A stretch of DNA of 64,000 nucleotides from IMG/VR virus record IMGVR_UViG_3300018411_000019, positions 1-64,000 of that record. One strand, 5' to 3'. Shown here piece after piece: positions 1 through 64,000 of this stretch. Under the pieces are notes generated by a model that made no database searches, was not told the DNA's origin, and saw nothing but the letters and a program-made list of their open reading frames with translations. Every line of letters starts with the position of its first letter. The stretch's first letter is position 1. This DNA comes from a virus. Position numbers and translations under genes: made by a program.

Positions 1-1386
1 GTCCCGCAGGCTGAACAGCCGCGTGCTAGCCTGTTTAACCGTGACGAGCAACAACCACGCCGCGCCGGGTTCGGTCAAGAGGCATCGGGTATTAGTCAAG
101 GGCGCGTCGATGTGGCGCGGACTGACATCCCGACAACCGTGCGTCAAGAACCGGTTGCTGAAACTCAGAAGTCTGACGGCCCTGATTTCAATGTAGATCG
201 TCCGTACGATGACTTCTGGGTCAACGGCGAGAACTGGCAGCTGGCCCACCGTTCCAAGTTCGCCTGGACTTGGTCACCCAAACAACACACCCGCCGTACC
301 TACGATCCCGACCAGGAAGTCTGCTTCCTTGTTAAGGGCAAGGACGGCTCTGTCCGAGAGGAGTTCCTAGCCGTGACTGGAGACCTGGTCGAGTACGCCC
401 ACGAAATCCGCAACATGACCCGCCCCAACCAAGTTCGTTCTGTGTCTGACCGTGAAAGCGGTGATGACCTGTTCCCCAGCAACGACCTAGATGTGGTTGA
501 CCTCGATGCACTGAAGAATGTGGAAGAAGCTGTCCGCAAGTACGTGCTCGATGACCTGAAACTGAACAGTGTCCACAGTGTGTCTGGCACTGAGGCAGTT
601 TCCAGCTTGGAAGAAGCTGCCCTTCAGGCGGCCGGTGCTGCGCAAAAGCAGGATGAACACATCACTGTGACATCCAAGTTTGTAGCTGTCCAACTGCCCG
701 CTGACAAGGAGACCATCAAAGCGCTGGATTCCATCAAAGCGCTGAATGAAAGCGAAGCGGATCTACTGGTGCTGCAAAAGCGCCTGAAGACACTGCGTGG
801 CAACATCGCTGAAAACGTGATGAACTACCTGGACAAGCATTACACCGACGAGGTGAACCGTGCAGTCCTGGATCAGTTTGGTCTGTCGGGCCTGAAGATC
901 ACCAGCTTTGTTGAGGACTTTGAAGACCTGCTCAATTGCGGTCGGTTCAAGAAGTTCGGTGCCGGCTATGCAGCACAGTTCCTCAGCCGTACCCGCAACC
1001 TGCTGCTGAGCCTGACGCCGCTGACCGATGAGGCCATGCGTATGGAGTTCATGGAGTGCACGGACACGCTGCCGATCGCTGAAGAAGATCCGGAAGCCTA
1101 CCGTCAGTTCCGTGAAAATGTCGCGGTGTTGTTCAAGCCGCTGGGCATGATCCATGTCAAGGTGAGCTCTGAAGAATTCGGGCTGGTCTCTGAGGAAGTG
1201 CGCACCCCCAATAAGACTGGGGCCGGTGCACAACCGCAGTTGGCTGAAGTTCTGGTGCAGCTGTATGCCACCGCACGCCGTCTGGCTGGCGCAGGGCACA
1301 TCTACATGATGACCGCTGACAACCTGTGCTTCGAGCTGGTGGCCATCAGTGGTGCCCGCGACATCGTAGGTATCCGTCTGGCTTAA
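1..1386 (+). CDS. Unknown phage protein, 5' end outside the window
   Basis: The reading frame is open from base 1, with no stop upstream of the GTG at 112, so the gene probably starts before the window and the visible part is 461 codons. The protein is soluble, with no signal peptide or membrane segment. The visible N-terminal 80 residues are polar and low in complexity, then comes an aromatic stretch (DDFWVNGENWQLAHRSKFAW), and the C-terminal half is mostly predicted helix. I do not recognise the family. A UUCG-capped hairpin follows 17 bases after the stop, so this is the last gene of its transcript. A virion or DNA-metabolism role is equally possible. Confidence 0.8.
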   Translation, partial: VPQAEQPRASLFNRDEQQPRRAGFGQEASGISQGRVDVARTDIPTTVRQEPVAETQKSDGPDFNVDRPYDDFWVNGENWQLAHRSKFAWTWSPKQHTRRTYDPDQEVCFLVKGKDGSVREEFLAVTGDLVEYAHEIRNMTRPNQVRSVSDRESGDDLFPSNDLDVVDLDALKNVEEAVRKYVLDDLKLNSVHSVSGTEAVSSLEEAALQAAGAAQKQDEHITVTSKFVAVQLPADKETIKALDSIKALNESEADLLVLQKRLKTLRGNIAENVMNYLDKHYTDEVNRAVLDQFGLSGLKITSFVEDFEDLLNCGRFKKFGAGYAAQFLSRTRNLLLSLTPLTDEAMRMEFMECTDTLPIAEEDPEAYRQFRENVAVLFKPLGMIHVKVSSEEFGLVSEEVRTPNKTGAGAQPQLAEVLVQLYATARRLAGAGHIYMMTADNLCFELVAISGARDIVGIRLA

Positions 1387-1402
1387 GTCATACGCCACAG
1401 GG

Positions 1403-1434
1403 TGACAGGGGAGGGCTTCGGCCTTTCCCTGTCA
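1403..1434 (+). terminator. Hairpin terminator with UUCG loop
   Basis: A 14-pair stem (with G-U pairs) closes a TTCG tetraloop at 1417-1420, just after the stop at 1386. It is flanked by CATA (1389-1392) and TATG (1438-1441), and a T-rich run follows at 1448-1457. Confidence 0.75.
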
Positions 1435-1485
1435 TTCTATGGTGCATTTCTTTTTTTGTCGGTCTTACGTCTACAGGACATTATC

Positions 1486-2124
1486 ATGAACACAATCCTC
1501 AAACAAGCCATGGCGCCCGTCTACGCCGTCAGCTTGGAGAGTAATGCAGAAGGGGCTACGGTCCAGGAACGGGAATATGAGATCTACGGTAAAGTCAAGG
1601 ACCTTGAAGCACTGGCCAAGTCGGCAGACCGTCAGGAGTTCCAGGAACAATGGGGCATGCCCTGCAACGTAGGGGGTGATACGGGCATAAACGGTAACAT
1701 CCGTGTCCGCATGACAAAGACCGGGGACGGTGAGCCTGTCTACACCCAAACCATCAAGGTCAAACAACCCGACGGCAATCAAGAGAATGAAATGGAGATC
1801 TCGGCCGATACATTCGCTATCTTCCGTTCCTTGGTACCCACTGGTCTGAAAAAGACCCGTTACTTCTTCCCGGTCAAGGACAGTGACTTGGTGCTTGAAG
1901 TGGACGTCTTTGAAGATGCCGAGGGTGTCCAGCAATCGATGGTCAAGATCGATCTGGAAGTACCGGATGGTGTGAAGATCGAAGAGGTGGAGATTCCCTT
2001 TGCCCTGGAAGACATCCGCGTGATCAAACCCGGCATCAAGACCCAGGAAGATGCAGAGTTCGTCAGGACGCTGTTTAAGAACTCTTTTGAGGTAAGCAAC
2101 CCGATGCATCGCAAGAAGCACTAA
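1486..2124 (+). CDS. CYTH-like domain protein
   Basis: This is a 212-residue soluble protein. The start at 1486 follows an AGGACA ribosome site; an in-frame ATG at 1402 lies just at the upstream terminator and is less likely. Early on it has a charged strand with alternating acids (QEREYEIYGKV), then GNIRVRMTK, YTQTIKVK, ENEMEIS, LVLEVDVF and MVKIDLEVPDG. This order of acidic and basic beta strands is what one expects of the CYTH/triphosphate-tunnel fold, whose members bind or hydrolyse triphosphates such as RNA 5' ends, thiamine triphosphate or polyphosphate. The classical ExExK signature is not exact, so the enzyme activity is uncertain. It stands alone between two hairpin terminators. Confidence 0.5.
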   Translation: MNTILKQAMAPVYAVSLESNAEGATVQEREYEIYGKVKDLEALAKSADRQEFQEQWGMPCNVGGDTGINGNIRVRMTKTGDGEPVYTQTIKVKQPDGNQENEMEISADTFAIFRSLVPTGLKKTRYFFPVKDSDLVLEVDVFEDAEGVQQSMVKIDLEVPDGVKIEEVEIPFALEDIRVIKPGIKTQEDAEFVRTLFKNSFEVSNPMHRKKH

Positions 2125-2132
2125 CGTGCCGC

Positions 2133-2176
2133 ATAGAGCCTCCTAGAGCCTTTGAAGGGGCTCTAGGAGGCTCTAT
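2133..2176. terminator. Bidirectional hairpin terminator
   Basis: A perfect 18-pair inverted repeat (2133-2150 with 2159-2176, loop of 8) lies between the convergent genes ending at 2124 and 2186, so it can serve both. The stem ends are themselves part of CATA on the left and TATG on the right. Confidence 0.85.
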
Positions 2177-2185
2177 GTCTGTACA

Positions 2186-2389
2186 TCATTCAGGAGTCGG
2201 GGCCAGCAGGGTCAATAAGGTATCGAGAAGCTTATCGAGCATCTCCATGTTGAATGAGGTTCCCGCGCGCTGCGATATAACAATTTCAGAAAGTACAACC
2301 AACAATACGACAGCCAGAATGGCCATCTTGACGTAGAAAGCAAATCCACGTTTGTTCTCAGGTGGTGTTACAGGTTCAACAGTACCCAT
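2186..2389 (-). CDS. Small single-span membrane protein
   Basis: A 67-residue protein with a proline-rich polar N-terminus, a basic patch (NKRGFAF) and one membrane segment at about residues 19-38, followed by a short amphipathic helix. Positive charge before the span suggests the N-terminus is in the cytoplasm. It is the last gene of a minus-strand group with the next membrane protein (2400-2867) and the RuvC-like gene. No family is recognised. Small membrane proteins in this position may act in superinfection exclusion or lysis timing, but nothing in the sequence decides that. Confidence 0.6.
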   Translation of the reverse strand: MGTVEPVTPPENKRGFAFYVKMAILAVVLLVVLSEIVISQRAGTSFNMEMLDKLLDTLLTLLAPTPE

Positions 2390-2399
2390 AGTCCGTTAC

Positions 2400-2867
2400 T
2401 CACGGTAGGTTTAATAGGGACGGGAAGAAGATCCTAACCGCCTCTGAAAACACCTCGGACCGGTCGATTGGTCTGTTTCCTGGCAGGAGACTGATCATAA
2501 TCATTGCGACTATAATCATCATCATCACCACCACCGCCACTACGACAAAGACCGGACTCTTCATGGCCTTGCATAGCTTACGTGTTTCATCTTCAGGTGT
2601 AGTCTCTTCAAACTCTACTACCATGCCACCGCCCACTGGGGCAGTGATACGGCATTGACTGGTGTCCAGGTTGGCCCTAAGCACCAGATCCTTCACATCC
2701 GCACCCAGAGAATTCAGGGCGCGGTCAACATCGTGGCCGGTTGAAGACAGCTTCAAACGAAATTCTTCAGTGACGAATAGGTTGACAGTATCGACAACCA
2801 CGCCCCCCCACGGAAACTCTTCGAGCTCATCGTCACCAATTACCTTTATCACGTCAGACAGTAGCAT
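2400..2867 (-). CDS. Membrane protein with C-terminal anchor
   Basis: About 155 residues. The ATG at 2867 has a GAGGGG ribosome site at good spacing, so I prefer it to the ATG at 2882. Residues 1-110 are soluble and mixed alpha/beta. A very hydrophobic segment near 115-138, rich in V, M and I, is followed by about 20 residues, which suggests a tail-anchored protein. The family is unknown. It lies 10 bases from the small membrane protein downstream and follows the RuvC-like gene, so the three are probably co-transcribed. Confidence 0.65.
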   Translation of the reverse strand: MLLSDVIKVIGDDELEEFPWGGVVVDTVNLFVTEEFRLKLSSTGHDVDRALNSLGADVKDLVLRANLDTSQCRITAPVGGGMVVEFEETTPEDETRKLCKAMKSPVFVVVAVVVMMMIIVAMIMISLLPGNRPIDRSEVFSEAVRIFFPSLLNLP

Positions 2868-2885
2868 CACGACGCCCCTCATGGT

Positions 2886-3476
2886 CTATGGCTTGACGAA
2901 ACCCGTCGCACTTCTCACATCTCGACCATGGGCCACGGCCACAGCGATTGCATCGTACTCGTGTTCCGTCAGCGCGTCTTTGTGGATTCCCTCTCGATAA
3001 TGGATGTTTTCCATTCTAAGAACGCAGTCCTTCATGACTGCCTTTTTCATGGTGAAGTTAGCAGGCTGAACAGCCCGCTTGGCTTGACCAGGGGTGACGC
3101 GGATAATGTCACTGCCTAGACCGTAATCTTCTACAGCCAGTCGAATGAAAATCATCATCTCTGTCAGGGTTTCAAAGCTCTGTACCCGACGTGGCATGAA
3201 GAATGGAGTCTCCACAGCCACGACATGCGGGTTAAAGAATCGCAATGCACTGGCCACCGCATCTTGCAATGCGTGCTGACGTGCCCAACGAGCCCCGTGC
3301 GATGAAACCAACCCCTGGTAGTCCTTTAGGATCTTCTCGGCCACGAAGGTTTCGGCAGTGACGACCTCGTACAATCCAGTACGCAAATCCAGGTCTGTCA
3401 CCACCATCCCTAACATAGACGAGCCGTTATCGATCCCCATGATGCGGTAGATGAATGACTCATCGTTAAACTGCAT
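2886..3476 (-). CDS. RuvC-like Holliday junction resolvase
   Basis: A 196-residue protein of the RNase H-fold RuvC type, which cuts four-way DNA junctions during recombination and before packaging. The expected acidic residues are visible: D16 in GIDNGSS on the first strand, E89 in VAVETPFF on the fourth strand, and E171/D175 in LTEHEYDAIAVA on the last helix. A basic middle part (QAKRAVQPANFTMKKAV) could contact DNA. The start at 3476 has GGGGGA upstream. In phages without a T4 endonuclease VII such an enzyme usually clears branches from replicating DNA. The match to RuvC motifs is good, although the overall sequence is divergent. Confidence 0.8.
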   Translation of the reverse strand: MQFNDESFIYRIMGIDNGSSMLGMVVTDLDLRTGLYEVVTAETFVAEKILKDYQGLVSSHGARWARQHALQDAVASALRFFNPHVVAVETPFFMPRRVQSFETLTEMMIFIRLAVEDYGLGSDIIRVTPGQAKRAVQPANFTMKKAVMKDCVLRMENIHYREGIHKDALTEHEYDAIAVAVAHGRDVRSATGFVKP

Positions 3477-3510
3477 GGCTAGGTCCCCCAGGGAGTCGGT
3501 TTACCGGGTG

Positions 3511-4386
3511 TTAACCACCCAGCATCTGCATGGACACCGTCGGGATCTGGCTGGTGCCAAGAAGCGGCTGGACAGCACCCACTTCCAGACTGAAGTCAAA
3601 GCCTTTGCTGTTGTAAATCAGTTCGTAGTGGCCGCTGATGATCGAGGCGATCTGGGCAGCGATGACTTCTTTGAAGTTGACTGCGCCAGCCGGCGTATTG
3701 ATCGACACATCGGCATCGATTCCTGTGCAGAAACCGAACTCACTGATTACCGCCAACCGACGATCCCCAAACAGGGTCTCTGCGACGTTGTACAGCTCAG
3801 CCACGTCCTTTTCCGTGAACGGCATGGGCACGATAGCCGAAGTGGCCAGGTACTCGTTGCTGGTGGTCACCGCTCCAGTGTTGGGGATTTCTGGCGGCGT
3901 AGGGGAGAGGTTGGCTTCGGTGTAGACGTAGTCTTCGACGATGGTTTGATCATCGAGAATGGTGCGCTTGGTCATCCGGGGACGGACCGACGTCAGGTCC
4001 AGACGCTTCCCGTAATAGGCAACCAGGTTCACGGAATCAACCGTTATGGTCTTGCGCAGGCAGTAGCGGGTTCGCTCACCGGCAGTCAGGTCGTCATTGA
4101 TCGGACGAACCACGAACGGCAGGTGATGGTACAGGCCGGCGTCTGCCGAGGTATGGTCGACACCCTGGCTCAAGGGGATGTTGTTCGGCCCCATGGTGTA
4201 GCCGTGTCCACCGATACCGATGGTGAAGAACTTCAATGTCGGGCGAGCGTTGGGCGGAATGGCTGCACTGGCCTGGATATCGAACTTCTGGTTGAGCGTG
4301 GTGTTCTCTTCTTTAACAAAGGAACTGCCAAGGAAGTTGGCTACCTGAAGGTAGTTGGACAGTTGGGTTGGGACAATCTTTTGCAT
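3511..4386 (-). CDS. Probable virion structural protein (tail or baseplate)
   Basis: 291 residues with no membrane segment, probably rich in beta structure. It starts MQKIVPTQLSNYLQ, with AAAGG upstream. No enzyme motif is visible. It is the last of five consecutive minus-strand genes (9068 to 3511) that run divergently from the portal-like gene, which suggests a head-completion, tail or baseplate role. I do not recognise a named family; mass spectrometry of virions would show whether it is in the particle. Confidence 0.6.
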   Translation of the reverse strand: MQKIVPTQLSNYLQVANFLGSSFVKEENTTLNQKFDIQASAAIPPNARPTLKFFTIGIGGHGYTMGPNNIPLSQGVDHTSADAGLYHHLPFVVRPINDDLTAGERTRYCLRKTITVDSVNLVAYYGKRLDLTSVRPRMTKRTILDDQTIVEDYVYTEANLSPTPPEIPNTGAVTTSNEYLATSAIVPMPFTEKDVAELYNVAETLFGDRRLAVISEFGFCTGIDADVSINTPAGAVNFKEVIAAQIASIISGHYELIYNSKGFDFSLEVGAVQPLLGTSQIPTVSMQMLGG

Positions 4387-4437
4387 GACGAGGCCTTTAG
4401 CAAGCGTAAAGATAGGATATGGTCATAGAATTCGCTT

Positions 4438-5451
4438 TCATTGATCCTGTATCGGCAGATGATCAATGCGCGAACGCCGCAGCCAGTTCTCGTGGTTGTA
4501 GTAGCCGATGATCCATTGGCCTGCAAGGTTATTCGAGTACTCGTCATGGAACTGAATAATCAAAGCATTGGAGACCTTAGGGTCATTGATGTAGATCTCG
4601 CCCGTGTTCAGGCCGTTGTAAACTACCTTTGCCCCATAGAGGTTAAAAGGCAACGGGCGCTTCTCGAACACCCACTCATCACCAGTGACCCGTTTGGCCA
4701 TATCCACTGCCCATGCCCCAACCAGATCACCGTGCTTGAGGTGCTTGAGGGTATGGTCGTAATCAACGAAGCGATCCATGGGCAGGATCATCTCGGCAGG
4801 AAGCTTGTCGTGATTGCCTGGTCCCAGGTAACGCTTGACTTCCAGGGTGGTCTTGATCGGACGATCCAGAAGCAGGACAGCCTCACGGATATAGACCTTG
4901 ATTTCACCCATCCAGATCGGGTGGTCTGGATTGATCTTGACGTTGGCATTCCAGGTCACAGGTGGAATGTAGTCTTCACATTCGATATTGTTCTCAATGA
5001 TCGACCCCATGTGCGTTTGAAAGAGCACAGTGGTGATGGGGATCTGTTCGAAGTCGATGGTGACCAGGTGAGGTTCAAGGTGAAGTCCGTACTGATCCTT
5101 CAGTGCCTTGAGGATCACCGCATCGGAATTTTCCACTGCATAGATGACAAACGGTACTGCAGCAAAATGGTCCTGGATGATCCGCCGGCGGTAGGTCAGG
5201 TGCTGCGAGCGGCGCCAGCCCGATTCCGGTGTCGGCTTGACTTCGATCCGCGTCAGCGTGGTGACGTTGGGGCGCTGAAGATCGTAGTCGTGAACGTGAG
5301 GCAGGTTAATCGGGATCTCTCGATCTTGCTCGGGGATGGGAGGACCGAAGGTAACCTGCCACGGCTCGATAGCGGTGCCGTTGGTAAAGTTCAAAATGTC
5401 GAGCAGTTGCTGCTCGACCGGTTTGTTGTACTTCAGTGGACGGATATACAT
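4438..5451 (-). CDS. Probable virion structural protein
   Basis: 337 residues starting at the ATG at 5451, which has GAGG 5 bases upstream; a GTG two codons earlier is the alternative. The protein is soluble and beta-rich. A short motif HLTYRRR near residue 85 resembles LTYRR in the gene at 5912-6898 and TIQRLD in 5463-5909, and the three genes are adjacent. They may be distant duplicates that form neighbouring parts of the same structure. No catalytic motif is seen. The role is inferred from position within the structural block only. Confidence 0.6.
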   Translation of the reverse strand: MYIRPLKYNKPVEQQLLDILNFTNGTAIEPWQVTFGPPIPEQDREIPINLPHVHDYDLQRPNVTTLTRIEVKPTPESGWRRSQHLTYRRRIIQDHFAAVPFVIYAVENSDAVILKALKDQYGLHLEPHLVTIDFEQIPITTVLFQTHMGSIIENNIECEDYIPPVTWNANVKINPDHPIWMGEIKVYIREAVLLLDRPIKTTLEVKRYLGPGNHDKLPAEMILPMDRFVDYDHTLKHLKHGDLVGAWAVDMAKRVTGDEWVFEKRPLPFNLYGAKVVYNGLNTGEIYINDPKVSNALIIQFHDEYSNNLAGQWIIGYYNHENWLRRSRIDHLPIQDQ

Positions 5452-5462
5452 ACCCACCTCTA

Positions 5463-5909
5463 TTAGGGTTGTTGCAGGACGGTGAGTTGACCGTACCAGC
5501 GAAGCGATTTAGGGGAAGCCTTCAGAATGTTACTCTCAGGCGTCAGGACCTGGTCCATAAAGTCACTGGGATCAAAAACTATCCCTGAGCGTTGGGTCAG
5601 GATGCGCCCGACGTCGTAGCTGACAATCCGGCCACTGTACGGAATACGAACAGCCCCGGCGAATAGCGCACCTATATCCAAGCGCTGGATGGTAATCAGG
5701 GCTTGATTGGTGAAGCGGTTCTCTTCGCTGTTGGGGGCTATGGAAGACGCTTTCAACCGCAGGCTGACTTGCGGACCTTCACTACCAATGACTTCTGTCA
5801 GCTCCACGTAACGTGGGTTGAGTTGTGTGCCGTGCTGTTCATTGAAACTGATCAGTGCGGCCTCGTACGGTGTAAAACGCAGGAGTTGTTCAAGACTAAA
5901 GTTCGCCAC
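5463..5909 (-). CDS. Small probable virion structural protein
   Basis: 148 residues. It probably starts with GTG at 5909, directly after the stop of the preceding gene (TAA at 5912-5914), which suggests translational coupling. The order of elements (an N-terminal helix with LEQLLRF, beta strands, then QALITIQRLDIGALF) is similar to the first half of the neighbours on both sides. It could be a trimmed paralogue of them. No membrane segment or enzyme motif is present. Confidence 0.6.
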   Translation of the reverse strand: MANFSLEQLLRFTPYEAALISFNEQHGTQLNPRYVELTEVIGSEGPQVSLRLKASSIAPNSEENRFTNQALITIQRLDIGALFAGAVRIPYSGRIVSYDVGRILTQRSGIVFDPSDFMDQVLTPESNILKASPKSLRWYGQLTVLQQP

Positions 5910-5911
5910 AG

Positions 5912-6898
5912 TTACACCGCTCGATAATCAATGGTTAGTTCGCCCACATACCGCAGGTTCTGAGGCTTGAAGGCAATGGTCAGGGTGGCGAGGTCACCCA
6001 CTGTCAACTTGGAGAAGGTAGTGGCGACGACATCGTCACTGGACAATGGAAACCCTGTCTGAGTACTGGCCTGATTCAGGATGTAGTTGAGGGTTGGCAG
6101 CGGTGGGCCTTCCATGTAGATCTGATCACCCATGGTGTACCAGCCAAAGTCCAGTCGACTGTAGATGACATCCAGATCACCGAGGTAATACCCCTCACTA
6201 CTGGCAGTCAACCGAATCCGGCTGTTGTCATGTGCATACCCACCCATAACCTCGACTGGACTCAACGTGATCCGGTCAATTTCCAAGGGGTAAGGTAAGG
6301 TGTCGGGATTGGCAGCCGTTAACTGCGACAGCAGGACCGCCTTGACGTTGGTGTCAAAGTCAGTGGGGGTCCGGAAACCCGTAACCGTACGATTTGGCAA
6401 GACATCTATCAGCTGGCGCTGTAGCGGTTTGACCTCAAAGGGGGCTCCTCCATAAAGCAGGAACTGACCGTCTTTGATGGTCATTATGTGTTGACCGAAG
6501 GTGGCAATGGATTGCTCGACAAATTGTTCTGACCGGTCGTATAGCCCGGCACGGTCAAACCACCCCTGCATCAGCGTCTTGACAGTAACAGGCAGGTCAG
6601 CACGCAGGATAGTACCGTAGCGCTGCACCATGGCGCTCATGGGAATGCGACGATATGTCAACTGGATCTTGTCCTGATACCCCCAGTAGTCGATCATGGA
6701 TTTAGCAGGAGTAATGCCCACCTCGATCAACGCCTGAGTGGGATTTGTCGGGTCAGTGACAGGTACAGAATGTTCAAACCCCTCTACTTCAACACCTGCC
6801 TTCACCATGGAGCGAAGCAGGCGATAAAACGCCTGCTCGTCGTTTTCCTGGAGAGCAGCTTGGGTGTTACTAGGGCCATTAAGGATTGACGAAGTCAT
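5912..6898 (-). CDS. Probable virion structural protein
   Basis: 328 residues from the ATG at 6898, which follows an AGGAC ribosome site inside the end of the upstream gene (20-base overlap). An ATG at 6928 is possible but has no ribosome site. The protein contains QLTYRRIPMSAMVQRYG, similar in form to the gene at 4438-5451. It is predicted to be mostly beta with no transmembrane part. It is co-transcribed with the large 729-residue gene upstream. Tail or baseplate assembly is inferred from context. Confidence 0.6.
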   Translation of the reverse strand: MTSSILNGPSNTQAALQENDEQAFYRLLRSMVKAGVEVEGFEHSVPVTDPTNPTQALIEVGITPAKSMIDYWGYQDKIQLTYRRIPMSAMVQRYGTILRADLPVTVKTLMQGWFDRAGLYDRSEQFVEQSIATFGQHIMTIKDGQFLLYGGAPFEVKPLQRQLIDVLPNRTVTGFRTPTDFDTNVKAVLLSQLTAANPDTLPYPLEIDRITLSPVEVMGGYAHDNSRIRLTASSEGYYLGDLDVIYSRLDFGWYTMGDQIYMEGPPLPTLNYILNQASTQTGFPLSSDDVVATTFSKLTVGDLATLTIAFKPQNLRYVGELTIDYRAV

Positions 6899-9068
6899 TG
6901 GACACAGTCCTGTTAAAAAGGTCTGCAATCGGCTTGTTTGCCAATGCAGGAATGATGACCGTGGTGTTGTTCAGTTGACTGAGGTCGAATGACGGCTGAC
7001 CGAGAACAGTGACCAGTGAGTTCAGCATCAGTCCGCCTTCCAGGTGCTGGTTAAGACCACTGAGGTTGAAGTCAATCCCAAGGTCCAGACCAAACTCATG
7101 GGCAGCACTGCGGGACAGGTCCTGAATAGTCATCCCGGACAGGTCGATTACCCCTTTGAGCTTTGCCGCGCCATAAAAGTCTAAAGGCGTTGCCTGAGGC
7201 ACTGGTAGCCGCACGTCATGTCCAACCCAACCACCTGGGTTATGCCAGCGCAGATGAGGCCAATCCAACATGATCACGGCTTCATCGTTGATCTGCTGGA
7301 TATAATGAACACTGTAGCTTGACAACTGAGACATGATCCCCAACATGGCTCGCTGGATGTCCTTGACCGTCTGTGCGGTACGCAATTCCAACCCGGTGGC
7401 CTGATTCAGAATTCCCAGCATGATCTCATCGAGTTCTGCCTGGCTGTACTTCTCAAAGTCAAGGCTGCGGGCCCTGAGCCAATCAGCGTAATATTGTCCG
7501 TTGTCCATGTCCACTGGCATGTCAACATAGAACCGGTCAACGAGAAGTTTTATCTCCCCGTACTGGAACAGGTCTTCCCGGTAAACATAGAGGTCTCGAT
7601 GCAACAGCATTCGACGCTGAATGTTCTGACTTAGCCTCAGGAATGAATCCACTGAAACATAAGACGTGATGCTTTCGTTGTCTCGCAGTGCCTCATGGAT
7701 AAATGCGTCTGAGGTCACTGCCGTGGTCGTGATGGACCGCAGCTCCTCAAACGTCGGTAGAGGCTGACGACGGACTCGTTTGGCCATGATCCGTGGGATC
7801 TCGGTCAACTCGATGCCCATGCGCCGGAAGTAAAGGTATTGGTATACCAGGTACGCTTCCTTCATGCTGAGCTTGACGCCATCACCACCGTCTGGCAACT
7901 GCATGATCAACACTGTACGGTACTGGCCACTGTCAGCCAAATAGATCCAGTGGTTGAGTAGGACCTCGCTCAGGGTATAGGGTTCCGATTCCTTAAGGTC
8001 AAGGACGTTGGATTCCAGTGACTTGGTACGCACCTCCGACGTCAAGCTGCGGCTCATGGCCTCTGGCACGTATTGCTCGGCGTAGAAGTTTTCTTCGTCG
8101 TTGGAGCGCGCCAAGGTACGCTGCAGACTCAACATCATCCGAGGTGTCTTGATGTCTTCACCCAAAGCCGACGGGATGGCATTGACACTCATGCGTTCGA
8201 ACTGTATCTCGGGGTCCATTTGTTCCAGTAGCCTGGTGTCATTTTGCTGCATGACGTATTCGGCCAGTGGGAACTTTCGTTCGGTCATGACCTTACCAAC
8301 CAGCTCCTGGAACATTTCGTCCTTGCCATTGTTGTTCAGGATATAGCGGATGTTCCGGTAGAAGTACAGGCGCTGGAACTCATTCATCGAGTCGTAGTAC
8401 TTATCCAGCGGACCAAAACTGGCAAGGTACCGACGGATGTGGTAACTGTGGACGCGGTTGGTTCGTGCATTGGCCGATCGGATGGATTTGATCGCTTCCG
8501 GCATGGCCATAAACAGGACACCCAGGCGAGCCGTGACAAAATACGCGTTGTTGATACGGTAGTCGTCATTTGCCCAACGAACAAACTGAGCATTGATCCA
8601 GTTCTGCAACTCGGCAATAAGGTTGACTTCGCGTGCTTCAACTTCAGCGGCGTCATGATACAGAATACTATGATCCGGCGCAGTTATTGCTGTGCTCAGG
8701 TCCACCGGGTTTAAAATCCCGTGGATCAGTGCATCTTGAGCGGGGTAGCGCGCCAACAATTCTTTATAGTAACGAGACCCGTACTGATATTCGCGCCAGG
8801 TGGCACGGTGCAATGTCATGTTTTCCTTGGTGAATTCGATGTTCTCATGGGTGTCCATGGACACCACTGTCATCACTGTGTCCGACGGATGGTACTGACC
8901 TGCAAGGTTCAGGTAATACTTCCATGTCTCAGGACGGTCCTCCAACACCTCATGACCCAGAAGGGCTAGGCGCTGGTTGATGATGGTGCAGGTTGCTTCG
9001 TCCTTGACCACCAAAGTTGCTGCCAGTCGAATCACCGACTCGTGATAAATCTGATACAGAGTACTCAT
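6879..9068 (-). CDS. Large virion structural protein, 729 residues
   Basis: The first gene of the minus-strand structural block, back to back with the portal-like gene (27 bases between start codons), so both promoters must overlap here. The N-terminal 400 residues are helical and rich in Tyr and Arg (many RYxxxxY-like pairs), and the C-terminal part is more beta-like. No enzyme motif, signal or membrane span was found. Its size and position next to the portal-like gene fit a baseplate or neck protein of a jumbo phage, but I cannot name the family. Confidence 0.6.
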   Translation of the reverse strand: MSTLYQIYHESVIRLAATLVVKDEATCTIINQRLALLGHEVLEDRPETWKYYLNLAGQYHPSDTVMTVVSMDTHENIEFTKENMTLHRATWREYQYGSRYYKELLARYPAQDALIHGILNPVDLSTAITAPDHSILYHDAAEVEAREVNLIAELQNWINAQFVRWANDDYRINNAYFVTARLGVLFMAMPEAIKSIRSANARTNRVHSYHIRRYLASFGPLDKYYDSMNEFQRLYFYRNIRYILNNNGKDEMFQELVGKVMTERKFPLAEYVMQQNDTRLLEQMDPEIQFERMSVNAIPSALGEDIKTPRMMLSLQRTLARSNDEENFYAEQYVPEAMSRSLTSEVRTKSLESNVLDLKESEPYTLSEVLLNHWIYLADSGQYRTVLIMQLPDGGDGVKLSMKEAYLVYQYLYFRRMGIELTEIPRIMAKRVRRQPLPTFEELRSITTTAVTSDAFIHEALRDNESITSYVSVDSFLRLSQNIQRRMLLHRDLYVYREDLFQYGEIKLLVDRFYVDMPVDMDNGQYYADWLRARSLDFEKYSQAELDEIMLGILNQATGLELRTAQTVKDIQRAMLGIMSQLSSYSVHYIQQINDEAVIMLDWPHLRWHNPGGWVGHDVRLPVPQATPLDFYGAAKLKGVIDLSGMTIQDLSRSAAHEFGLDLGIDFNLSGLNQHLEGGLMLNSLVTVLGQPSFDLSQLNNTTVIIPALANKPIADLFNRTVSNDFVNP

Positions 9069-9095
9069 CGTTTAAGATCCAAAAGGAGTAGTGAG

Positions 9096-11978
9096 ATGGC
9101 CGACGAAACACGCCGCTTTCCCAGGTTCTTGTCAACGCGTGACATTGACAATGAAACCAAAGCGGCACTCAGCAAGATGCAGCCTGACCCGCGTGGCGCT
9201 GCGACGCCCCGGCAAAATATGCGTCTGCCAGACAACCGTGTGCTGGCGCATGTGGCTAACACAACGATTGGCAATATTCGCGATGCACGCAACCTTTTCC
9301 AGATCCTTCCGGACATGGATTATGCGCGTCAGATCCTGATTTCAGCTACGCTGGCACCAGGTGACCTGACAGATGTCAAGGTGCTGTACACGATTAAAAA
9401 CCAGAAACTGGATTCCAACCTGACCGGACCCTTACTGAGGAAGGTCCAGGAATTCTTCGATGACTCCTATAGGATTACGTCGCTGCTGCAACCTATTCTC
9501 AACGATGTTCTGTTTGAGAAGGGTTCGTATCCTATCTTGGTTTTGCCCGAGTCTTCCATTGACCGCATTATCAACGCAGACAACTACAGTGGTGTGTCTC
9601 TGGAATCGGCGGTGCGGCAGCTCGATGGCCACATTCGTCAGGAAACCGACAACAAAGGACGTTACCTACCGTGGGGTGTACTGGGCCAAGGGTCCACCAA
9701 TCCTGAAAAGGTTGACTCGTACTCGGGCGTCTCGTTCGAATCGATCAACTACCGCAGTGAACAGTATAACCATGAGGTCAATGTAACCGGTATCAAGGTC
9801 TCGCTGGAGAACCTGATTCCTGAAGACAGTGAGCACCGTGATCAGCGCAGTAAGCTCAGTGAATTGTCCAAAACGATGCAGAAGGCGATTACTGATAAGG
9901 GGTCCACTATCGAGGTGTTGGATAACCTCAACATCCTCAAACGGCCGATGGTCGTGGAGACCCGTCGCAAGTTGGCTGTCAAACGTATCTATGGTGGGCG
10001 TTTGCACTCCAGGGCGTCACTTGAGAGCCGTGCCGATCAGGGCGATCAGGGCGCCAAGCGAACCTTGTCTGCCATCGAACGGAGCTTCTACAATAAGCGC
10101 CGTTACACCCACGTACCGGTACAGCCAGTGATGACGCATCGGCAGACGGGGGTTGAAACCTACGGTCATCCGTTGGTCATGCACCTGCCGTCTGAATCGG
10201 TAATCCCGATCCACGTCCCCGGTAACCCAGCAGAGCATGTCGGGTACTACGTTCTTCTGGATATCGATGGCAACCCTATCGATGTCGCCGATCAGAGCTC
10301 GTACTACGACGACATCAAAGCTCAGATGAACAACGTCGACAGCTACGCCAGCCAAATGATTCAGCAAGCCCGTCGTGGGTTTGAAGGCATGGGCGGCTTT
10401 CAGAACGAAATCATTGACGAACTGGGGCGCATTCACGGGGAGGTGATCGAGGGTGATCTACTGAGCCGCCTACGTTCTGGGGCATTGTCTGGCAACTACG
10501 AACTGGGCAAGACTGAGAATCACAACCGTATCTGGCTGTCGCGTCACCTGAAGGGTCAGCGGACCATGATCTTGTTTGTCCCTGCGGAGATGATGACCTA
10601 CATTGCGTTTGACTACAACGAGTTCGGTGTAGGTAAGACAGTGCTGGAAGACGGTAAGATTCTAGGTTCGATTCGTGCGGCGATCATGTTGGCTAACACG
10701 CTGGCTACGATCAACAACGCCGTGGGCGGAAAGACCCTGGAGATCACCCTGGACCCACAGGACGAAGACCCGGTCAGCACAGTAGAGTTCATGCTCTCTG
10801 AATACGCCAAGGTCAACAGCCAGGGGTTCAGTCGCATCGTAGGCTCGACGCACCCTCTAGGATTGGCGGATCAAATTCAAAATCACGGGGTGAACGTCGT
10901 CGTCAGTGGAAACACCCGCTACCCGGAGACCAAACTGGACGTCAGTCAGCGTGAAGGCACCTCTCGCCCGATCGACACTGAGATGGAAGAGATGTACCGC
11001 CGTCGACACATCCAGATGTTCGGCCTGAGCCCTGAGATCATGGAGGGTATCAACTCAACGGACTTTGCGACCACGGTAGTTCAGAACAACCTGATGCTGC
11101 TTAAGCGCGTGATCCAGAACCAGGACAAGTTCGATCCGTTCTTGACAGACTTCATCCGTAGCTACTTGCTCAACTCCGGGATCTTCCTGGCTGAGATGCG
11201 TGAGTTCGTAACCGAGAACAAGAAGTTCTTGGACAACACGGGCGAACAGAAGTTGTCTGAAGAAGAGCTGATTGACCAGTTCATCTTTGAATTCGTCGAG
11301 TCGCTACATGCTAACCTGCCAGCGCCTGAAGTGGGTGATGTCAGCAAATCCATGCAGGGCTACGATGCGTACAGTGAGGCACTGGACAAGGTCATCGCGG
11401 CGTACATCAGTGAAGAGATGTTTGCATCCGATACCGCCATTGGCATGGAGGAAATGATCCCAACCATTACCGCCGTGGTCAAAGCCGAATTCCAGCGTCG
11501 CTGGCTGCGTAAGCGCAACATCATGCCGGAAGTGGATATCTTCACTACAGTCGACGAGGAAGATGGCTCTCCAGCCTTCAACCTACTGGAGACGGCAAGC
11601 AACCATCTGGATGGACTCAATGGCTCGATCGCCGACTACGTCAAAGAGTTGCTGACCGCGGCCACGAAGCGGGCTAAAATCCTGAAAGATCTGGCAGACC
11701 GTAAACAGGAACTGCAAGAGATTAAGGATGAGGCCGGTGGTAGTGAGTTCGGCGGTGGGGATGACGCCGGCGGCGAGGAAAGCTTTGATGCCGAAGGAGG
11801 GGATGACGGCCTAGGTGATGAGGAGGGGAGTTTTGACCTAGACGAACCTGCTGAAGGGGAAGATCCGGACGACGAAGGACTGGACGAGGAGCTTCCTGAG
11901 GAAGAACAGGCTGAAGGAGAGGAACCTGCCGAGGGAGAGGAAGAGGATTTGGATATCTCTGACGCACCTAAGGTGTAA
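9096..11978 (+). CDS. Portal-like protein
   Basis: 960 residues starting at the ATG at 9096, after AAAAGGAG. Portal proteins form the ring through which DNA enters and leaves the head and to which the tail attaches. Support: length, a long mixed alpha/beta core, and a segment near residues 480-720 (RTMILFVPAEMMTYIAF, then RAAIMLANTLATINNA, then MYRRRHIQMFGLSPEIMEG and a long helix with VQNNLMLLKRVIQNQDKF) that follows the clip, stem and crown order of T4-like portals. The last 90 residues are almost entirely Asp, Glu and Gly (for example EEPAEGEEEDLD). Such an acidic tail could keep DNA or scaffold away, or be removed by a phage protease. A terminator follows directly. Confidence 0.6.
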   Translation: MADETRRFPRFLSTRDIDNETKAALSKMQPDPRGAATPRQNMRLPDNRVLAHVANTTIGNIRDARNLFQILPDMDYARQILISATLAPGDLTDVKVLYTIKNQKLDSNLTGPLLRKVQEFFDDSYRITSLLQPILNDVLFEKGSYPILVLPESSIDRIINADNYSGVSLESAVRQLDGHIRQETDNKGRYLPWGVLGQGSTNPEKVDSYSGVSFESINYRSEQYNHEVNVTGIKVSLENLIPEDSEHRDQRSKLSELSKTMQKAITDKGSTIEVLDNLNILKRPMVVETRRKLAVKRIYGGRLHSRASLESRADQGDQGAKRTLSAIERSFYNKRRYTHVPVQPVMTHRQTGVETYGHPLVMHLPSESVIPIHVPGNPAEHVGYYVLLDIDGNPIDVADQSSYYDDIKAQMNNVDSYASQMIQQARRGFEGMGGFQNEIIDELGRIHGEVIEGDLLSRLRSGALSGNYELGKTENHNRIWLSRHLKGQRTMILFVPAEMMTYIAFDYNEFGVGKTVLEDGKILGSIRAAIMLANTLATINNAVGGKTLEITLDPQDEDPVSTVEFMLSEYAKVNSQGFSRIVGSTHPLGLADQIQNHGVNVVVSGNTRYPETKLDVSQREGTSRPIDTEMEEMYRRRHIQMFGLSPEIMEGINSTDFATTVVQNNLMLLKRVIQNQDKFDPFLTDFIRSYLLNSGIFLAEMREFVTENKKFLDNTGEQKLSEEELIDQFIFEFVESLHANLPAPEVGDVSKSMQGYDAYSEALDKVIAAYISEEMFASDTAIGMEEMIPTITAVVKAEFQRRWLRKRNIMPEVDIFTTVDEEDGSPAFNLLETASNHLDGLNGSIADYVKELLTAATKRAKILKDLADRKQELQEIKDEAGGSEFGGGDDAGGEESFDAEGGDDGLGDEEGSFDLDEPAEGEDPDDEGLDEELPEEEQAEGEEPAEGEEEDLDISDAPKV

Positions 11979-11985
11979 CGCATAT

Positions 11986-12009
11986 GGAGGAGGCCCTAGG
12001 GCCTCCTCC
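11986..12009. terminator. Bidirectional hairpin terminator
   Basis: An 11-pair perfect stem with a TA loop, centred at 11997, lies between convergent genes. It is flanked by CATA (11981-11984) and TATG (12010-12013). Confidence 0.8.
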
Positions 12010-12033
12010 TATGTCTCCTCGGTTAAATCACAG

Positions 12034-12481
12034 TCAGTAAGTAGGACGTACAAAGTTACCGTCATAAACTGCCCTGAGTGACAGCTTGAAGCCATACAAA
12101 CGACCTGCTACGTTATAACCACCGCCACCACCGTAGTTACCCACCATCATCTTCATGTAGAGTAACGTATCTGGGATACTTGATCCAAGAGGACCCGTAA
12201 CAACACCGTTCTTTCTGACTAAGGCGATGTGGTACCATACACCTACAGTGGGAATGAACTGAGATGCCAGCGAACCAGAATGAGCGAACTGAATTCCGTT
12301 TGTGCCATAGTACCGTAACGTCATGCTGTTGTTGTTCAGGTCGAAGATGTACTGGTTGTTATTGGAGAGGCTATCAAAGTTGATAAACGTCTCCATGGTG
12401 AAGTCGCCAGAGATCGATCTTTACGTGTCGTCTCCAGTCACCTAAACGACGTCCAGATGCTGCCATCATTGCTGTTTTCAT
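12034..12481 (-). pseudogene. LamG-like adhesin gene with a +1 frameshift
   Basis: The 3' part (12034-12418) encodes a LamG/concanavalin-like beta-sandwich: GDFTMETFINF, then FIPTVGVWYHIALVRKNG and a C-terminal GRLYGFKLSLRAVY strand, as in carbohydrate-binding jelly rolls. The expected beginning lies in another frame: ATG at 12481 with AGGT upstream encodes MKTAMMAASGRRLGDWRRH, which resembles the N-termini of the next two genes. The frames join if one A of the AAA at 12419-12421 is removed. The gene is therefore either broken, mis-sequenced at this run, or expressed by +1 shifting. Internal initiation at the ATG at 12396 would give only a 120-residue fragment. Confidence 0.6.
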
Positions 12482-12489
12482 GGTTTACC

Positions 12490-12735
12490 TAAAGATGGAC
12501 TAATACATACGATTTGGTAATTAATTACCTTGGCGGTCTATTCTCTGAATAAATTCAGAATGCTATAAAAAGCATTGCTGGAGGGTACGGAAGCAATGCG
12601 CTAGCGGAGGAGCGGAGCGACGACTTCTTATGATCTTTTCTGTGAACTTGATCGAACCATGCACGATCTACGGTATGTCATCCCCTGAACAAATGGGTAT
12701 TTACCCATCCATGCATGGGGTAGTGTCTCAATCGC
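12490..12735. other. Intergenic region dense in perfect inverted repeats
   Basis: No gene is seen here. The region upstream of the minus-strand LamG gene holds: a 14 bp palindrome at 12516-12529 (GGTAATTAATTACC); a 7-pair hairpin at 12544-12559; a 6-pair hairpin at 12559-12576; an 8-pair hairpin at 12572-12599 that competes with the previous one; and a 7-pair hairpin at 12693-12708. It is AT-rich near 12490-12575 and may contain operator or leader elements. Confidence 0.5.
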
Positions 12736-12738
12736 GAC

Positions 12739-12774
12739 GTCATAAGGGGGAGCCACTGGCTCCCCTGTTATGAC
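12739..12774. terminator. Hairpin terminator
   Basis: A long stem, GTCATAA...TTATGAC outside and GGGGAGCC...GGCTCCCC inside with loop ACT, lies just after the stop of the minus-strand gene ending at 12780. CATA and TATG form part of the outer stem. Confidence 0.8.
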
Positions 12775-12779
12775 GGATG

Positions 12780-13211
12780 TCATTCAATATAGAGCTGTAC
12801 TGTCCCACTGATAGGCATCTCAGCGTCACCCGTGAGATAGATCAAGTTGTACTCTGGGGTGCCGTAGGTACCTTCGCGGGACGGTGTGGTGAGTTCGACT
12901 ACCAACTGACCGTCTTTGACCAAGGCGAGCTTGGTAATGTTGGGGCGTTGGGTGCCATTGAGTGTTAAGACCAGTTCGCGGCTAGCAGGCGCCTGGAATC
13001 GTTTGTCTTTCCAAGTGGCGCGAGTGATGGCGCGGGTGTCTAGGGTACTTGGGGTGATTGAGCCAATGTTGGTGGGTTTGTAGTAACCATACTCAGCCCC
13101 ACCCGCTGAAATATGACCGATTACGACAGTCCCGGCGTAGCGATAGGCAGCGGGGTTGAAACCACTACCCTTTGAGCGTTGGTGTGCAGCTGCGATTAAC
13201 AGTGGGTTCAT
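12780..13211 (-). CDS. Small adhesin-like tail protein
   Basis: 143 residues. It begins MNPLLIAAAHQRSKGSGF, similar to the starts of the two neighbouring genes, suggesting a common docking peptide. The rest is beta-rich (VVIGHISAGGAEYGYY, then ELVLTLNG and GTVQLYIE) and has no membrane segment. Its ATG overlaps the stop of the gene upstream (TAATG), so translation is coupled. The likely role is a small receptor-binding or fibre-tip protein. No family is recognised with certainty. Confidence 0.55.
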   Translation of the reverse strand: MNPLLIAAAHQRSKGSGFNPAAYRYAGTVVIGHISAGGAEYGYYKPTNIGSITPSTLDTRAITRATWKDKRFQAPASRELVLTLNGTQRPNITKLALVKDGQLVVELTTPSREGTYGTPEYNLIYLTGDAEMPISGTVQLYIE

Positions 13212-13840
13212 TATAGATCACCGATGTTTTTGTCTGGGAAGGTACGATCCTCACCCCAGATGATGCGGAGTGCTGACCTTCCAGCCGCGCCTGTCATTCG
13301 CCACTGATTACTCACACCAGCACCCGCGCCATAGTTACCACCAGAGAATGTAGCACTGTTAGGAGGGACTGTATTAAACGTACGGAGATCTATACCATGT
13401 CCGTGAGTTCCCAGGTTGCCTGCGCTATTACCAAATCGATTCGCGTTCTGAGCGATACTTACTCTACTCTCGCCTCCATTCCAGCCTTGTACGACACCTT
13501 TAAGCGGAGATGTACAGCTATAACCTAGCGCACCGCAGTTATTGTTGGCGTTACCTGCGAAATGTGGATGAGGTCTTGCTACAACGATGCCGTATACCTG
13601 TCCAGGGACTACGTCGATGTCGTTTATATAACGGATGTTGGCGCCACCGCCTACGTACGACGGATCTCTATTGGCAGTGCCGCCATGGCCAACCATGGCA
13701 ATGCATACTTTGGTGACCCCTTCAGGACACGTCCATTGAAATGTGCCCGGTGTATCGAACAGTACCTGACCATTGGGAGTGGGTCTCCGACCCCAACGAA
13801 GACGCCCTTGATGTGCCGCCATAACCATATTGAGTAGCAT
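13211..13840 (-). CDS. Glycine-rich adhesin-like tail protein
   Basis: 209 residues beginning MLLNMVMAAHQGRLRWGRR, then a beta domain with FQWTCPEGVTKVCIAMVGHGG, Gly/Asn-rich loops, and the ending GRSALRIIWGEDRTFP. The last motif (RIIWGxxRxFP) is common at the C-terminus of glycine-rich phage fibre proteins. Its Cys pair may be structural. It is the first gene of the group of three small adhesins. It is likely exposed on the virion and involved in host binding; this is inferred from composition and neighbours. Confidence 0.6.
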   Translation of the reverse strand: MLLNMVMAAHQGRLRWGRRPTPNGQVLFDTPGTFQWTCPEGVTKVCIAMVGHGGTANRDPSYVGGGANIRYINDIDVVPGQVYGIVVARPHPHFAGNANNNCGALGYSCTSPLKGVVQGWNGGESRVSIAQNANRFGNSAGNLGTHGHGIDLRTFNTVPPNSATFSGGNYGAGAGVSNQWRMTGAAGRSALRIIWGEDRTFPDKNIGDL

Positions 13841-14053
13841 TGTAAGTCACCGAAGTAAGTCAATAGAAAGATCTTTCACACTATTTGTTAAGGTCGGGCG
13901 TGAATAAACACTAAACCTGTATATTGGTGTGACCGGGGTAATGGCTCTGGTGTCCCTAAGCGCAGTCCGACGACGATGAGGGACAAGGTGTTGGGGTGGG
14001 ATCGGCGGTCAACTTAGTTAATTGGTAATGGTCATCACGATAGGACAATAACA

Positions 14054-14326
14054 ATGAAACAAGCGATCTACTTCGAGGATTTACAGAAGACCCCCTTTAT
14101 CATCAAGGTGATTGATGGTGATGAGTTGTATCTGGAGAAGCGAGAGTGGTATAAGAACGACTACGAGTACACTCCTGCAGATGCGTTCGAGATGTTCTGC
14201 AAGTCGGGTGACTACGATGGGGTCACGAAGTACAAATGGATCGCTGAACGGTCTAGCTTGGTAGCAGTATCGCCTGATACGCCCAAGTGGACAGATCGTG
14301 AATGGACCAAGATGAACGGGTTCTGA
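14054..14326 (+). CDS. Small acidic protein of unknown function
   Basis: 90 residues with no membrane segment and many aromatic and charged residues (LEKREWYKNDYEYTPADAFEMF). The ribosome site is weak (AGGACAATAACA before ATG). It stands alone, preceded by 213 bases without a gene in which GTCCCT and AGGGAC (13949-13985) could pair, and followed at once by a hairpin. Its size and isolation fit an early host-takeover protein, but nothing proves this. Confidence 0.55.
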   Translation: MKQAIYFEDLQKTPFIIKVIDGDELYLEKREWYKNDYEYTPADAFEMFCKSGDYDGVTKYKWIAERSSLVAVSPDTPKWTDREWTKMNGF

Positions 14327-14335
14327 ACATAACGA

Positions 14336-14352
14336 GGGAGGCACTGCCTCCC
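14336..14352 (+). terminator. Hairpin terminator
   Basis: A perfect 7-pair stem GGGAGGC-ACT-GCCTCCC lies 10 bases after the stop at 14326, with CATA directly upstream (14328-14331). Confidence 0.7.
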
Positions 14353-14517
14353 CATGCCGATTCGATTCGAATTAAAGTCAGCCCTACATCACCTAGGTGA
14401 AGTGGTCACTTCTCTTGTTAGAATTCGTTGTGCCTTCGAAGTCAGTTCAGTCAAAATAGTAAAAAATAACTAGGTCGGCAGTATGCTATAGGGAGGATAG
14501 GTACCACAGTGCCTCCG

Positions 14518-14566
14518 GGGTAGGATCAGGCGAGCGATCGGCAATGGCCATCGCCCCTGACTACCC
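14518..14566 (+). ncRNA. Long interrupted stem-loop, candidate structured RNA
   Basis: Three nested stems pair in order: 14518-14523 with 14561-14566, 14526-14530 with 14556-14560, and 14534-14538 with 14550-14554. TTATG follows at 14568-14572. The surrounding 14353-14717 contains no gene that I can support. This could be a terminator or processing site, or a small RNA; the interrupted shape differs from the simple terminators of this genome. Confidence 0.4.
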
Positions 14567-14590
14567 ATTATGCCGTCTCACCGAAATTCT

Positions 14591-14633
14591 GATAGATCAG
14601 TCGTTAGGCCTGTGCCTGATAAACTGATCTATC
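14591..14633 (+). terminator. Strong hairpin followed by T run
   Basis: An 11-pair outer stem (14591-14601 with 14623-14633) encloses an inner AGGC...GCCT stem. CCCTTTATTTTTT follows, so this looks like a conventional rho-independent terminator, although no plus-strand gene ends nearby. It may end a small RNA made from 14353-14590. Confidence 0.7.
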
Positions 14634-14718
14634 ATCCCTTTATTTTTTGATTCGAACTTTTTTCAACCCTACATAGTACTGGTGATATACCCCAGCAATC
14701 CCCTCAGGAGTCAGGTCC

Positions 14719-14952
14719 ATGACTGACACAGTACCTAACACGTACCGTTTTTTCATGCCGCACCCCGAGACGGGGGTGATGGTCCCAGTAACCCGGTCAG
14801 CCATGACATTCATGCCACTGACCACGTTCCTTAAACAACCGTATTACCGGTTAGACGACGGGCGTCTCATTCGCAGCCTCACCGCGGCTGGAGGAGATGA
14901 TCGCTCGTACCGTGAGCAGTTTCACAGACACTTACTCGAACAACTGATTTAA
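14719..14952 (+). CDS. Small protein of unknown function
   Basis: 77 residues with CAGGAGTCAGG upstream of the ATG. It is basic, without a membrane segment, and contains a Thr/Pro-rich N-terminal half and a C-terminal helix (REQFHRHLLEQLI). It is the first of three genes that share a direction and short gaps up to 15691. The family is unknown. Confidence 0.55.
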   Translation: MTDTVPNTYRFFMPHPETGVMVPVTRSAMTFMPLTTFLKQPYYRLDDGRLIRSLTAAGGDDRSYREQFHRHLLEQLI

Positions 14953-14983
14953 CACCATTACCCTGTTCTTAGGAGAACTACCC

Positions 14984-15484
14984 ATGAATGTTCATACCCT
15001 CGATGTTTCTGCTATCGCCACCATTCTCTCCAAGACTGCGAATGTCGAATCGACCAGCACCCGTGTGGTCGTTACCTTTGGTCGCGGTACAGCCAACAAG
15101 GTGGTCTTCAACAAGACCACCAAAGGTCAGCTGGAACTCAAGTCCGTGCAGATCGAATACCGTTGCACCTACACCCTGTACTTCAATCCCTGGAGTGGGT
15201 TGTCCGCTACTGAGAAGCATCATGTAGCTGCAGCATGCATCGCCCTCGGTGTCGATCATTTCGTCATCGGGTACAACGATATCGTCGGTCTGGTAAACAA
15301 CTGCACTGAGGCTAACCCCAAGGTGCGTGAAGTACCGGTCGATGATCCGTGGGATGCTGTAGAACCTACTGTGGTGCGGACCTTTGGCACATCCACTCAC
15401 ACCAGGGCCACTGAAAATGCTTCAGTGGCCCTGGGTACCCTGCTGGGTATTGGCCTTGGCATGCTTTCATCCAAGCGCCGTTAA
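14984..15484 (+). CDS. Unknown protein with C-terminal hydrophobic segment
   Basis: 166 residues after a clear AGGAGAACTACCC ribosome site. The first 110 residues look like a small alpha/beta domain. The last 30 end with VALGTLLGIGLGMLSSKRR, a short glycine-rich hydrophobic stretch followed by basic residues, which could be a tail anchor or pack against a membrane. It lies in a run of small genes ending at the terminator near 15786. No family is recognised. Confidence 0.6.
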   Translation: MNVHTLDVSAIATILSKTANVESTSTRVVVTFGRGTANKVVFNKTTKGQLELKSVQIEYRCTYTLYFNPWSGLSATEKHHVAAACIALGVDHFVIGYNDIVGLVNNCTEANPKVREVPVDDPWDAVEPTVVRTFGTSTHTRATENASVALGTLLGIGLGMLSSKRR

Positions 15485-15526
15485 TCTCACCACCTAATTT
15501 ATTACTGGCCCAAAGGAGGGCGCACC

Positions 15527-15691
15527 ATGTTTAAGAAACTGTTCGGTATCGACAACCGCGCCCTCAAATCCGATCTGGACCATACCGTACGCTTGCTCGA
15601 ACGGGCAATGCGTCGCTATGGCGTTCGCAGTCCAGAGGTTCTGGAGTATGAACGTAAGATTGCGCACCTGGAATCAGCCCTTGGCATCTGA
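15527..15691 (+). CDS. 54-residue helical protein
   Basis: A short gene with one of the best ribosome sites of the window (AAAGGAGGG, 6 bases before ATG). It encodes MFKKLFGIDNRALKSDLDHT and then a helix-rich end (RLLERAMRRYG, EYERKIAHLESALGI). The charge pattern suggests a short coiled coil that dimerises or docks on a partner. It ends the small-gene run before the terminator at 15786. Confidence 0.6.
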   Translation: MFKKLFGIDNRALKSDLDHTVRLLERAMRRYGVRSPEVLEYERKIAHLESALGI

Positions 15692-15785
15692 CTCACGGTC
15701 TGCCAGACACTTTCAACTTCTGTGGCATTCGTGCTACTCGTCTTACCAAATCAGAACGGTCGTAAGAATACCTACAGCCGGCATA

Positions 15786-15809
15786 AGAGGGAGCCCTAGG
15801 GCTCCCTCT
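15786..15809 (+). terminator. Hairpin terminator with T run
   Basis: A perfect 11-pair stem with a TA loop, AGAGGGAGCCC / GGGCTCCCTCT, preceded by CATAA. A pyrimidine run with eight Ts follows at 15818-15838 and overlaps the end of the convergent endolysin gene. Confidence 0.8.
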
Positions 15810-15832
15810 AGCTTCACTTTCTTTTTTTTGTT

Positions 15833-16555
15833 TCAGCAGGCCCGCAGATTACGGGGATGCAGACCACGACGCAACTTGTCCTGTACTTTTGCAGCGGCTT
15901 CGGCTTTGGTGATAAGCCCATCACGGTTAGCATCGAGACCACGGTTTTGAACATATGCCTTAGACTTCGTATTCTTTTCACTGAATAATACATAGTCTTC
16001 GGGCTTACCAACGGCCACAGGGTAGAGGATGCGCATGTAAATGTCACTCAGGGTCTTCAGTTTGCCTTTATACGGCTTGAAGAACTTGTGGACGTAGATC
16101 AGCTGCTGTTCGGCTGTCAGGGTCACCAGCGCCTCTACAGTGGTCCCTACGTCCTTTGCAGCAGCCCTGCCAAACTGGATCAGACCGTAGTGAGGTGCGC
16201 CAGCACCGTTCTTGATGGAGGGACTGAAGGTCTCGCCCGTCTCGAACGCCATGCAGGACATCAGTAGGTCAGCGCCCTGGGTACCCATCTGCAGGTCGTC
16301 ACAGATCTGATGTACCATCCCTACGAATTCTTCAGAGACCTTGGCGGACCATGCAGTGGCTTTACAGTAACTGAACAGCAACGGACCAATGCCATTGGCT
16401 TCAGCGCTCGGTCGGCTCATCCGCAGCGCTTTGCGGCGGGCATTGAGAAACGCTCCGTGACTGATCGGGCCCCAGAGTCCATCGATAGCGCCGCTGTACA
16501 TCCCAGCTGCCTTCATTTGGCGCTGGAGTTCTTTCAAGGTTTCTTTAGTGGCCAT
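15833..16555 (-). CDS. Endolysin with peptidoglycan-binding and EF-hand-like motifs
   Basis: 240 residues. Residues 1-50 form a peptidoglycan-binding module (LKELQRQMKAAGMYSGAIDG LWGP pattern). Residues 85-190 resemble a lysozyme/transglycosylase-type muramidase: AFETGETFSPSIKNGAGAP has the likely catalytic Glu, followed by HYGLIQFGRAA. Near the C-terminus DANRDGLITKAEAAA matches a calcium-binding EF-hand/dockerin loop (D-x-N-x-D-G-x-I-x-x-x-E). There is no signal peptide, so release would need a holin or signal from elsewhere. The family call is good; the exact cleavage type is uncertain. It is followed closely by the structural gene at 16559-17194 on the upstream side. Confidence 0.8.
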   Translation of the reverse strand: MATKETLKELQRQMKAAGMYSGAIDGLWGPISHGAFLNARRKALRMSRPSAEANGIGPLLFSYCKATAWSAKVSEEFVGMVHQICDDLQMGTQGADLLMSCMAFETGETFSPSIKNGAGAPHYGLIQFGRAAAKDVGTTVEALVTLTAEQQLIYVHKFFKPYKGKLKTLSDIYMRILYPVAVGKPEDYVLFSEKNTKSKAYVQNRGLDANRDGLITKAEAAAKVQDKLRRGLHPRNLRAC

Positions 16556-16558
16556 GAC

Positions 16559-17194
16559 TTATACATCCTCGGTAATAATAGCAGCATGGAGCTTTTCGTA
16601 GCACTCACGCAGTTTGGTGAAGGCATAATCCGTCACGCGAAGTTGGAGCAATTCCTCTGCACCAGTGTGACGCCAGTTGGCCCGCAGACCTTGAGAGACC
16701 ACCATCAGTGGGCTGTCAGGTGTGGCTTGCAATTGGGTGATGTGGACGGCTTCGTTGTACGAGTAAGGAGTGCCTTCCAATTCACGCCAGATGGCCACTG
16801 AGGCAGTTTGTTCAGCCGCTTCCTGACTGTACGACTGCAGGGACATCGGATCAGCCAATGCCTTGGTGTTCAGGAAGTCGTTGATGATGGCATCTTCCAG
16901 ATACAGCATGTTCGAGGTGATGCTCGACTTAGCCCGGAAGTAAAGCTTGTTGACATTGGGTCGACCGTGTGGAATGTAGATCTGCGATTCACCGCCCTCG
17001 TGCGGGGCTTGTTCGTCATTCTTCCACCATTCAACGGTGTAACCAATAATGGCGTACTTCAGGTCGCTCAGGTAGTTGAATACCGTAGCTTCCTTGATTC
17101 GGCAGTTTGCCAGTTGCTGAACACCGCTATTGTCCAGTAGACGGATGGTCCTGAAATGGCCTCGGTCAGGACCGGTGTAAATTTCATCAAGCAT
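16559..17194 (-). CDS. Unknown protein, probably virion-associated
   Basis: 211 residues with AAGGGG before the ATG, 3 bases upstream of the endolysin start, so the two are co-translated. The protein is soluble, alpha/beta, with Tyr-rich beta segments at the start (RLLDNSGVQQLANCRIKEA) and a helical C-terminus. No motif is recognised. Its place between fibre genes and the endolysin suggests a structural or assembly role. Confidence 0.55.
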   Translation of the reverse strand: MLDEIYTGPDRGHFRTIRLLDNSGVQQLANCRIKEATVFNYLSDLKYAIIGYTVEWWKNDEQAPHEGGESQIYIPHGRPNVNKLYFRAKSSITSNMLYLEDAIINDFLNTKALADPMSLQSYSQEAAEQTASVAIWRELEGTPYSYNEAVHITQLQATPDSPLMVVSQGLRANWRHTGAEELLQLRVTDYAFTKLRECYEKLHAAIITEDV

Positions 17195-17283
17195 GAATAA
17201 CCCCTTGCTCGGAGTGGTGGGTAGGTGTTCTGGTCATATAATGAGACGTGACATAGCGAGAGGGTTGCCCCTCCCGTATGCAA

Positions 17284-17504
17284 TTACTTGTCGCTGATGC
17301 GCTTGAATGGTGAGGCATCCACTGCAGGCAACTCGTAGTCGTAAACGCTGTAAACTGGGATCTGCTCGTTCGAACCGTCCCACGTAAACTGCACGGAGTC
17401 TTGACCAGATCGCCTGGTACCACCTCATCAATTCGCTTGAGGTCACCGTTGTACATGGTTACCAGCGAATCGCCCGTGAAACAACAACCCCCGCCACTCG
17501 TATC
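17284..17504 (-). pseudogene. Broken Hint/intein-like domain fragment
   Basis: Directly after the stop of the glycine-rich fibre gene the same frame continues as DTSGGGCCFTGDSLVTMYNG, then DLKRIDEVVPGDLVK. This is the N-terminal signature of a Hint (hedgehog/intein) domain: Cys at the start, a TGDSLVTM strand and a GDLV strand. About 33 codons in, the sense reading moves to another frame that encodes DSVQFTWDGSNEQIPVY and ends ASPFKRISDK at a TAA (17284-17286). The stop plus the frame change mean that no intact domain can be made without recoding. A decayed C-terminal extension of the fibre gene is the simplest reading. Confidence 0.55.
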
Positions 17505-18638
17505 TTAGTAAAGTTCAAAGTAGCCGCCATCACCTACTCGGATGTACACATCCTGGTAGTCACTGCCTTCCCCAGTTGTCAGGGTGAACCGCATGGTCCC
17601 ACTGCGCCAGAAGTTTCTCGAATACCCGCTTTCGTACCCTGTTGCGGTAAATCTGAAGGTGTTTCCGATGCGCCCGACCGAGATCATGGAACCGCCTGAA
17701 ATCCATGATCCGCCGATGGTACCAGCCGGGCCGTCATAGGTCAGGTTCACGGTGAGGGTATCACCGTATTGGCCTCGACCATCGATACTGGCAACCCGTA
17801 TACGAGTACGTCCCGTACCCCCAACCTGTCGACCTTTAACACGGGTGGAATCCAAACCGGTAGAACCGGCCTGAATAAAACCAGTACTGCCAATGGAGAT
17901 ACCAGCAGGTGCACCAATCGTCATCATCGAGTGGTCGTTGTTGACAACCATGGTTGCAGTTCGTCCATTTACACCTGCGTTGCCACCATGTCCATCACTG
18001 CCACTTCTGGCGATACCTCCCAATTCATAAGTGGCCGGGGAAGGTGGCGTATTACCCCAGGTATGGATACCACCTACACCTGGCTCAATGCCTGCACCGC
18101 CACCCCCTCGGAAGTTCCAACGTGTTTTCCCGCCGAAGTCTCCACTGGCACCGCCACCACCACCACCACCCGCGATAACCCCATTGTTCTGGATAGTGAC
18201 GGGTGTCTGGAGGTTAAGTCCAGGGCCGCCAGGGCCGGCCTGACTGATCGATGAACTCATTCCATAGCTATGGAAGGATGCACCGTGACCACCCCGTCCA
18301 ATGATCAGGCCATTGTTGATGATGACCACAGTTGAACCTGCCGGGAACACACCTGTCGCCAAGGCCCATTGATCGGTAGTATCTGAACCAATGTAGCCGT
18401 TGTTAACAAACACGTACTTCCCAGGCGAATTGGGTTGACCGAAACAGTTGTAGATGTTCAGGTTATAACCAACACCGGTGTGGGTGTAAACCATTTCCGA
18501 TGGCCAGACTTCCTTCCAGCCTGCAGTTGTTTTCACCAGCGCGCGTTTCAACGGCGCCCAGCTCGAGTCAGACACCTTCACATGCGGTTGCTTTGTCCTG
18601 GCCCAGGTCGATGGACCTATCTTCATGTCAATAGGCAT
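17505..18638 (-). CDS. Glycine-rich tail fibre or tip protein
   Basis: 377 residues starting after GAGGAAGCTGAT. The N-terminal 50 residues contain GWKEVWP, a short motif also present in varied form (WQQIWP, WRQVWP) in the fibre at 31494-33068. Then come repeated beta-hairpins rich in Gly and Asn (VFVNNGYIG, VVIINNGLIIGRGG, VTIQNNGVIAGGGG), typical of phage fibre proteins, and a C-terminal Ig-like beta domain (GDTLTVNLTYDGPAG, MRFTLTTG, VYIRVGDGGYFELY). It may bind the cell surface. A broken Hint-like sequence follows in frame after the stop, so the gene was probably once longer. Confidence 0.7.
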   Translation of the reverse strand: MPIDMKIGPSTWARTKQPHVKVSDSSWAPLKRALVKTTAGWKEVWPSEMVYTHTGVGYNLNIYNCFGQPNSPGKYVFVNNGYIGSDTTDQWALATGVFPAGSTVVIINNGLIIGRGGHGASFHSYGMSSSISQAGPGGPGLNLQTPVTIQNNGVIAGGGGGGGASGDFGGKTRWNFRGGGGAGIEPGVGGIHTWGNTPPSPATYELGGIARSGSDGHGGNAGVNGRTATMVVNNDHSMMTIGAPAGISIGSTGFIQAGSTGLDSTRVKGRQVGGTGRTRIRVASIDGRGQYGDTLTVNLTYDGPAGTIGGSWISGGSMISVGRIGNTFRFTATGYESGYSRNFWRSGTMRFTLTTGEGSDYQDVYIRVGDGGYFELY

Positions 18639-18648
18639 ATCAGCTTCC

Positions 18649-20082
18649 TCAGTAAGTCAGCCAGATATCACCTACCGCACCTTGAGAGCCGGTTGGATCG
18701 ACCGTGGAGATGAACACGTTGCGCTTACCCATGCTTCCGACAGCTGCGTAAGCATCCGACAGGATTGATGCACGGGTGGTGTTTTCCAGACGATTCGCAT
18801 TGACCGCTGTCTCAGCCGAACCCAATTTCCTGGACAGCAGGGTGTCGGTCTGACTTGTGGTGTATGCGCCCACTTGTGCTGCGGTGGTCTGGTGTGGGTT
18901 GTTCAGATTTCCGATGTGGCTGTTCAGGGCATTTCCGGCGTGCGACATGATGGCCTGATAAGTCCGTTGAGGCGTCATGAACTTATCGGAGATCGTAGTG
19001 GAAATACCCTGTTCGGCGGTGGCGGTGCTGTAATTGTCCACATTACCCAAGCCGACCTGTGCTTTGGTCGTAGAGTGTGGGTTACTGGTGTTGTTGATGT
19101 GCGCCTGCAGCAAATTCCCGGCGATGGCATTGATCGCTTCCTTGGTCCTCAAGGGCGTCATGAACTTGTCGTTCGCGGTGCCATTAGTGGCCTGTGCTTG
19201 GGTAGCCGTGAGGTAATTGTCCACATTACCCAGACCCACTTGCGCCTTAGTAACCGCATGGGGGTTGGTCTTCTTGGCCTCATGGTCTGCTACGTGTTCG
19301 GCTGCAATGCGTTGTGCCAGAGTGTTGGCCAGCGCTGGGGTCATGAAGCGGTTGTTTACCAGACCCGCCAGGGCTTCAGCTGCCGTGGCTGTGGCATAGT
19401 TGTCGACGCTTCCAAGCCCGACCTGTGCTTTGGTCGTGGCATGGGGGTTGGTTTTGTCATTAACGTGCGTGACCAGTCGATTGTCCAAACTGCCAATGAG
19501 CGAAATAAGCTGCTCTTCAACAATCCGGATTTGCTGACGGATCTCTTCATGCGAGGCTTCATCGCCCACCATGATCGCTTGAGTGATGCGCTCAAGTTGC
19601 CAGACGACATATTCCCAGCCAAAGGTATCACCGATGTCATGGATGTGAGGGGCTGCTGGATAGGCTGTTGGACGACCCAGAACAGAACCCCATTTGATAG
19701 GGCGGTCATCCAGATCCAACTGAGTGATCAGGTCCTGCAACGCATCGAGGTTCCAGGAATACTCACCACCGACTACACGGTAGTCAAGCTTGACACTGAT
19801 CGGCGCTGATACACGAAGCACGACCGCCGACTGAACATCCTTGCCGCTGCGCAACGACGCTTGAGAAAACGGTTGTGCCAGGATATAATCATCCACAGGG
19901 CGTAGCGGCATACCGGTTTCGTTGTCGAGGATGGTGAAACTGTCGGCATAAAACGGACCGGCCAACGGAATAAAGACCCGATTGGCATCGGTCAGGATAT
20001 CACGGACTTCCCCAACAATGTGGTTCGTTGGCGAGGTGCCAGTGAGATCCAAGGGATATTGAATAATTGGTGGAATTGACAT
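18649..20082 (-). CDS. Tail fibre protein, paralogue A
   Basis: 477 residues from the ATG at 20082 (GGAG upstream); the ATG at 20094 lacks support. Residues 1-150 are a virion-attachment region that starts SIPPIIQYPLDLTGTS. Then come four repeats of about 60 residues with NPHATTKAQVGLGSVDNY, each followed by an RFMTP or KFMTP segment, as in the phage tail-fibre repeat family. The last 50 residues form a separate tip (VFISTVDPTGSQGAVGDIWLTY). It is closely related, in places identical at DNA level, to the fibre at 31494-33068. It likely forms a trimeric fibre and follows the oxygenase gene in transcription order. Confidence 0.8.
   Translation of the reverse strand: MSIPPIIQYPLDLTGTSPTNHIVGEVRDILTDANRVFIPLAGPFYADSFTILDNETGMPLRPVDDYILAQPFSQASLRSGKDVQSAVVLRVSAPISVKLDYRVVGGEYSWNLDALQDLITQLDLDDRPIKWGSVLGRPTAYPAAPHIHDIGDTFGWEYVVWQLERITQAIMVGDEASHEEIRQQIRIVEEQLISLIGSLDNRLVTHVNDKTNPHATTKAQVGLGSVDNYATATAAEALAGLVNNRFMTPALANTLAQRIAAEHVADHEAKKTNPHAVTKAQVGLGNVDNYLTATQAQATNGTANDKFMTPLRTKEAINAIAGNLLQAHINNTSNPHSTTKAQVGLGNVDNYSTATAEQGISTTISDKFMTPQRTYQAIMSHAGNALNSHIGNLNNPHQTTAAQVGAYTTSQTDTLLSRKLGSAETAVNANRLENTTRASILSDAYAAVGSMGKRNVFISTVDPTGSQGAVGDIWLTY
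19391..19434. repeat. 44 bp direct repeat, copy 1
   Basis: Identical to 32011-32054, in the same orientation. It encodes part of a TKAQVGLGSVDNYAT fibre repeat. Identity over 44 bases without synonymous change points to recent exchange. Confidence 0.85.
19830..19881. repeat. 52 bp direct repeat, copy 1
   Basis: Identical to 32816-32867, in the same orientation, within the N-terminal attachment domain of the fibre (LAQPFSQASLRSGKDVQ). The copies lie 12,986 bp apart and frame the radical SAM island. Confidence 0.85.
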
Positions 20083-20167
20083 TGTGAACTCCAAGCAGGT
20101 AAGTGATCTTCCGCCCAGAGAGCAGAAGATCGAGGGAGACCACGCAAGGCGACGCCCTCATCGATGG

Positions 20168-20728
20168 CTAAAGGTCCTCGATGATGTAGTATTCGTGCAG
20201 TAACGACAGACGCAAGTCCTCGGTGACGTGGGCTACGCTGTGCTGCACATAACTCGGGAACAAATAGATGTCCCCTTGCTTGGGTTGTAGTGTAAAGTTT
20301 TTGAATAGTGCACTGTTCCGCATAGGTTTTGGGTAACCACGACATGCATTCCCTTTCGGGTCGAACATGGTCATGCCATTTACCGAGTCACCTGGGTAGC
20401 AAATTGCCGAGACAACCGAACCGGGATGGTAATGTGGATACAGACCTTCACCCTCAACAATCCACTTGCCATTGGTGTCGACGTAGAAGTTCCCAACCTT
20501 GTAATTGAAGTGATCTAGGCAGAATTGTTTCACTGCCGGAGTGATCACCTCATCGCGCATACTGAGGATGACTGGAAACAAATCTTTATCGATGCAGCGC
20601 TGGCGGCTGTCCTCCCCACCAGTCATGCTGTATAGTGCGAACACCTCATCGGTCCAGTCTGCCATGTTGAACCGATCCGCAACATTGATGCGTACAATCG
20701 GGGTCTTCCAGAGTTCAAAGACTTCCAC
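20168..20728 (-). CDS. Fe(II)/2-oxoglutarate-dependent oxygenase
   Basis: 186 residues from a GTG at 20728, one base after the upstream stop, with GAGGTG as ribosome site. It has the pattern of the 2OG-Fe(II) oxygenase family seen in phages and bacteria: YPHYHPGSVVSAICYPG (H99 and H101), a central TMFDPKGN strand, then GDIYLFPSYVQHSV with H163 as distal metal ligand and R173 in EDLRLSLL for 2-oxoglutarate. Such enzymes hydroxylate proteins, nucleobases or small molecules. It is the last gene of the radical SAM operon, and its target is probably shared with that pathway. Confidence 0.7.
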   Translation of the reverse strand: MEVFELWKTPIVRINVADRFNMADWTDEVFALYSMTGGEDSRQRCIDKDLFPVILSMRDEVITPAVKQFCLDHFNYKVGNFYVDTNGKWIVEGEGLYPHYHPGSVVSAICYPGDSVNGMTMFDPKGNACRGYPKPMRNSALFKNFTLQPKQGDIYLFPSYVQHSVAHVTEDLRLSLLHEYYIIEDL

Positions 20729-20729
20729 A

Positions 20730-21158
20730 TTACACCTCGCTAAGTGAAGCAATGCCTTCCTCAGTACATTCAAGTAGACAATACTTAACGGTCTGAGGGG
20801 CCCACCCTGACTCAATCCAATTTGGGATGGTCATTAGACGTTCCATGATTCGGTCGTATGTCTCAGGGTCTTGACTATACGGTACGAAATACATGTCCTG
20901 ACCCAGGAATAAATCAGGGTCATTCAGTATATCGTACTTATCGATACCGTAGATTTCATTGAGTTTATGCGCGTAGATAATGGCGACCGCGTAACTCTTA
21001 CTAGGGTAGATAAGGGGGAACGTAGCGTGCTTGAAATAAGACAGGGCATTGTCCACCAACTCATCGTCTTCAATGATCTCCATGTTACTGAAGTCATCTG
21101 GATGATCCGTAATTAACTGATTGTAGACACGCTGAAAATCTTTATAAGGTGGAGTCAT
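20730..21158 (-). CDS. Unknown protein of the radical SAM island
   Basis: 142 residues. The ATG at 21158 overlaps the stop of the preceding radical SAM gene (ATGA), which favours it over the ATG at 21197. The protein is acidic and alpha/beta, with no Cys cluster; a Tyr-rich middle (SYAVAIIYAHKLNEIYGID) and LLECTEEG end are visible. Coupled on both sides to enzyme genes, it could be a substrate-recognition or partner protein. No family is recognised. Confidence 0.6.
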   Translation of the reverse strand: MTPPYKDFQRVYNQLITDHPDDFSNMEIIEDDELVDNALSYFKHATFPLIYPSKSYAVAIIYAHKLNEIYGIDKYDILNDPDLFLGQDMYFVPYSQDPETYDRIMERLMTIPNWIESGWAPQTVKYCLLECTEEGIASLSEV

Positions 21159-22168
21159 AATGGCATAGTCCAATCGTTCTTCATCCCGACCAGGCATTCG
21201 TCGTAATTCAAATGGGTCATTATCAGATGGATGTCACCTCGTGCGCAACGATCGATATGGATACAATCGCCGCAGGTAACGTGCTCAACTCGACGAGTAA
21301 GTTCGTCGATATAGAGATTCCCTTCCAGTCCTTCGACCCCATGACGTGTCCATGGTCGTTCAATGCTATATTGATCTGAGAATAGAGGAAACTTCTCAAT
21401 TAGTGTTGGGGTGTAATATAGGTACCCGTTCCTATAGGTGAGTTCCAGGGAATCATCCAAAGGCTTTATCAGGTACCGCGACCGGTTTTCTCGGATGACC
21501 TCAGTGAAGCCTGTAAACGCTCTTAAGAATGCCTGTCTGTTGACAAGGTCATCGAAACCCTTACGAGCATGGGGGAAGACATATTCCACCAGTTTACGGA
21601 CGCCGAAATCCAACGCATGAATTTCCTTATCGAGTTGATCGCTAAGGTGTTCAGTCGGGTCGTCTGACATATTCACGGTGAGGTAGAGTAACTCGAACTT
21701 GACATCTGGTAGATGATCAACGATATACTGCACCCGGTCTTTGATTAGGTCGATGTGTTTTCTATTTCGGATACTTCTCACGGGGAAGGGAGTGGCAACT
21801 TTCAACCGCTTCCCTTTTAATAGGGAGTTTAGTTTCTCGCACAGTTCCTTAAGGCCTGTCTCTTGCAGCAGGGCGAGCGGCAGTACCATACCACAGTATC
21901 GATCTGCCAAGGACTGTATCAATGGATGGTCCAGGATAGCGGTACCAGCACTCGACGCGATAACATCAACCGGACCAACTGTGAACTCATTGAGCTCATA
22001 TCCACTGTCCTTCATCTCATCGACTAAGGAGAGCAGTGCCGGTCCATCTTCATCGAACGGACCGGGATCAAGTTCCTTATCGACCATACAGCCAACACAA
22101 CTGTACTTACACCCTTGAAGGATCTCCAAGGTTATGTTGAACCCCCGATTGGGAATCATCTCTGACAT
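21155..22168 (-). CDS. Radical SAM protein, paralogue 1 of the CxxxCxxCxxDK group
   Basis: 337 residues. C20, C24 and C27 in GCKYSCVGCMVDKE form the radical SAM 4Fe-4S motif, used to cleave S-adenosylmethionine into a 5'-deoxyadenosyl radical. The C-terminus has CGDCIHIDRC (CxxC-x5-C) and a later Cys in DECLVG, enough for one auxiliary cluster. The position where SPASM proteins have their first cysteine reads NGYLYYTP without Cys. It overlaps the next paralogue upstream by 62 bases and the next gene downstream by ATGA. The substrate is unknown; peptide or protein modification is the best guess. Confidence 0.8.
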   Translation of the reverse strand: MSEMIPNRGFNITLEILQGCKYSCVGCMVDKELDPGPFDEDGPALLSLVDEMKDSGYELNEFTVGPVDVIASSAGTAILDHPLIQSLADRYCGMVLPLALLQETGLKELCEKLNSLLKGKRLKVATPFPVRSIRNRKHIDLIKDRVQYIVDHLPDVKFELLYLTVNMSDDPTEHLSDQLDKEIHALDFGVRKLVEYVFPHARKGFDDLVNRQAFLRAFTGFTEVIRENRSRYLIKPLDDSLELTYRNGYLYYTPTLIEKFPLFSDQYSIERPWTRHGVEGLEGNLYIDELTRRVEHVTCGDCIHIDRCARGDIHLIMTHLNYDECLVGMKNDWTMPL

Positions 22169-23186
22169 ACTGAAGCCCTACCATACAGTCTTTGATTGCT
22201 AACCGTTTCATGATATTAATGATCCCTTTCTCGGTACAACTGCTCATGTAAACACATGTCATGCAGTCAGTACCTTCCAGATACTCGATCGCCTCATTCA
22301 TCGCTTTCTGACGAACACTTAGAACATTCTCCATGTTCCAGGGCTTAGGGATGACAAATTCTTCTTCAAGGAACGGACAATCATCTTTTAAGAAAGGTAC
22401 CCAGTAGAGCTTACCGCCTGTGTACCAGAGGTTTACCATAGTGCCAGTGTGGTAACAGAGATCAGGGTTCCTGCGGCGCTCATCCACACCACAGAGAGCA
22501 GAGTAGAACTGACTGATACGGTGGGACATCCGTCTGATGTTCTGGCCAACCATAATATCCTTGTAAGGTAGCCGACCATATGGGATATTGAGGATATCGT
22601 CTTTCTCAGTGGGGAACTCCACTGCAAAGCCGTTCTTCATCAATTCGTCAAAGTTCTCGCTTACAGTGTCTGAGGTACAGTTGACCACAAACCCTGCTTC
22701 ATTTAAGTAGGCTTTCTTAAACGTATCTTTGACGTATTGGAGCTTACTGGCAATCATGGTCCCGAACTTATCTGTTTTGAAGAAGTCGGGGGCAGCAGGC
22801 ATCAGAAATCGAATCGCCTTGTTGGGACAGGCCTCGTCGATCTCTTCGCACATTTTAGCGTACTTGTCCAGGTCTTTCTCGAGGAAGGCGGCGTTGAACG
22901 TAACCTGGTCAAACATCTGCGCCATGGTTCTAAATGTTGGGTTGTCCATGAGGACACTGGTGTTATCCGAAGACATGTAGTCAGTCGGTCCTACACCAAG
23001 GTCAAATGCAACGTACCCACCATCAGCCACCATCTCTTGAATTAGAGCGTACAGTTGGGGAATGTCTTCTGCACTACCGCCGAGTTCCTTATCGATCATG
23101 CAGCCACTACACGAGTGACCACATCCCTTTAGAATATCGAGGGCAATCTCCAGGCGCTGGCGATGCTGTACTATAGGTTTTTTCAT
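22107..23186 (-). CDS. Radical SAM protein, paralogue 2
   Basis: 359 residues from the ATG at 23186, which overlaps the previous stop (ATGA) and has AGGAAT upstream; an ATG at 23255 inside the previous gene is less likely. C22, C26 and C29 in CGHSCSGCMIDKE are the radical SAM cysteines. The C-terminal motif is CMTCVYMSSC with CMVG after it. The phrase GVGPTDYMSSDN resembles TVGPVDVIASS and KVGPTDLTTAEN in the two sister genes, so the three are paralogues. The reaction is unknown. Confidence 0.8.
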   Translation of the reverse strand: MKKPIVQHRQRLEIALDILKGCGHSCSGCMIDKELGGSAEDIPQLYALIQEMVADGGYVAFDLGVGPTDYMSSDNTSVLMDNPTFRTMAQMFDQVTFNAAFLEKDLDKYAKMCEEIDEACPNKAIRFLMPAAPDFFKTDKFGTMIASKLQYVKDTFKKAYLNEAGFVVNCTSDTVSENFDELMKNGFAVEFPTEKDDILNIPYGRLPYKDIMVGQNIRRMSHRISQFYSALCGVDERRRNPDLCYHTGTMVNLWYTGGKLYWVPFLKDDCPFLEEEFVIPKPWNMENVLSVRQKAMNEAIEYLEGTDCMTCVYMSSCTEKGIINIMKRLAIKDCMVGLQYVRDDSQSGVQHNLGDPSRV

Positions 23187-24250
23187 GTGATATTCCTTTC
23201 CGGATTCTCGAGGTGACAGGCAGGTTCCCACCTGTTCTTGATGTCGAACAGGCACCTATCACTGCTGGCCTCTTCCATCAGCGTCGGGATGTTATTTCGA
23301 GAGCAGTTGTCAAGGTAACAACAATCGCCACATTCAGGATGCCCTGAATACTTTATCAGTGTATCAGCGTACTGGTTTTCCCTGAAGTCAATCAGTGACT
23401 CGAATGTCCATGGTTTTGGGAGTTTGTACTTATCGTCAAAGATAGTCAGCGTTTCAACCATGGTTATCGTTGTATAGAGGTCACCTGTACGGTAAGTGAA
23501 CTCGAACCCCTCCTGTGGACGAGGTACCAGTCGAGTGAAGACATGACTGCCCGCCACACGTTTTTCACGATCAAGTACGAACGATGAAAACTGGCGCGTC
23601 ACCCGCTTGAACTGTTCGGCAACCATGAGGTTATCAAAGCCACGCCTCACATCGGTGAAAACGAATTCTACCGAATCAAACTCTGTCAGGTTACTGTCGC
23701 TGATTGCATCGAAGGTCTCGTCACTGAATTGGCGGATGGAATCCGAATCGACGTTGATGGTCATGTAAATGCGAGTGAATGTAATGGTCTTTAACATACC
23801 CTTGAAGCGGGCAAATCGTTCCCTCAACTGCGTCATGTATTTCTTATTCAGCATGTTCTTGAGGGTGACAGGGGTACCTACCATCAGGTATTTGCCAGGG
23901 ATCAATTCTTCAAGCTTGTCGGCTAACCTTTTAAGGCCATGGTCATTCAACATTGCCAGATTAATTGAGATCAAGTTGAAGTAGCTGACTATCTTCCCGA
24001 AGACAGGATCATCAAGGATGGTAAAGCCGTTCTCAGCAGTGGTCAGGTCAGTTGGCCCTACTTTCAATTCGAGTGTGCGCCAGCCTTTCGATCTAATGTC
24101 CTCCAGAAGGGGCAGAAGATCGCCTAGTTCCGGTTCGAGCTGGGTATTCGCCCCATTCTTATCGACTGTACATCCTAGACAGTTATAGCCGCACCCGGCA
24201 GTGATCTCCAGATTGAAGTTCACAGTGAATGTAGCAGGATCAGTCATCAT
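23183..24250 (-). CDS. Radical SAM protein, paralogue 3
   Basis: 355 residues. C20, C24 and C27 in CGYNCLGCTVDK bind the radical SAM cluster. The C-terminal CGDCCYLDNC is the auxiliary-cluster motif, followed by DRCLFD. It shares KVGPTDLTTAEN with its two sisters. It overlaps the radical SAM gene upstream (ATGA type at 24247-24250) and the sister downstream. Three tandem copies suggest either three related substrates or a hetero-oligomer. Confidence 0.8.
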   Translation of the reverse strand: MMTDPATFTVNFNLEITAGCGYNCLGCTVDKNGANTQLEPELGDLLPLLEDIRSKGWRTLELKVGPTDLTTAENGFTILDDPVFGKIVSYFNLISINLAMLNDHGLKRLADKLEELIPGKYLMVGTPVTLKNMLNKKYMTQLRERFARFKGMLKTITFTRIYMTINVDSDSIRQFSDETFDAISDSNLTEFDSVEFVFTDVRRGFDNLMVAEQFKRVTRQFSSFVLDREKRVAGSHVFTRLVPRPQEGFEFTYRTGDLYTTITMVETLTIFDDKYKLPKPWTFESLIDFRENQYADTLIKYSGHPECGDCCYLDNCSRNNIPTLMEEASSDRCLFDIKNRWEPACHLENPERNIT

Positions 24251-25176
24251 TTCAGTTTCTCCCAGCGCTCTATGAGTCCACGGAACCCATTGCAGGATTC
24301 ATCCAGTGCCACCACCTCTCTCAAGTGTTCAGAGAGACACTTACCGTAATAGGGACAGGCATTGCAGATCGCATTCATAGAGACCCGCGCTTTCTCCTGT
24401 TCACACCATTCCAAATAACCGGATATCCCGTCGACTACTTTGAAGTATTCGCGATCCTGGCTGTCGAATTCTAGGACAGCAAGATCACCCGTAGGGGTTA
24501 TGTAAACGTGATCGTCACTAAATGCATTGCGCTCCCCGCTGATCACATCCTCTAACTGCCATTCGTTCTCGAAGGTGAAATTACGATTGGGGTGATTGAT
24601 CACCTGCCAGACGAACTCTTCAAATTCCTTAAAGGACACGGGTTGAACATTAGCCTGGTTGGAGCTGTATGGCTTTATCTCCGCATGCCATAGATGAGGA
24701 AGGGAAGCTAGAGTGTTGACATACTCGTCAGGAGTCACCTTGTCTAGAAATTCCCGACTTGCTAGAGTAAGCATCACGAACTTGTTACTCAGAAGCATGA
24801 TGTTCTCAAATACCTTCTCATGCTTCTCCCTGGCCGAGAAGTCATAGGACACCGAGATCTTGAAGTCACTGTCGTGAACAAGATCGGGGACATGAGAAAG
24901 GTTAGTGACTAATACAATGTCATTTATCCCCCTCGACAGGAATATCTCTTTTATGGCCAGTAGATATTCCTCTGGTAAGAGTAGAACCTCACCGCCATAA
25001 AGGTCAACGTGACCTATCTCGAAGTGGTCAAGTAACTCATCCACCCGCTCAACGATGACCTCGATTGGTAACAGGGTCCGGTCATTAAGCTGTTCTGTCG
25101 TTAAGTAACAAAAGTCACAGCTAAAGTTGCAATAGTACGTGGGGTTCAGACTGAGGTTTATTCTTGGCTTGGACAA
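24247..25176 (-). CDS. Radical SAM protein
   Basis: 309 residues, starting at TTG (25176) behind a strong GGAGGG. C16, C20 and C23 in YYCNFSCDFCYL are the radical SAM cysteines, and LYGGEVLLLP is the usual GGE motif contacting the amino group of S-adenosylmethionine. The C-terminus has CNACPYYGKC and a further Cys in ESCNGF. A strand ITPTGDLAVLEF sits where SPASM has its first Cys, here absent. It is different enough from the three paralogues downstream to be a separate subfamily, closer to SPASM/twitch peptide maturases. Confidence 0.8.
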   Translation of the reverse strand: MSKPRINLSLNPTYYCNFSCDFCYLTTEQLNDRTLLPIEVIVERVDELLDHFEIGHVDLYGGEVLLLPEEYLLAIKEIFLSRGINDIVLVTNLSHVPDLVHDSDFKISVSYDFSAREKHEKVFENIMLLSNKFVMLTLASREFLDKVTPDEYVNTLASLPHLWHAEIKPYSSNQANVQPVSFKEFEEFVWQVINHPNRNFTFENEWQLEDVISGERNAFSDDHVYITPTGDLAVLEFDSQDREYFKVVDGISGYLEWCEQEKARVSMNAICNACPYYGKCLSEHLREVVALDESCNGFRGLIERWEKLK

Positions 25177-25235
25177 AACAAACCCTCCGAAATGATGATG
25201 GCAATTGCCAGTGCCAGATTGTCAGCCCGCATCAC

Positions 25236-26324
25236 TTAGCCTCTCGCAATGAGTTGGACAGACTCGTCCACGTACGGGGTGGGGGTCAGGTAGTCCTGCA
25301 TCCCGTTCATCTCGATGATCCGTGGGGCGATGCTCTTCATGGTCTTACAGTGATGTTCGACCAGGCCAAGGCGCTTGGTATCGGTTATTGTTTTACGACA
25401 ACCATTGCAGATGAGGAACATGGGGCATGTATTGCAATCTTCTTTCATCGACCAGAGTTCTTCCTGGTTGCGCAGGGGAGTTACGAAGCCTCCGGCCATC
25501 TCATGTTGAAAGTCGATTGGGTATTTCAGGTCATCGCCGAAAGCCCCACACGAGAAGTATCCGTTACCAGGCTGTAACGTACGGATGCCCTCATCGCAAT
25601 CACGGGACAGTGGACAGATCGTTTGTTGCCCCTTTATGCGCTTGACCATCTGCTTGGTATTGAATTCCCATTCCATCAGTCCTGCATCGTAGATCTCGAT
25701 GTATGCCTTATACATGTCGGCTTGAGTATACATCTGATCTTCATTGCCCATGGTGATCCCTTTTTTATCAACCACGGGACCCGAAGCAACGGCATAGTTG
25801 ACTTTGGCTTCAACTCCAAGGTATCGAGCTAGTCGCACGGTGTCGAGGACGGTATGGGCATTGTCCCTATCGATCACCGCAATGAATTCAGGCCGGTAAC
25901 CGACGCGCTCGAGGAAGAGGTCACTCACCGCAATGAATTCAGACTCAGTCAGTGGGGTACCATCCCCCTTCAAACGCTTGTCACCATATTGAAACGACGT
26001 GGTGATACCCATTCGTCTATGGTTAAAAAGCTTTTCCCATTTCTCGGGGTTCACAAAGAAAGGCCAGAGATTGGAGGTAAAGCTAATTGACGCATCAGAG
26101 TCCAACCGATCCAGTATTTCGATCATATCCCAGTAATACTGAGGAGGCATCATCAGGGGATCGCCACCATTGATGATGATTGTGCGGGTTTCAGGGTACC
26201 TCTTAATAAACTGCTCAATTTGATCAAGGGATACGGTGGCTGTAGCGTCCTCACTCAGATGCGTACTGGAGCAGAACGTGCAGCGGAAATTGCAAAGCTG
26301 TGTGGGCTTGACTATGAGGTCGAT
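25236..26324 (-). CDS. Radical SAM/SPASM protein without a usual start codon
   Basis: About 362 residues. The sense sequence begins with KIDLIVKPTQLCNFRCTFC, with radical SAM cysteines at residues 12, 16 and 19, then IIINGGDP. A full SPASM region follows: CPLSRDC, GNGYFSCGAF, CNTCPMFLICNGC and HHC. An amber TAG (26328-26330) lies directly before this sequence, and no ATG, GTG or TTG occurs before the cysteine motif. The best candidate is ATC at 26324, 8 bases after GGGGG (26333-26337). The ATG at 26153 would lose the catalytic motif. It is the first gene of the downstream radical SAM operon. Confidence 0.7.
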   Translation of the reverse strand: MDLIVKPTQLCNFRCTFCSSTHLSEDATATVSLDQIEQFIKRYPETRTIIINGGDPLMMPPQYYWDMIEILDRLDSDASISFTSNLWPFFVNPEKWEKLFNHRRMGITTSFQYGDKRLKGDGTPLTESEFIAVSDLFLERVGYRPEFIAVIDRDNAHTVLDTVRLARYLGVEAKVNYAVASGPVVDKKGITMGNEDQMYTQADMYKAYIEIYDAGLMEWEFNTKQMVKRIKGQQTICPLSRDCDEGIRTLQPGNGYFSCGAFGDDLKYPIDFQHEMAGGFVTPLRNQEELWSMKEDCNTCPMFLICNGCRKTITDTKRLGLVEHHCKTMKSIAPRIIEMNGMQDYLTPTPYVDESVQLIARG

Positions 26325-26337
26325 TTTCTAATCCCCC

Positions 26338-26359
26338 TGCCAGGACAATGTGCCTGGCA
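26338..26359 (-). promoter_or_regulatory. Hairpin in the leader of the SPASM gene
   Basis: TGCCAGG and CCTGGCA pair perfectly around an 8-base loop, ending one base before the GGGGG ribosome site. It includes the ATG at 26358-26360 of a 10-codon frame that ends at the amber codon. It may keep the ribosome site open or control its use. Confidence 0.45.
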
Positions 26360-26423
26360 TTAAATGGCTGGTTTGAAATAAGTCATAGTAGAATGGCTGT
26401 AAAGTTTTAACTTAATCCCGTCT

Positions 26424-26452
26424 ATTATAGACAATAAAAAGGTTATCACGCC
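26424..26452 (-). promoter_or_regulatory. Possible sigma70-like promoter
   Basis: A perfect TATAAT (26424-26429 on the minus strand) lies about 100 bases before the SPASM gene, after the upstream terminator. The -35 region (GGCGTG at 17-base spacing) is poor, so either an activator is needed or the match is chance in AT-rich DNA. Confidence 0.35.
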
Positions 26453-26475
26453 AGCCTGACTTTACAGCAGACATA

Positions 26476-26499
26476 GGGCAGGGGCCGTGGCCCCTGCCC
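26476..26499. terminator. Hairpin terminator
   Basis: An 11-pair perfect stem GGGCAGGGGCC / GGCCCCTGCCC with a 2-base loop, directly after the stop of the minus-strand gene at 26510. It is flanked by CATA (26472-26475) and TATG (26501-26504 on the plus strand). It splits the island into two transcripts. Confidence 0.8.
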
Positions 26500-26509
26500 T
26501 TATGCCGCG

Positions 26510-27508
26510 TTACAAGATGGCTTTAAACATTTCCTTTATCGAGCAGACCTTCGACTTCTCACCCAGTACTGTATCGTGCAGGAAGCAACGCAGGCCGCAT
26601 CTAGAGTAGAACTCGCAACTGAAGCATTCGTAATGTTCAACGAACGCAACCTCTGCGGCGTCCTTGGCGCGCAGACCTTCTGCCTCATCCAGGATGGCAT
26701 CCTTACCAGCCTCCGACCAGCAGGTGCTGACTACACCATCTTTATTGATGATCTTAGTCGAGCGGCAGGTGGTCTCATTGAACTTGTTTTCCTTCCAGTC
26801 CCGAATGGGATAGGAGTTCGGGTACCGTTCATTGATGTTGAGGTACAGTTGACCAATCAAGTCTTCATCCGGTTGGATGTACTCGTACATCTGACTTGGA
26901 ATGTAGTGGTCAAAGTAGACACTGAAGTTATCACACATGTCCTTGAACTCCGGACCTTCCTTACCGTCAAGGAAGAGATGGATGTTCTGTTTGGTGAGCA
27001 CTACGTTAACAGTATCTACCAGATCATGCAGCTGGTTGAGGTTTCTGAAGAACACCTCTCTCTGAGTGCCGGTGAAGCGCCCTGCCGGGTCGTAAGAGGT
27101 AGCCAGGTAGACTTCCCTACATTTCTCCCTGAGGCGCTCCACAAGACATCTCACGCGATCCGCGTCGCCGTAGACCAGGTTAGTCCCAAAGACTAATTTG
27201 ACTTCAGTGAAATGCTCGATGATCCTTGACCCGATCTCGTAGTAAGTATCAAAGTACTCATCTGCGATATCGTCCATGAACAATTCCCCACCGGTGATGT
27301 TCACTACGACAGGAACGTTTGGGTCCGACACCCCAATCAGGGTCTGTACCTTATCGAACATAGCGTGGTGATCGACACCCACTTTGGAACTATGGTCCTG
27401 GTGACAAAACGAACAGCTCATGTTACAGAATTCAAAGAGTATTAGGTGCACCTCTTTGAATCGGCCCTTCTTCTCCTGGAGTATATCTACCAGTGGGATC
27501 TTTATCAT
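26510..27508 (-). CDS. Radical SAM/SPASM protein
   Basis: 332 residues with ATGA overlap to the gene upstream. C28, C32 and C35 in EFCNMSCSFCHQD bind the radical SAM cluster, and NITGGELFMD is the GGE motif. The SPASM part is complete: CRSTKIINKDGVVSTCW gives the first cysteines, CFSCEFYSRCGLRC the central ones, and KVCSI the last. SPASM enzymes usually modify ribosomal peptides or proteins by thioether or C-C crosslinks or by oxidation. The gene ends the upstream half of the island. The substrate is possibly the CHSX-tailed protein at 29309-29848, but this is inference. Confidence 0.85.
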   Translation of the reverse strand: MIKIPLVDILQEKKGRFKEVHLILFEFCNMSCSFCHQDHSSKVGVDHHAMFDKVQTLIGVSDPNVPVVVNITGGELFMDDIADEYFDTYYEIGSRIIEHFTEVKLVFGTNLVYGDADRVRCLVERLREKCREVYLATSYDPAGRFTGTQREVFFRNLNQLHDLVDTVNVVLTKQNIHLFLDGKEGPEFKDMCDNFSVYFDHYIPSQMYEYIQPDEDLIGQLYLNINERYPNSYPIRDWKENKFNETTCRSTKIINKDGVVSTCWSEAGKDAILDEAEGLRAKDAAEVAFVEHYECFSCEFYSRCGLRCFLHDTVLGEKSKVCSIKEMFKAIL

Positions 27509-28569
27509 CGCCAGGCAGCCCCTTCAAGTATATCCTTAAGCTTATCGTCGTCGAGGCTAAGGATTAGCCTGATAAGGCTCTCGTCGTACTTACCGTTATC
27601 ACGCATAGCGAGAGCAATGCGCATCGGACCGTTGAACATAACCTGGATACGATCCATGCAGTTTGCAGGGTCGGACATGGGACGGGTATCGGCGAGTAAC
27701 TCGAGAATCTTGGCAGCACGCTTGGCCGAGGACTCATCCTCAAGATGAGTCATTAACTTAATGGCTTCACGGAGCATACCCATGAGCCATTCATCGGTAG
27801 GACGGTAGGCGTAAAGACCCGGGCGCATGAGTACCGTAGACGATAGATGAGGGAGCCTCAGGCACCCTTCAAATACAGTCTGGCCGTTGAGCAAGGTGTC
27901 TATATCAGCACCTGCCATATCCCAGTTCTCTGGCCGCGTGATATGACGAGCCCACACTTCCAGAGCATCGTGTGCGTTCGACAGTGCGATCTTGCGCAGG
28001 ATGTTCTTGGTTACCCGAGGGATCTTACCGTATTTTCCATCAAGTCGAAGTCGGATGATCTGCCACTCAAGCGAAAGCTCTTCGGCATTGTCACGGACCA
28101 GCTCATCGATGATGTCCTGAAGTTCTTCTTCACTGTCGTAGACAGCCTTTACTACAGCCCCATTAATCACCAGCTTAGAAAGGACATCGACGCTGGGTTC
28201 ACCGCGTGACGATACCGAACTGTTGAACATCGCTTTCTTACAGACCATGATCCACTTGAAGGTGTCGAAGTCGATATTGGGGAAAAGAGCCTTGATGAAC
28301 ATACCGTACAGGCGCACGTACGTATCGGAATCACAGAAGATGGTGGTCTTCTCATCGCTGGATACCGCTTGGACCATCGCGTCTTTGAAAGCCTTATGAT
28401 CGACAGCATCCAGAGACTCAGCGTAGAACAGCTGGACACCGCCCTCTGGATCAAATTCACTCACCTTGGCGTATTCATACCCGATTTGTTTACCGATGGT
28501 CATTCGCTTTGCGTCATGGTCGAGCAGTAGCGATGTGTCCACATAGACACGGTTGATAAAATGATACAT
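27505..28569 (-). CDS. Unknown 354-residue protein of the island
   Basis: AAGGAG precedes the ATG. An N-terminal beta-rich part (INRVYVDTSLLLDHDAKRM) is followed by mostly helices. No Cys cluster, nucleotide-binding loop or membrane span is visible. It sits between another unknown gene and a SPASM gene, sharing ATGA with the latter, so it probably works in the same pathway. It may be a regulator or a substrate carrier; no family was recognised. Confidence 0.65.
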   Translation of the reverse strand: MYHFINRVYVDTSLLLDHDAKRMTIGKQIGYEYAKVSEFDPEGGVQLFYAESLDAVDHKAFKDAMVQAVSSDEKTTIFCDSDTYVRLYGMFIKALFPNIDFDTFKWIMVCKKAMFNSSVSSRGEPSVDVLSKLVINGAVVKAVYDSEEELQDIIDELVRDNAEELSLEWQIIRLRLDGKYGKIPRVTKNILRKIALSNAHDALEVWARHITRPENWDMAGADIDTLLNGQTVFEGCLRLPHLSSTVLMRPGLYAYRPTDEWLMGMLREAIKLMTHLEDESSAKRAAKILELLADTRPMSDPANCMDRIQVMFNGPMRIALAMRDNGKYDESLIRLILSLDDDKLKDILEGAAWR

Positions 28570-28570
28570 A

Positions 28571-29293
28571 CTACACTCCTTCGGGCAGAGTAGCTAGGTT
28601 GGAAACTGTAGACGATAGGGCATCAAGGAACCTACCGGATTCGAGCTGATCTTCCATTGCCAGCAGACAGATAAAGTAAGGGTTATTCTTATCCATGAAG
28701 AACTCAAACATCTTCTTACCAGCAAAACACGGCTCGTTAAAGAAAGTCCGGTTCCAGCACCAGTCGCTTTCCGGGATCTCATCAATGAGCAGTGGGAAAT
28801 CAGGATGCTTGACCAGATTGACGAAGTTGATCCCTCGCAGATCGTCCGCCACCTCCTCGTACTTACCTACCTGATCCTTAAGCTTAGGGTGGCAGTGTAG
28901 GGCGAAGGCCGGTAGCATGGAGACGTTAGTCAACCAGCGGGAAAGAACCTCTGCGTTCTCGATGACGAATTGAGTTGGGTCGAATGTCAGGGCATTGGGG
29001 ACGGCCATGATATCGAGTAGCAGATGAATGATGATGCTTTCAAACTGCGGCGTATTCACCATACTTGGAAGAGACAGATATTCTTTAAACACCTGTAGCT
29101 CTGATTCGAGATCGGGAAACTTGATCTCACAGTTCAGGTTAAGGTTGGTCAGGTACGTGAGCAGAACCTTCCCCTTGAACTTACTTTCACTGTAGTCGAT
29201 TACGTAATGAACATCTTCGGTGAACTTCAACCGCAAGAGATCCATTGGAATGGGTGCCGGAGTAACGATGACTTTCTTTTCTTGATGTTCCAT
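28571..29293 (-). CDS. Unknown 240-residue protein of the island
   Basis: CAGGAGCAGCACC precedes the ATG. The protein is helical, with hydrophobic helices near the middle (SIIIHLLLDIMAVPNAL) that are too short and polar at the ends to be clear membrane spans. Two isolated cysteines lie in SDWCWNRTFFNEPCF. It is 15 bases downstream of the CHSX-tailed gene and 1 base before the next gene. Function is unknown; association with that substrate is plausible from position. Confidence 0.65.
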   Translation of the reverse strand: MEHQEKKVIVTPAPIPMDLLRLKFTEDVHYVIDYSESKFKGKVLLTYLTNLNLNCEIKFPDLESELQVFKEYLSLPSMVNTPQFESIIIHLLLDIMAVPNALTFDPTQFVIENAEVLSRWLTNVSMLPAFALHCHPKLKDQVGKYEEVADDLRGINFVNLVKHPDFPLLIDEIPESDWCWNRTFFNEPCFAGKKMFEFFMDKNNPYFICLLAMEDQLESGRFLDALSSTVSNLATLPEGV

Positions 29294-29308
29294 GGTGCTG
29301 CTCCTGGT

Positions 29309-29848
29309 TTAACGTCGACCGCGGGCTGTATGGCAGTTACTGTGACAGCTTGAATGACAGACCGTGTTGGTCAGGTCCAGGGTGGTGTTGCGGCAATTGG
29401 ATACGTAGGCACTGTACAGTTCATCGATACTATCGTTCAGCATCCCGAGATCCATTGTCACGCCATTGCGAACTGCAGATACTGGCACACCGTTGGCGAA
29501 CGCCCCCACCGAGTACGCCGTGTGTGCCACCGCCGTCCCATCATAGATCACTTCACTGCCGAGTTGATGATGGGTGCGGTAAATGACGATGCGCGTCCGA
29601 CGGATAGCCGCAAAGATGTTGGCGAATGACCGCAGGCGCTCCACGACTTGGCTGGCATCGGTATCGCCGGCGTTGAAACTATCGCGAGACAAGGACTCAC
29701 CACGGCCTGCTGTCGTGCCACCAAACCACCACGACAACGAGTTGGCCGGATAACTGTTGGTGCCCCACGAAATACCACTGTTGCAGCGGTCACGAATCCG
29801 GCTGTTGGCTTGGACCGCTAGACGGTTACGAGTTATTTGTTCAGTCAT
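29309..29848 (-). CDS. Protein with C-terminal CHSx repeats, candidate modification substrate
   Basis: 179 residues with AAGGTG before the ATG, 1 base after the stop of the SPASM gene. Residues 1-150 form a soluble domain with arginine-rich helices and beta strands (RIVIYRTHHQLGS). The C-terminus is striking: C152, then TVCHSSCHSNCHTARGRR, that is three CHSx units (C164, C168, C172) and a basic end. Short regular Cys repeats at a C-terminus, next to a SPASM enzyme, are the layout of ribosomally made, post-translationally modified peptides such as CXXX-repeat precursors. The size suggests a phage structural protein carrying a modified tail. Zinc binding is an alternative. Confidence 0.65.
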   Translation of the reverse strand: MTEQITRNRLAVQANSRIRDRCNSGISWGTNSYPANSLSWWFGGTTAGRGESLSRDSFNAGDTDASQVVERLRSFANIFAAIRRTRIVIYRTHHQLGSEVIYDGTAVAHTAYSVGAFANGVPVSAVRNGVTMDLGMLNDSIDELYSAYVSNCRNTTLDLTNTVCHSSCHSNCHTARGRR

Positions 29849-29849
29849 G

Positions 29850-30890
29850 TTACACCTTCAAAATCAGGTTACTGTGAGTGTTTCGGCCAGACAGGAAGCG
29901 CAGGGTGTTTTTCAACCCACCGCATCGCCCATCTTGCCATGGAAGTCTGTGGCAATCACCGCCACATAGATCAAACACATCGCATCCGAGGCAACCATCA
30001 CCCCAAGTCAATTCGGTAGCGATCTCGGTTACCCGACCGTCCGAGACCAGAAAAGCTTCCACACCGTCTTCTATCTTGGCGTGATGGAGCTTAGCGGCTG
30101 CGTTTGGACAACCTGAGAGCGATCCGTCTGAGTTGATGGTTACAAGGTTCTGTTCACAATTACGGCAATTGGTGTCGACCTTGACGATATTGTTCTTGAG
30201 TTTTTCCTCGATGATGTCGAGGGTCTTGATCCGGACCCTTGGCTTTCGCTGTTTATAGCGTTGGTACAGGGCCAGGTACCAATTGTCCTGCTCTTCATTG
30301 TCGGGGAATACATCCCGATTGGCGGTTGCGTTCCCATCGAAGGTCAGGCGCTCGAGTGACACTTCTTCAACTGCAAAGCTTTCCATCTGATCGATGAACC
30401 AGTCGGGAGTCATCTGCAGCAAAGCACGGCTGACCGAGGCTTTAAGCGCAATGCCTATACCCCTACTCCGGAGCAACTCAAGGTTACTTTTCCAGAGGTT
30501 GAACTGTTTATCGTTCGCCCATCGAATCCATGGGTCCCAGCTTGTGCCGATAAACCCGTCGAAGTAATCGAGCATAAAAAGAATATGCTCCTCCCTCAAC
30601 TTGAATGTCAGGTTACTGTTTGCACAGAACGAGACATGTGGGTTGTCGATGAACTGATCGGCAAAAGCCTTAAGCTTTTCGAGTGGCACCAGAAACGGTT
30701 CTCCACCATGAAACTCCATGTGGTAGTGTGTTCCTACTGGATACTTGGCCATAAATGACCGGACCCAGTCAGCTGTGACCATCGGATCAAACTGCGTCTT
30801 GTCGCCGTTCTTCCCGTTGGTGAAGCAATGATGACAGTCAAGATTGCAGGTACCCGTGGTCTTGATGTAGATGGTCTTGTTCATGCCCAT
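29850..30890 (-). CDS. Radical SAM/SPASM maturase next to the CHSx protein
   Basis: 346 residues. C15, C19 and C22 in TCNLDCHHCF are the radical SAM cysteines, and EFHGGEPFL is the GGE motif. The SPASM region is canonical: CRNCEQNLVTINSDGS, LSGCPNAA, CLGCDVFDLCGGDC and GRCGGLKN. This is the arrangement of anaerobic sulphatase-maturating enzymes and many peptide maturases. It overlaps the JmjC-like gene upstream by 10 bases and lies 1 base before the CHSx-tailed gene, forming a three-gene cassette. Modification of that protein is the simplest hypothesis. Confidence 0.85.
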   Translation of the reverse strand: MGMNKTIYIKTTGTCNLDCHHCFTNGKNGDKTQFDPMVTADWVRSFMAKYPVGTHYHMEFHGGEPFLVPLEKLKAFADQFIDNPHVSFCANSNLTFKLREEHILFMLDYFDGFIGTSWDPWIRWANDKQFNLWKSNLELLRSRGIGIALKASVSRALLQMTPDWFIDQMESFAVEEVSLERLTFDGNATANRDVFPDNEEQDNWYLALYQRYKQRKPRVRIKTLDIIEEKLKNNIVKVDTNCRNCEQNLVTINSDGSLSGCPNAAAKLHHAKIEDGVEAFLVSDGRVTEIATELTWGDGCLGCDVFDLCGGDCHRLPWQDGRCGGLKNTLRFLSGRNTHSNLILKV

Positions 30891-31396
30891 AATTTTTGCT
30901 CAGTGAACAATTCCAACCCAAAACTCAACATGATAGAATCCTCGGTGTTGATTGCTCGGTGCGGATAGTTGCGTGGGATGTAGATCGACTGACCTTCACT
31001 GAGTTCTAGAACACCGTCGGGTGATTCAAAGAGCTTACGCCCTTTGACCATGTGAACAACGACATCGTCAGGGTCAGTGTGCATGGCAAAACTTACCGAG
31101 GCCTTGGGCGACAAGAACAAATGGCAACTGACAAACCCCTGGTGCTTCATGTGGGACGCCAGCGCCTTGCATTCGCGAAACATGACCGAATTGAATCGCT
31201 CATATCCCTCGATCTTAATCGGGTAGGTCGAAAGCTCAAGGTATTCGTTCAAGTTATTGACTACATAAGACGCATTGTTGCGAACCACCTTGATCATGTT
31301 CTGCTCGTATACATGGGCACTGGCAATGACATCCTCCACCGCTAAGGTATCTTCACAGATTCCTGAAAATTTGAACATCTCCAATCGCTGGAGCAT
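30881..31396 (-). CDS. JmjC/cupin-4-like protein hydroxylase
   Basis: 171 residues. MHTDPDDVVVHMVKGRKLF has the HxD metal ligands (H106, D108) and the GRK sequence typical of ribosomal oxygenase-like JmjC proteins. GQSIYIPRNYPHRAIN gives the distal histidine H146. These are Fe(II)/2-oxoglutarate enzymes that hydroxylate His, Arg or Asn side chains in proteins. It is much shorter than ROXA/MINA proteins and lacks their C-terminal dimer and winged-helix parts. It opens the operon that continues with the SPASM gene and the CHSx protein, whose repeated His residues would be suitable targets. Confidence 0.7.
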   Translation of the reverse strand: MLQRLEMFKFSGICEDTLAVEDVIASAHVYEQNMIKVVRNNASYVVNNLNEYLELSTYPIKIEGYERFNSVMFRECKALASHMKHQGFVSCHLFLSPKASVSFAMHTDPDDVVVHMVKGRKLFESPDGVLELSEGQSIYIPRNYPHRAINTEDSIMLSFGLELFTEQKLWA

Positions 31397-31435
31397 CGGT
31401 GCACCTCGTCAGATTTAGAAGTCTATTTGAAGGTA

Positions 31436-31457
31436 CAGGGCGAACTCTGCCGCCCTG
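31436..31457 (-). terminator. Hairpin terminator
   Basis: CAGGGCG and CGCCCTG pair around an 8-base loop, between the stop of the fibre gene (31494) and the start of the island. It separates fibre and island transcription. Confidence 0.6.
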
Positions 31458-31493
31458 CTTGCCATCGTCTATAGAATTCTAATGTCCGGTAAA

Positions 31494-33068
31494 TTAATCC
31501 GCCCACTGCGAAGGCCAGATCTGCTGCCAATTACCGTTGACCGTGGCGTACAGGCGTCCGCCTGCTGACAACAGCTGCACCCCAGTACCTTCTCCAAGGT
31601 AGGGGTCGTTGTAACCCTGTGCAACGTGGTTACTCCACACCGCCGGCCAGACCTGACGCCAGTAACCACCGACATACGACTGCAGTGTACCGTTGACGAT
31701 CCGCATACTGGTGTTCTGCTGAGTGTTCAGACGAACATACCGGTTGTCGTGGTCACCCGAAATAAGGTGATCGCGCATTGCACCAGCGAGTAGCAGGGTG
31801 GTGTTACTGTCAAGGCTTCGCTCGCGAGTGACGGCATTGGGGATGTTACTCAGACCGACCTGAGCCTTCGTTACTTGGTGTGGGTTACTGGTGTTGGTGA
31901 CGTGGGCATTGATCAGGTTGCCGGCATGGACGTCAATCGATTGTTTGACTCGCTGGGGTGTCATGAAGCGGTTGGTGGCCACACCCGCCAGGGCTTCAGC
32001 CTGACTGGCGGTGGCATAGTTGTCGACGCTTCCAAGCCCGACCTGTGCTTTGGTGACACTGTGCGGATTCTGCTTGTTGTTGACGTGGGCATCCAGTAGA
32101 ACACCCGCATGGATCATGATGGCTTGATAAGTCCGTTGAGGCGTCATGAACTTGTCGGTAACCGATGCAGATTCGGCCTGTGCCTGAGTGGCTGTCCCGT
32201 AGTTATCCACGTTTCCTAGGCCGACTTGCGCTTTGGTTACCTGGTGCGGGTTGGTCTTCTTGGCTTCATGGTCACTGACCCGCTCGGTGGCGATGCGGTC
32301 TGCCAGCGATGCACTTCCCAGAGGTGTCATGAAGCGGTTGTTGGCGACCCCGGCCAGCGACTCACTGGCGTTAGCTGTCGGATAGTTGTCGACACTACCC
32401 AGTCCCGTCTGGGCCTTGGTGACGGCATGAGGGTTGGTTTTGTCGTTGGTGTGACCTACAAACCGCGCATCCAGAGCATCGATGATCGCTTGTTGCTGGG
32501 CATGTAGCGTCTGCATCTGTTGGCGCAGCTCTTCGTGAGAGGCCTCGTCACCTGTGAGGATCGCATACGTCACACGCTCCAACTGCCACACGACGTATTC
32601 CCACCCGTAGGTGTCGCCAATGTCGTGCATGTGCGGTGCTGGCGGATACATGGTCGGTCGACCAATAACTGCACCCCATTTGATAGGGCGGTCATCCAGA
32701 TCGAGTTCGGCAATGAGGTCGGCCAAGCCCGCCAGGTTCCAGGAATACTCGCCCCCGACAACCTGATAATCCATCTCAACGCTGATGGGGACAGAAGTCT
32801 TCAGGACAACGGCGCACTGAACATCCTTGCCGCTGCGCAACGACGCTTGAGAAAACGGTTGTGCCAGAACATAGTCATCCACAGGCCTCAGGGGCTGACC
32901 GGTTTCGGCGTTACGAATGACGAAGCTGTCGGTGTAGAATGGTCCGGCTTTGGGCACGAAGACCCGCTCGTTGAGGTTGGCAATGTCCCGACTTTCACCT
33001 ACAATGGCGTTTGTCGCTGACGTTCCGGTAAGGTCGAGCGGATATTGAATAATGGGTGGCACGCTCAT
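31494..33068 (-). CDS. Tail fibre protein, paralogue B
   Basis: 524 residues with CTGGAG before the ATG. It starts SVPPIIQYPLDLTGTSATN and shares the attachment domain and four TKAQVGLGSVDNY-type repeats with the fibre at 18649-20082. The C-terminal 120 residues differ: a region with RYVRLNTQQNTSM and two related segments (YVGGYWRQVWP and ATVNGNWQQIWP) probably forms the receptor-binding tip. Common body with different tip is typical of fibre sets that widen host range. It is transcribed in the same direction as the island but separated by a terminator. Confidence 0.8.
   Translation of the reverse strand: MSVPPIIQYPLDLTGTSATNAIVGESRDIANLNERVFVPKAGPFYTDSFVIRNAETGQPLRPVDDYVLAQPFSQASLRSGKDVQCAVVLKTSVPISVEMDYQVVGGEYSWNLAGLADLIAELDLDDRPIKWGAVIGRPTMYPPAPHMHDIGDTYGWEYVVWQLERVTYAILTGDEASHEELRQQMQTLHAQQQAIIDALDARFVGHTNDKTNPHAVTKAQTGLGSVDNYPTANASESLAGVANNRFMTPLGSASLADRIATERVSDHEAKKTNPHQVTKAQVGLGNVDNYGTATQAQAESASVTDKFMTPQRTYQAIMIHAGVLLDAHVNNKQNPHSVTKAQVGLGSVDNYATASQAEALAGVATNRFMTPQRVKQSIDVHAGNLINAHVTNTSNPHQVTKAQVGLSNIPNAVTRERSLDSNTTLLLAGAMRDHLISGDHDNRYVRLNTQQNTSMRIVNGTLQSYVGGYWRQVWPAVWSNHVAQGYNDPYLGEGTGVQLLSAGGRLYATVNGNWQQIWPSQWAD
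32011..32054. repeat. 44 bp direct repeat, copy 2
   Basis: Identical to 19391-19434, 12,620 bp away. Confidence 0.85.
32816..32867. repeat. 52 bp direct repeat, copy 2
   Basis: Identical to 19830-19881. The two copies have the same orientation. Confidence 0.85.
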
Positions 33069-33101
33069 GGAAAACTCCAGTGTCTGGGTCTATCAGATAA
33101 T

Positions 33102-33129
33102 GACGCTGCGCCGTCTCCAGCGCAGCGTC
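33102..33129 (-). terminator. Hairpin terminator
   Basis: A 10-pair perfect stem GACGCTGCGC / GCGCAGCGTC with an 8-base loop, after the stop at 33137 and before the next fibre start. Confidence 0.65.
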
Positions 33130-33136
33130 CAGGGTG

Positions 33137-35536
33137 TTATGAGAACAGGTTAGCCATTGCATCATCCATGACAAGGATCAGCTCATCGCAGAGAATGCCG
33201 ATGGAGTCGTTGACCTTAGCCGTGGTAGATGCGGGGGTCATGAACTTATCGGTAGCAGTGCCGGTGATGGCCATTGCCGTAGATGCCGTTCCGTAGTTAT
33301 CCACGCTCCCCAATCCAACCTGGGCCTTGGTGACGGCATGAGGGTTATCATTACGCTGCGAGAACTCCTGAAGCGCCTGGATCTCAGCCGTTCCTTCGAG
33401 GAGAATACGCGGATAGACAATCCCAGCAGGCTCTACCGTAATCAGATCAGAAACCCCAATGATAGGGCCCCGCTCCTTCTGGACAAATAGCCCATCGGTC
33501 AGTTCAGTCACGACCCACGGTGAAGTAACCCCAGTGCTCTTAACGTAAATATCAAGACACGGTCTACCTTCAACATCAGACACTACAACTCCAACGTCGA
33601 TGGATCGCTCTGGTGGAGTGAGGTACTTGACCACGCAGTCTCCTAGTAGGAGAGGAGCATAGGCGGCACCTACATCACCGTTTTCATAGTCGTTGGTTGT
33701 GGAAATCTCGACTAGGATAGAGTGGTGACGGCGAATGTCTATATTGTCAACTCGACCCCCTGTGATAAGTATCGTAAGGTCGGCATCGGCGAAGGCTGAC
33801 CGTTGGAACATGGAGCCGATATGGCACCAGTTTGTAGGCGCTTCGATGCTATCGCCGAGGTCGTCCTCGACCATGGGGATGCCGTCTACAACATACTTAA
33901 ACGAGCTGTTACCTGTTGCTTCCGAGATCTGTTGCAAGATGTCAGCGTAGGACTTACCATCAAGTCGAGCAGAGTCTGCAGCTTTACCTGCGAGGATGTC
34001 GAGCTTGACTTCATTGTAAGTCTTGCCATCAAACTTCAGTGCATCACCTGAGGTGACGGACCCAATCCATGCTGCCAGACCCTCTTGGTTAAGACCGAAC
34101 ACTCGCGCCGAATCGCCTGCCGTATCGGCCAGGTCCAACTTATCGTTCAACAGAAGGTTGATCTGGTCACGATCGTACGTGCCGACCTGGGCGGCAGTAA
34201 CGGCATGCGGGTTACCGAAGTCAGTGACGTGAGCGTTGGAACTGTCACCGACCAGAGCATTGATTGCCTGCCGGACGGCCAGTGGGGTCATGTACTTGTT
34301 GGCAGCAGTGGCTTCCCGAGCCTCTACTTCTGTCGCGATCCCGAAGTTCTCAACACTCCCCAAACCCACTTGTGCTTTGGTGACACCATGGGGGTTTGCA
34401 GAGTCCTGAATGTGATCGGTGACACCTTCACCTACCGTCTCACTCAACACAAGGCTAAGGAGTCGAGGTGTGATCACCCCACTGTCGCCAAGGCCTGACA
34501 ATGCATCGACATCGGTAGCGATCCCGATGTTCTGGACATTCCCGAGCCCCACTTGGGCTTTCGTCACCTGGTGCGGGTTGGCGTAATCACCAATGTGGCC
34601 GTCGAGACGGTTACCGACAATAGCGATAATGGCCTCGCGTGTGCGCAGTGCCGTCATATAACGCGCATGGGAGGCGCCCGCTTCGGCTTCCGCTTGGGTG
34701 GCCAGGGCCAGGTTTTGTACGTTACCCAGACCGACCTGTGTCTTTGTCACCTGGTGCGGGTTGGTATAATCGCCCTGGTGAGCCACCAGTGCTGCAGTGG
34801 CCACGGTGTCGATCAGTTGCTTGGTACGCAACGGCGTCATGAAGCGGTTGTTGGCGGTACCGCCTGTGGCTTCTGCAATGGTCGCAGTCGGGTAGTTATC
34901 GACCAGTCCGAGACCAACCTGAATCTTGGAGACTTGGTGTGGGTTGGCCTGGTCTTCAATGTGTTGCTGCAGACCACCTTCGTTAGATTGAAGGATGGCG
35001 CGTTCGATATCTCCTAGTTCATCGACGACTTCACTCATGCCGACAAAATCATCGACACTGAAATCATGGTTTACAACAGGGAACTGGTGAGGCAATTCAA
35101 CCAATTGTTCCCAGGTAGCAATGCGGGGGTTGTAGGCAGTATTGAGCAGGAGCTCATTCATTGCCTGATCGTCAAGAACCCAATCACCACCGACCGTCTG
35201 CAGTACCATCCGCAGTTGACCTTCCATCGTACGATCGAAGAAGGTGATCGCGCCGTACACCGGCTTTCCAATGGTATGTGATGCTTGAGCGAAATGGTAT
35301 CCGAAACTATAGTGGACACCTTCTACTAGCAGCTGACCTCCCAGGGGGTTAGCGGTGCTGGTGCCCACCGGATATAGACGCAGTTCAGCGCCTTCGGCAT
35401 AAAACGGGCTGACGCGCGGGACGACATAGTAGTAATCGAACGTACCACGCGATTTGATCGCCTGAGTCTCAACTACCTTGTTACTTTGAGCAAGCCCCGT
35501 CGGATCGAAAGGGTATTGTGGGATGACAGTACTCAT
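33137..35536 (-). CDS. Long tail fibre protein, paralogue C
   Basis: 799 residues with GGAGAG before the ATG. It starts STVIPQYPFDPTGLAQSN, a more distant version of the attachment domain in the other two fibres. At least seven NPHxVTKxQVGLGxVxN repeats fill residues 190-460; one more sits near the C-terminus (residues 735-755), after a 250-residue insertion without repeats (VDNIDIRRHHSILVEIST and neighbours). The last segment KFMTPASTTAKVNDSIGILCDEL could trimerise. It is probably the main long fibre. The order C, B, island, A suggests repeated duplication. Confidence 0.8.
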   Translation of the reverse strand: MSTVIPQYPFDPTGLAQSNKVVETQAIKSRGTFDYYYVVPRVSPFYAEGAELRLYPVGTSTANPLGGQLLVEGVHYSFGYHFAQASHTIGKPVYGAITFFDRTMEGQLRMVLQTVGGDWVLDDQAMNELLLNTAYNPRIATWEQLVELPHQFPVVNHDFSVDDFVGMSEVVDELGDIERAILQSNEGGLQQHIEDQANPHQVSKIQVGLGLVDNYPTATIAEATGGTANNRFMTPLRTKQLIDTVATAALVAHQGDYTNPHQVTKTQVGLGNVQNLALATQAEAEAGASHARYMTALRTREAIIAIVGNRLDGHIGDYANPHQVTKAQVGLGNVQNIGIATDVDALSGLGDSGVITPRLLSLVLSETVGEGVTDHIQDSANPHGVTKAQVGLGSVENFGIATEVEAREATAANKYMTPLAVRQAINALVGDSSNAHVTDFGNPHAVTAAQVGTYDRDQINLLLNDKLDLADTAGDSARVFGLNQEGLAAWIGSVTSGDALKFDGKTYNEVKLDILAGKAADSARLDGKSYADILQQISEATGNSSFKYVVDGIPMVEDDLGDSIEAPTNWCHIGSMFQRSAFADADLTILITGGRVDNIDIRRHHSILVEISTTNDYENGDVGAAYAPLLLGDCVVKYLTPPERSIDVGVVVSDVEGRPCLDIYVKSTGVTSPWVVTELTDGLFVQKERGPIIGVSDLITVEPAGIVYPRILLEGTAEIQALQEFSQRNDNPHAVTKAQVGLGSVDNYGTASTAMAITGTATDKFMTPASTTAKVNDSIGILCDELILVMDDAMANLFS

Positions 35537-35679
35537 GAGTTACACTCTCCGAAGAGGAATCTCCACCGGCATCGACTCTATTTGACAGGGCCTGAACGGT
35601 CGACGTGTTTGTAAGAACTATGCTTGACAATATTATTCATCAAACAACTGGCATACCATTATTGCCGGGGGAGCCGAAA

Positions 35680-36939
35680 ATGTACGAATACCAATACGCC
35701 ATGTTGAAGCACCGGCTGCCCAATGTGCGTTACGAAGAAAAAGATATCCGTGATCTGCCAGTCAAAACCATGCTTCAGGCCTATACCGAAGTCTACCTTG
35801 TCGTGACGCATCCGGCACTGGAAGGTAAGCACACCCTGCGCCTGCGTGACGCTGAGGCCCTGCTCGTCCCGGTGCTAGATACCGTCACGGTAGCGCAGTG
35901 GTTGATCGATAACGCCAACACCACGCTACCTACAATCACCGGTGAACCCAAAGTCAAGCAATTCGATGCACTGGCACGAGACATCTGGCAGGCGGGTTTT
36001 AAAGCCGATCTTTGCGTGGCCAAGGGTTCGCCATTTAACGATGCGACCGACTATGACAAACCTGATATCTGGCTGACTCGGGACGACACTGATTATGTTG
36101 ACCTGCAGCGTCATTGTCTGGCTACTGTCAATGGTCTGGTACATCGATTGGATGCAGACAGCGATGGGGCCTACATCAAGGACGGCGGTGTGACGTTTCG
36201 TAAAACACAGAATGCCATGCTTGGTCTGATCAGTTTCAAGAACATTGGTCGAGTCCATACGGTCAGTATCACACCGGAGATGGTCTATCAGCCCAACCCA
36301 ACACGCCTGTTGTCGGATCAGTTCTACTTGAAGTTGCCTTTCGACACCACGAATAAAGTGGTCGGGATTGTCATCGGTGGGTATCTGCACCTGGCCAGCC
36401 GAGACGTTAAGGTGATCGGACCCCATACACTGCGGGTGGACATGAAACGCATCCCGTTCCTTGAGCGGTACATGGAATCGCGGTACCTTATCAACCAATC
36501 GGCGCTGGAGCGGTTTCACGAAGTCAGTCCGACGAACCCCACCGATTACGACCTTCAGAACTTCCACTCCAATGAATGCATGTTGGAACTGCTGGGACTC
36601 AGTCAGTCGTTTGTAGTGGCCATCGAAGCAGATCACATGACGGTCGACACCATCCAGACCAGTCGGACGTTCCTACCCGGTCGCTTCTACCTTGAAGGCG
36701 AGGTGCCACTCTGGCCCTTGAGGACTCAGCTTGGTTTACTGCCCTCTTATATCAAGGAGGAAGAAAACAAGGTCTGGGTTCTACGTACTGACAATAATCT
36801 GCACCAGCATCGGTTGATGGACACCTACAACTATCGCTGGCAACCCAAGGTGGATGAGAAGCGGATCTCGGCAGAGCCAGTTACATTCCACCGTGGCGAG
36901 TTGGTCAAATGGGGTACCAGTACCCTGATAATTGAGTGA
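35680..36939 (+). CDS. Probable virion structural protein
   Basis: 419 residues from the ATG at 35680, which has GGGGGAG upstream; an in-frame GTG at 35605 is less likely. The protein is soluble and beta-rich with many aromatic residues. It is transcribed divergently from the fibres; the 143 bases between them must carry both promoters. No catalytic motif is seen. It is followed with overlap by another virion-type gene. Baseplate or fibre attachment is possible. Confidence 0.6.
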   Translation: MYEYQYAMLKHRLPNVRYEEKDIRDLPVKTMLQAYTEVYLVVTHPALEGKHTLRLRDAEALLVPVLDTVTVAQWLIDNANTTLPTITGEPKVKQFDALARDIWQAGFKADLCVAKGSPFNDATDYDKPDIWLTRDDTDYVDLQRHCLATVNGLVHRLDADSDGAYIKDGGVTFRKTQNAMLGLISFKNIGRVHTVSITPEMVYQPNPTRLLSDQFYLKLPFDTTNKVVGIVIGGYLHLASRDVKVIGPHTLRVDMKRIPFLERYMESRYLINQSALERFHEVSPTNPTDYDLQNFHSNECMLELLGLSQSFVVAIEADHMTVDTIQTSRTFLPGRFYLEGEVPLWPLRTQLGLLPSYIKEEENKVWVLRTDNNLHQHRLMDTYNYRWQPKVDEKRISAEPVTFHRGELVKWGTSTLIIE

Positions 36940-36947
36940 GTGACGAT

Positions 36948-37580
36948 ATGAAAAGCTTGATGATCGGTGCATCTCAGATGCGTTTAAGGATGGGGCCTAA
37001 GACGCCCTTTCAAGGGGAAGTTCTTGCCAGTGATTTCATTACAGGCACAGTGTTGGCCACGGCAGTGGGATTGACTAGCGGGAGTTCGATTGGCGCGAAC
37101 GATACTACACCTTGGTTGGTGTTTGCCGACCCAGTTGACGGCAAGACCAAATACGTACCAAAGCGCCCGCTCCGATCAGGCTTAAAATACACTGAGCTTT
37201 TCAGCGCCGGGGTGGTGGATGGTAATAAGACGGTAACCATCAAGGGCAAAGTTTATAAAGTACGCTTGTTCAATGGAGGGGCAACTTCGTTCAGAGGGTC
37301 GGCAGCCGACCCGGCTGCATGTTATGGGTCTGAGTGGAACCGCCTGATGTACCGTATCAGCGGGTCTTCGGTGGGCTTGTCCGGCGAAGGCATTGAGTTT
37401 GGCCAATGGGCTAAGATCAGTGATGACGATCTCGGTATTAAAGGTTTTGGTGGCTATACGTGGTGTCAGGAACCTTATCTGTACCGCGGTAATGATACAC
37501 ACATTACCCAGGCAGTGTACACCACAGGCACAGTAACCCATCGTTTTGGCTGGCGACCTGTGTTGGAATTGATTGATTAA
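36948..37580 (+). CDS. Adhesin-like virion protein
   Basis: 210 residues from the ATG at 36948; a GTG at 36936 overlapping the previous stop is the alternative. It is rich in Gly, Ser and Thr; the C-terminal part has CYGSEWNRLMYRIS, GFGGYTWCQEP and ends THRFGWRPVLELID, a closing pattern common in C-terminal domains of phage and surface proteins. Probably a small fibre or decoration protein. It lies in a three-gene operon that ends at 38150. Confidence 0.55.
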   Translation: MKSLMIGASQMRLRMGPKTPFQGEVLASDFITGTVLATAVGLTSGSSIGANDTTPWLVFADPVDGKTKYVPKRPLRSGLKYTELFSAGVVDGNKTVTIKGKVYKVRLFNGGATSFRGSAADPAACYGSEWNRLMYRISGSSVGLSGEGIEFGQWAKISDDDLGIKGFGGYTWCQEPYLYRGNDTHITQAVYTTGTVTHRFGWRPVLELID

Positions 37581-37592
37581 CGAGAAACACTC

Positions 37593-38150
37593 ATGAAAAA
37601 TAAAGTCCTTGTAACAGCCATGGAAAGCATCCGAGTAACTAGTCCACTTCGGTTTCCAGCCGAAGTGGCCATCGAACTTGCCGAGTTGGATTGGGAATAT
37701 AACGCACCAGGTTATGACGTTCAAGTACTCATCGATTTGCAAAAGGCGGTCCAGATCGGCTCCAAGGTAGGTAACCTCAAACTGCCTTATGAGTTGGTCG
37801 GTGTGTTATCGATGCACGGTCGATCCAGACCTACCAAACGTCGCAAGATCCCTGCCACTAAGACTTCTCCAGAAATGAAGTTCGGCCGAATGCTCGACTG
37901 CATTCCCAAGTCACCCACGAACGTCCTGGCGGTCTACGTGGCCATGCAGAAAACGATGGCGCGCGGCGAAACCCTGGCTGGGGTGGTTCCATTCGCCACC
38001 ACCGAGGATGGTCAGTTTCTGGTGTACGGTACCGATCATACTCGCGATGAGATGTTCATTGCAGCGTGGCACCCTGAGACCAACAAGCTGACATTCATCG
38101 TCAGTGGTCTTGGTAACAACCTAGAACGGTTCCTGGCCAGTCTTGTCTGA
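37593..38150 (+). CDS. Unknown protein
   Basis: 185 residues with a GAGAAACACTC leader. The middle is basic (RSRPTKRRKIPATKTS) and the N-terminal part alpha/beta. No membrane span or known motif is present. Last gene of a three-gene group, followed within 8 bases by a strong hairpin. It may be an assembly chaperone or tail protein by context only. Confidence 0.55.
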   Translation: MKNKVLVTAMESIRVTSPLRFPAEVAIELAELDWEYNAPGYDVQVLIDLQKAVQIGSKVGNLKLPYELVGVLSMHGRSRPTKRRKIPATKTSPEMKFGRMLDCIPKSPTNVLAVYVAMQKTMARGETLAGVVPFATTEDGQFLVYGTDHTRDEMFIAAWHPETNKLTFIVSGLGNNLERFLASLV

Positions 38151-38157
38151 CAGCATA

Positions 38158-38181
38158 AGGGGAGGGCTCATGCCCTCCCCT
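38158..38181. terminator. Bidirectional hairpin terminator
   Basis: A 10-pair perfect stem AGGGGAGGGC / GCCCTCCCCT with a TCAT loop between convergent genes, with CATAA to the left and TATG (38181-38184) to the right. Confidence 0.85.
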
Positions 38182-38190
38182 ATGTCCGCC

Positions 38191-38454
38191 TCATGGGATA
38201 TCCATGTCACTGGAACCAGTTGCCCCGTGACCGCAAGTGGCCACACTACCGACCCGTGTCACAGGGACACCATCGATGGTCATCCAGGGACTGCCTGAAG
38301 CAATCACAGGACCCGCGTGAGCATCTTTGCCATGTCCTGCCACTGCGTCACCCACTAACGAGATGGGTGACCCATTCCATGTCCAGTTCGATGCACCCGG
38401 ACCGGTAATAACGGCACCAGCACTGTCCACCCCGACCAGAGATACAATACCCAT
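38191..38454 (-). CDS. PAAR-repeat spike tip protein
   Basis: 87 residues with the PAAR layout: repeated G-x-P and V/T-x-G-x-P-x units (VITGPGASNW, GPVIASGSPWMTIDGVPVTR), and cysteine and histidines near the end (ATCGHGATG) plus GHGKDAHAG, which hold the metal at the tip. PAAR proteins sharpen the central spike of contractile tails and secretion systems. Its ATG overlaps the stop of the spike gene upstream, as expected for parts of one needle. Confidence 0.85.
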   Translation of the reverse strand: MGIVSLVGVDSAGAVITGPGASNWTWNGSPISLVGDAVAGHGKDAHAGPVIASGSPWMTIDGVPVTRVGSVATCGHGATGSSDMDIP

Positions 38455-39275
38455 TACGATACCCCTTTGAAGTTCGGTGTCTTAAGGGTAGTCCCGCTAG
38501 ATTGTAATATGAACACGCTCCCACCACCATTGAGCGTGATCTTCTTCGCTTTCACATCGACATTCTGATCGGCCGTAAAAGCGATGTTCCTCGGTGCGTA
38601 GGCATTTATGTCTTGCTTGTTCATCTCAAAGAACGTACCGAGTTGGTTCAGTACCTTGTAGTGAATATTCTTGGAGTCAAACAAGCAGCTATTACCTACG
38701 TTATCTTGAAGCACCACTCGACCATTACCCATGTCGAACTGGAAGTCATAGGTGCAGAACTCCCCATTCTTTTGACTGGTGGAGAGTGTAATGGTCTTGG
38801 CGTGACTGCTGATCTCGATGAAGTACATGTTCTCTGGAATGCGTCCATCGGCATCGGGGTCGGCATTGCCCGAGATCCCAATGACCACGGTCTCCAAGCG
38901 ACGCAGCTTTTCATCCTTGGCCATGGATCGCCAGTAGTACTGGTCGTTGCCCGCCATCTGCCATAGCTCGACCATCTCGCCGCGCTGGATATCGGGAGGG
39001 GTGAGGCGGTTACTGTCAGGGAGCCAGATAGCAGGTAGGTCAGTGGCTACAAATGCGGTACCTGCTTGGACATTACCCGAACTGTCTTTGACCTCGTACT
39101 CCATTTCGTCGACTTTATCGACAATCTCCCCATCCATGAAGGGCATCTTCTCATGGGGCGATACCAGCAATTCGTGGGATTTTAACTTCTTGTTTTCAGC
39201 CGCAGTGCCAATGGCCACACAGCGAAACATACTGACGGTGTTGTCAAACATACCCACCTCATTAAACGAAAACAT
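38454..39275 (-). CDS. Central tail spike (gp5/VgrG-like)
   Basis: 273 residues. The N-terminal part has an OB-fold-like beta region (MFRCVAIGTA, LLVSPHEKMPFMDGEIV), and the C-terminal 120 residues contain alternating strands with regular polar residues (FEMNKQDINAYAPRNIAFTA, NVDVKAKKITLNGGGSVF) as in the triple-stranded beta-helix of T4 gp5 and VgrG. No lysozyme domain is present; cell-wall cutting is likely left to the large transglycosylase protein at 58649-64000. It is paired with the PAAR gene. Confidence 0.75.
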   Translation of the reverse strand: MFSFNEVGMFDNTVSMFRCVAIGTAAENKKLKSHELLVSPHEKMPFMDGEIVDKVDEMEYEVKDSSGNVQAGTAFVATDLPAIWLPDSNRLTPPDIQRGEMVELWQMAGNDQYYWRSMAKDEKLRRLETVVIGISGNADPDADGRIPENMYFIEISSHAKTITLSTSQKNGEFCTYDFQFDMGNGRVVLQDNVGNSCLFDSKNIHYKVLNQLGTFFEMNKQDINAYAPRNIAFTADQNVDVKAKKITLNGGGSVFILQSSGTTLKTPNFKGVS

Positions 39276-39313
39276 AAACGACTTATTCTACAGAATTGGG
39301 GAGCAATGCCAAT

Positions 39314-41782
39314 ATGTTTATCACAAAGCTGATCTTGCATCGCTGCAAGCGTTTCTATCTACGTGAAATTGAAACCCTGGAAATCAACCCGACCTTAAAG
39401 ACCCAGATCATCCTAGGTACCAACGGTTCCGGTAAGTCCAGTCTACTTAAGGTTGGCTTCACCGTTCTGCCTGCCGATGCTCGTGACTTCATGAAGGGCG
39501 GCTATAAGCTGGTTCACGTGATGCACAACGGCAAAGTGTACGAGCTGAAGAATGACTTCTCCGGGAAAGCCCCTCTGCACAGTTTCATCTGTGACGGTGA
39601 GGAACTCAATGAAGGCCATACTGGCGCTGTTCAACGTGAACTGGTGCGTGAACACTTTGGCATGACCAATGAGCTGCATCAGGTCCTGACTGGCCAGCTG
39701 AACTTTACTGACATGAGTGCTGTCCAGCGACGCGAGTGGATCACTCTGTTGTCCTCGGCTGACTTTGAATACGTCATCAAACTGCACGGTAAGATCAAAC
39801 GTGCAGTGCGTGACACGGGTGCAGTTATCAAGCACCTGTCGGGTCGCCTTGTCAATGAGATCGCCAAGAAGATTGACGATGAGACATTCAACACCTTGCG
39901 GCGCCAGTCTCAGGAGATCTGTGACAAACTGATCCGACTGCACCAGCATTCCAAGCGTGAAGGTCTGGCTGATAACTTCGATGCCTATGGTCGAGAGTAC
40001 CATAATCTGCTGTCTGATCTGGAAGCTCTCCTACAGCGCGCCAAGTACCTTAAAGGTGAAGTGCCACTGTCGGTCAAGGATACGGACGAAGAGGCCGTCA
40101 CAGAGCTTAAGGAGGCCTTGCGTAGCCGTGTACAGATGCTTGACGCAGCGCTTCATGAAGTTTCCAGTCGTCATCAGGAAATTGACAAGCAATTGCACGA
40201 CATTGGAGAGCTGGAAGCGATCGATCCTGCTGAACTCCATGCCCGTATCGCAGAATTGACCACACGTAAAGAACTGCTCAAGGTCCAGTTTAAGACTACA
40301 GCCAACCCAGACAACCTACCCAACCATGGGTATTGCTTTGCAGCCATTCAAGAAGTCATTGAAACCTTGCATGGCGTCTCGGTCACCGATGATAGTTTGA
40401 TTGATCGGGCCAATATCTTTCGCAAGCAGCAGGAACTTAATGAACTCCAGCAGAAGCTGGTCTCCGGATCGTCCAGGATCAGTGAACTGGAGTACCGACT
40501 CAATCACATCCGTAATTGCTCCACGGTTTCCTGCCCCAACTGCAATCATCAGTTCAAGGAAGGGGTCTCAGGAAGTGAAGAGGAGGAGATCAGTCAGCTA
40601 CTGGCCAAAGGATACTCGTTCCGACAGAACATGTCTGCCAAGATCGATGAGGTCAAGGCGTGGCTCGGAGAAGCACAACAAGCAGGTGATGTCATCCATC
40701 AACTGTACGGGCTGCGTGATCGCAATCCCAACTTGGCTGAACTGTTCAGTCTGATCAATGATGCAGGTGGCTTTGGACGAGGGCGGGCATTGATCCCATT
40801 GTGCACTGACTTTGTGAGTGACGTTAAAGCCCATCTGGCCATGATTGAGTTGGATCATGAGATTGTGCCACTTGTAGAGCGCCTCAGTGCGCTTAAACAG
40901 CTGGACCAGTCCAGTGGCTTGCGTGACGTTGCCCAGTCGCTCAGCGAGCGTGTGGTGGATCTTAAAGGCCATTTGATCGATGCCAGACAGACCCTGAAGG
41001 AAGTGGAGAGTTTCTCTCAGCGAATGGCGGAGGCCCGTGAGATCAGTAAGGCTGTTGAATACAGCATGCTGCGCCTGGATGACTTGATGACTCAGATGAC
41101 CCGCTTTATCGCAGTCGAAGAAGTCGAAGCTCAGGTCAAGAAGCATCAGGTGCAACTCGGCATGTTGGAGCAGTCTCTGGCTGAAGCTGAAGTGCAGATG
41201 GGGATTGTCACCGACCTTAACCGTTCGCTCGAAGACGCCCGCGTGGAAGAGAAAGCCTTGATCATGCTGGAGAAGGTGCTGTCGCCTCGCGACGGGATCA
41301 TCGCTGAGCAGATCCTGGTCTTCATCAACACCTTCATCGAGAGCATCAATGACGTAATCGCCAAGGTGTGGGGCTACAACCTTGCACTGGATGTCTGCGA
41401 CCTGGCTGAAGGGGAGCTGGATTACAAGTTCCCGATGTACGTACACAATGCTGACAATACCGTTGACGATATCCGCTTTGGCTCGGACAGTCAGAAGGAC
41501 ATTGTCAATCAGGCTTTCCGGTTGGTGGTTTACAAGTTCATGGAACTGGACGGGTATCCGCTCTATCTCGATGAATTGGGTCGGACCTTTGACGAAGTCC
41601 ATCGTCTGAACCTGACTCTGGCATTGAAGGATTTGATGGGTGATGAGACGTACTCACAGATCTTCTTCATCAGTCACTCGTTCGAGAGCCAGAACAGTTA
41701 CCCTGCCAGTCAGATCGCAGTCATTGATGACAGCCATGTCTCACTGAAGCGTGAGTACAACGAGCATGTAACCATCACCTGA
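39314..41782 (+). CDS. SbcC/Rad50-like recombination ATPase
   Basis: 822 residues from the ATG at 39314 (GGGGAG upstream). The Walker A loop is GTNGSGKSS at about residues 35-43. A long coiled-coil region follows with the zinc-hook CPNCNH (CxxC) in the middle. Near the C-terminus FGSDSQKDIVNQAFRLV acts as signature and YPLYLDELGRTFDEVH as Walker B. These proteins, with an SbcD/Mre11 nuclease (not in this window), process DNA ends and branched DNA (T4 gp46 equivalent). It lies next to the spike genes but in opposite direction. Confidence 0.85.
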   Translation: MFITKLILHRCKRFYLREIETLEINPTLKTQIILGTNGSGKSSLLKVGFTVLPADARDFMKGGYKLVHVMHNGKVYELKNDFSGKAPLHSFICDGEELNEGHTGAVQRELVREHFGMTNELHQVLTGQLNFTDMSAVQRREWITLLSSADFEYVIKLHGKIKRAVRDTGAVIKHLSGRLVNEIAKKIDDETFNTLRRQSQEICDKLIRLHQHSKREGLADNFDAYGREYHNLLSDLEALLQRAKYLKGEVPLSVKDTDEEAVTELKEALRSRVQMLDAALHEVSSRHQEIDKQLHDIGELEAIDPAELHARIAELTTRKELLKVQFKTTANPDNLPNHGYCFAAIQEVIETLHGVSVTDDSLIDRANIFRKQQELNELQQKLVSGSSRISELEYRLNHIRNCSTVSCPNCNHQFKEGVSGSEEEEISQLLAKGYSFRQNMSAKIDEVKAWLGEAQQAGDVIHQLYGLRDRNPNLAELFSLINDAGGFGRGRALIPLCTDFVSDVKAHLAMIELDHEIVPLVERLSALKQLDQSSGLRDVAQSLSERVVDLKGHLIDARQTLKEVESFSQRMAEAREISKAVEYSMLRLDDLMTQMTRFIAVEEVEAQVKKHQVQLGMLEQSLAEAEVQMGIVTDLNRSLEDARVEEKALIMLEKVLSPRDGIIAEQILVFINTFIESINDVIAKVWGYNLALDVCDLAEGELDYKFPMYVHNADNTVDDIRFGSDSQKDIVNQAFRLVVYKFMELDGYPLYLDELGRTFDEVHRLNLTLALKDLMGDETYSQIFFISHSFESQNSYPASQIAVIDDSHVSLKREYNEHVTIT

Positions 41783-41791
41783 GGAGGTACC

Positions 41792-42166
41792 ATGAACCTG
41801 ATTGCCACCACGGCACGTTTCTATATCGGCGCTGCAACCACAGGTACCGGTCCCGGTAAGTGGTCGTGGCCCGGACGGGACCTGCCGTTGCTGTACGAGC
41901 TCAGTTACAAGCTAAACTGCAGTCGTTCTTTAGAGCCTGACTTGGACACATGGAAGAAGTACGGGTTGTTTACTGCACAAAGCCAAGACGACGGTAAGAC
42001 GTACCTCATGTCGATCGCTGAACTGGTTGAAGACGTAGGTGAGACTACGGTGCTGGAGATGCTGCAACACGGCCAAGGCAAATACCTATCAGTCAGTAAA
42101 GATGAGGTACTCGATCGTCTTGGGTGTCCTCGCACTGACGGCCTACCGCTCACACCAGACTGGTAA
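41792..42166 (+). CDS. Small protein downstream of SbcC
   Basis: 124 residues with GAGGAGG before the ATG, 9 bases from the SbcC stop, so it is co-transcribed. It contains TGTGPGKWSWPGRDLPLLYE at the start, then helices. No nuclease motif is visible, so it is not SbcD. An accessory role in recombination is possible from its position. Confidence 0.55.
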   Translation: MNLIATTARFYIGAATTGTGPGKWSWPGRDLPLLYELSYKLNCSRSLEPDLDTWKKYGLFTAQSQDDGKTYLMSIAELVEDVGETTVLEMLQHGQGKYLSVSKDEVLDRLGCPRTDGLPLTPDW

Positions 42167-42186
42167 CACCGCGAAACCACATAACA

Positions 42187-42208
42187 GGGAGGGGCAGCTG
42201 CCCCTCCC
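42187..42208. terminator. Palindromic terminator, copy 1 of an identical pair
   Basis: GGGAGGGGCAG and its perfect complement make an 11-pair palindrome. The 35 bases 42180-42214 are identical to 56459-56493. CATA and TATG flank it. Confidence 0.85.
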
Positions 42209-42310
42209 CTTATGTCGACTTTCCTTATTCCACCAGTTCTAAGACAGGGCGCCAGCCCATTCTGCCGCCGCCATCAATAATGGATGCATTTTAATTCTCA
42301 CAAACTCTAG

Positions 42311-43666
42311 TCAGAATTGAGGTTCGCCATCGTCGCTACCATTTGTTACAGTGGCGTCATTATACGAATACTTACTGGCCACGATCAGTTGGAACCGGTC
42401 GAGGTTGTACGCTACGTACAAGACACCATCTCGAATCAGTCGAGTGAACTTGACAGGCACAGCCGAATCCGGAGTCATTTCCTCGGCGACAGCAAGTAGT
42501 TCAATCAACGCCAGCACGAACCGGCGGGTTTCAGGCGACATCCGCCCGAAGTCTGTGTTCGTGGTGTCAATGTTGATGTAATCGGTGTAACGCTGAACAA
42601 ACGACCGGATACCGTCGCGGTTGTGCGGACCGCCGGCGACCATCACAGTGACAGCTTTGAACGCCGCTCCAAAGACTTCAGCATTGGTTTCAAGGTACTC
42701 GGGAGTATAACCCTCACCTTTGACCAGTTGCTTAAGCTGTGCGATACCTGCCAGTGCATTGGTCACCGAGCTGTAAAGGCCCGATTCCAGTTCACGGTTG
42801 GTGATCGAGTAGTTGCCCCAGAGCGGAACGAAGACGAACTCCGTGGAGGTGAAGATCTCCGGGAAGAGTTTAGCCCATTCGTCTTTGGTGTGGTCGCTAT
42901 GACTGAGGATGTAGTCGCGAATAGCTTCCTTGATCACATCGATGTTACGACCGGCGATGCCGTGAATGATGACTGACCAGTAGGTCTTAATACGACGACT
43001 GACATCCAACGGTGCTACAGGATCGAACCATTCGAACATCTCACCTTGCAGGTAGGTCTCAGGATAACCCTCCTTGGCTGCCATGATCTTCTCGACTACA
43101 ATGTCGTGAGTCATGTCTGTCAGAGCAGTCTGTACCGCCGCGCGACCTAGGAAGAACACATCGAGGTCTTCTACAGGTGGGACGATCTTGATCTCGTATT
43201 CGTCGAACTGCTGCTCAAAGACCTCAGTGGCGTACCAAAGCTTATATTGCTTGGTATCATCTGCCTGGTCACGGACCTCGATGACACCAGGCAGCCAGAT
43301 GTTCCGACCGGCCTCAACCATGGCCCCAATAGACCAGAGACTGTACTGGGTACCGAACTGACGAATGAAAGCCGTGCGGAAGGATTCAGTGCTAGGTGTG
43401 AAAGTGCCAGCAAGCGCTTGCTCGTATGCCCATTTGTTGATCAGTAGCAGTTTACCGGCGAGTACCGGGTCGACCTGCTGGTTCACGCCGTCCTGGGTGC
43501 TAGAGAAAACCACCAGCATGTGACCAGCAGCAGCTGCTGTGTTGAGGTATTCCTTCTCACGGGCATAGGTCAACGCCATGGGGGAGAGTTCACCCACCGG
43601 AGCCACTTGAGCCCGCGTGTTGTCGATCAAGGCCGAAATGACACTGAATGCCTTTAGCTTATACAT
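42311..43666 (-). CDS. Probable virion structural protein
   Basis: 451 residues with GGGAGATTAAC before the ATG. The protein is soluble, with an N-terminal helical region, a middle with many Tyr/Trp, and a helical C-terminal third. No enzyme motif was found. The candidate omegaRNA starts upstream of it in the opposite direction, so the IscB element sits in what would be its promoter region. A head or tail structural role is inferred from size and composition. Confidence 0.6.
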   Translation of the reverse strand: MYKLKAFSVISALIDNTRAQVAPVGELSPMALTYAREKEYLNTAAAAGHMLVVFSSTQDGVNQQVDPVLAGKLLLINKWAYEQALAGTFTPSTESFRTAFIRQFGTQYSLWSIGAMVEAGRNIWLPGVIEVRDQADDTKQYKLWYATEVFEQQFDEYEIKIVPPVEDLDVFFLGRAAVQTALTDMTHDIVVEKIMAAKEGYPETYLQGEMFEWFDPVAPLDVSRRIKTYWSVIIHGIAGRNIDVIKEAIRDYILSHSDHTKDEWAKLFPEIFTSTEFVFVPLWGNYSITNRELESGLYSSVTNALAGIAQLKQLVKGEGYTPEYLETNAEVFGAAFKAVTVMVAGGPHNRDGIRSFVQRYTDYINIDTTNTDFGRMSPETRRFVLALIELLAVAEEMTPDSAVPVKFTRLIRDGVLYVAYNLDRFQLIVASKYSYNDATVTNGSDDGEPQF

Positions 43667-43739
43667 GTTAATCTCCCGCCCAAGGGCGTAATTTATGAAG
43701 GTCGATTAAGACAAACGATCATATGATTCCAAGAAATGA

Positions 43740-44002
43740 TGTCAACCGCCCCATCCTTTTAACCGAAGATAATCTGCTGGTATAGAGGTTTAGTTGACCA
43801 GACCCAGGTTTGTAATAGAACCTACGTTACCCAAGAATACATAGGTACTCCGGGATGGCCGAGCCAGTCCCGGACTCTACGCCGAGCTGTTAAACAAGCC
43901 TGTGAGGCAGGGTTAGTGCAGTCAGGATACAAAACCTTGGGATAACATCGTCGAGGCTCACGTTACACCGACTTAGATCGGATAGACTAAGGGGAAACCC
44001 TA
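43740..44002 (+). ncRNA. Candidate omegaRNA (HEARO) of the IscB gene
   Basis: About 260-320 non-coding bases lie directly before iscB. Visible stems: CCGGGATGGC with GCCAGTCCCGG (43850-43874 region, loop CGA); GCCTG with CAGGG near 43900; CCGA with TCGG (43968-43981); and AGGG-GAAA-CCCT (43989-44000), a GNRA-capped stem ending two bases before the ATG. Structured RNA next to and partly overlapping the 5' end is the known layout of HEARO/omegaRNA, which guides IscB to DNA. The 5' end, where the guide should lie, cannot be fixed from sequence alone. Confidence 0.65.
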
Positions 44003-45352
44003 ATGAAGGTAACACCTACTAACTATGTTCTCGTCCTTGACACGAGACGCCGAGCGCTCATGCCCTGTCATCCGGCTAGAGCTAGAGAACTTCTAGGTAA
44101 AGGTAAAGCAGCGGTATTTCGACGCTTCCCTTTTACCATTATCTTAAAAGACCCGGTGGGCTCCATCCCTCAACCTACGGCAATCAAGATCGATCCGGGC
44201 AGCAAGACCACCGGGATCGCAGTCACTGTCAAAGGTAAACGCGGCGAACGTTGTATCATGGGTGTCCATCTGGAGCACCGCGGTATCACAATCAAGAAGA
44301 ATCTGGTCAGTCGTGCTACCTGCCGACGTAACCGTCGTAATCGTAAGACGCGTTACCGTAAACCCCGATTCCTCAACCGAACTCGACCCGCCGGATGGCT
44401 CCCACCCAGTCTAATGCACCGGGTGCTGACGACTCTGACCTGGGTGAAACGACTCTGTCTAGCGAGTCCTGTCTCCAAGATCGAGATCGAACATGTGTCC
44501 TTTGACACCCAGAAGATGCTCAACGGGTCGATCAAAGGCAAAGGGTATCAGCAAGGTACACTGCAAGGCTACAAGATCCGTGAGTACCTACTCTATCGGT
44601 ACAACTACATCTGTCAGTATTGTTCGGGTATCTCCAAGGATAAACGTCTGGAGACTGAACATGTCACTCCCAAGGCTCAAGGTGGATCGAACTCGATCAC
44701 CAACCTGACCCTGTCCTGCCATACCTGTAACCGCGACAAGGGCAATCGCACTCCTGTCCAGTGGGAATGGTCCCTCAAGGGCAAAGGGGATGTGCTCAGT
44801 GCAGCGAGACGCAAAGGCTGTCGCCGAGTTGCCCAAGGTAAGAAACCACCTCTCAGAGATGCAGCAGCCGTCAACAGCACAGCTAAACGGTTGATCCAAG
44901 AAGTCCGTGAAATCGGACTGCTCTCGGTAGAACGTCCAAGCTACATGACGAAATACAACCGTCATCGTCAAGGGTATCCAAAGGATCACTTTATCGATGC
45001 AGCGGTACTGGGTGGTGCCTGTGACATTGTATACATTCCGAAGGGGATGAGACCGTTGACTGCAAAAGCATTGGGACATGGTTCGAGACAGATGTGTCGG
45101 GTAGATCAGTATGGTTTCCCTAGAACCTTAGCTAAAGGTCCTTCTATGGTCTGCGGATACCGGACCGGCGATATAGTCGAAGCCAAAGTACCCAGAGGTA
45201 AATATATCGGTGCGTATGTAGGACGTGTAGCTGTAAGAAGTAGTGGCCAATTTGTCATTACAACTGACGTTGGTAAAATCACCACCCGTCAACGTCACGT
45301 CAGTCGGTTACAGCACAATGACGGTTACCGCTACGCGCATCAACCCACATAA
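44003..45352 (+). CDS. iscB: IscB RNA-guided nuclease
   Basis: 449 residues with all parts of IscB, the ancestor-like relative of Cas9: the PLMP-type N-terminus (RRRALMPCHPARAREL); RuvC-I with D64 in IKIDPGSKTTGIAV; an arginine-rich bridge helix (residues 101-126); RuvC-II with E161/E163 in KIEIEHVSFDTQKM; HNH with C204, C207, H220, N234, C239, C242 and N243; RuvC-III with H329 and D332 in DHFIDAAVLGG; and a 100-residue C-terminal domain likely to read the target-adjacent motif. Every catalytic residue is present, so both strands of a target could be cut. No transposase is near. In a phage it may act as a homing-type or competitor-directed nuclease. Confidence 0.92.
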   Translation: MKVTPTNYVLVLDTRRRALMPCHPARARELLGKGKAAVFRRFPFTIILKDPVGSIPQPTAIKIDPGSKTTGIAVTVKGKRGERCIMGVHLEHRGITIKKNLVSRATCRRNRRNRKTRYRKPRFLNRTRPAGWLPPSLMHRVLTTLTWVKRLCLASPVSKIEIEHVSFDTQKMLNGSIKGKGYQQGTLQGYKIREYLLYRYNYICQYCSGISKDKRLETEHVTPKAQGGSNSITNLTLSCHTCNRDKGNRTPVQWEWSLKGKGDVLSAARRKGCRRVAQGKKPPLRDAAAVNSTAKRLIQEVREIGLLSVERPSYMTKYNRHRQGYPKDHFIDAAVLGGACDIVYIPKGMRPLTAKALGHGSRQMCRVDQYGFPRTLAKGPSMVCGYRTGDIVEAKVPRGKYIGAYVGRVAVRSSGQFVITTDVGKITTRQRHVSRLQHNDGYRYAHQPT

Positions 45353-45416
45353 CTCACTTCTTAACGGATCATACGACCCTTGTCACTATTCGACAAGAAC
45401 CTCTTGGAATATGTCC

Positions 45417-45884
45417 ATGCCCATAGCCACGCTATTCAAATTGGCAAAGGCCCTGTTCTTGTTCATCAGGGAGATGTGGCTGCGCGACCGTACGTTTCGA
45501 CAGTTCATCCATGAGAACTTGTCGCTTATCGTGATGTCGATGGGCTTTGTAATCATGTCCGTGTTCTTTGTTCACGTCTACATGATCGTCAAAGACCAAG
45601 AAGCGCAGATTTCACAATACCAATTTGAAAATTCACGTTTGAGACTCGCCTATGACACCGAGGTACCTCTACTTCGTGAGCAGGTAACGCTATATAAGTC
45701 TCGCTATCTCGAGGCCGTAGCGGCCGCCTCACACGCCGCTGACCCGAAACCACCACCTAAGCCTAAGCACACCCCAGGAAAGCCGATTAACCCCCCTCCA
45801 ACTCCTACCACTACCGATAGACCCGTCACGACTCGCGGTCCTTCTACGGACTTAGTCGAGAGATGGAAACGACTCCGTCAATAG
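45417..45884 (+). CDS. Membrane-anchored coiled-coil protein, possible inner spanin
   Basis: 155 residues from the ATG at 45417 (an ATG at 45411 is also possible; longer forms would overlap iscB). After a basic amphipathic N-terminus there is a membrane span near residues 38-60 (LIVMSMGFVIMSVFFVHVYMI), then a coiled coil (EAQISQYQFENSRLRLAYD), then a proline-rich tail. With the N-terminus inside, the coiled coil is periplasmic, as in Rz-type spanins. The next gene has a lipoprotein signal. The pair could fuse inner and outer membrane at lysis; the call rests on layout only. Confidence 0.5.
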   Translation: MPIATLFKLAKALFLFIREMWLRDRTFRQFIHENLSLIVMSMGFVIMSVFFVHVYMIVKDQEAQISQYQFENSRLRLAYDTEVPLLREQVTLYKSRYLEAVAAASHAADPKPPPKPKHTPGKPINPPPTPTTTDRPVTTRGPSTDLVERWKRLRQ

Positions 45885-45892
45885 GTTAATTC

Positions 45893-46249
45893 ATGTCAAA
45901 TACTCATACATCTCGAGGTGGCCGTTTCGTAGGTTTATTCTGGTTAGTGGTCAGCCTCGGCTCCTGCTCAGTAGTCCAGTACAACATCACCAATAATCAG
46001 GCCTTTGGTCTGCAGCAAATTGTCGATGATGAGAGCGATTGCCACAAGTTCGAACGCACCATACGACTAGGGCACCACAAGCCTGTGGTTCCGGATATAG
46101 ACATCTCCAGGCTGTCAACCGAACAGCTTAATGATGTCCTTCTCACCTTGACGGAGGATCTGGTGACCTTCATTGAAAATGAGGAAGCCTTTTTGAAACA
46201 GGACATTGCCCGTCATCAGGACAAGTGTCAAAGTAACCACTCCAGGTAA
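45893..46249 (+). CDS. Possible lipoprotein, outer-spanin candidate
   Basis: 118 residues. Residues 1-25 have basic residues, then FWLVVSLGSC, a lipobox-like cleavage site, so the mature protein would begin at Cys 25 and be lipid-anchored. The rest is helical and charged (LSTEQLNDVLLTLTEDLV). It is 8 bases after the possible inner spanin. Length and topology fit an outer spanin, but the gene is longer than most and not nested. Alternatively it is a superinfection-exclusion lipoprotein. Confidence 0.45.
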   Translation: MSNTHTSRGGRFVGLFWLVVSLGSCSVVQYNITNNQAFGLQQIVDDESDCHKFERTIRLGHHKPVVPDIDISRLSTEQLNDVLLTLTEDLVTFIENEEAFLKQDIARHQDKCQSNHSR

Positions 46250-46294
46250 GATGGTGTTTTCAAAAAAGGATCTTAGATATTAGATGGAGCAGAT

Positions 46295-47842
46295 ATGGAT
46301 CGCCAACACCAACATAATCATCATCATCATCTCGAAGGTTCAGCAGTCATGTCGGGAGTAAAAGAATCGGAATCCATTCCAGTGTGTAAGGGGGTTTTGT
46401 ACGCCGACGGTGGGTTCTACAGCACTGAGAAGGCAGGCGGATGGGGTGTGCACGGCTACGTCTACAGCGTAGACAGCCTTCCGACCAAAGGGAGTGGACA
46501 TCCTAAATCCACCCCTACTGCAAATGGCTACAGCGAGACCAAAGCTGAGGACAAGGCAGTCAACGTCCTTAACTACGTCGATACGTTCGGTGGCGTACCT
46601 AAGGCTAAAGACAACAATCACACAGAGCTGATTGCTGCCAGACAGGCATTGGAATATGCGCTGGAAAAGGGATTAAGCCACACCCTTATTTACTCAGATT
46701 CAGCTTACGTGGTCAAAGGGGTCAACGAGTACATCGACCGCTGGAAGCAAAACGGCTGGCGCACCCGTGCCGGTGAAGACATCGCCTGCAAGGAAGATTG
46801 GCTTAAAGTTGATTCCTTGCTAAATCGCCACAAAGACCTGAACAATGAAATCCAGCTCGCGTGGATCAAGGGTCACAACGGCCATACTGGTAATGAGATG
46901 GCCGATCAATGGGCAGGTAAAGGTAACTGCATCGGCGTCAATGGCTACAACCTGACCTACAAGCTCGAACAGAAACCCGAAGGGTATTGGAAATCGACGG
47001 TGAACCATAACCGACTCCTGGACCAACCTAAATGGTACTTTAGTTCCGACCAGACTGATCGTCGTATCAGTGCCTGTGGCCGTCATGTGTACTGGACAGG
47101 TCAACACGGCGACGACGAAGACGTGGCCAAGCCACAGTCTGATTCATCCAATGCCGTCCTTTATCTCAAGGAGAAGATTGAGGTTCTGGAAAAGGTTCGC
47201 GCGCATTTCATCGAGCAGGATACCCACCAAGTGGGACACCTTTTTGTCGGTGTCCTGCGCAACATCCTAACCGCCACCATCGCCGAGGATATTACCCGTT
47301 TTGGCATGTCGGTTTTTCGCAAGAATAAGGCCAACATGGGACTCGTGAGTCAGAAGAAATTGCCGGTGATTCACCACGTTACTCCAACCGGTCTGGCGTA
47401 TTACAACGTCGAGAACCTGGAGAATATGACCACCATCCTCAATCAGTTTCTCGATGGTGACAAGTCCCTGATCGCGACCGATCTGACTGACCTACTATAT
47501 GAAGCCGCGGAAAAGAAGGGTGTAAAGTCGTTAAAGCTTCGCAAGGAGATCACCAACACGGTGAAACACCTCGATGTGAACGTCAACTTCAATACATCCT
47601 TTGCCCGTGAGCTGAGGGCGATGGAAGAGGTCCCGGTTGAACGCACCAAGGTACGTTTGATCATGGGCTCTGACATCATCGGACGCAATGCCCTATCGGC
47701 GCTTGGTGACAACGTCCAACGCGTGACAGTCCTTACATGGCGTGAATCTGAAACAGTGATTCGTTATGCGACAGTCATTGAGACGGAGCACGATATCGGA
47801 CTGTGGGCAAACCCGTTCGGCAACTTTAAACTGGTACGATAA
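46295..47842 (+). CDS. RNase HI domain fused to an unknown C-terminal domain
   Basis: 515 residues. Residues 28-212 are an RNase HI: D38 in YADGG, E111 in NHTELIAARQAL, D135 in IYSDSAYVVKGV and D204 in HNGHTGNEMADQWA, all four catalytic acids. Such enzymes cut RNA in RNA-DNA hybrids, for example primers. The remaining 300 residues are unlike RNase H and partly helical; I do not recognise them. The protein starts MDRQHQHNHHHHLEGS, a natural histidine-rich leader. It has an extra insertion between strands (residues 60-105). The gene is followed by a small gene in the same direction. Confidence 0.85.
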   Translation: MDRQHQHNHHHHLEGSAVMSGVKESESIPVCKGVLYADGGFYSTEKAGGWGVHGYVYSVDSLPTKGSGHPKSTPTANGYSETKAEDKAVNVLNYVDTFGGVPKAKDNNHTELIAARQALEYALEKGLSHTLIYSDSAYVVKGVNEYIDRWKQNGWRTRAGEDIACKEDWLKVDSLLNRHKDLNNEIQLAWIKGHNGHTGNEMADQWAGKGNCIGVNGYNLTYKLEQKPEGYWKSTVNHNRLLDQPKWYFSSDQTDRRISACGRHVYWTGQHGDDEDVAKPQSDSSNAVLYLKEKIEVLEKVRAHFIEQDTHQVGHLFVGVLRNILTATIAEDITRFGMSVFRKNKANMGLVSQKKLPVIHHVTPTGLAYYNVENLENMTTILNQFLDGDKSLIATDLTDLLYEAAEKKGVKSLKLRKEITNTVKHLDVNVNFNTSFARELRAMEEVPVERTKVRLIMGSDIIGRNALSALGDNVQRVTVLTWRESETVIRYATVIETEHDIGLWANPFGNFKLVR

Positions 47843-47856
47843 ACATAGGGGCTTCT

Positions 47857-48237
47857 ATGTATAGATCTGTTGCGATTAATCAGTCCTACGGATTTTGGTC
47901 CACGCTTAAACGCACGCTGTTCATGGCCAGTCTGTACTTCCGTCTGATCCGTAACTACGATCCCGACGAGTCGCTGCTCAATGAGTTCAACCAGTTGTTT
48001 TACCTCGTTGTCAATCCCCAGTCGTTATCCTTCCCCGCGATGATCTGCCGCATGTTGTGGCGTGAGAAGACCGTGGATCAGGTGATAGGGTATTGTGAGC
48101 GTGGCGAACTCAAAAAGGCGGTGGAATTAGTGTATGGAAAAATGCCTCGTTGGCTCAGGTACCTGGATCGAGAAACCATGGTGCGTGATGCAGAGAGTGT
48201 CATTGCACGAACTCGCCGGCGTAAACGCTTTGCTTGA
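47857..48237 (+). CDS. Small basic protein of unknown function
   Basis: 126 residues with GGGGC before the ATG. It is helical and basic, with a C-terminal arginine-rich end (SVIARTRRRKRFA) that could bind nucleic acid. It is co-transcribed with the RNase H fusion and followed by a terminator. No family is known to me. Confidence 0.55.
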   Translation: MYRSVAINQSYGFWSTLKRTLFMASLYFRLIRNYDPDESLLNEFNQLFYLVVNPQSLSFPAMICRMLWREKTVDQVIGYCERGELKKAVELVYGKMPRWLRYLDRETMVRDAESVIARTRRRKRFA

Positions 48238-48246
48238 AACGGCATA

Positions 48247-48273
48247 GATGGGAGGGACTGGCGCCCTCCCATC
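48247..48273. terminator. Bidirectional hairpin terminator
   Basis: A 10-pair perfect stem GATGGGAGGG / CCCTCCCATC between convergent genes, with CATA to the left (48243-48246) and TATG to the right (48279-48282). Confidence 0.8.
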
Positions 48274-48291
48274 GACCTTATGCGCGATGCA

Positions 48292-49119
48292 TTATTTTTT
48301 GATCTCTTTCAGGCTGTCTTTCAGCGCTTCAGAGAACTGACGCAGGCGGTACAGCAACGAGCCGTACGCTTCCATTTCCTTGGCAATCGACAGGGTAATG
48401 CCGATCAGTTCATTCACTGCAGTACGGGAGGCACGGCCCTGTTCTTCTACGAGGGGGAGGATCTTGTCAGCTAGGACCATGGCACGGTTGGTCAGGTCCA
48501 GGGCGTTCTTGGCCGGATGGGCCTTATCCAGCGCCACGGCCTCATTGAGGTTATTGTGGGTGGTGGCGATGTCTTGAGCACGTTCGATCACAGCACCCAG
48601 AGTACGATGGATGTGGTTGCTCTTGGGGTCAAAGAAGGTCTGACCGATGGAGACCATGGCATCGTTGAGCCCAACACTCACAGCACCGTTGTGGCCCAAG
48701 CCACTGGAGGACTGCAGCATGTTGGGGTCATTAATGATCCGTCCGAGGGTGACATTGAACGACTTGATCATGGCTTCGATCTGGACCGCCTTGGTGGTGG
48801 CATCCAACAGTGCAGCACTGTAAGGTACCCACTGACCGATAAAGCTTTCCGGTACGACGATGGTCTTGTTCGAGGCATCGACAAAACCAACCTTACCTAC
48901 AAAGCCAACCATGTCACGTGGGAGCATGGCTGCGAGGTTGAGGGTAGGGAGTGTCATCTTACCGAAGAAGCCACTGGCCTTACGGAAGAACTGACCCATG
49001 CGTTGACGCGGATCAAGGGTGATGCCACCTGCGGCTGATTCCATCGCGACCACGCCTGCCAGTCGTTCAAGGTCTTCCAGGCTGCACGTGTCAAGCGACT
49101 GGTAATATTCAGGATTCAT
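48292..49119 (-). CDS. Probable virion or internal head protein
   Basis: 275 residues from the ATG at 49119; an upstream ATG at 49185 has no good ribosome site. It is mostly helical, with Gly/Ser-rich linkers (SSSGLGHNGAVSVGL) and a C-terminal coiled-coil-like region ending EALKDSLKEIKK. There is no enzyme motif or membrane segment. Helical proteins of this type are often inside jumbo phage heads, but the assignment is weak. Confidence 0.5.
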   Translation of the reverse strand: MNPEYYQSLDTCSLEDLERLAGVVAMESAAGGITLDPRQRMGQFFRKASGFFGKMTLPTLNLAAMLPRDMVGFVGKVGFVDASNKTIVVPESFIGQWVPYSAALLDATTKAVQIEAMIKSFNVTLGRIINDPNMLQSSSGLGHNGAVSVGLNDAMVSIGQTFFDPKSNHIHRTLGAVIERAQDIATTHNNLNEAVALDKAHPAKNALDLTNRAMVLADKILPLVEEQGRASRTAVNELIGITLSIAKEMEAYGSLLYRLRQFSEALKDSLKEIKK

Positions 49120-49202
49120 AATAAGGTCCAACTCCAAGTTAAAGAAAAGCAGTTTTCCATATCGATTTGTACTAACAACCTTCATCTGTCGGAAACCAAC
49201 AC

Positions 49203-50765
49203 ATGAGCACCAGCCCTTTCGCGAAGTTTAAGAAGGCCGCATCCATTCGTCCCATGTGGAACATCGGAGCACTCTTCGACATCCAAACCGGTAAATACTA
49301 CAAAGGCAAGCACGGCGAATCTATCCTCTGCGGTGGTCTGAACCACTTCACTGGCGTAGCCGGTTTGCCCAACATGTTCAAAACCGTGATCTCGCTATTT
49401 CAACTAGGTTCTGTGATGAACCGGGTATCGTTAGCCATCATGATGGCACATGATTCGGAGAACACACTGTCTCCGGGTCGAATTCAGAACGTCTTTCGAC
49501 AGTTCCCGGAGCTGTTTGGCACTGATCTGGTCGACGGTGGACGGCTCCTGTTTACCGACGCCACCGTGTACAACGGTAACGAGTGGTGGAACGTCATGCG
49601 CGAGTATGCCAATGACCGGCGCAACGACAAGTCCATTCTGGTCACCACCCCGTTTGTCGATGAGAACACCGGCGAACTGATCAAGGTCCCGAGTCCGACA
49701 CTGAGCTTCCTTGACTCACTGTCTGGTCTGCAGACCGAAGGCATCATGAACATGTACGAGAAGGCCGATGTCGGCCACAAAGACCTGAACATGGTGGCGA
49801 TGAAAGGCGCTGGGGCTAAGAGTCAGCTGATCGACCAAGTCACTGGCGTAACCGGCGGGTCTGGTCTGCACATCCTGATGACAGCACACGTCGGACAAGA
49901 ATACCAGCTGGACATGTACAAGCCGAACGTCAAGCGCCTGAAGTTCCTCAAAGGGGACCTCAAGCTCAAGAAGGTACCGGAGAACTTCAGCTTCCTGACG
50001 GCGAACTGCTGGTATTGCGTCTCTCTGATGCCGATGCTCGATGCCGACAAGGCCCCTGAGTTCCCGCGTGACGACGAAGACGATCTGAAGGGCGATACCG
50101 ACCTGATCTGCATCAACCTTGTCAACCTGCGTGGCAAGTCTGGTCCATCGGGTATCCCCTTTGAGGTGGTGGTGTCCCAGTCGGAAGGACTTAAGCCCGA
50201 GTTGACCGAGTTCATCTACTGTAAGGGGTATGAGTACTATGGGATCAGTGACAAAGATGGCAACAAGGCCAAAGGCAAGCCTAACTACCGTCTCGATCTG
50301 TATCCTCAACAGAACCTAACCAGGAAGACGACCCGTCGTCTGTTGGAGACCGATCCTCGTCTGCAGCGTGCCATGAACATCACAGCTGAGCTGTGTATGA
50401 TGCGTAACCTGTGGCATGACCTGCCAGAAGGCCTCCTGTGCACGCCTAAAGAGCTTTACAGCGATATCGTGGCCGCTGGCTACGATTGGGACTTGCTGCT
50501 CGATACGCGCGGTTTCTGGCTGCCTCTGGAGGAGAAGGGAACTTACGCCGATATCCCGTTCCTCTCCACCATGGACTTGCTGAACATGCGAGCTGGGACC
50601 TACCGTCCTTACTGGTACGACAAAGCTGTCTCGGCTAAGGCTAAAGCCAGCGGCGGTGTCGCCAGTATACAAGAAGCCTCAGCTGGCACTGACAGTGGTA
50701 CTAAGCTGACGCCTAAGGCGTTGCTCGATAAGATCAAGGATCGGCAGGCGGCTAAAGCCAGCTAA
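49203..50765 (+). CDS. RecA/UvsX-like ATPase
   Basis: 520 residues. GVAGLPNMFKT (residues 51-61) corresponds to the Walker A loop of the RecA family, with a changed GxxNxFKT form as in jumbo phage UvsX-like proteins. A following helix, MMAHDSENTLS, and LSFLDSLSGLQ near 165-175 correspond to the motif with catalytic Glu and to Walker B; LHILMTAHVGQEY is a strand with sensor residue. It probably forms filaments on single-stranded DNA for strand exchange. A DnaB/KaiC-type helicase role is the alternative. The C-terminal 170 residues are phage-specific. Confidence 0.7.
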   Translation: MSTSPFAKFKKAASIRPMWNIGALFDIQTGKYYKGKHGESILCGGLNHFTGVAGLPNMFKTVISLFQLGSVMNRVSLAIMMAHDSENTLSPGRIQNVFRQFPELFGTDLVDGGRLLFTDATVYNGNEWWNVMREYANDRRNDKSILVTTPFVDENTGELIKVPSPTLSFLDSLSGLQTEGIMNMYEKADVGHKDLNMVAMKGAGAKSQLIDQVTGVTGGSGLHILMTAHVGQEYQLDMYKPNVKRLKFLKGDLKLKKVPENFSFLTANCWYCVSLMPMLDADKAPEFPRDDEDDLKGDTDLICINLVNLRGKSGPSGIPFEVVVSQSEGLKPELTEFIYCKGYEYYGISDKDGNKAKGKPNYRLDLYPQQNLTRKTTRRLLETDPRLQRAMNITAELCMMRNLWHDLPEGLLCTPKELYSDIVAAGYDWDLLLDTRGFWLPLEEKGTYADIPFLSTMDLLNMRAGTYRPYWYDKAVSAKAKASGGVASIQEASAGTDSGTKLTPKALLDKIKDRQAAKAS

Positions 50766-50775
50766 TTATTTGACA

Positions 50776-50805
50776 CGCCCGTATACGCAAGTGCTTGTAC
50801 GGGCG
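50776..50805 (+). terminator. Hairpin after the RecA-like gene
   Basis: CGCCCGTA and TACGGGCG pair, with an inner CAAG/CTTG stem, 10 bases after the stop at 50765. No T run is present; it may be a terminator or a processing site before the next gene at 50837. Confidence 0.5.
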
Positions 50806-50836
50806 ACACCCAAATGAAGATACGAGGAAAACGACC

Positions 50837-51121
50837 ATGTCGAATACTGTAGTGTCTGCCGTCATCGACATGTTGGCAGATAAGAATCCCCATGCGGCAA
50901 CGCGATTTACCCAGAACTTTCGTGACAGTGCCGCTGATGACCATGCGGCAATCGTTGCGCTCAACCGTTACTGGCGTGACCAGTTGATGGGCCTTCACAC
51001 CTCCACCATATCTGCTCGCACCTGCTTGGTCGATGATATGGCGCCACGTGACTGGCTGCGTCACTTTGGTCGGTTGGTGTTGCCGATCATCGTCAATCAC
51101 AACCTGCCAGTCGTTCACTGA
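50837..51121 (+). CDS. Small protein of unknown function
   Basis: 94 residues from the ATG at 50837 (CGAGGAAAACGACC upstream). It is helical and rich in Ala and His. It lies 10 bases before the RNA polymerase-like gene, so the two are probably co-translated. No motif was recognised. Confidence 0.55.
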   Translation: MSNTVVSAVIDMLADKNPHAATRFTQNFRDSAADDHAAIVALNRYWRDQLMGLHTSTISARTCLVDDMAPRDWLRHFGRLVLPIIVNHNLPVVH

Positions 51122-51131
51122 GGTCTCTGCT

Positions 51132-51839
51132 ATGGCCAGTCGTCAAGAAGTCACTGCCTTCATCGTAGAGTCGCTGGCAGGCATCATTCCTGGTGATCGG
51201 TATAATGCCGATCTGGCCGAGAAGCGCCTCAATGCCATGGGTGATGAGGAATTCGATCAGTATATTCGGGCACTGGCTAAACCCAGTACCGAAGATGAGC
51301 GAGTGCATCAGGAAATCATACCGTTCTACTCCCCTAACCTGAAAGACCCCCGCATCACCATGGAGAGTCTGATGCAGGTGGCGGAGAAGATTAAACACCC
51401 GCTCTTTGAGCGCATCTGGCTGACTGACCCTCAGACCAACGAGACCTTCCTCACGCCGCATAGCTACCTGATTCTGGACATGATGGTCCGTCGTCAGGCC
51501 CAGATGCTGACCAAGAAATCTTCGATCCCAGAAAACACTCGCCACGTTGACGAGATGACCGGTCAGGTGACAGGTAAGTCTAAGGGCTCTAAGATTTCCT
51601 TCCCAGAGTTTCAATCACAGCTATCGCAGGGGTTGGAACAGACGCTGGTGGAAGAAGTCAAGGTACGAGCCGGTGACCGCATGGCACAGGTCGAGTTTGA
51701 TCGGCAACTGATCGAGAACGGTGAAGCGTCTCTGGAAGATGTCACTGCAGGCGGCGGTGTGACCAAGTCTACATCCAGCGTGGCCAACTGGTTGCGAGGG
51801 ATGATGATCGATAACAACCTGGATGATGTGGGCCCATGA
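51132..51839 (+). CDS. RNA polymerase beta-chain C-terminal-like protein
   Basis: 235 residues from the ATG at 51132 (GAGG upstream). The central part follows the order of the C-terminal region of bacterial beta: a TDPQTNETF strand like TGEPF, a hydrophobic strand and VRRQAQMLTKK where beta has DDKMHARS, TGQVTGKSKGSKISFPE where beta has TQQPLGGKAQxGGQRFGE, then SQGLEQTLVEEVKVRAGD where beta has AAYTLQEMLTVKSDD. phiKZ-type phages encode split beta and beta' chains. Here only a part is present, so the remaining chains should be elsewhere in the genome. The match is by eye and needs a profile search. Confidence 0.5.
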   Translation: MASRQEVTAFIVESLAGIIPGDRYNADLAEKRLNAMGDEEFDQYIRALAKPSTEDERVHQEIIPFYSPNLKDPRITMESLMQVAEKIKHPLFERIWLTDPQTNETFLTPHSYLILDMMVRRQAQMLTKKSSIPENTRHVDEMTGQVTGKSKGSKISFPEFQSQLSQGLEQTLVEEVKVRAGDRMAQVEFDRQLIENGEASLEDVTAGGGVTKSTSSVANWLRGMMIDNNLDDVGP

Positions 51840-52321
51840 ATACAGCCGACAACGATAAGCTTATCCTGGATAAGTTGCTGATAGCCGTCAAGGATTGGAA
51901 ACGGATCTTCCTTTCCGATCCGGTCAATGAAGCATTGGGGCTTGAAGAAGTCCTGACCGAACACCTGGTTCGACTCCGTCGCATTCGCTGGTATGCCATT
52001 GGTGGACCCGTTGCAGTCGAGAAGCTATGGCGCGAATACGTCGAGGTGGAAGACTACACCGGTGAAATGAAAAACGCCATTCTGGATTTTTACATGAATG
52101 GTGCGACCTACATGTGGCTGGCGACTCCGGCCGTACAGTTGCAGAAAGAGTCGTTCATCGGTCATCTCTGCAACGTGCTGGCATGGGTGCGCTCAAGTCC
52201 ACTGGTACCCGAATACGTGCGTGAGTACGCTCACGATTACGACTCATTCCAGAAGCTGCTGAAAGAGAATCACTGGATCTTGTTGATGATCCTGCTGTCG
52301 ATCACCCCTGTCGATCAGTAA
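51836..52321 (+). CDS. Unknown protein
   Basis: 161 residues with an ATGA overlap to the polymerase-like gene, so the two are translated together. It is helical, with no membrane span except a weakly hydrophobic C-terminus (HWILLMILLSITPVDQ). It may be a partner subunit. No motif is known. Confidence 0.55.
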   Translation: MNTADNDKLILDKLLIAVKDWKRIFLSDPVNEALGLEEVLTEHLVRLRRIRWYAIGGPVAVEKLWREYVEVEDYTGEMKNAILDFYMNGATYMWLATPAVQLQKESFIGHLCNVLAWVRSSPLVPEYVREYAHDYDSFQKLLKENHWILLMILLSITPVDQ

Positions 52322-52362
52322 TCTTTATAACGATACATTATCAAGTTGTTGATGAGGTCCTT

Positions 52363-53163
52363 ATGTCCCCTGATAGCAGCTACGTTCTCCTCTTGGATCT
52401 CGATGCGCTCATGGATACCCGCATGGGAACTCTGATGCTTCTTGATCCGGAGTTGAGCAAGACTCTGTCGCCTGAGAAGTACCGTGCCCGAACCATGGAT
52501 GATTTCGAAGAGATCACCGATGGCCGTGTCACCAACAAAGCGTTCCAGGAACGCTACGCCAAGCGCGACTATGACGTCTTGCGGCGCTCTATTGTCACCG
52601 GGGTCCTGCCGGTTCTTCTGACGTACATCGCAGGTCTTGAGGAACGTCTGGTTAGACAGGTGGATGTGGCCGGCATTCGGATCGACCTAAACATCTGGCC
52701 GTACAGTCTGCCCGGTCCCCTGATCGAGATGTACAAGAACTGCCTTACAGCTCTGGTTCCACCTTACGTCGAGGTGCATGTTGTCTCCCACTCGCCTGAG
52801 TCGCTGTCTCCGGAGGCCCTCAGTCGTCAGTACAGTGGGTGGGTCACTTACCACTTTCACCCGTGGCTGGAGCTGCACAACGAAACCCTGCTGGTTAAAC
52901 CCATTAACGGGGTTTCGGTCATACTCCCCAAGCTCTACTACCGAGAGCTTGGGGAGGAAGATGAGCTGACAGGGGAATTGCAGGGGGCTGATCGACACGG
53001 GCTACTGGAGCTGGTGATGGAAGATTACATCCACCTGGAGCATATCCCGGTAAGTGATTTTAGCTTCATCGTCCCCGGCACTTATCGTCTACCGGAAGAT
53101 CAGTCGTCACCGGTCAAACGCGAGGCTTCAGAGGCTTCTACCGAAGTCACGAAGTCGTCGTAG
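52363..53163 (+). CDS. Unknown protein, possibly HAD-like
   Basis: 266 residues with GATGAGG before the ATG. The start, YVLLLDLDALMDTRMGTL, resembles the first motif of HAD phosphatases (DxD), but I cannot find the later HAD motifs clearly. A later strand VEVHVVSHSPESLS could be motif II (Ser). The C-terminus is Ser/Glu-rich and overlaps by 64 bases the end of a convergent gene. A nucleotidase or kinase-phosphatase role is possible but unproven. Confidence 0.5.
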   Translation: MSPDSSYVLLLDLDALMDTRMGTLMLLDPELSKTLSPEKYRARTMDDFEEITDGRVTNKAFQERYAKRDYDVLRRSIVTGVLPVLLTYIAGLEERLVRQVDVAGIRIDLNIWPYSLPGPLIEMYKNCLTALVPPYVEVHVVSHSPESLSPEALSRQYSGWVTYHFHPWLELHNETLLVKPINGVSVILPKLYYRELGEEDELTGELQGADRHGLLELVMEDYIHLEHIPVSDFSFIVPGTYRLPEDQSSPVKREASEASTEVTKSS

Positions 53164-53615
53164 TTTACCGGTTGTGTACCTTGGGTTGTTACGTCGGGCA
53201 CCAGCACCGGAGCGGGTAATTCCGCCTCCGGTCGCTGGACCGGCGGTATCGACTGGCCAGTTGCCAGATCGAGAAGGAACGGGTTCTTCCCACCGAGCAT
53301 ACGCAGCAACTCATTCTGGGCTTGCGCCAGGCGTTCAGACTCGCTGACCTGCCGCTCATCGACATCGATCTTGCGGGTAGTCAGGGCAGCTTGATCAAGG
53401 TCACGCAGGACTTGCAAGAGGGTGTTTGAATCTTTATCGACACTCGGAACGCCACTCTTGAGGTGTTTCTGAACCATCGCCAGGCGGATGCTCTGGGTGG
53501 TCTTGATGACATCGGATGGGTCGACCGATGCATTGATGTTCATCGGCATCTCGGTCAGATATTCAGCATCAGTAACAGGCATCAGATCCCCTTCGAGGGG
53601 ATTTATCTCGGACAT
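53100..53615 (-). CDS. Unknown coiled-coil-type protein
   Basis: 171 residues from the ATG at 53615 (CTGGAG upstream). It is acidic, with a helical middle (LLQVLRDLDQAALTTRK, ERLAQAQNELLRMLGG) and a proline-rich C-terminus. The last 64 bases are antisense to the end of the gene at 52363-53163. A scaffold or small-terminase role is possible by shape, but I cannot support a name. Confidence 0.5.
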   Translation of the reverse strand: MSEINPLEGDLMPVTDAEYLTEMPMNINASVDPSDVIKTTQSIRLAMVQKHLKSGVPSVDKDSNTLLQVLRDLDQAALTTRKIDVDERQVSESERLAQAQNELLRMLGGKNPFLLDLATGQSIPPVQRPEAELPAPVLVPDVTTQGTQPVNYDDFVTSVEASEASRLTGDD

Positions 53616-53679
53616 GGTAAAATCTCCAGGAAAAGACAGTAATCCATAGGATCTTGTGAGAAGTACGTCAGGAACCCAC

Positions 53680-54162
53680 ATGCTGACTTCAATATTCCCA
53701 TGGTGGCGGCGTAAAAAACCAGCCTCCATCACCCAAGGCCTCACCATTTATGAACTCATCCAATTTCATCTAGGAGAACTCCATGAACTGAACCTGAAGA
53801 AATTCTCACCCGCAAAGGCCCAGTCCACAATGCTTGCATGTACCACCCGCAACTTAGAGGAGCTGGAGAAATTACTCATCGAAGCGTCTATCTTTGTCAG
53901 CAAGGGACAGTATCTTCCTGAATCATGGAAAGGTCGATCCACCCGAAAGCGTGAGACATCGTTAGACCACTACATCACAGAAGACAATGACCTCATCCAC
54001 CCACTGGACTGGATTGAGTTGCAACGTCACCACATCCTTAAACTCACGGACGCTATCCAGAAAATGGATCGAGCTGATGCTGAGTACTACCAACGTAAAA
54101 CCAACTTTATCATTGAGGATCTGAATGCTCTGGTTGCGGCCAGTCGTTTGTGTCTGAAGTGA
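53680..54162 (+). CDS. Unknown helical protein
   Basis: 160 residues from the ATG at 53680 (CAGGAACCCAC upstream). It starts MLTSIFPWWRRKKPASIT, an aromatic and basic N-terminus that could bind a membrane surface, then is entirely helical. It is first in a group of three same-strand genes. Family unknown. Confidence 0.55.
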   Translation: MLTSIFPWWRRKKPASITQGLTIYELIQFHLGELHELNLKKFSPAKAQSTMLACTTRNLEELEKLLIEASIFVSKGQYLPESWKGRSTRKRETSLDHYITEDNDLIHPLDWIELQRHHILKLTDAIQKMDRADAEYYQRKTNFIIEDLNALVAASRLCLK

Positions 54163-54181
54163 TCCACCTAGGTACTTAACC

Positions 54182-54766
54182 ATGAGCAAAGAGCAACAAC
54201 GCATGATGGAGGATCGGGATAAGCTGCTGAATGAAGCAGGTAATCCATTGACCTACCTCTTTCGTAAGATTCTTCGTGACTGGCCTGCAGGATCGGGAGA
54301 CTGGCCCAGCGGTGTGGAAGCCAAGAATTGGAACATGCGTCTCACGCGCTTTCTAAACAGCCACCTTAGCCGGTGTCCGAAGAACCCCAAGGACATTGGC
54401 CAGGAACGCAACAACTTTAACCGGGCAATTTCCAAGACCCAGATGACCTTCAAGACGTTTCAGAAGGCCCTTCAGATTCTTGGACCACTCAAATATAGTA
54501 TGAGTGTCACGTTGCTGCTCCGCAACGGCGAGGAGATCACCATCTCCACACCGATGTTTAAGAACCCATATGCGATCATCGATGAGCTGTCCTCGGCTGT
54601 CTCTAACACAGGCATGTCACCGGAAAACGACATCGAAGACTACGATCAGGACCAAGACCTGACCGCCGATGCTGTTGACCATTCAATCGATCAGATCCAA
54701 ATCCCAGAAGGCAGCGAAGGTCAGGCGTTTGTTACCCGCCGCCGACGGACGTACCGCAATGACTAG
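54182..54766 (+). CDS. Unknown protein
   Basis: 194 residues. The first two thirds are basic and helical (LTRFLNSHLSRCPKNPKD), then comes a beta part with SMSVTLLLRNGEEITISTPM, and a very acidic stretch (DIEDYDQDQDLTADAVD) before a basic end (TRRRRTYRND). The charge blocks suggest nucleic-acid or protein binding. It sits in the same operon as its neighbours. Confidence 0.55.
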   Translation: MSKEQQRMMEDRDKLLNEAGNPLTYLFRKILRDWPAGSGDWPSGVEAKNWNMRLTRFLNSHLSRCPKNPKDIGQERNNFNRAISKTQMTFKTFQKALQILGPLKYSMSVTLLLRNGEEITISTPMFKNPYAIIDELSSAVSNTGMSPENDIEDYDQDQDLTADAVDHSIDQIQIPEGSEGQAFVTRRRRTYRND

Positions 54767-54816
54767 AACGACCAAGTCGCGTGCTGCCCACCTATAGGTT
54801 TTACAGGACCACTATA

Positions 54817-55380
54817 ATGACCCTCGACGCATTGCAAAAACAGGACACCCAACCCATCCAACCGAAAAACGATGGGATTGACCACATCAATGTCTATTCG
54901 CGTGGTGCCACTGCACTTGGCCGTGCATTGTCCAATCTGTCGGACTGCAACATTGAGCACCCCTACTTCGGACACTTCCGGACACTGGAAGGCCTGTGGT
55001 TCTACATGAAGACCGGTTTCAAAGATGATTCGTTCCGGATTGTGAAAGGTATGACCGCTCGCGATCAAGGCAAGCGGATGCCGAGTGATTACTATCCCCT
55101 GTTCAGCAAGATGTTCAAGCTGGGGATGCTCGAAAAACTCGAACGCAATCCCCAACTGCAACGTGATCTGGTCGAGAACGAACTGCCCTTGGCGCACTAT
55201 TACGTGTACCATACCAAAGTCATTGTCCAGGATCGCCATCAGTGGCAGCTGGACTATTGGGCACTGTTGCGCTCGGCACTGAAGAGCACCGGCTCGTTGA
55301 ACGTCATCCGTCAGGAACTGCAAGAGGAAATCAAGTACCACCTCAGCAACCCGAAAGAATGTCCGAAAGACGACATCTGA
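54817..55380 (+). CDS. NADAR/YbiA-like protein
   Basis: 187 residues from the ATG at 54817. INVYSRGATALGRALSNLSD, then IEHPYFGHFRTLEGLWFYMKTG, is similar in order to YbiA/NADAR proteins (LSNF, a short strand, then a helix beginning with E and containing aromatic residues). RIVKGMTARDQGKRM fits the Gly-Lys helix. NADAR enzymes act on ADP-ribose-linked or NAD-related molecules, and phages could use them against NAD-based defences. The match is by motif only and the C-terminal half is unlike YbiA. Confidence 0.45.
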   Translation: MTLDALQKQDTQPIQPKNDGIDHINVYSRGATALGRALSNLSDCNIEHPYFGHFRTLEGLWFYMKTGFKDDSFRIVKGMTARDQGKRMPSDYYPLFSKMFKLGMLEKLERNPQLQRDLVENELPLAHYYVYHTKVIVQDRHQWQLDYWALLRSALKSTGSLNVIRQELQEEIKYHLSNPKECPKDDI

Positions 55381-55392
55381 CACACCGGATGC

Positions 55393-55408
55393 GGGGCCTT
55401 AGGGCCCC
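55393..55408 (+). terminator. Hairpin terminator with pyrimidine run
   Basis: GGGGCC and GGCCCC pair around a short TTAG loop, 12 bases after the stop at 55380, followed by a T/C-rich run to 55433. Confidence 0.65.
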
Positions 55409-55447
55409 TCTTCCTCCTTTTCTTTTTTGTTTGTTCGAGATCCAGTC

Positions 55448-56455
55448 ATGAGCCTGATTTCCATTCCATTATTTAAGACGGACAATACCGAAAAACTTGA
55501 AGTGGCTGACGCATACGACGTGGCCAATGAACGCCCCATCAACAAGATTTACCAAGCCAGTAAGAAGAAAGCTGGCGAGCTTTACTTTCGAGCCGGGGGT
55601 GTCAATGGTGTCACAAGTGGCCTGACTAACATTCTTCTGTCTAAGCAAGCCGGTGCCAGTGGAGCACAGCTACTGGAACAGGGACTCGGGATGTTTGGGA
55701 CCAGTTCAACTGGTCTGCTGCGTACAGTGGGCGGTGGTGTACTGGATAAGGCCGCCAAGTTCATCGACCTTGACCCAGCCCTTGCCAGTAAGATCAAACG
55801 TACTTCCGATGGGCTACTGACCACGGTTACCAATGGCAACTTGAAAGACATCAGTCAGTATGGCAACGTCGCCAGTCTGATGGGTGATCTGAGCGGTAAT
55901 CCTGAAATATCCAGGATGATCAATGTCGGTTTTGAGTCTGCAGTCTGGGGTGCAGCCTTCACTGAAGCCAATAGCTTCGGCACGTATGACTACTACGAGT
56001 CAGTAAGGAGCCATGTAGACCCTGACGTGTACCATCAGGCGGTTATCTACTCGTTACCCTCCGTAGCTACCTCTGGGTCGGTAGATGCGCTTAAACAAGC
56101 GCTGAGGGCCTTGAATCCCGAAGTCATATTGGCCAACCAGCCAGGCTTCATTGAGATGTTCTTCAGTCAGTTCAAGTTACCCGAACCACACCCGACTGAC
56201 ATGGCAGCCTTCTCCAACGACCTGGTCGAGAACCTGACCCTGTTGGACCCCCACTGGTACATCCACTCGGCTGACACCACACCTGTGGTCTACGATCTCA
56301 AATACCTGACCAAGGTCACACCGGATGCGTTGCGGGTACTCTCTATCCATCCGGTCATCGGTCCTCTTGTTCAGATCGCGCCTAATTTCCAAGCGGTCTC
56401 AGTGGCCGAAGTGATCCGTTCACAATTCCCAAAGATGGTCACCAATCTCAAATAA
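55448..56455 (+). CDS. Probable virion structural protein
   Basis: 335 residues from the ATG at 55448. The first 150 residues have Gly/Ser-rich helices (GLTNILLSKQAGASGAQLLEQ, LLRTVGGGVLDKAAKFID) of the type seen in tail sheath-initiator or tape-associated proteins, the second half is mixed. There is no membrane span. It converges on the large structural gene at 56501 and ends before the second copy of the 35 bp terminator. Confidence 0.6.
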   Translation: MSLISIPLFKTDNTEKLEVADAYDVANERPINKIYQASKKKAGELYFRAGGVNGVTSGLTNILLSKQAGASGAQLLEQGLGMFGTSSTGLLRTVGGGVLDKAAKFIDLDPALASKIKRTSDGLLTTVTNGNLKDISQYGNVASLMGDLSGNPEISRMINVGFESAVWGAAFTEANSFGTYDYYESVRSHVDPDVYHQAVIYSLPSVATSGSVDALKQALRALNPEVILANQPGFIEMFFSQFKLPEPHPTDMAAFSNDLVENLTLLDPHWYIHSADTTPVVYDLKYLTKVTPDALRVLSIHPVIGPLVQIAPNFQAVSVAEVIRSQFPKMVTNLK

Positions 56456-56465
56456 GCGCATAACA

Positions 56466-56487
56466 GGGAGGGGCAGCTGCCCCTCCC
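56466..56487. terminator. Palindromic terminator, copy 2 of an identical pair
   Basis: The same 11-pair palindrome as at 42187-42208, and identical over 35 bases including CATA and TATG. It separates convergent genes. Confidence 0.85.
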
Positions 56488-56500
56488 CTTATGCTGGATG

Positions 56501-58591
56501 TTACTGTCTGTCGGTGGCCATCGAGATAGCCTTGGCACCTTCGCCAAGCAGACCCGACATCGCCCACATGGCTGCACGCTCTGGCGACTGGGTGTCGTCG
56601 AATGCAGCTTGCTGACGCGCCAGTCGCAAAGCCCATTTACGCACGATGTTGATCTCAGCCTCCAACGGAATGCCAGCCAGAATCGACAAGTAGTCCGTGT
56701 AGTTGTTATCGTCATCGTACGTTGAACCCAGCATGACCGATGCAATGTTCTCACCGACCTGCCCACCCTGAGAGAAGTCATAGCCATTCAACCAACCGAT
56801 AGAACCACCTACCGCGTAACCGGCCGCCTGGATGGCCTTGTCCGAATACTCGAACGACGGGTTGATAGGCATGTTGACTGCACTGGTCAAATCAATCAAG
56901 CCCAACTGGACATCGACACCCAAGAAGGCGCCATTGTTGGTCCAGCCCACATCACCCACGCCACGAGTAAAGGTCACCGAATCCACAATGGCCAGACGCG
57001 AATGCGCACGACCTTGAGCAAAGTACTCAACGAGGAACGGGGAAGTGTGAGAAGATTTACCGGTGGACAGTGGAACCGCCATGGCAAAGATGCAACTCAT
57101 CGGCAGAATCAAGTTCTGTAGACGAGAGATCGGATCACCATAGGGCGAACGCAATGGAATGTTCAGCGACAGTTTGTTGAAGTCACAGCTTGAACTGTCC
57201 CAGACCTTAGGGATATCCACATAGGCAGAACCGGCCAACTGGGCTAGGCCTTGAATACCCAGTCCTGTAGCAGTACCTGACATGAAACCCTTGAAGGCTT
57301 CTACCGCACCGCCGATGATCCCGGCTCCATCAATGTTGCCATCGAACATGCTGAATCGGGTTTCACGGGCACTGGCCGAGATGCTGTTGATCTGGCTGCT
57401 GATTGACGGTTCCTTGGTGCTATTATTGAACGACTCGGATTGCGTTCCGGTGAAGTCCACCCGCAGGCTCAGGAACTCGGAACCCATTCTGGCTTCTGCC
57501 ATAAATGCATCGGCAGTACGCTCAACGATGCCGTCTTCCATTCGGCCGACTTTCTCAACCTTAGCCTCAGCGAGGAGTTCTTCGCCTTCCTTGATTTGCC
57601 CGAGCATCTCACTTTTTCGCCAGATCTCCACGTAGTTGTCTAGCGTGGCATCCATGTTGTTGACGCCTGTGATGACATCATTCATGTCATCGCCGTACAT
57701 GCGTCGCTTAAAGATGGCCTGAATCTCTTCTTTAGAGTTGACCTTATCCAATTCACCATTGAGTAATTCGCGGCGATGGTTGACCAGACGCTGACCACGT
57801 TGAGCCACGGCAAATACGTCGATACCGCCATTCTTCCGGTAGATCGATGGGATCATCCGGTGCATGTTCTTAATATCGTTCTGGTCGATGCCATTTTCTT
57901 TGTTGTAGATGGGTTTGTTACCCTCGAACAAAGGTCGTTCGATGATGCCCATGTTCGCTGCAATACCGTTAACCATCGAGCTGACTGCTTGCCAGTAAGG
58001 CAACATGGCAGGTTTGAGGTAGTAGTATTTTGACGCCGGCCGACGCAGGAAGAACCGGATGGCTTTACCGGCCACACCTGCAACCATGATGAACGGCATC
58101 AGTGGAATCGTTGCCACTGTACCTACTGCCCAGCCCAAGGTGTAGAAGAACCCTGGTGCACGACCAGTCCGCGCCATGGACGAGGCAGGAACCGAGTAAT
58201 AGTTGGTGTAGAACTGAGTCAGGCTGTTGAACTGCGGAAAGCCCATGCGAAAGTGTACAACCTGCATGTTGTCGTCAATCTTCTCGCTGTAGGTACGACC
58301 CATGCCATTACACCCTTTCGGGTCAGTGCTGTGACTGCGCGATACCTTCGGGAGCAGGGTCGATGATCCTCGACCGTGCTGATTGGTAAACAGGTTGTGT
58401 TTCAGGTCTGCATACCGAGTGAACTGAGGGAGAGGGTTGATGACAAAGTTTCCACCTAGGGTGGTGTCGTTGGCCTTCTGCATCGAGGTGGAATAAATTC
58501 GGTTGACGACCGCAGCATTACCCCCGATGATGGTATCGGCAGGCAGCAAGAAGGCTGATTTAACCCAACTGTCGTCGAGGATATTGTCCAT
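56501..58591 (-). CDS. Large virion protein, 696 residues
   Basis: It lies immediately downstream of the giant transglycosylase gene. A hydrophobic stretch near residues 150-185 (FFYTLGWAVGTVATIPLMPF and on) could cross a membrane or pack in the tail tube. The middle is helical and charged, and the C-terminal 250 residues are Gly/Ser-rich beta. No enzyme motif. The neighbour and size suggest a tail or tape-measure-associated protein that interacts with the host envelope. Confidence 0.65.
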   Translation of the reverse strand: MDNILDDSWVKSAFLLPADTIIGGNAAVVNRIYSTSMQKANDTTLGGNFVINPLPQFTRYADLKHNLFTNQHGRGSSTLLPKVSRSHSTDPKGCNGMGRTYSEKIDDNMQVVHFRMGFPQFNSLTQFYTNYYSVPASSMARTGRAPGFFYTLGWAVGTVATIPLMPFIMVAGVAGKAIRFFLRRPASKYYYLKPAMLPYWQAVSSMVNGIAANMGIIERPLFEGNKPIYNKENGIDQNDIKNMHRMIPSIYRKNGGIDVFAVAQRGQRLVNHRRELLNGELDKVNSKEEIQAIFKRRMYGDDMNDVITGVNNMDATLDNYVEIWRKSEMLGQIKEGEELLAEAKVEKVGRMEDGIVERTADAFMAEARMGSEFLSLRVDFTGTQSESFNNSTKEPSISSQINSISASARETRFSMFDGNIDGAGIIGGAVEAFKGFMSGTATGLGIQGLAQLAGSAYVDIPKVWDSSSCDFNKLSLNIPLRSPYGDPISRLQNLILPMSCIFAMAVPLSTGKSSHTSPFLVEYFAQGRAHSRLAIVDSVTFTRGVGDVGWTNNGAFLGVDVQLGLIDLTSAVNMPINPSFEYSDKAIQAAGYAVGGSIGWLNGYDFSQGGQVGENIASVMLGSTYDDDNNYTDYLSILAGIPLEAEINIVRKWALRLARQQAAFDDTQSPERAAMWAMSGLLGEGAKAISMATDRQ

Positions 58592-58616
58592 GGGTGACCT
58601 CTTAAAAATAGAAAAG

Positions 58617-58644
58617 AGAGTGAGGGGATTGCTCCCCTCACTCT
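58617..58644 (-). terminator. Hairpin between two virion genes
   Basis: An 11-pair perfect stem AGAGTGAGGGG / CCCCTCACTCT with a 6-base loop lies between the stop at 58649 and the next start at 58591. It could limit read-through into the next gene. Confidence 0.7.
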
Positions 58645-58648
58645 GTGG

Positions 58649-61600
58649 TTACGCCATCCGCCCTACGGAGACCGTCCCTTTCGGAGCGGGTCGTGTGGCA
58701 TTGATACTGGGGTTCTGTCGAGTGGTGGAATTGGCCATCAGCTCACTTTTACCGGAGGTGACTCCGGGTGTGGGCATGGCACCACCTTTGACCAGACTGA
58801 CCAAGGTGATCAGTTGCTCCAGCTGCGATTCGTTAACACTGATCAGACGACCGATGTTAGCTTCAGCACCACCGAATGTATCGGCATTGGCTCGAGTCTG
58901 CGGGGCAGTCTGAGCTTCTGCAGTACGTGCAGCCACGGCCAAGGGTGCAATGGTAGACTGGGTCTGCCGTGCGTCGGCCTGTTCGGTGAGACTGGTCGCG
59001 GAAGGTGCACTCTGGTTCTCTGCCACAGTATTTGTTGCAGGTGCTGTTTCAACAGGCTTAACCATCGATGGCATTGTACCATCGGCGGTAACTGCCACTG
59101 ACTCAGTTGCCGCAGTTGCCTCCACTGAACCTGCGGCTCCTCCAGCATTGCCTGCGGCGGTTTCGCTGGCAGCGAGTACAGGCGAACCTGTCAGCAGCCC
59201 TTGGGCCACTTGACCTGCGTCTTGTTTCCGATGCTTCGTCAACTTCTTATCGAAGTCGTTGTAGACATCAGCCACGGTACGCGGTTGGCCACTGCGACTG
59301 TAGAAGATCGCGGGGTTTGATCTTGCCTGAGCTTGCCCTACATGGTTGATCGCAAGATCGCCCGGAGGTGCTCTCAAGAATTTCCTCGCCCCACCTGGAC
59401 CTAGGAAGTGTGCCAAGTAGACGTCAGTGTCCGTGATGCCACGGTTCACCGCCTTCTTGATGGTGTTGATGTTTTCCCGGATATACTCAAGGCCCAACAG
59501 GGCGTTTGCCCGTGGATCGTGCTGCGTGGTGCCAGGGTTGATGCCGTACTTACCTGCATACTTACCCATCAGTTCTTTCCAAGTACCGCTGATGACCTGG
59601 TAGTAACTGGCAGCCGAAGAGAGCACACCGGCGGAGGGGTTGCGCGGGTTCTTGTATGGCAATGCATTAGGTCTGTAGTTAGATTCAACACCGGCAATAC
59701 TAGCAGCCAGTGCTGGATCGACCCCGACCATGTTGGCAGCTGCCATCAAGGTAGCCCGGTTCGCTTCCCACCCATCGCCTTGCGGTTCTGGGATGTCGTT
59801 GATGTTACCGCCTGTGCCACCACCAGGATGGCTGACGGGTGTTCCAGTCTTCAGTGTCGATGCACCCCCAGGTGCAGCGGGTTGACCGCTGCTGTTGATA
59901 GACCCCTGTTGTTCAGACTTACTACCAAGTCCGAAGAAGTCCTTTGTCTTCGACCACCAACTACCCCCATTCTCCTTTTGAGATTCTGGGGTCGCAGAGC
60001 CGTTCGGGCCATTGCCTTGTCCCGGTGCGCTCGGCCGGTTGGTTTGGGTGGGATCTTCAGCCAGGAGTTCACCATTCTTGCCGCGGGTGCGGCCCTTATG
60101 AATGGCTTCCTGTTCCGACAGGACTTTGTCCTTAATCTTCAAGCTGAGGTTGTACAGGGGTTCCTTGACCGAGTCACTGTCCTCATTGAGGTAGTAGCCG
60201 GGCCATGGGCTCGCTGTAATCTCCCAGACCGAGATACCGGCATTGTCCCGTGCCGTGGCCGTTTCACGGAGCACTTCCATCAACTGCTCAGGTGCCAGTC
60301 GGTCATCGGCAGTTTGTGCATCGATGTTAGCGCGTGCCCTCACCCCAGTGCAGAAGGCCAGGTATGCCGGCAGGAAACGACGATGGAACCAAATATAGCA
60401 CCGATCAACCTCTTCCCCGATGGGGGCGAATATCTTCTCTGCCATCAACATCCCGGTATTAACATCAGCCAGTTCAGCTTGGCCATCCTTGTTGTAGCGT
60501 GTGGTAGCAAAGCAGTAAGCTTCAAGTGCAGCCAATTGATTGACTTTACTTTCGACCATCTCGGTCAGGCCGTAGACACGATAACGGACAGACCGCCCGT
60601 CAGTCAAATCCTTAGCCGATTTATTGATCGCAGCAATCACTGCCGCACCTGCACCCATGATGGCAGTGGCGCCAGCCGGGTCGTAGCTTGCCTTCACCAT
60701 CCCAGTGACATTGGCCGTCGTGGTCTTGCTCTGGCTATTCAGCGGTTGTGGCGGTGGAGTAGCCGGGGTGGTCGATGGGCTTTGCAGTTCTGCTTTGGCT
60801 TTCGCTGCTGCTTCCTTGCGTGCCGCACCATCGTGACCGGGGGACATCCCTGCAGCGGCTGCGTTTGTCTTGGCCACGGTATCGACTGTAGACTTCACAG
60901 CCTTGGCTTCGATTTCTCGCTTGACATCCTTGACAATCTTTTCCACGTCCCTGGCATCCATTTCCAGCTCATCATCCTCGAACGGACTGACCATGGCATT
61001 AAGGACTTCGGAGCGCTCACTCATGGCGACCTTACCCACAAACTCCAGCGCCACCTTACCGGTCAGCTTCTCGTCGATCTTGACTAGGTCAAGCGACTTG
61101 TTCAGCATGTGGTAGTTGCCAATCCAGTTCAAGTACACCGCCGCAAAACGACCGGTCACAAACGCCTTGACGCGCTGGAACAGTTCGTTCTCTGCGGGTG
61201 GGACATCCATGTTGATCTTGAACATCTGGGCAATGGGTTCGAACGACATGCTCTGCATGTCCACTTGCGCCTTCCCGGTTGGGTCAACGGTCGTGTACTT
61301 GCCCACGTACTCTTCCAGTTGCAGCAGGGTCTTCAGTTCAGCCGTGTCAGGTTTCGGATCGATACCGTACTGTGCCATCCGAAGACGCGTCAGTGGCGGA
61401 ACCTTCTCCTTGACGAACGAGTACACCATGGCACCCCCGGCTATGGCAGCACCCCCGATCGCCAGCCCTGCGAGTACCGGAGCACTGACCAGACCAGCCG
61501 CACCCAAGAGAGCACCGGCGGCCATGCGAGCACCTGTCCCCAGCACAGTACGGGTCAGGGGATTAGTCAGGAGGCGCCCAGCAAGCTTGGTTGCACCCCA

Positions 61601-64000
61601 GGCTCCCTTACCCACGAGCTTGGTTGCACCCCAGCCCAACTTAGCCGCGCCGCCGATTCCTTTAGCGCCCAGCTTCAATCCTTTGCCGACGATCCCCATC
61701 TTATCAAGCGCCCGTCCCCCAAAGTTCATCAGCTTACCGAGTTTACCGGTTCGCTTAGCACGCCGCTTATTCTCGCGGTCTTTATTACTCTCGCCATCGC
61801 CACCCCCTAATAAGCCGCCGAGGCCACCCCCTAATAAGCCGCCGAGGCCACCCAACCATCCAACACCACCGCCTTCTTCGCCTTCCCCACCTTGGAGTTT
61901 GGCCATCAGTGCAGCAAGCGGACCACCTTTACTAAAGAGTCCACCGATGCCATCGGATTTTCCTTTGATCTTGTCCTTAAGATCATCTTTCATTCCTTTG
62001 GCTCTCGAAGCCAGATCCTGGAACGATCCCTTACGGACTTTCTCGCGGGTGACTTCCTGCAAGGTCTGGTACTGAAGCTGCACGTTGCGCAGCGCCAGCG
62101 TCAACATGTCCTCGTTATGGTCTCCGGTCAGCTCACTGGAAACATCAGCACCCAGCTCACCTTTGAGCCTGCGCATCAGACGATTCATGCGAGGTCTGAA
62201 GGTACGCTTCTGGCGCTTCAGTTCCTTGCCTGCCTGGTCCAGGTGGGGGCTGGCTGCAGTTGCCAATTTGTTGGACTGATCGGTGATATACCGGGCTGCC
62301 TCACTGGTCATCTGACCGGCCTTTGAACTGGCAAACCTGAACTTAAGGTCTGCAGCGCGCTTGATCAGCTTCCCTTTCTTGTCAGCGATGTAACCGCTTT
62401 CCATGAAGTCGTTGTACCGCATGACTGTCTTGCCCTTGAGGTCGACGACATCGCCTTTAATCTCCTCCCAGTGCTTGAGGATCTCACCGGTGGCTTTGTC
62501 ACGGTACTCGCCAGCTTTAAGCTTGGCTTCAGTGATCAATGGATGATCATCGCCTTGGAGCCAGATATCCCTACCCAGCTCCTTGGCTTTGTCGAATTTT
62601 TCATTACCGCGTTTCCAGACATCGGATGCCCGATCACCGGCAACATTGCGGTAATGCCTGAAGCGTTCGGAGAGGTTCTGGGTAGCCCCTTGCACCTTTC
62701 CTGCCATCCCTTCCATGGCCCCGCGCTGACTGCAGCACATTCCTTTTGTACTGAGTTGCTTGAGTAGCTCAACTGTCTCACTGTGAAAATCTCGCGATTC
62801 ACGGATCAAAGTCAGGAGGGTGGATTTATCCCCTAGGTAACGCTCTAGTCCGGTCTTTCGACCGAGGCTCTGCGCCGCGCCAGCGGAAGATACGTCAGCT
62901 CGAACAGCCCGCGAGGCATGATCACCAGCAGGATCAATAAGCTTTGCAATACTACCAGGCAGGAGATCACGCAGATTAACGTCATCCTTGCGACCTTGCG
63001 GAGTTCCTGTTTTACCTGATTCAGCGTCGGAGTCGCCATCGAGAATGTTGCTCCAATATTTGTTGAAATCAATGGTGTCTTCGCGGCCATCCCGGCGTAT
63101 GAAGCCAAGTTCTCTAAGGGTGTCTTTACCAAATAGGTCTCCGAGGATGCGGGTCTTGTCGCCTATCGCAGGTACCATGCTGGACATGCGATAGAAGTGA
63201 TCGGCAATGTCATTGAAGCGCTTACGTCCCTCGATGGACATGTCAGTGCGCTTGCCGTTCTCATCCAACCCGAATGCATCGATTACCGCTTCGGTGATTT
63301 CCTCCACCACCCCCAGTTCTTCACCTGGGTAGTTGTCGGGATCGGACAACCGGTCGGGTTTCAGGTCGCGTCCGTTAGCCAACTCATCGAGCAACTTCAG
63401 TTTGAGCACTCGCTGTGCGCGCGTAGACATCCCGTCGGCGCCAATCATCTTCAGGAAGTCATCCGCGGCAGCGCGTAGACTTTCACGTTCTTGACGTGGC
63501 ATCAGCGTGCGTTGGATATCCTTCAGTTGATCTTTGCGGCTAGTGAAACCACCCCGAGCAAGGTTATAGACCTGCTTCTCGCCCTCTTCACCTCGAGCGA
63601 GGGTTTTGGTCCAGTGAGCAATTTCAGACAGGTAACCTGGAATCACTTCGATCAATGAACGGCGTGAGAGTTTATCAAACGTCGCCATCTCATCGAGGGA
63701 TTCAATCGAATCCCCACCAGTTCGTGCATCCAGACTAAATTGCGGCAAAAAGCTCTTGAAGACTTTGCCCATCACTGACTTGAAGCCATAGCCTTCGTTG
63801 TCAGATTGACTTTGCGCGTATTCGTTGACTTTCTGCGGCAGGCCGCTGAATGCACCTCTGAGTTTCTCACCACCCATTGCGATACGCTTGTTCTTCGCCA
63901 GGAATGGCGAGATGAACATCGATGCGTGATCGCGAGCTGCCCCGGCGGCAGTCGCGCCGAGGGTCTGACCTGCCAGATAGCTCTTATCCATGCCCTCGGT
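58649..64000 (-). CDS. Giant virion protein with lytic transglycosylase domain, partial
   Basis: The frame is open through the window edge (an ATG at 63991 is only a possible start), giving at least 1780 residues. Residues 1-700 are charged helices, as in tape-measure proteins; about 720-905 form glycine-rich hydrophobic segments (LGGLLGGG repeats and many AG pairs) that could enter a membrane. Around 1425-1580 is an SLT-type lytic transglycosylase: AASIAGVESNYRPNALP with the catalytic Glu (about residue 1437), SAASYYQVISGTWKEL, and GLEYIRENI. A 190-residue Ala/Thr-rich end follows. phiKZ gp181 has this arrangement. It likely cuts a hole in peptidoglycan during DNA injection. Confidence 0.8.
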   Translation of the reverse strand, partial: TEGMDKSYLAGQTLGATAAGAARDHASMFISPFLAKNKRIAMGGEKLRGAFSGLPQKVNEYAQSQSDNEGYGFKSVMGKVFKSFLPQFSLDARTGGDSIESLDEMATFDKLSRRSLIEVIPGYLSEIAHWTKTLARGEEGEKQVYNLARGGFTSRKDQLKDIQRTLMPRQERESLRAAADDFLKMIGADGMSTRAQRVLKLKLLDELANGRDLKPDRLSDPDNYPGEELGVVEEITEAVIDAFGLDENGKRTDMSIEGRKRFNDIADHFYRMSSMVPAIGDKTRILGDLFGKDTLRELGFIRRDGREDTIDFNKYWSNILDGDSDAESGKTGTPQGRKDDVNLRDLLPGSIAKLIDPAGDHASRAVRADVSSAGAAQSLGRKTGLERYLGDKSTLLTLIRESRDFHSETVELLKQLSTKGMCCSQRGAMEGMAGKVQGATQNLSERFRHYRNVAGDRASDVWKRGNEKFDKAKELGRDIWLQGDDHPLITEAKLKAGEYRDKATGEILKHWEEIKGDVVDLKGKTVMRYNDFMESGYIADKKGKLIKRAADLKFRFASSKAGQMTSEAARYITDQSNKLATAASPHLDQAGKELKRQKRTFRPRMNRLMRRLKGELGADVSSELTGDHNEDMLTLALRNVQLQYQTLQEVTREKVRKGSFQDLASRAKGMKDDLKDKIKGKSDGIGGLFSKGGPLAALMAKLQGGEGEEGGGVGWLGGLGGLLGGGLGGLLGGGDGESNKDRENKRRAKRTGKLGKLMNFGGRALDKMGIVGKGLKLGAKGIGGAAKLGWGATKLVGKGAWGATKLAGRLLTNPLTRTVLGTGARMAAGALLGAAGLVSAPVLAGLAIGGAAIAGGAMVYSFVKEKVPPLTRLRMAQYGIDPKPDTAELKTLLQLEEYVGKYTTVDPTGKAQVDMQSMSFEPIAQMFKINMDVPPAENELFQRVKAFVTGRFAAVYLNWIGNYHMLNKSLDLVKIDEKLTGKVALEFVGKVAMSERSEVLNAMVSPFEDDELEMDARDVEKIVKDVKREIEAKAVKSTVDTVAKTNAAAAGMSPGHDGAARKEAAAKAKAELQSPSTTPATPPPQPLNSQSKTTTANVTGMVKASYDPAGATAIMGAGAAVIAAINKSAKDLTDGRSVRYRVYGLTEMVESKVNQLAALEAYCFATTRYNKDGQAELADVNTGMLMAEKIFAPIGEEVDRCYIWFHRRFLPAYLAFCTGVRARANIDAQTADDRLAPEQLMEVLRETATARDNAGISVWEITASPWPGYYLNEDSDSVKEPLYNLSLKIKDKVLSEQEAIHKGRTRGKNGELLAEDPTQTNRPSAPGQGNGPNGSATPESQKENGGSWWSKTKDFFGLGSKSEQQGSINSSGQPAAPGGASTLKTGTPVSHPGGGTGGNINDIPEPQGDGWEANRATLMAAANMVGVDPALAASIAGVESNYRPNALPYKNPRNPSAGVLSSAASYYQVISGTWKELMGKYAGKYGINPGTTQHDPRANALLGLEYIRENINTIKKAVNRGITDTDVYLAHFLGPGGARKFLRAPPGDLAINHVGQAQARSNPAIFYSRSGQPRTVADVYNDFDKKLTKHRKQDAGQVAQGLLTGSPVLAASETAAGNAGGAAGSVEATAATESVAVTADGTMPSMVKPVETAPATNTVAENQSAPSATSLTEQADARQTQSTIAPLAVAARTAEAQTAPQTRANADTFGGAEANIGRLISVNESQLEQLITLVSLVKGGAMPTPGVTSGKSELMANSTTRQNPSINATRPAPKGTVSVGRMA
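61801..61848. repeat. Tandem 24 bp repeat, two perfect copies
   Basis: Two identical 24-base units in the giant virion gene encode LGGLLGGG twice. It keeps the frame and could change in copy number by slippage. Confidence 0.8.

Follow-up and report, generated by a model that had tools for sequence, protein, structure and literature searches.

A conserved viral cassette of radical SAM genes and a Cys-His-tailed protein as a candidate RiPP-like maturation system

What would a tailed virus do with a whole set of radical SAM enzymes encoded amid its tail genes? This question is raised by an island (positions 20168 to 31396) in a large virus of bacteria, the IMG/VR record IMGVR_UViG_3300018411_000019, from which a stretch of 64,000 nucleotides (hereafter, the window) was analysed. 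We know of no virus that matures a particle protein with such a set of enzymes. In the gene lists for the phages DT01, FLC6, S13, and RP12/RP31, radical SAM, cupin, and 2OG genes are recorded singly, and these lists draw no link to a target protein. A preliminary description of the island had proposed a dedicated pathway that modifies proteins or peptides, perhaps the flanking tail fibres. Here, we judge it likely that the genes of this island mature, in a RiPP-like and virus-specific manner, the C-terminal tail, of the form (CHxS)3-RGRR, of a tail-associated virion protein. A search of open-access papers found no description of such a system, though absence there is no proof of novelty.

Anatomy of the cassette

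Thirteen genes, all on the minus strand, make up the island, and an ORF check found every named gene open on that strand at the coordinates given below. At most junctions, these genes overlap or are tightly spaced, as the preliminary description had it. The two oxygenase-like genes placed by it at the island ends are both real, with profile matches above cut-off. One (30881..31396) encodes a JmjC_2/cupin protein (PF08007, 35.5 bits for a cut-off of 22), whose HxD...H metal triad is kept in 74/74 relatives, and the other (20168..20815) a 2OG-Fe(II) oxygenase (PF13759, 46.6 bits for a cut-off of 27), whose true start, by comparison with relatives, probably lies downstream of the TTG.

Seven radical SAM genes had been counted between these ends, of which four are secure and three probable. 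The secure ones, rSAM1 (29850..30890, directly upstream of the probable substrate gene), rSAM2 (26510..27508), rSAM3 (25236..26324), and rSAM4 (24247..25176, with a short C-terminal Cys cluster), all match PF04055 in a Pfam profile search and are members of the radical SAM superfamily. While rSAM3 and rSAM4 exceed the curated PF04055 cut-off, rSAM1 and rSAM2 fall under it; in the rSAM1 alignment, 25/25 members match this profile at E ≤ 0.01. The probable ones are the divergent rSAM5 (23183..24250; phrog_31457; CGYNCLGC), its divergent paralogue rSAM6 (22107..23189; CGHSCSGC; start closer to 23189 than to 23255), and a further divergent paralogue, rSAM7 (21155..22168; CKYSCVGC). Their assignment is mainly motif-based: none has a match in Pfam, and the CxxxCxxC motif is invariant in all three. 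In the Fe-S motif region, a weak profile match links them to rSAM4 (E 8.5e-5, probability 60%), and to the rSAM1 profile they match at the C-terminus only. Moreover, 7/7 of the proposed radical SAM proteins indeed have both motifs, CxxxCxxC towards the N-terminal and CxxCx5C towards the C-terminal end. The full SPASM layout (CX9-15GX4C...CX2CX5CX3C...C), previously ascribed to three of them, is exact in rSAM1 and rSAM2, but merely near-exact in rSAM3, and it is absent from rSAM4-7. With the first ATG (26153) as its start, rSAM3 would lose CxxxCxxC. An ATC at 26324, behind AGGGGGA, aligns with the GTG/TTG start of relatives and is the probable start codon (AUC).

Among curated (NCBIfam) families, the best matches of the radical SAM enzymes are mostly peptide maturases, all far under cut-off, and relatives of rSAM1 found in the PDB by sequence include 8vpo, 5wgg/5why, and anSME. 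Four further genes had been set down as unknown, and four there are, but one of them (29309..29848) is the probable substrate, which had been overlooked. The others encode conserved accessory proteins: phrog_20767 (28571..29293; in 14/14 loci), a 354-residue protein (27505..28569; in 12/14 loci) that matched no known family, and phrog_20737 (20730..21197; in 11/14 loci). The phrog_20767 protein has a confidently predicted structure (pLDDT 92.9), and it has no match in Pfam, NCBIfam, or the PDB (structural threshold E ≤ 0.001).

The probable substrate and its co-occurrence with the enzymes

The product of 29309..29848 (phrog_35144) has 179 residues, with a confident globular body (residues 1-163) and a disordered C-terminal tail terminating in CHSSCHSNCHTARGRR, for which the segment 29309..29359, stop codon included, is the coding part. 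In the AlphaFold prediction, the protein reaches a pLDDT of 91.5 and its tail about 50-70. Structurally, it matches the Atu_ph07 protein A0A2L0UZF9 (296 residues), and a structure search with the body fold gave no confident PDB match. Function could not be read from the fold, either for this protein or for the phrog_20767 protein. The tail consists of three C-H-x-S repeats followed by R-G-R-R, and its coding segment is the only place with CHxxCH across the 107-kb record. Mean pairwise identity is 80% among tails and about 35% among bodies. Here, the tail codons change synonymously while Cys, His, and Arg stay fixed, and purifying selection acts on the tail.

We then turned to the distribution of tail and enzymes. 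Most of the loci in one tail-conservation alignment had been picked by the tail pattern and the alignment is thus partly biased, so we relied on reciprocal retrieval by rSAM1 and by the body without its tail, which, like the identity figures, is unbiased. Among loci retrieved with rSAM1, the strict tail is found in 72/80 and a variant tail in 5, and 2 are truncated, which leaves a tail gene downstream in 77/78 evaluable loci. With the tail-less body as query, tail and rSAM1 are each found in 55/55 loci. In viral contigs, the tail motif gave at least 120 matches, and relatives of the radical SAM genes are present at 113/120 tail-motif loci among the matches listed. In a cellular genome collection, it gave 13 matches, all of them, by contig titles, in draft or metagenome-assembled genomes, and the system is restricted to viral sequence along with such drafts and metagenome bins. 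As a query on its own, the tail matched nothing in cultured phages, probably owing to low-complexity filtering by BLAST, and these were therefore searched with the enzymes instead. A core of seven genes in conserved order is found in 14/14 loci with enough flank.

On sequence grounds, this co-occurrence shows that enzymes and tail are functionally coupled, although by itself it is not proof of catalysis. Enzymes and tail accompany each other in far more than a hundred viral sequences, so that modification of the tail is very probably what the enzymes are for. The proposal of a pathway dedicated to modifying proteins or peptides is strongly supported by the near-perfect co-occurrence and the peptide-maturase best matches, with catalysis as its conjectural part. 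One enzyme per repeat is not the rule, as Atu_ph07 has four core enzymes for three tail repeats, and a two-repeat tail (L168) is accompanied by six (four PF04055 enzymes and two divergent ones); the number of repeats does not follow that of the enzymes.

Virion context and proposed maturation

The substrate is a member of a tail-fibre/baseplate neighbourhood. In the window, a repeat-rich tail fibre or virion structural protein (phrog_2163; 31494..33068) is encoded directly upstream of the cassette, a paralogous one (phrog_2163; 18649..20094) directly downstream, and a Gp38-like tail-fibre adhesin (PF05268 above cut-off; 17505..18638) further on, all on the minus strand. In several lineages, the genes upstream belong to tail-fibre or baseplate-wedge families. 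Moreover, the virion cluster defined by mass spectrometry in Agrobacterium phage Atu_ph07 is reported to span CDS 170-215 (PMC6102473); CDS 170 is the homologue of the tail-bearing protein and CDS 215 the major head protein, and from this cluster boundary we infer that gp170 is present in the particles. A virion location of the tail protein is strongly indicated. The flanking fibres, as the target first suggested, fit this neighbourhood, but are probably wrong in detail, the 179-residue protein encoded within the island being the candidate. As sole target, the fibres were dropped from first choice because their families are unrelated in different lineages while the tail is unchanging.

In the maturation that we propose, this small tail- or baseplate-associated protein would be the sole virion target. 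Its folded body may act as a built-in recognition domain, the part played by the leader peptide in RiPPs, and its flexible C-terminal tail as the modified core. As in a RiPP, a ribosomal precursor, a conserved core, and adjoining maturases are found together; no RiPP recognition element was recognised, and the body appears to be retained rather than removed as a leader. rSAM1-4 would serve as the four core enzymes. The cupin, the 2OG oxygenase, and the divergent paralogues rSAM5-7, of which a locus has between zero and three, would assist them, and the targets would be Cys, His, Ser, and/or Arg of the tail. Thioether cross-links, or carbon cross-links at Cys/His, would most likely come from the SPASM enzymes, and side-chain hydroxylation from the oxygenases. 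The resulting tip on the virion tail would be compact, rigid, and cationic and might function in receptor binding or envelope entry. We lean towards the wider view that tailed viruses (giant phages and many metagenomic viruses among them) make a cross-linked and hydroxylated tail-protein tip by their own multi-enzyme radical pathway. Virion maturation of this type would be a new class in itself, and also a new RiPP-like class that is confined to viruses.

If this is true, radical SAM peptide chemistry would gain a viral branch, phage radical SAM clusters so far read as metabolic or repair genes would be accounted for, and several conserved but unannotated protein families would receive a function. 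With at least 120 matches of the tail motif in viral contigs, such a tail tip may also be in general use among environmental viruses. Culturable phages with the system (DT01, FLC6, S13, Atu_ph07, and Phosso) are fit for virion mass spectrometry.

Alternative explanations and related systems

Alternatively, the Cys/His tail might be a metal-binding tip, with the radical SAM enzymes building or loading a metallocofactor and the residues left unmodified. Metal sites at fibre tips are known in phages (phage spikes and the T4 gp37 needles), the probable tail protein bears three CH pairs on its exposed C-terminal end, and 43/76 tails sit on bodies without another cysteine. However, simple metal sites have no need of enzymes, the best matches are mostly peptide maturases rather than family-level cofactor-assembly enzymes, and conservation extends to RGRR and the serine-rich x-S positions, all of which makes this reading unlikely. 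That the tail is a mere recognition tag, with the enzymes modifying the body or an adjacent fibre, seems to us rather improbable. Fibre genes do flank the cassette and a docking tag would likewise stay invariant across diverging bodies, yet reactive Cys/His repeats with variable spacers resemble a core, and the lineage-specific fibres contrast with a constant tail.

RiPPs are the typical products of SPASM enzymes, and a small, cationic C-terminal core would suit a free peptide (toxin, signal, or metallophore) that is cut from its precursor and directed at competitors or the host. Against this, profile searches of the conserved cassette recognised neither a protease nor a transporter, the body is both conserved and, by prediction, folded, and both the mass-spectrometric cluster and the gene neighbourhood point to the virion, for which we hold this explanation to be quite improbable. 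Least credible of all is a role of the radical SAM enzymes in nucleotide, queuosine, or cofactor metabolism or in DNA repair, an idea put forward in the paper on phage pPa_SNUABM_DT01, where DNA repair and host metabolism are the suggested function (PMC8541153). Weak, superfamily-level matches to the MoaA, QueE, and NrdG models do exist, but each is far under its curated equivalog cut-off (31 bits against 284 for MoaA), other genes of such pathways are lacking in the cassette, and the enzymes are constantly linked to the tail protein. A match to such a pathway, named beforehand as the result that would overturn a modifying role, was not returned by the profile searches, with no model near its cut-off.

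Returning to a RiPP-like maturation of the tail, one of the closest parallels is HxsABCD (His-Xaa-Ser), a radical SAM target-repeat system, which shares with the phage cassette C-terminal His-x-Ser repeats and several radical SAM genes beside the target. In contrast, the phage unit is Cys-His-x-Ser followed by RGRR, with four to seven radical SAM enzymes, and is virus-specific. Membership in HxsABCD was rejected, as the weak matches of the HxsB (22 bits, cut-off 370) and HxsC (24-30 bits, cut-off 267.9) models to rSAM1/rSAM3 lie far under cut-off, and an HxsD partner was not found, as NCBIfam gave no match at all for the substrate or for the 2 accessory proteins that were scanned. The SPASM RiPP maturases (PapB, the YhhB/FxsB cyclophane enzymes, CteB/SCIFF, and DynA) share the radical SAM plus SPASM layout with rSAM1 and rSAM2 and are the best NCBIfam/PDB matches, but score about 40 bits where the cut-offs are 340-450. 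Their substrate is a short leader-core peptide, whereas that of the phage cassette would be a folded virion protein. Known members of JmjC_2 are protein hydroxylases with Arg or His as their target, and both residues are abundant in the tail. Like the JmjC_2 hydroxylases (YcfD/MINA53/NO66), the phage cupin matches PF08007 above cut-off and has an intact HxD...H, though it is short and single-domain. Fibre-tip adhesins and metal-tipped spikes (T4 gp38, gp37, and P2 gpV) likewise lie beside tail-fibre genes and have an exposed His-rich terminal segment, while the phage substrate, lacking a confident PDB fold, differs in its Cys-His tail with dedicated enzymes.

The Cys-His tail and its radical SAM partners

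The part missed in the preliminary description of the radical SAM island is the 179-aa product of 29309-29848 (minus strand), here called the tail protein, in which a folded body is followed by a Cys-His C-terminal tail; its C-terminal end is VCHSSCHSNCHTARGRR. When the protein is aligned with its relatives in Pseudomonas phage pPa_SNUABM_DT01 and Burkholderia phages FLC6 and SURPRISE13, the body proves to have diverged (24% identity to the Burkholderia proteins) and the tail to be almost unchanged. Moreover, an rSAM1 homologue adjoins both Agrobacterium phage Atu_ph07 gp170 (C-terminus CHSSCHASCHNSRSRR) and Sinorhizobium phage Phosso 289 (C-terminus CHTSCHASCHSSRSRR).

Using a DNA pattern encoding CHxSCHxxCHxxRxRR-stop, we located at least 120 stretches in IMG/VR, each ending an open frame and mostly belonging to small proteins, and 13 in cellular genomes (one genome for each of 84,980 bacterial and archaeal species), which by their contig titles are draft or metagenome-assembled only. 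A radical SAM relative lies inside the fetched flank at 113 of the 120 listed viral loci. Because these loci had been picked by the tail itself, two independent retrieval tests were added. Of the 80 loci that rSAM1 alone retrieved, the strict tail follows downstream in 72 and a recognisable variant in five; two loci are truncated, and one lacks a tail. Retrieval by the body minus its tail gave 55 loci, every one of which has rSAM1 and a tail, strict in 53 and variant in two. Across the 76 tails that the rSAM1 retrieval recovered, synonymous codons for Cys and for His are used about equally, yet the encoded residues do not vary, and mean identity is 80% for the tails versus 35% for the bodies, the body frame being without cysteine in 43 of the 76. 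Taken together, the co-occurrence counts, synonymous codon variation, and tail/body identity contrast indicate that selection acts on the tail at the protein level and that tail and enzymes are functionally linked.

In the AlphaFold model of the tail protein, the body is confident (mean pLDDT 91.5) and the tail poorly ordered. No confident match to this model was found among PDB structures; among viral models it matches a 296-aa Atu_ph07 protein, the length of gp170. The phrog_20767 protein likewise gave a confident model (92.9) and no PDB match. Natural tail variants were seen at L168 (CHSNCHINRSRR), L218 (CHTSCHSNCNCNRGRR), and L247 (CHTRCHSRCHNSRGRR); they have two repeats, lack the third His, or carry Arg in a Ser position, and are natural mutants of use for mapping the putative modification.

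Enzymes and layout of the cassette

The virus record (107,313 bases) has PHROG matches of a kind typical of large phages. Its 13-gene cassette (20168-31396, minus strand) is bounded by two repeat-rich phrog_2163 fibre genes (31494-33068 and 18649-20094) and runs cupin/JmjC_2, rSAM1 (29850-30890), tail protein, phrog_20767, 354-aa protein, rSAM2 (26510-27508), rSAM3 (25236-26324), rSAM4 (24247-25176), rSAM5 (23183-24250), rSAM6 (22107-23189), rSAM7 (21155-22168), phrog_20737, and PF13759 oxygenase. The only long gap, just past rSAM2, holds a G+C-rich inverted repeat, AGGGCAGGGGCC-AC-GGCCCCTGCCCT (26475-26500), perhaps a terminator or a site of processing.

The seven-gene radical SAM island noted previously stands, CxxxCxxC and the C-terminal CxxCx5C being present in 7/7 proteins. 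Four match PF04055, while rSAM5-7, with no match to that family, are to be taken with caution, as their assignment comes from motif and a weak profile match. The seven-Cys SPASM arrangement is exact in rSAM1 and rSAM2, which are SPASM enzymes, and near-exact in rSAM3. The best curated matches of rSAM1 include cyclophane- and thioether-forming maturases, all far sub-threshold. The cupin scores above the JmjC_2 cut-off and its HxD...H is kept in 74/74 relatives; known members of that family are His or Arg hydroxylases.

No ATG, GTG, or TTG stands ahead of the Fe-S motif in rSAM3 (26324-26345, minus strand). Here, an ATC codon preceded by AGGGGGA aligns with the GTG/TTG starts of relatives, the region is identical in a second assembly (L005), and AUC is the probable start codon.

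Conservation and relation to known systems

Flanks were long enough for comparison at 14 loci, some of them records that are nearly identical or close relatives of one another. The cupin, rSAM1, tail protein, phrog_20767, rSAM2, rSAM3, and rSAM4 are present at all 14; less constant are the 354-aa protein (12), phrog_20737 (11), the 2OG oxygenase (11), and rSAM5-7-like genes (10). In a second layout, two tail-bearing genes (products of ~125-140 aa) stand in tandem, and rSAM5-7-like paralogues follow them (L057:6049-6857 and L071:12928-13694, both minus strand, and many others). In 50,697 records of cultured phages, the system was found in only six phages, all jumbo (DT01, FLC6, FLC8, SURPRISE13, Atu_ph07, and Phosso). 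It also occurs in L048, a contig of 222,888 bp that closely resembles the Burkholderia phages. Between rSAM2 and rSAM3, the Burkholderia phage cassettes have two tandem dihydrofolate-reductase-like genes (L010:18771-19984, L009:18858-20035), which may carry out a reductive tailoring step.

Among known systems, His-Xaa-Ser is the closest in concept, though HxsB/HxsC models reach ~22-30 bits on cassette proteins (cut-offs 267.9-370), and no HxsD match turned up for the tail protein or the two accessory proteins scanned. The probable plan, a radical SAM maturase plus repeat target, is of a known general type; as a virion-maturation pathway it has no precedent known to us. No description of the system was found in open-access text. 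In papers on the cultured phages, cassette genes are named one by one, with DNA-repair and host-metabolic roles assigned to the DT01 radical SAM genes (PMC8541153).

Probable virion location and proposed maturation

Published virion proteomics of Atu_ph07 assigned most detected proteins to three clusters, of which CDS 170-215 is one (PMC6102473). The numbering was checked against gp198 (portal), gp204 (prohead core), and gp215 (major head protein), and this cluster therefore begins at the tail protein itself (gp170), a boundary that argues strongly, if indirectly, for a virion protein. In other lineages, baseplate-wedge and tail-fibre families lie upstream of the cassette.

The body probably acts as a recognition domain built into the protein, and the (CHxS)3RGRR tail is the putative core. 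Modification of this tail, proposed to be cross-linking plus hydroxylation, would yield a rigid cationic tip on the tail protein. Enzyme number does not track tail repeat number. Just downstream of the cassette lies a second pair, fibre plus Gp38-like adhesin (17505-20094), and thus the upstream fibre (31494-33068) may have the tail protein as its own adhesin-like partner.
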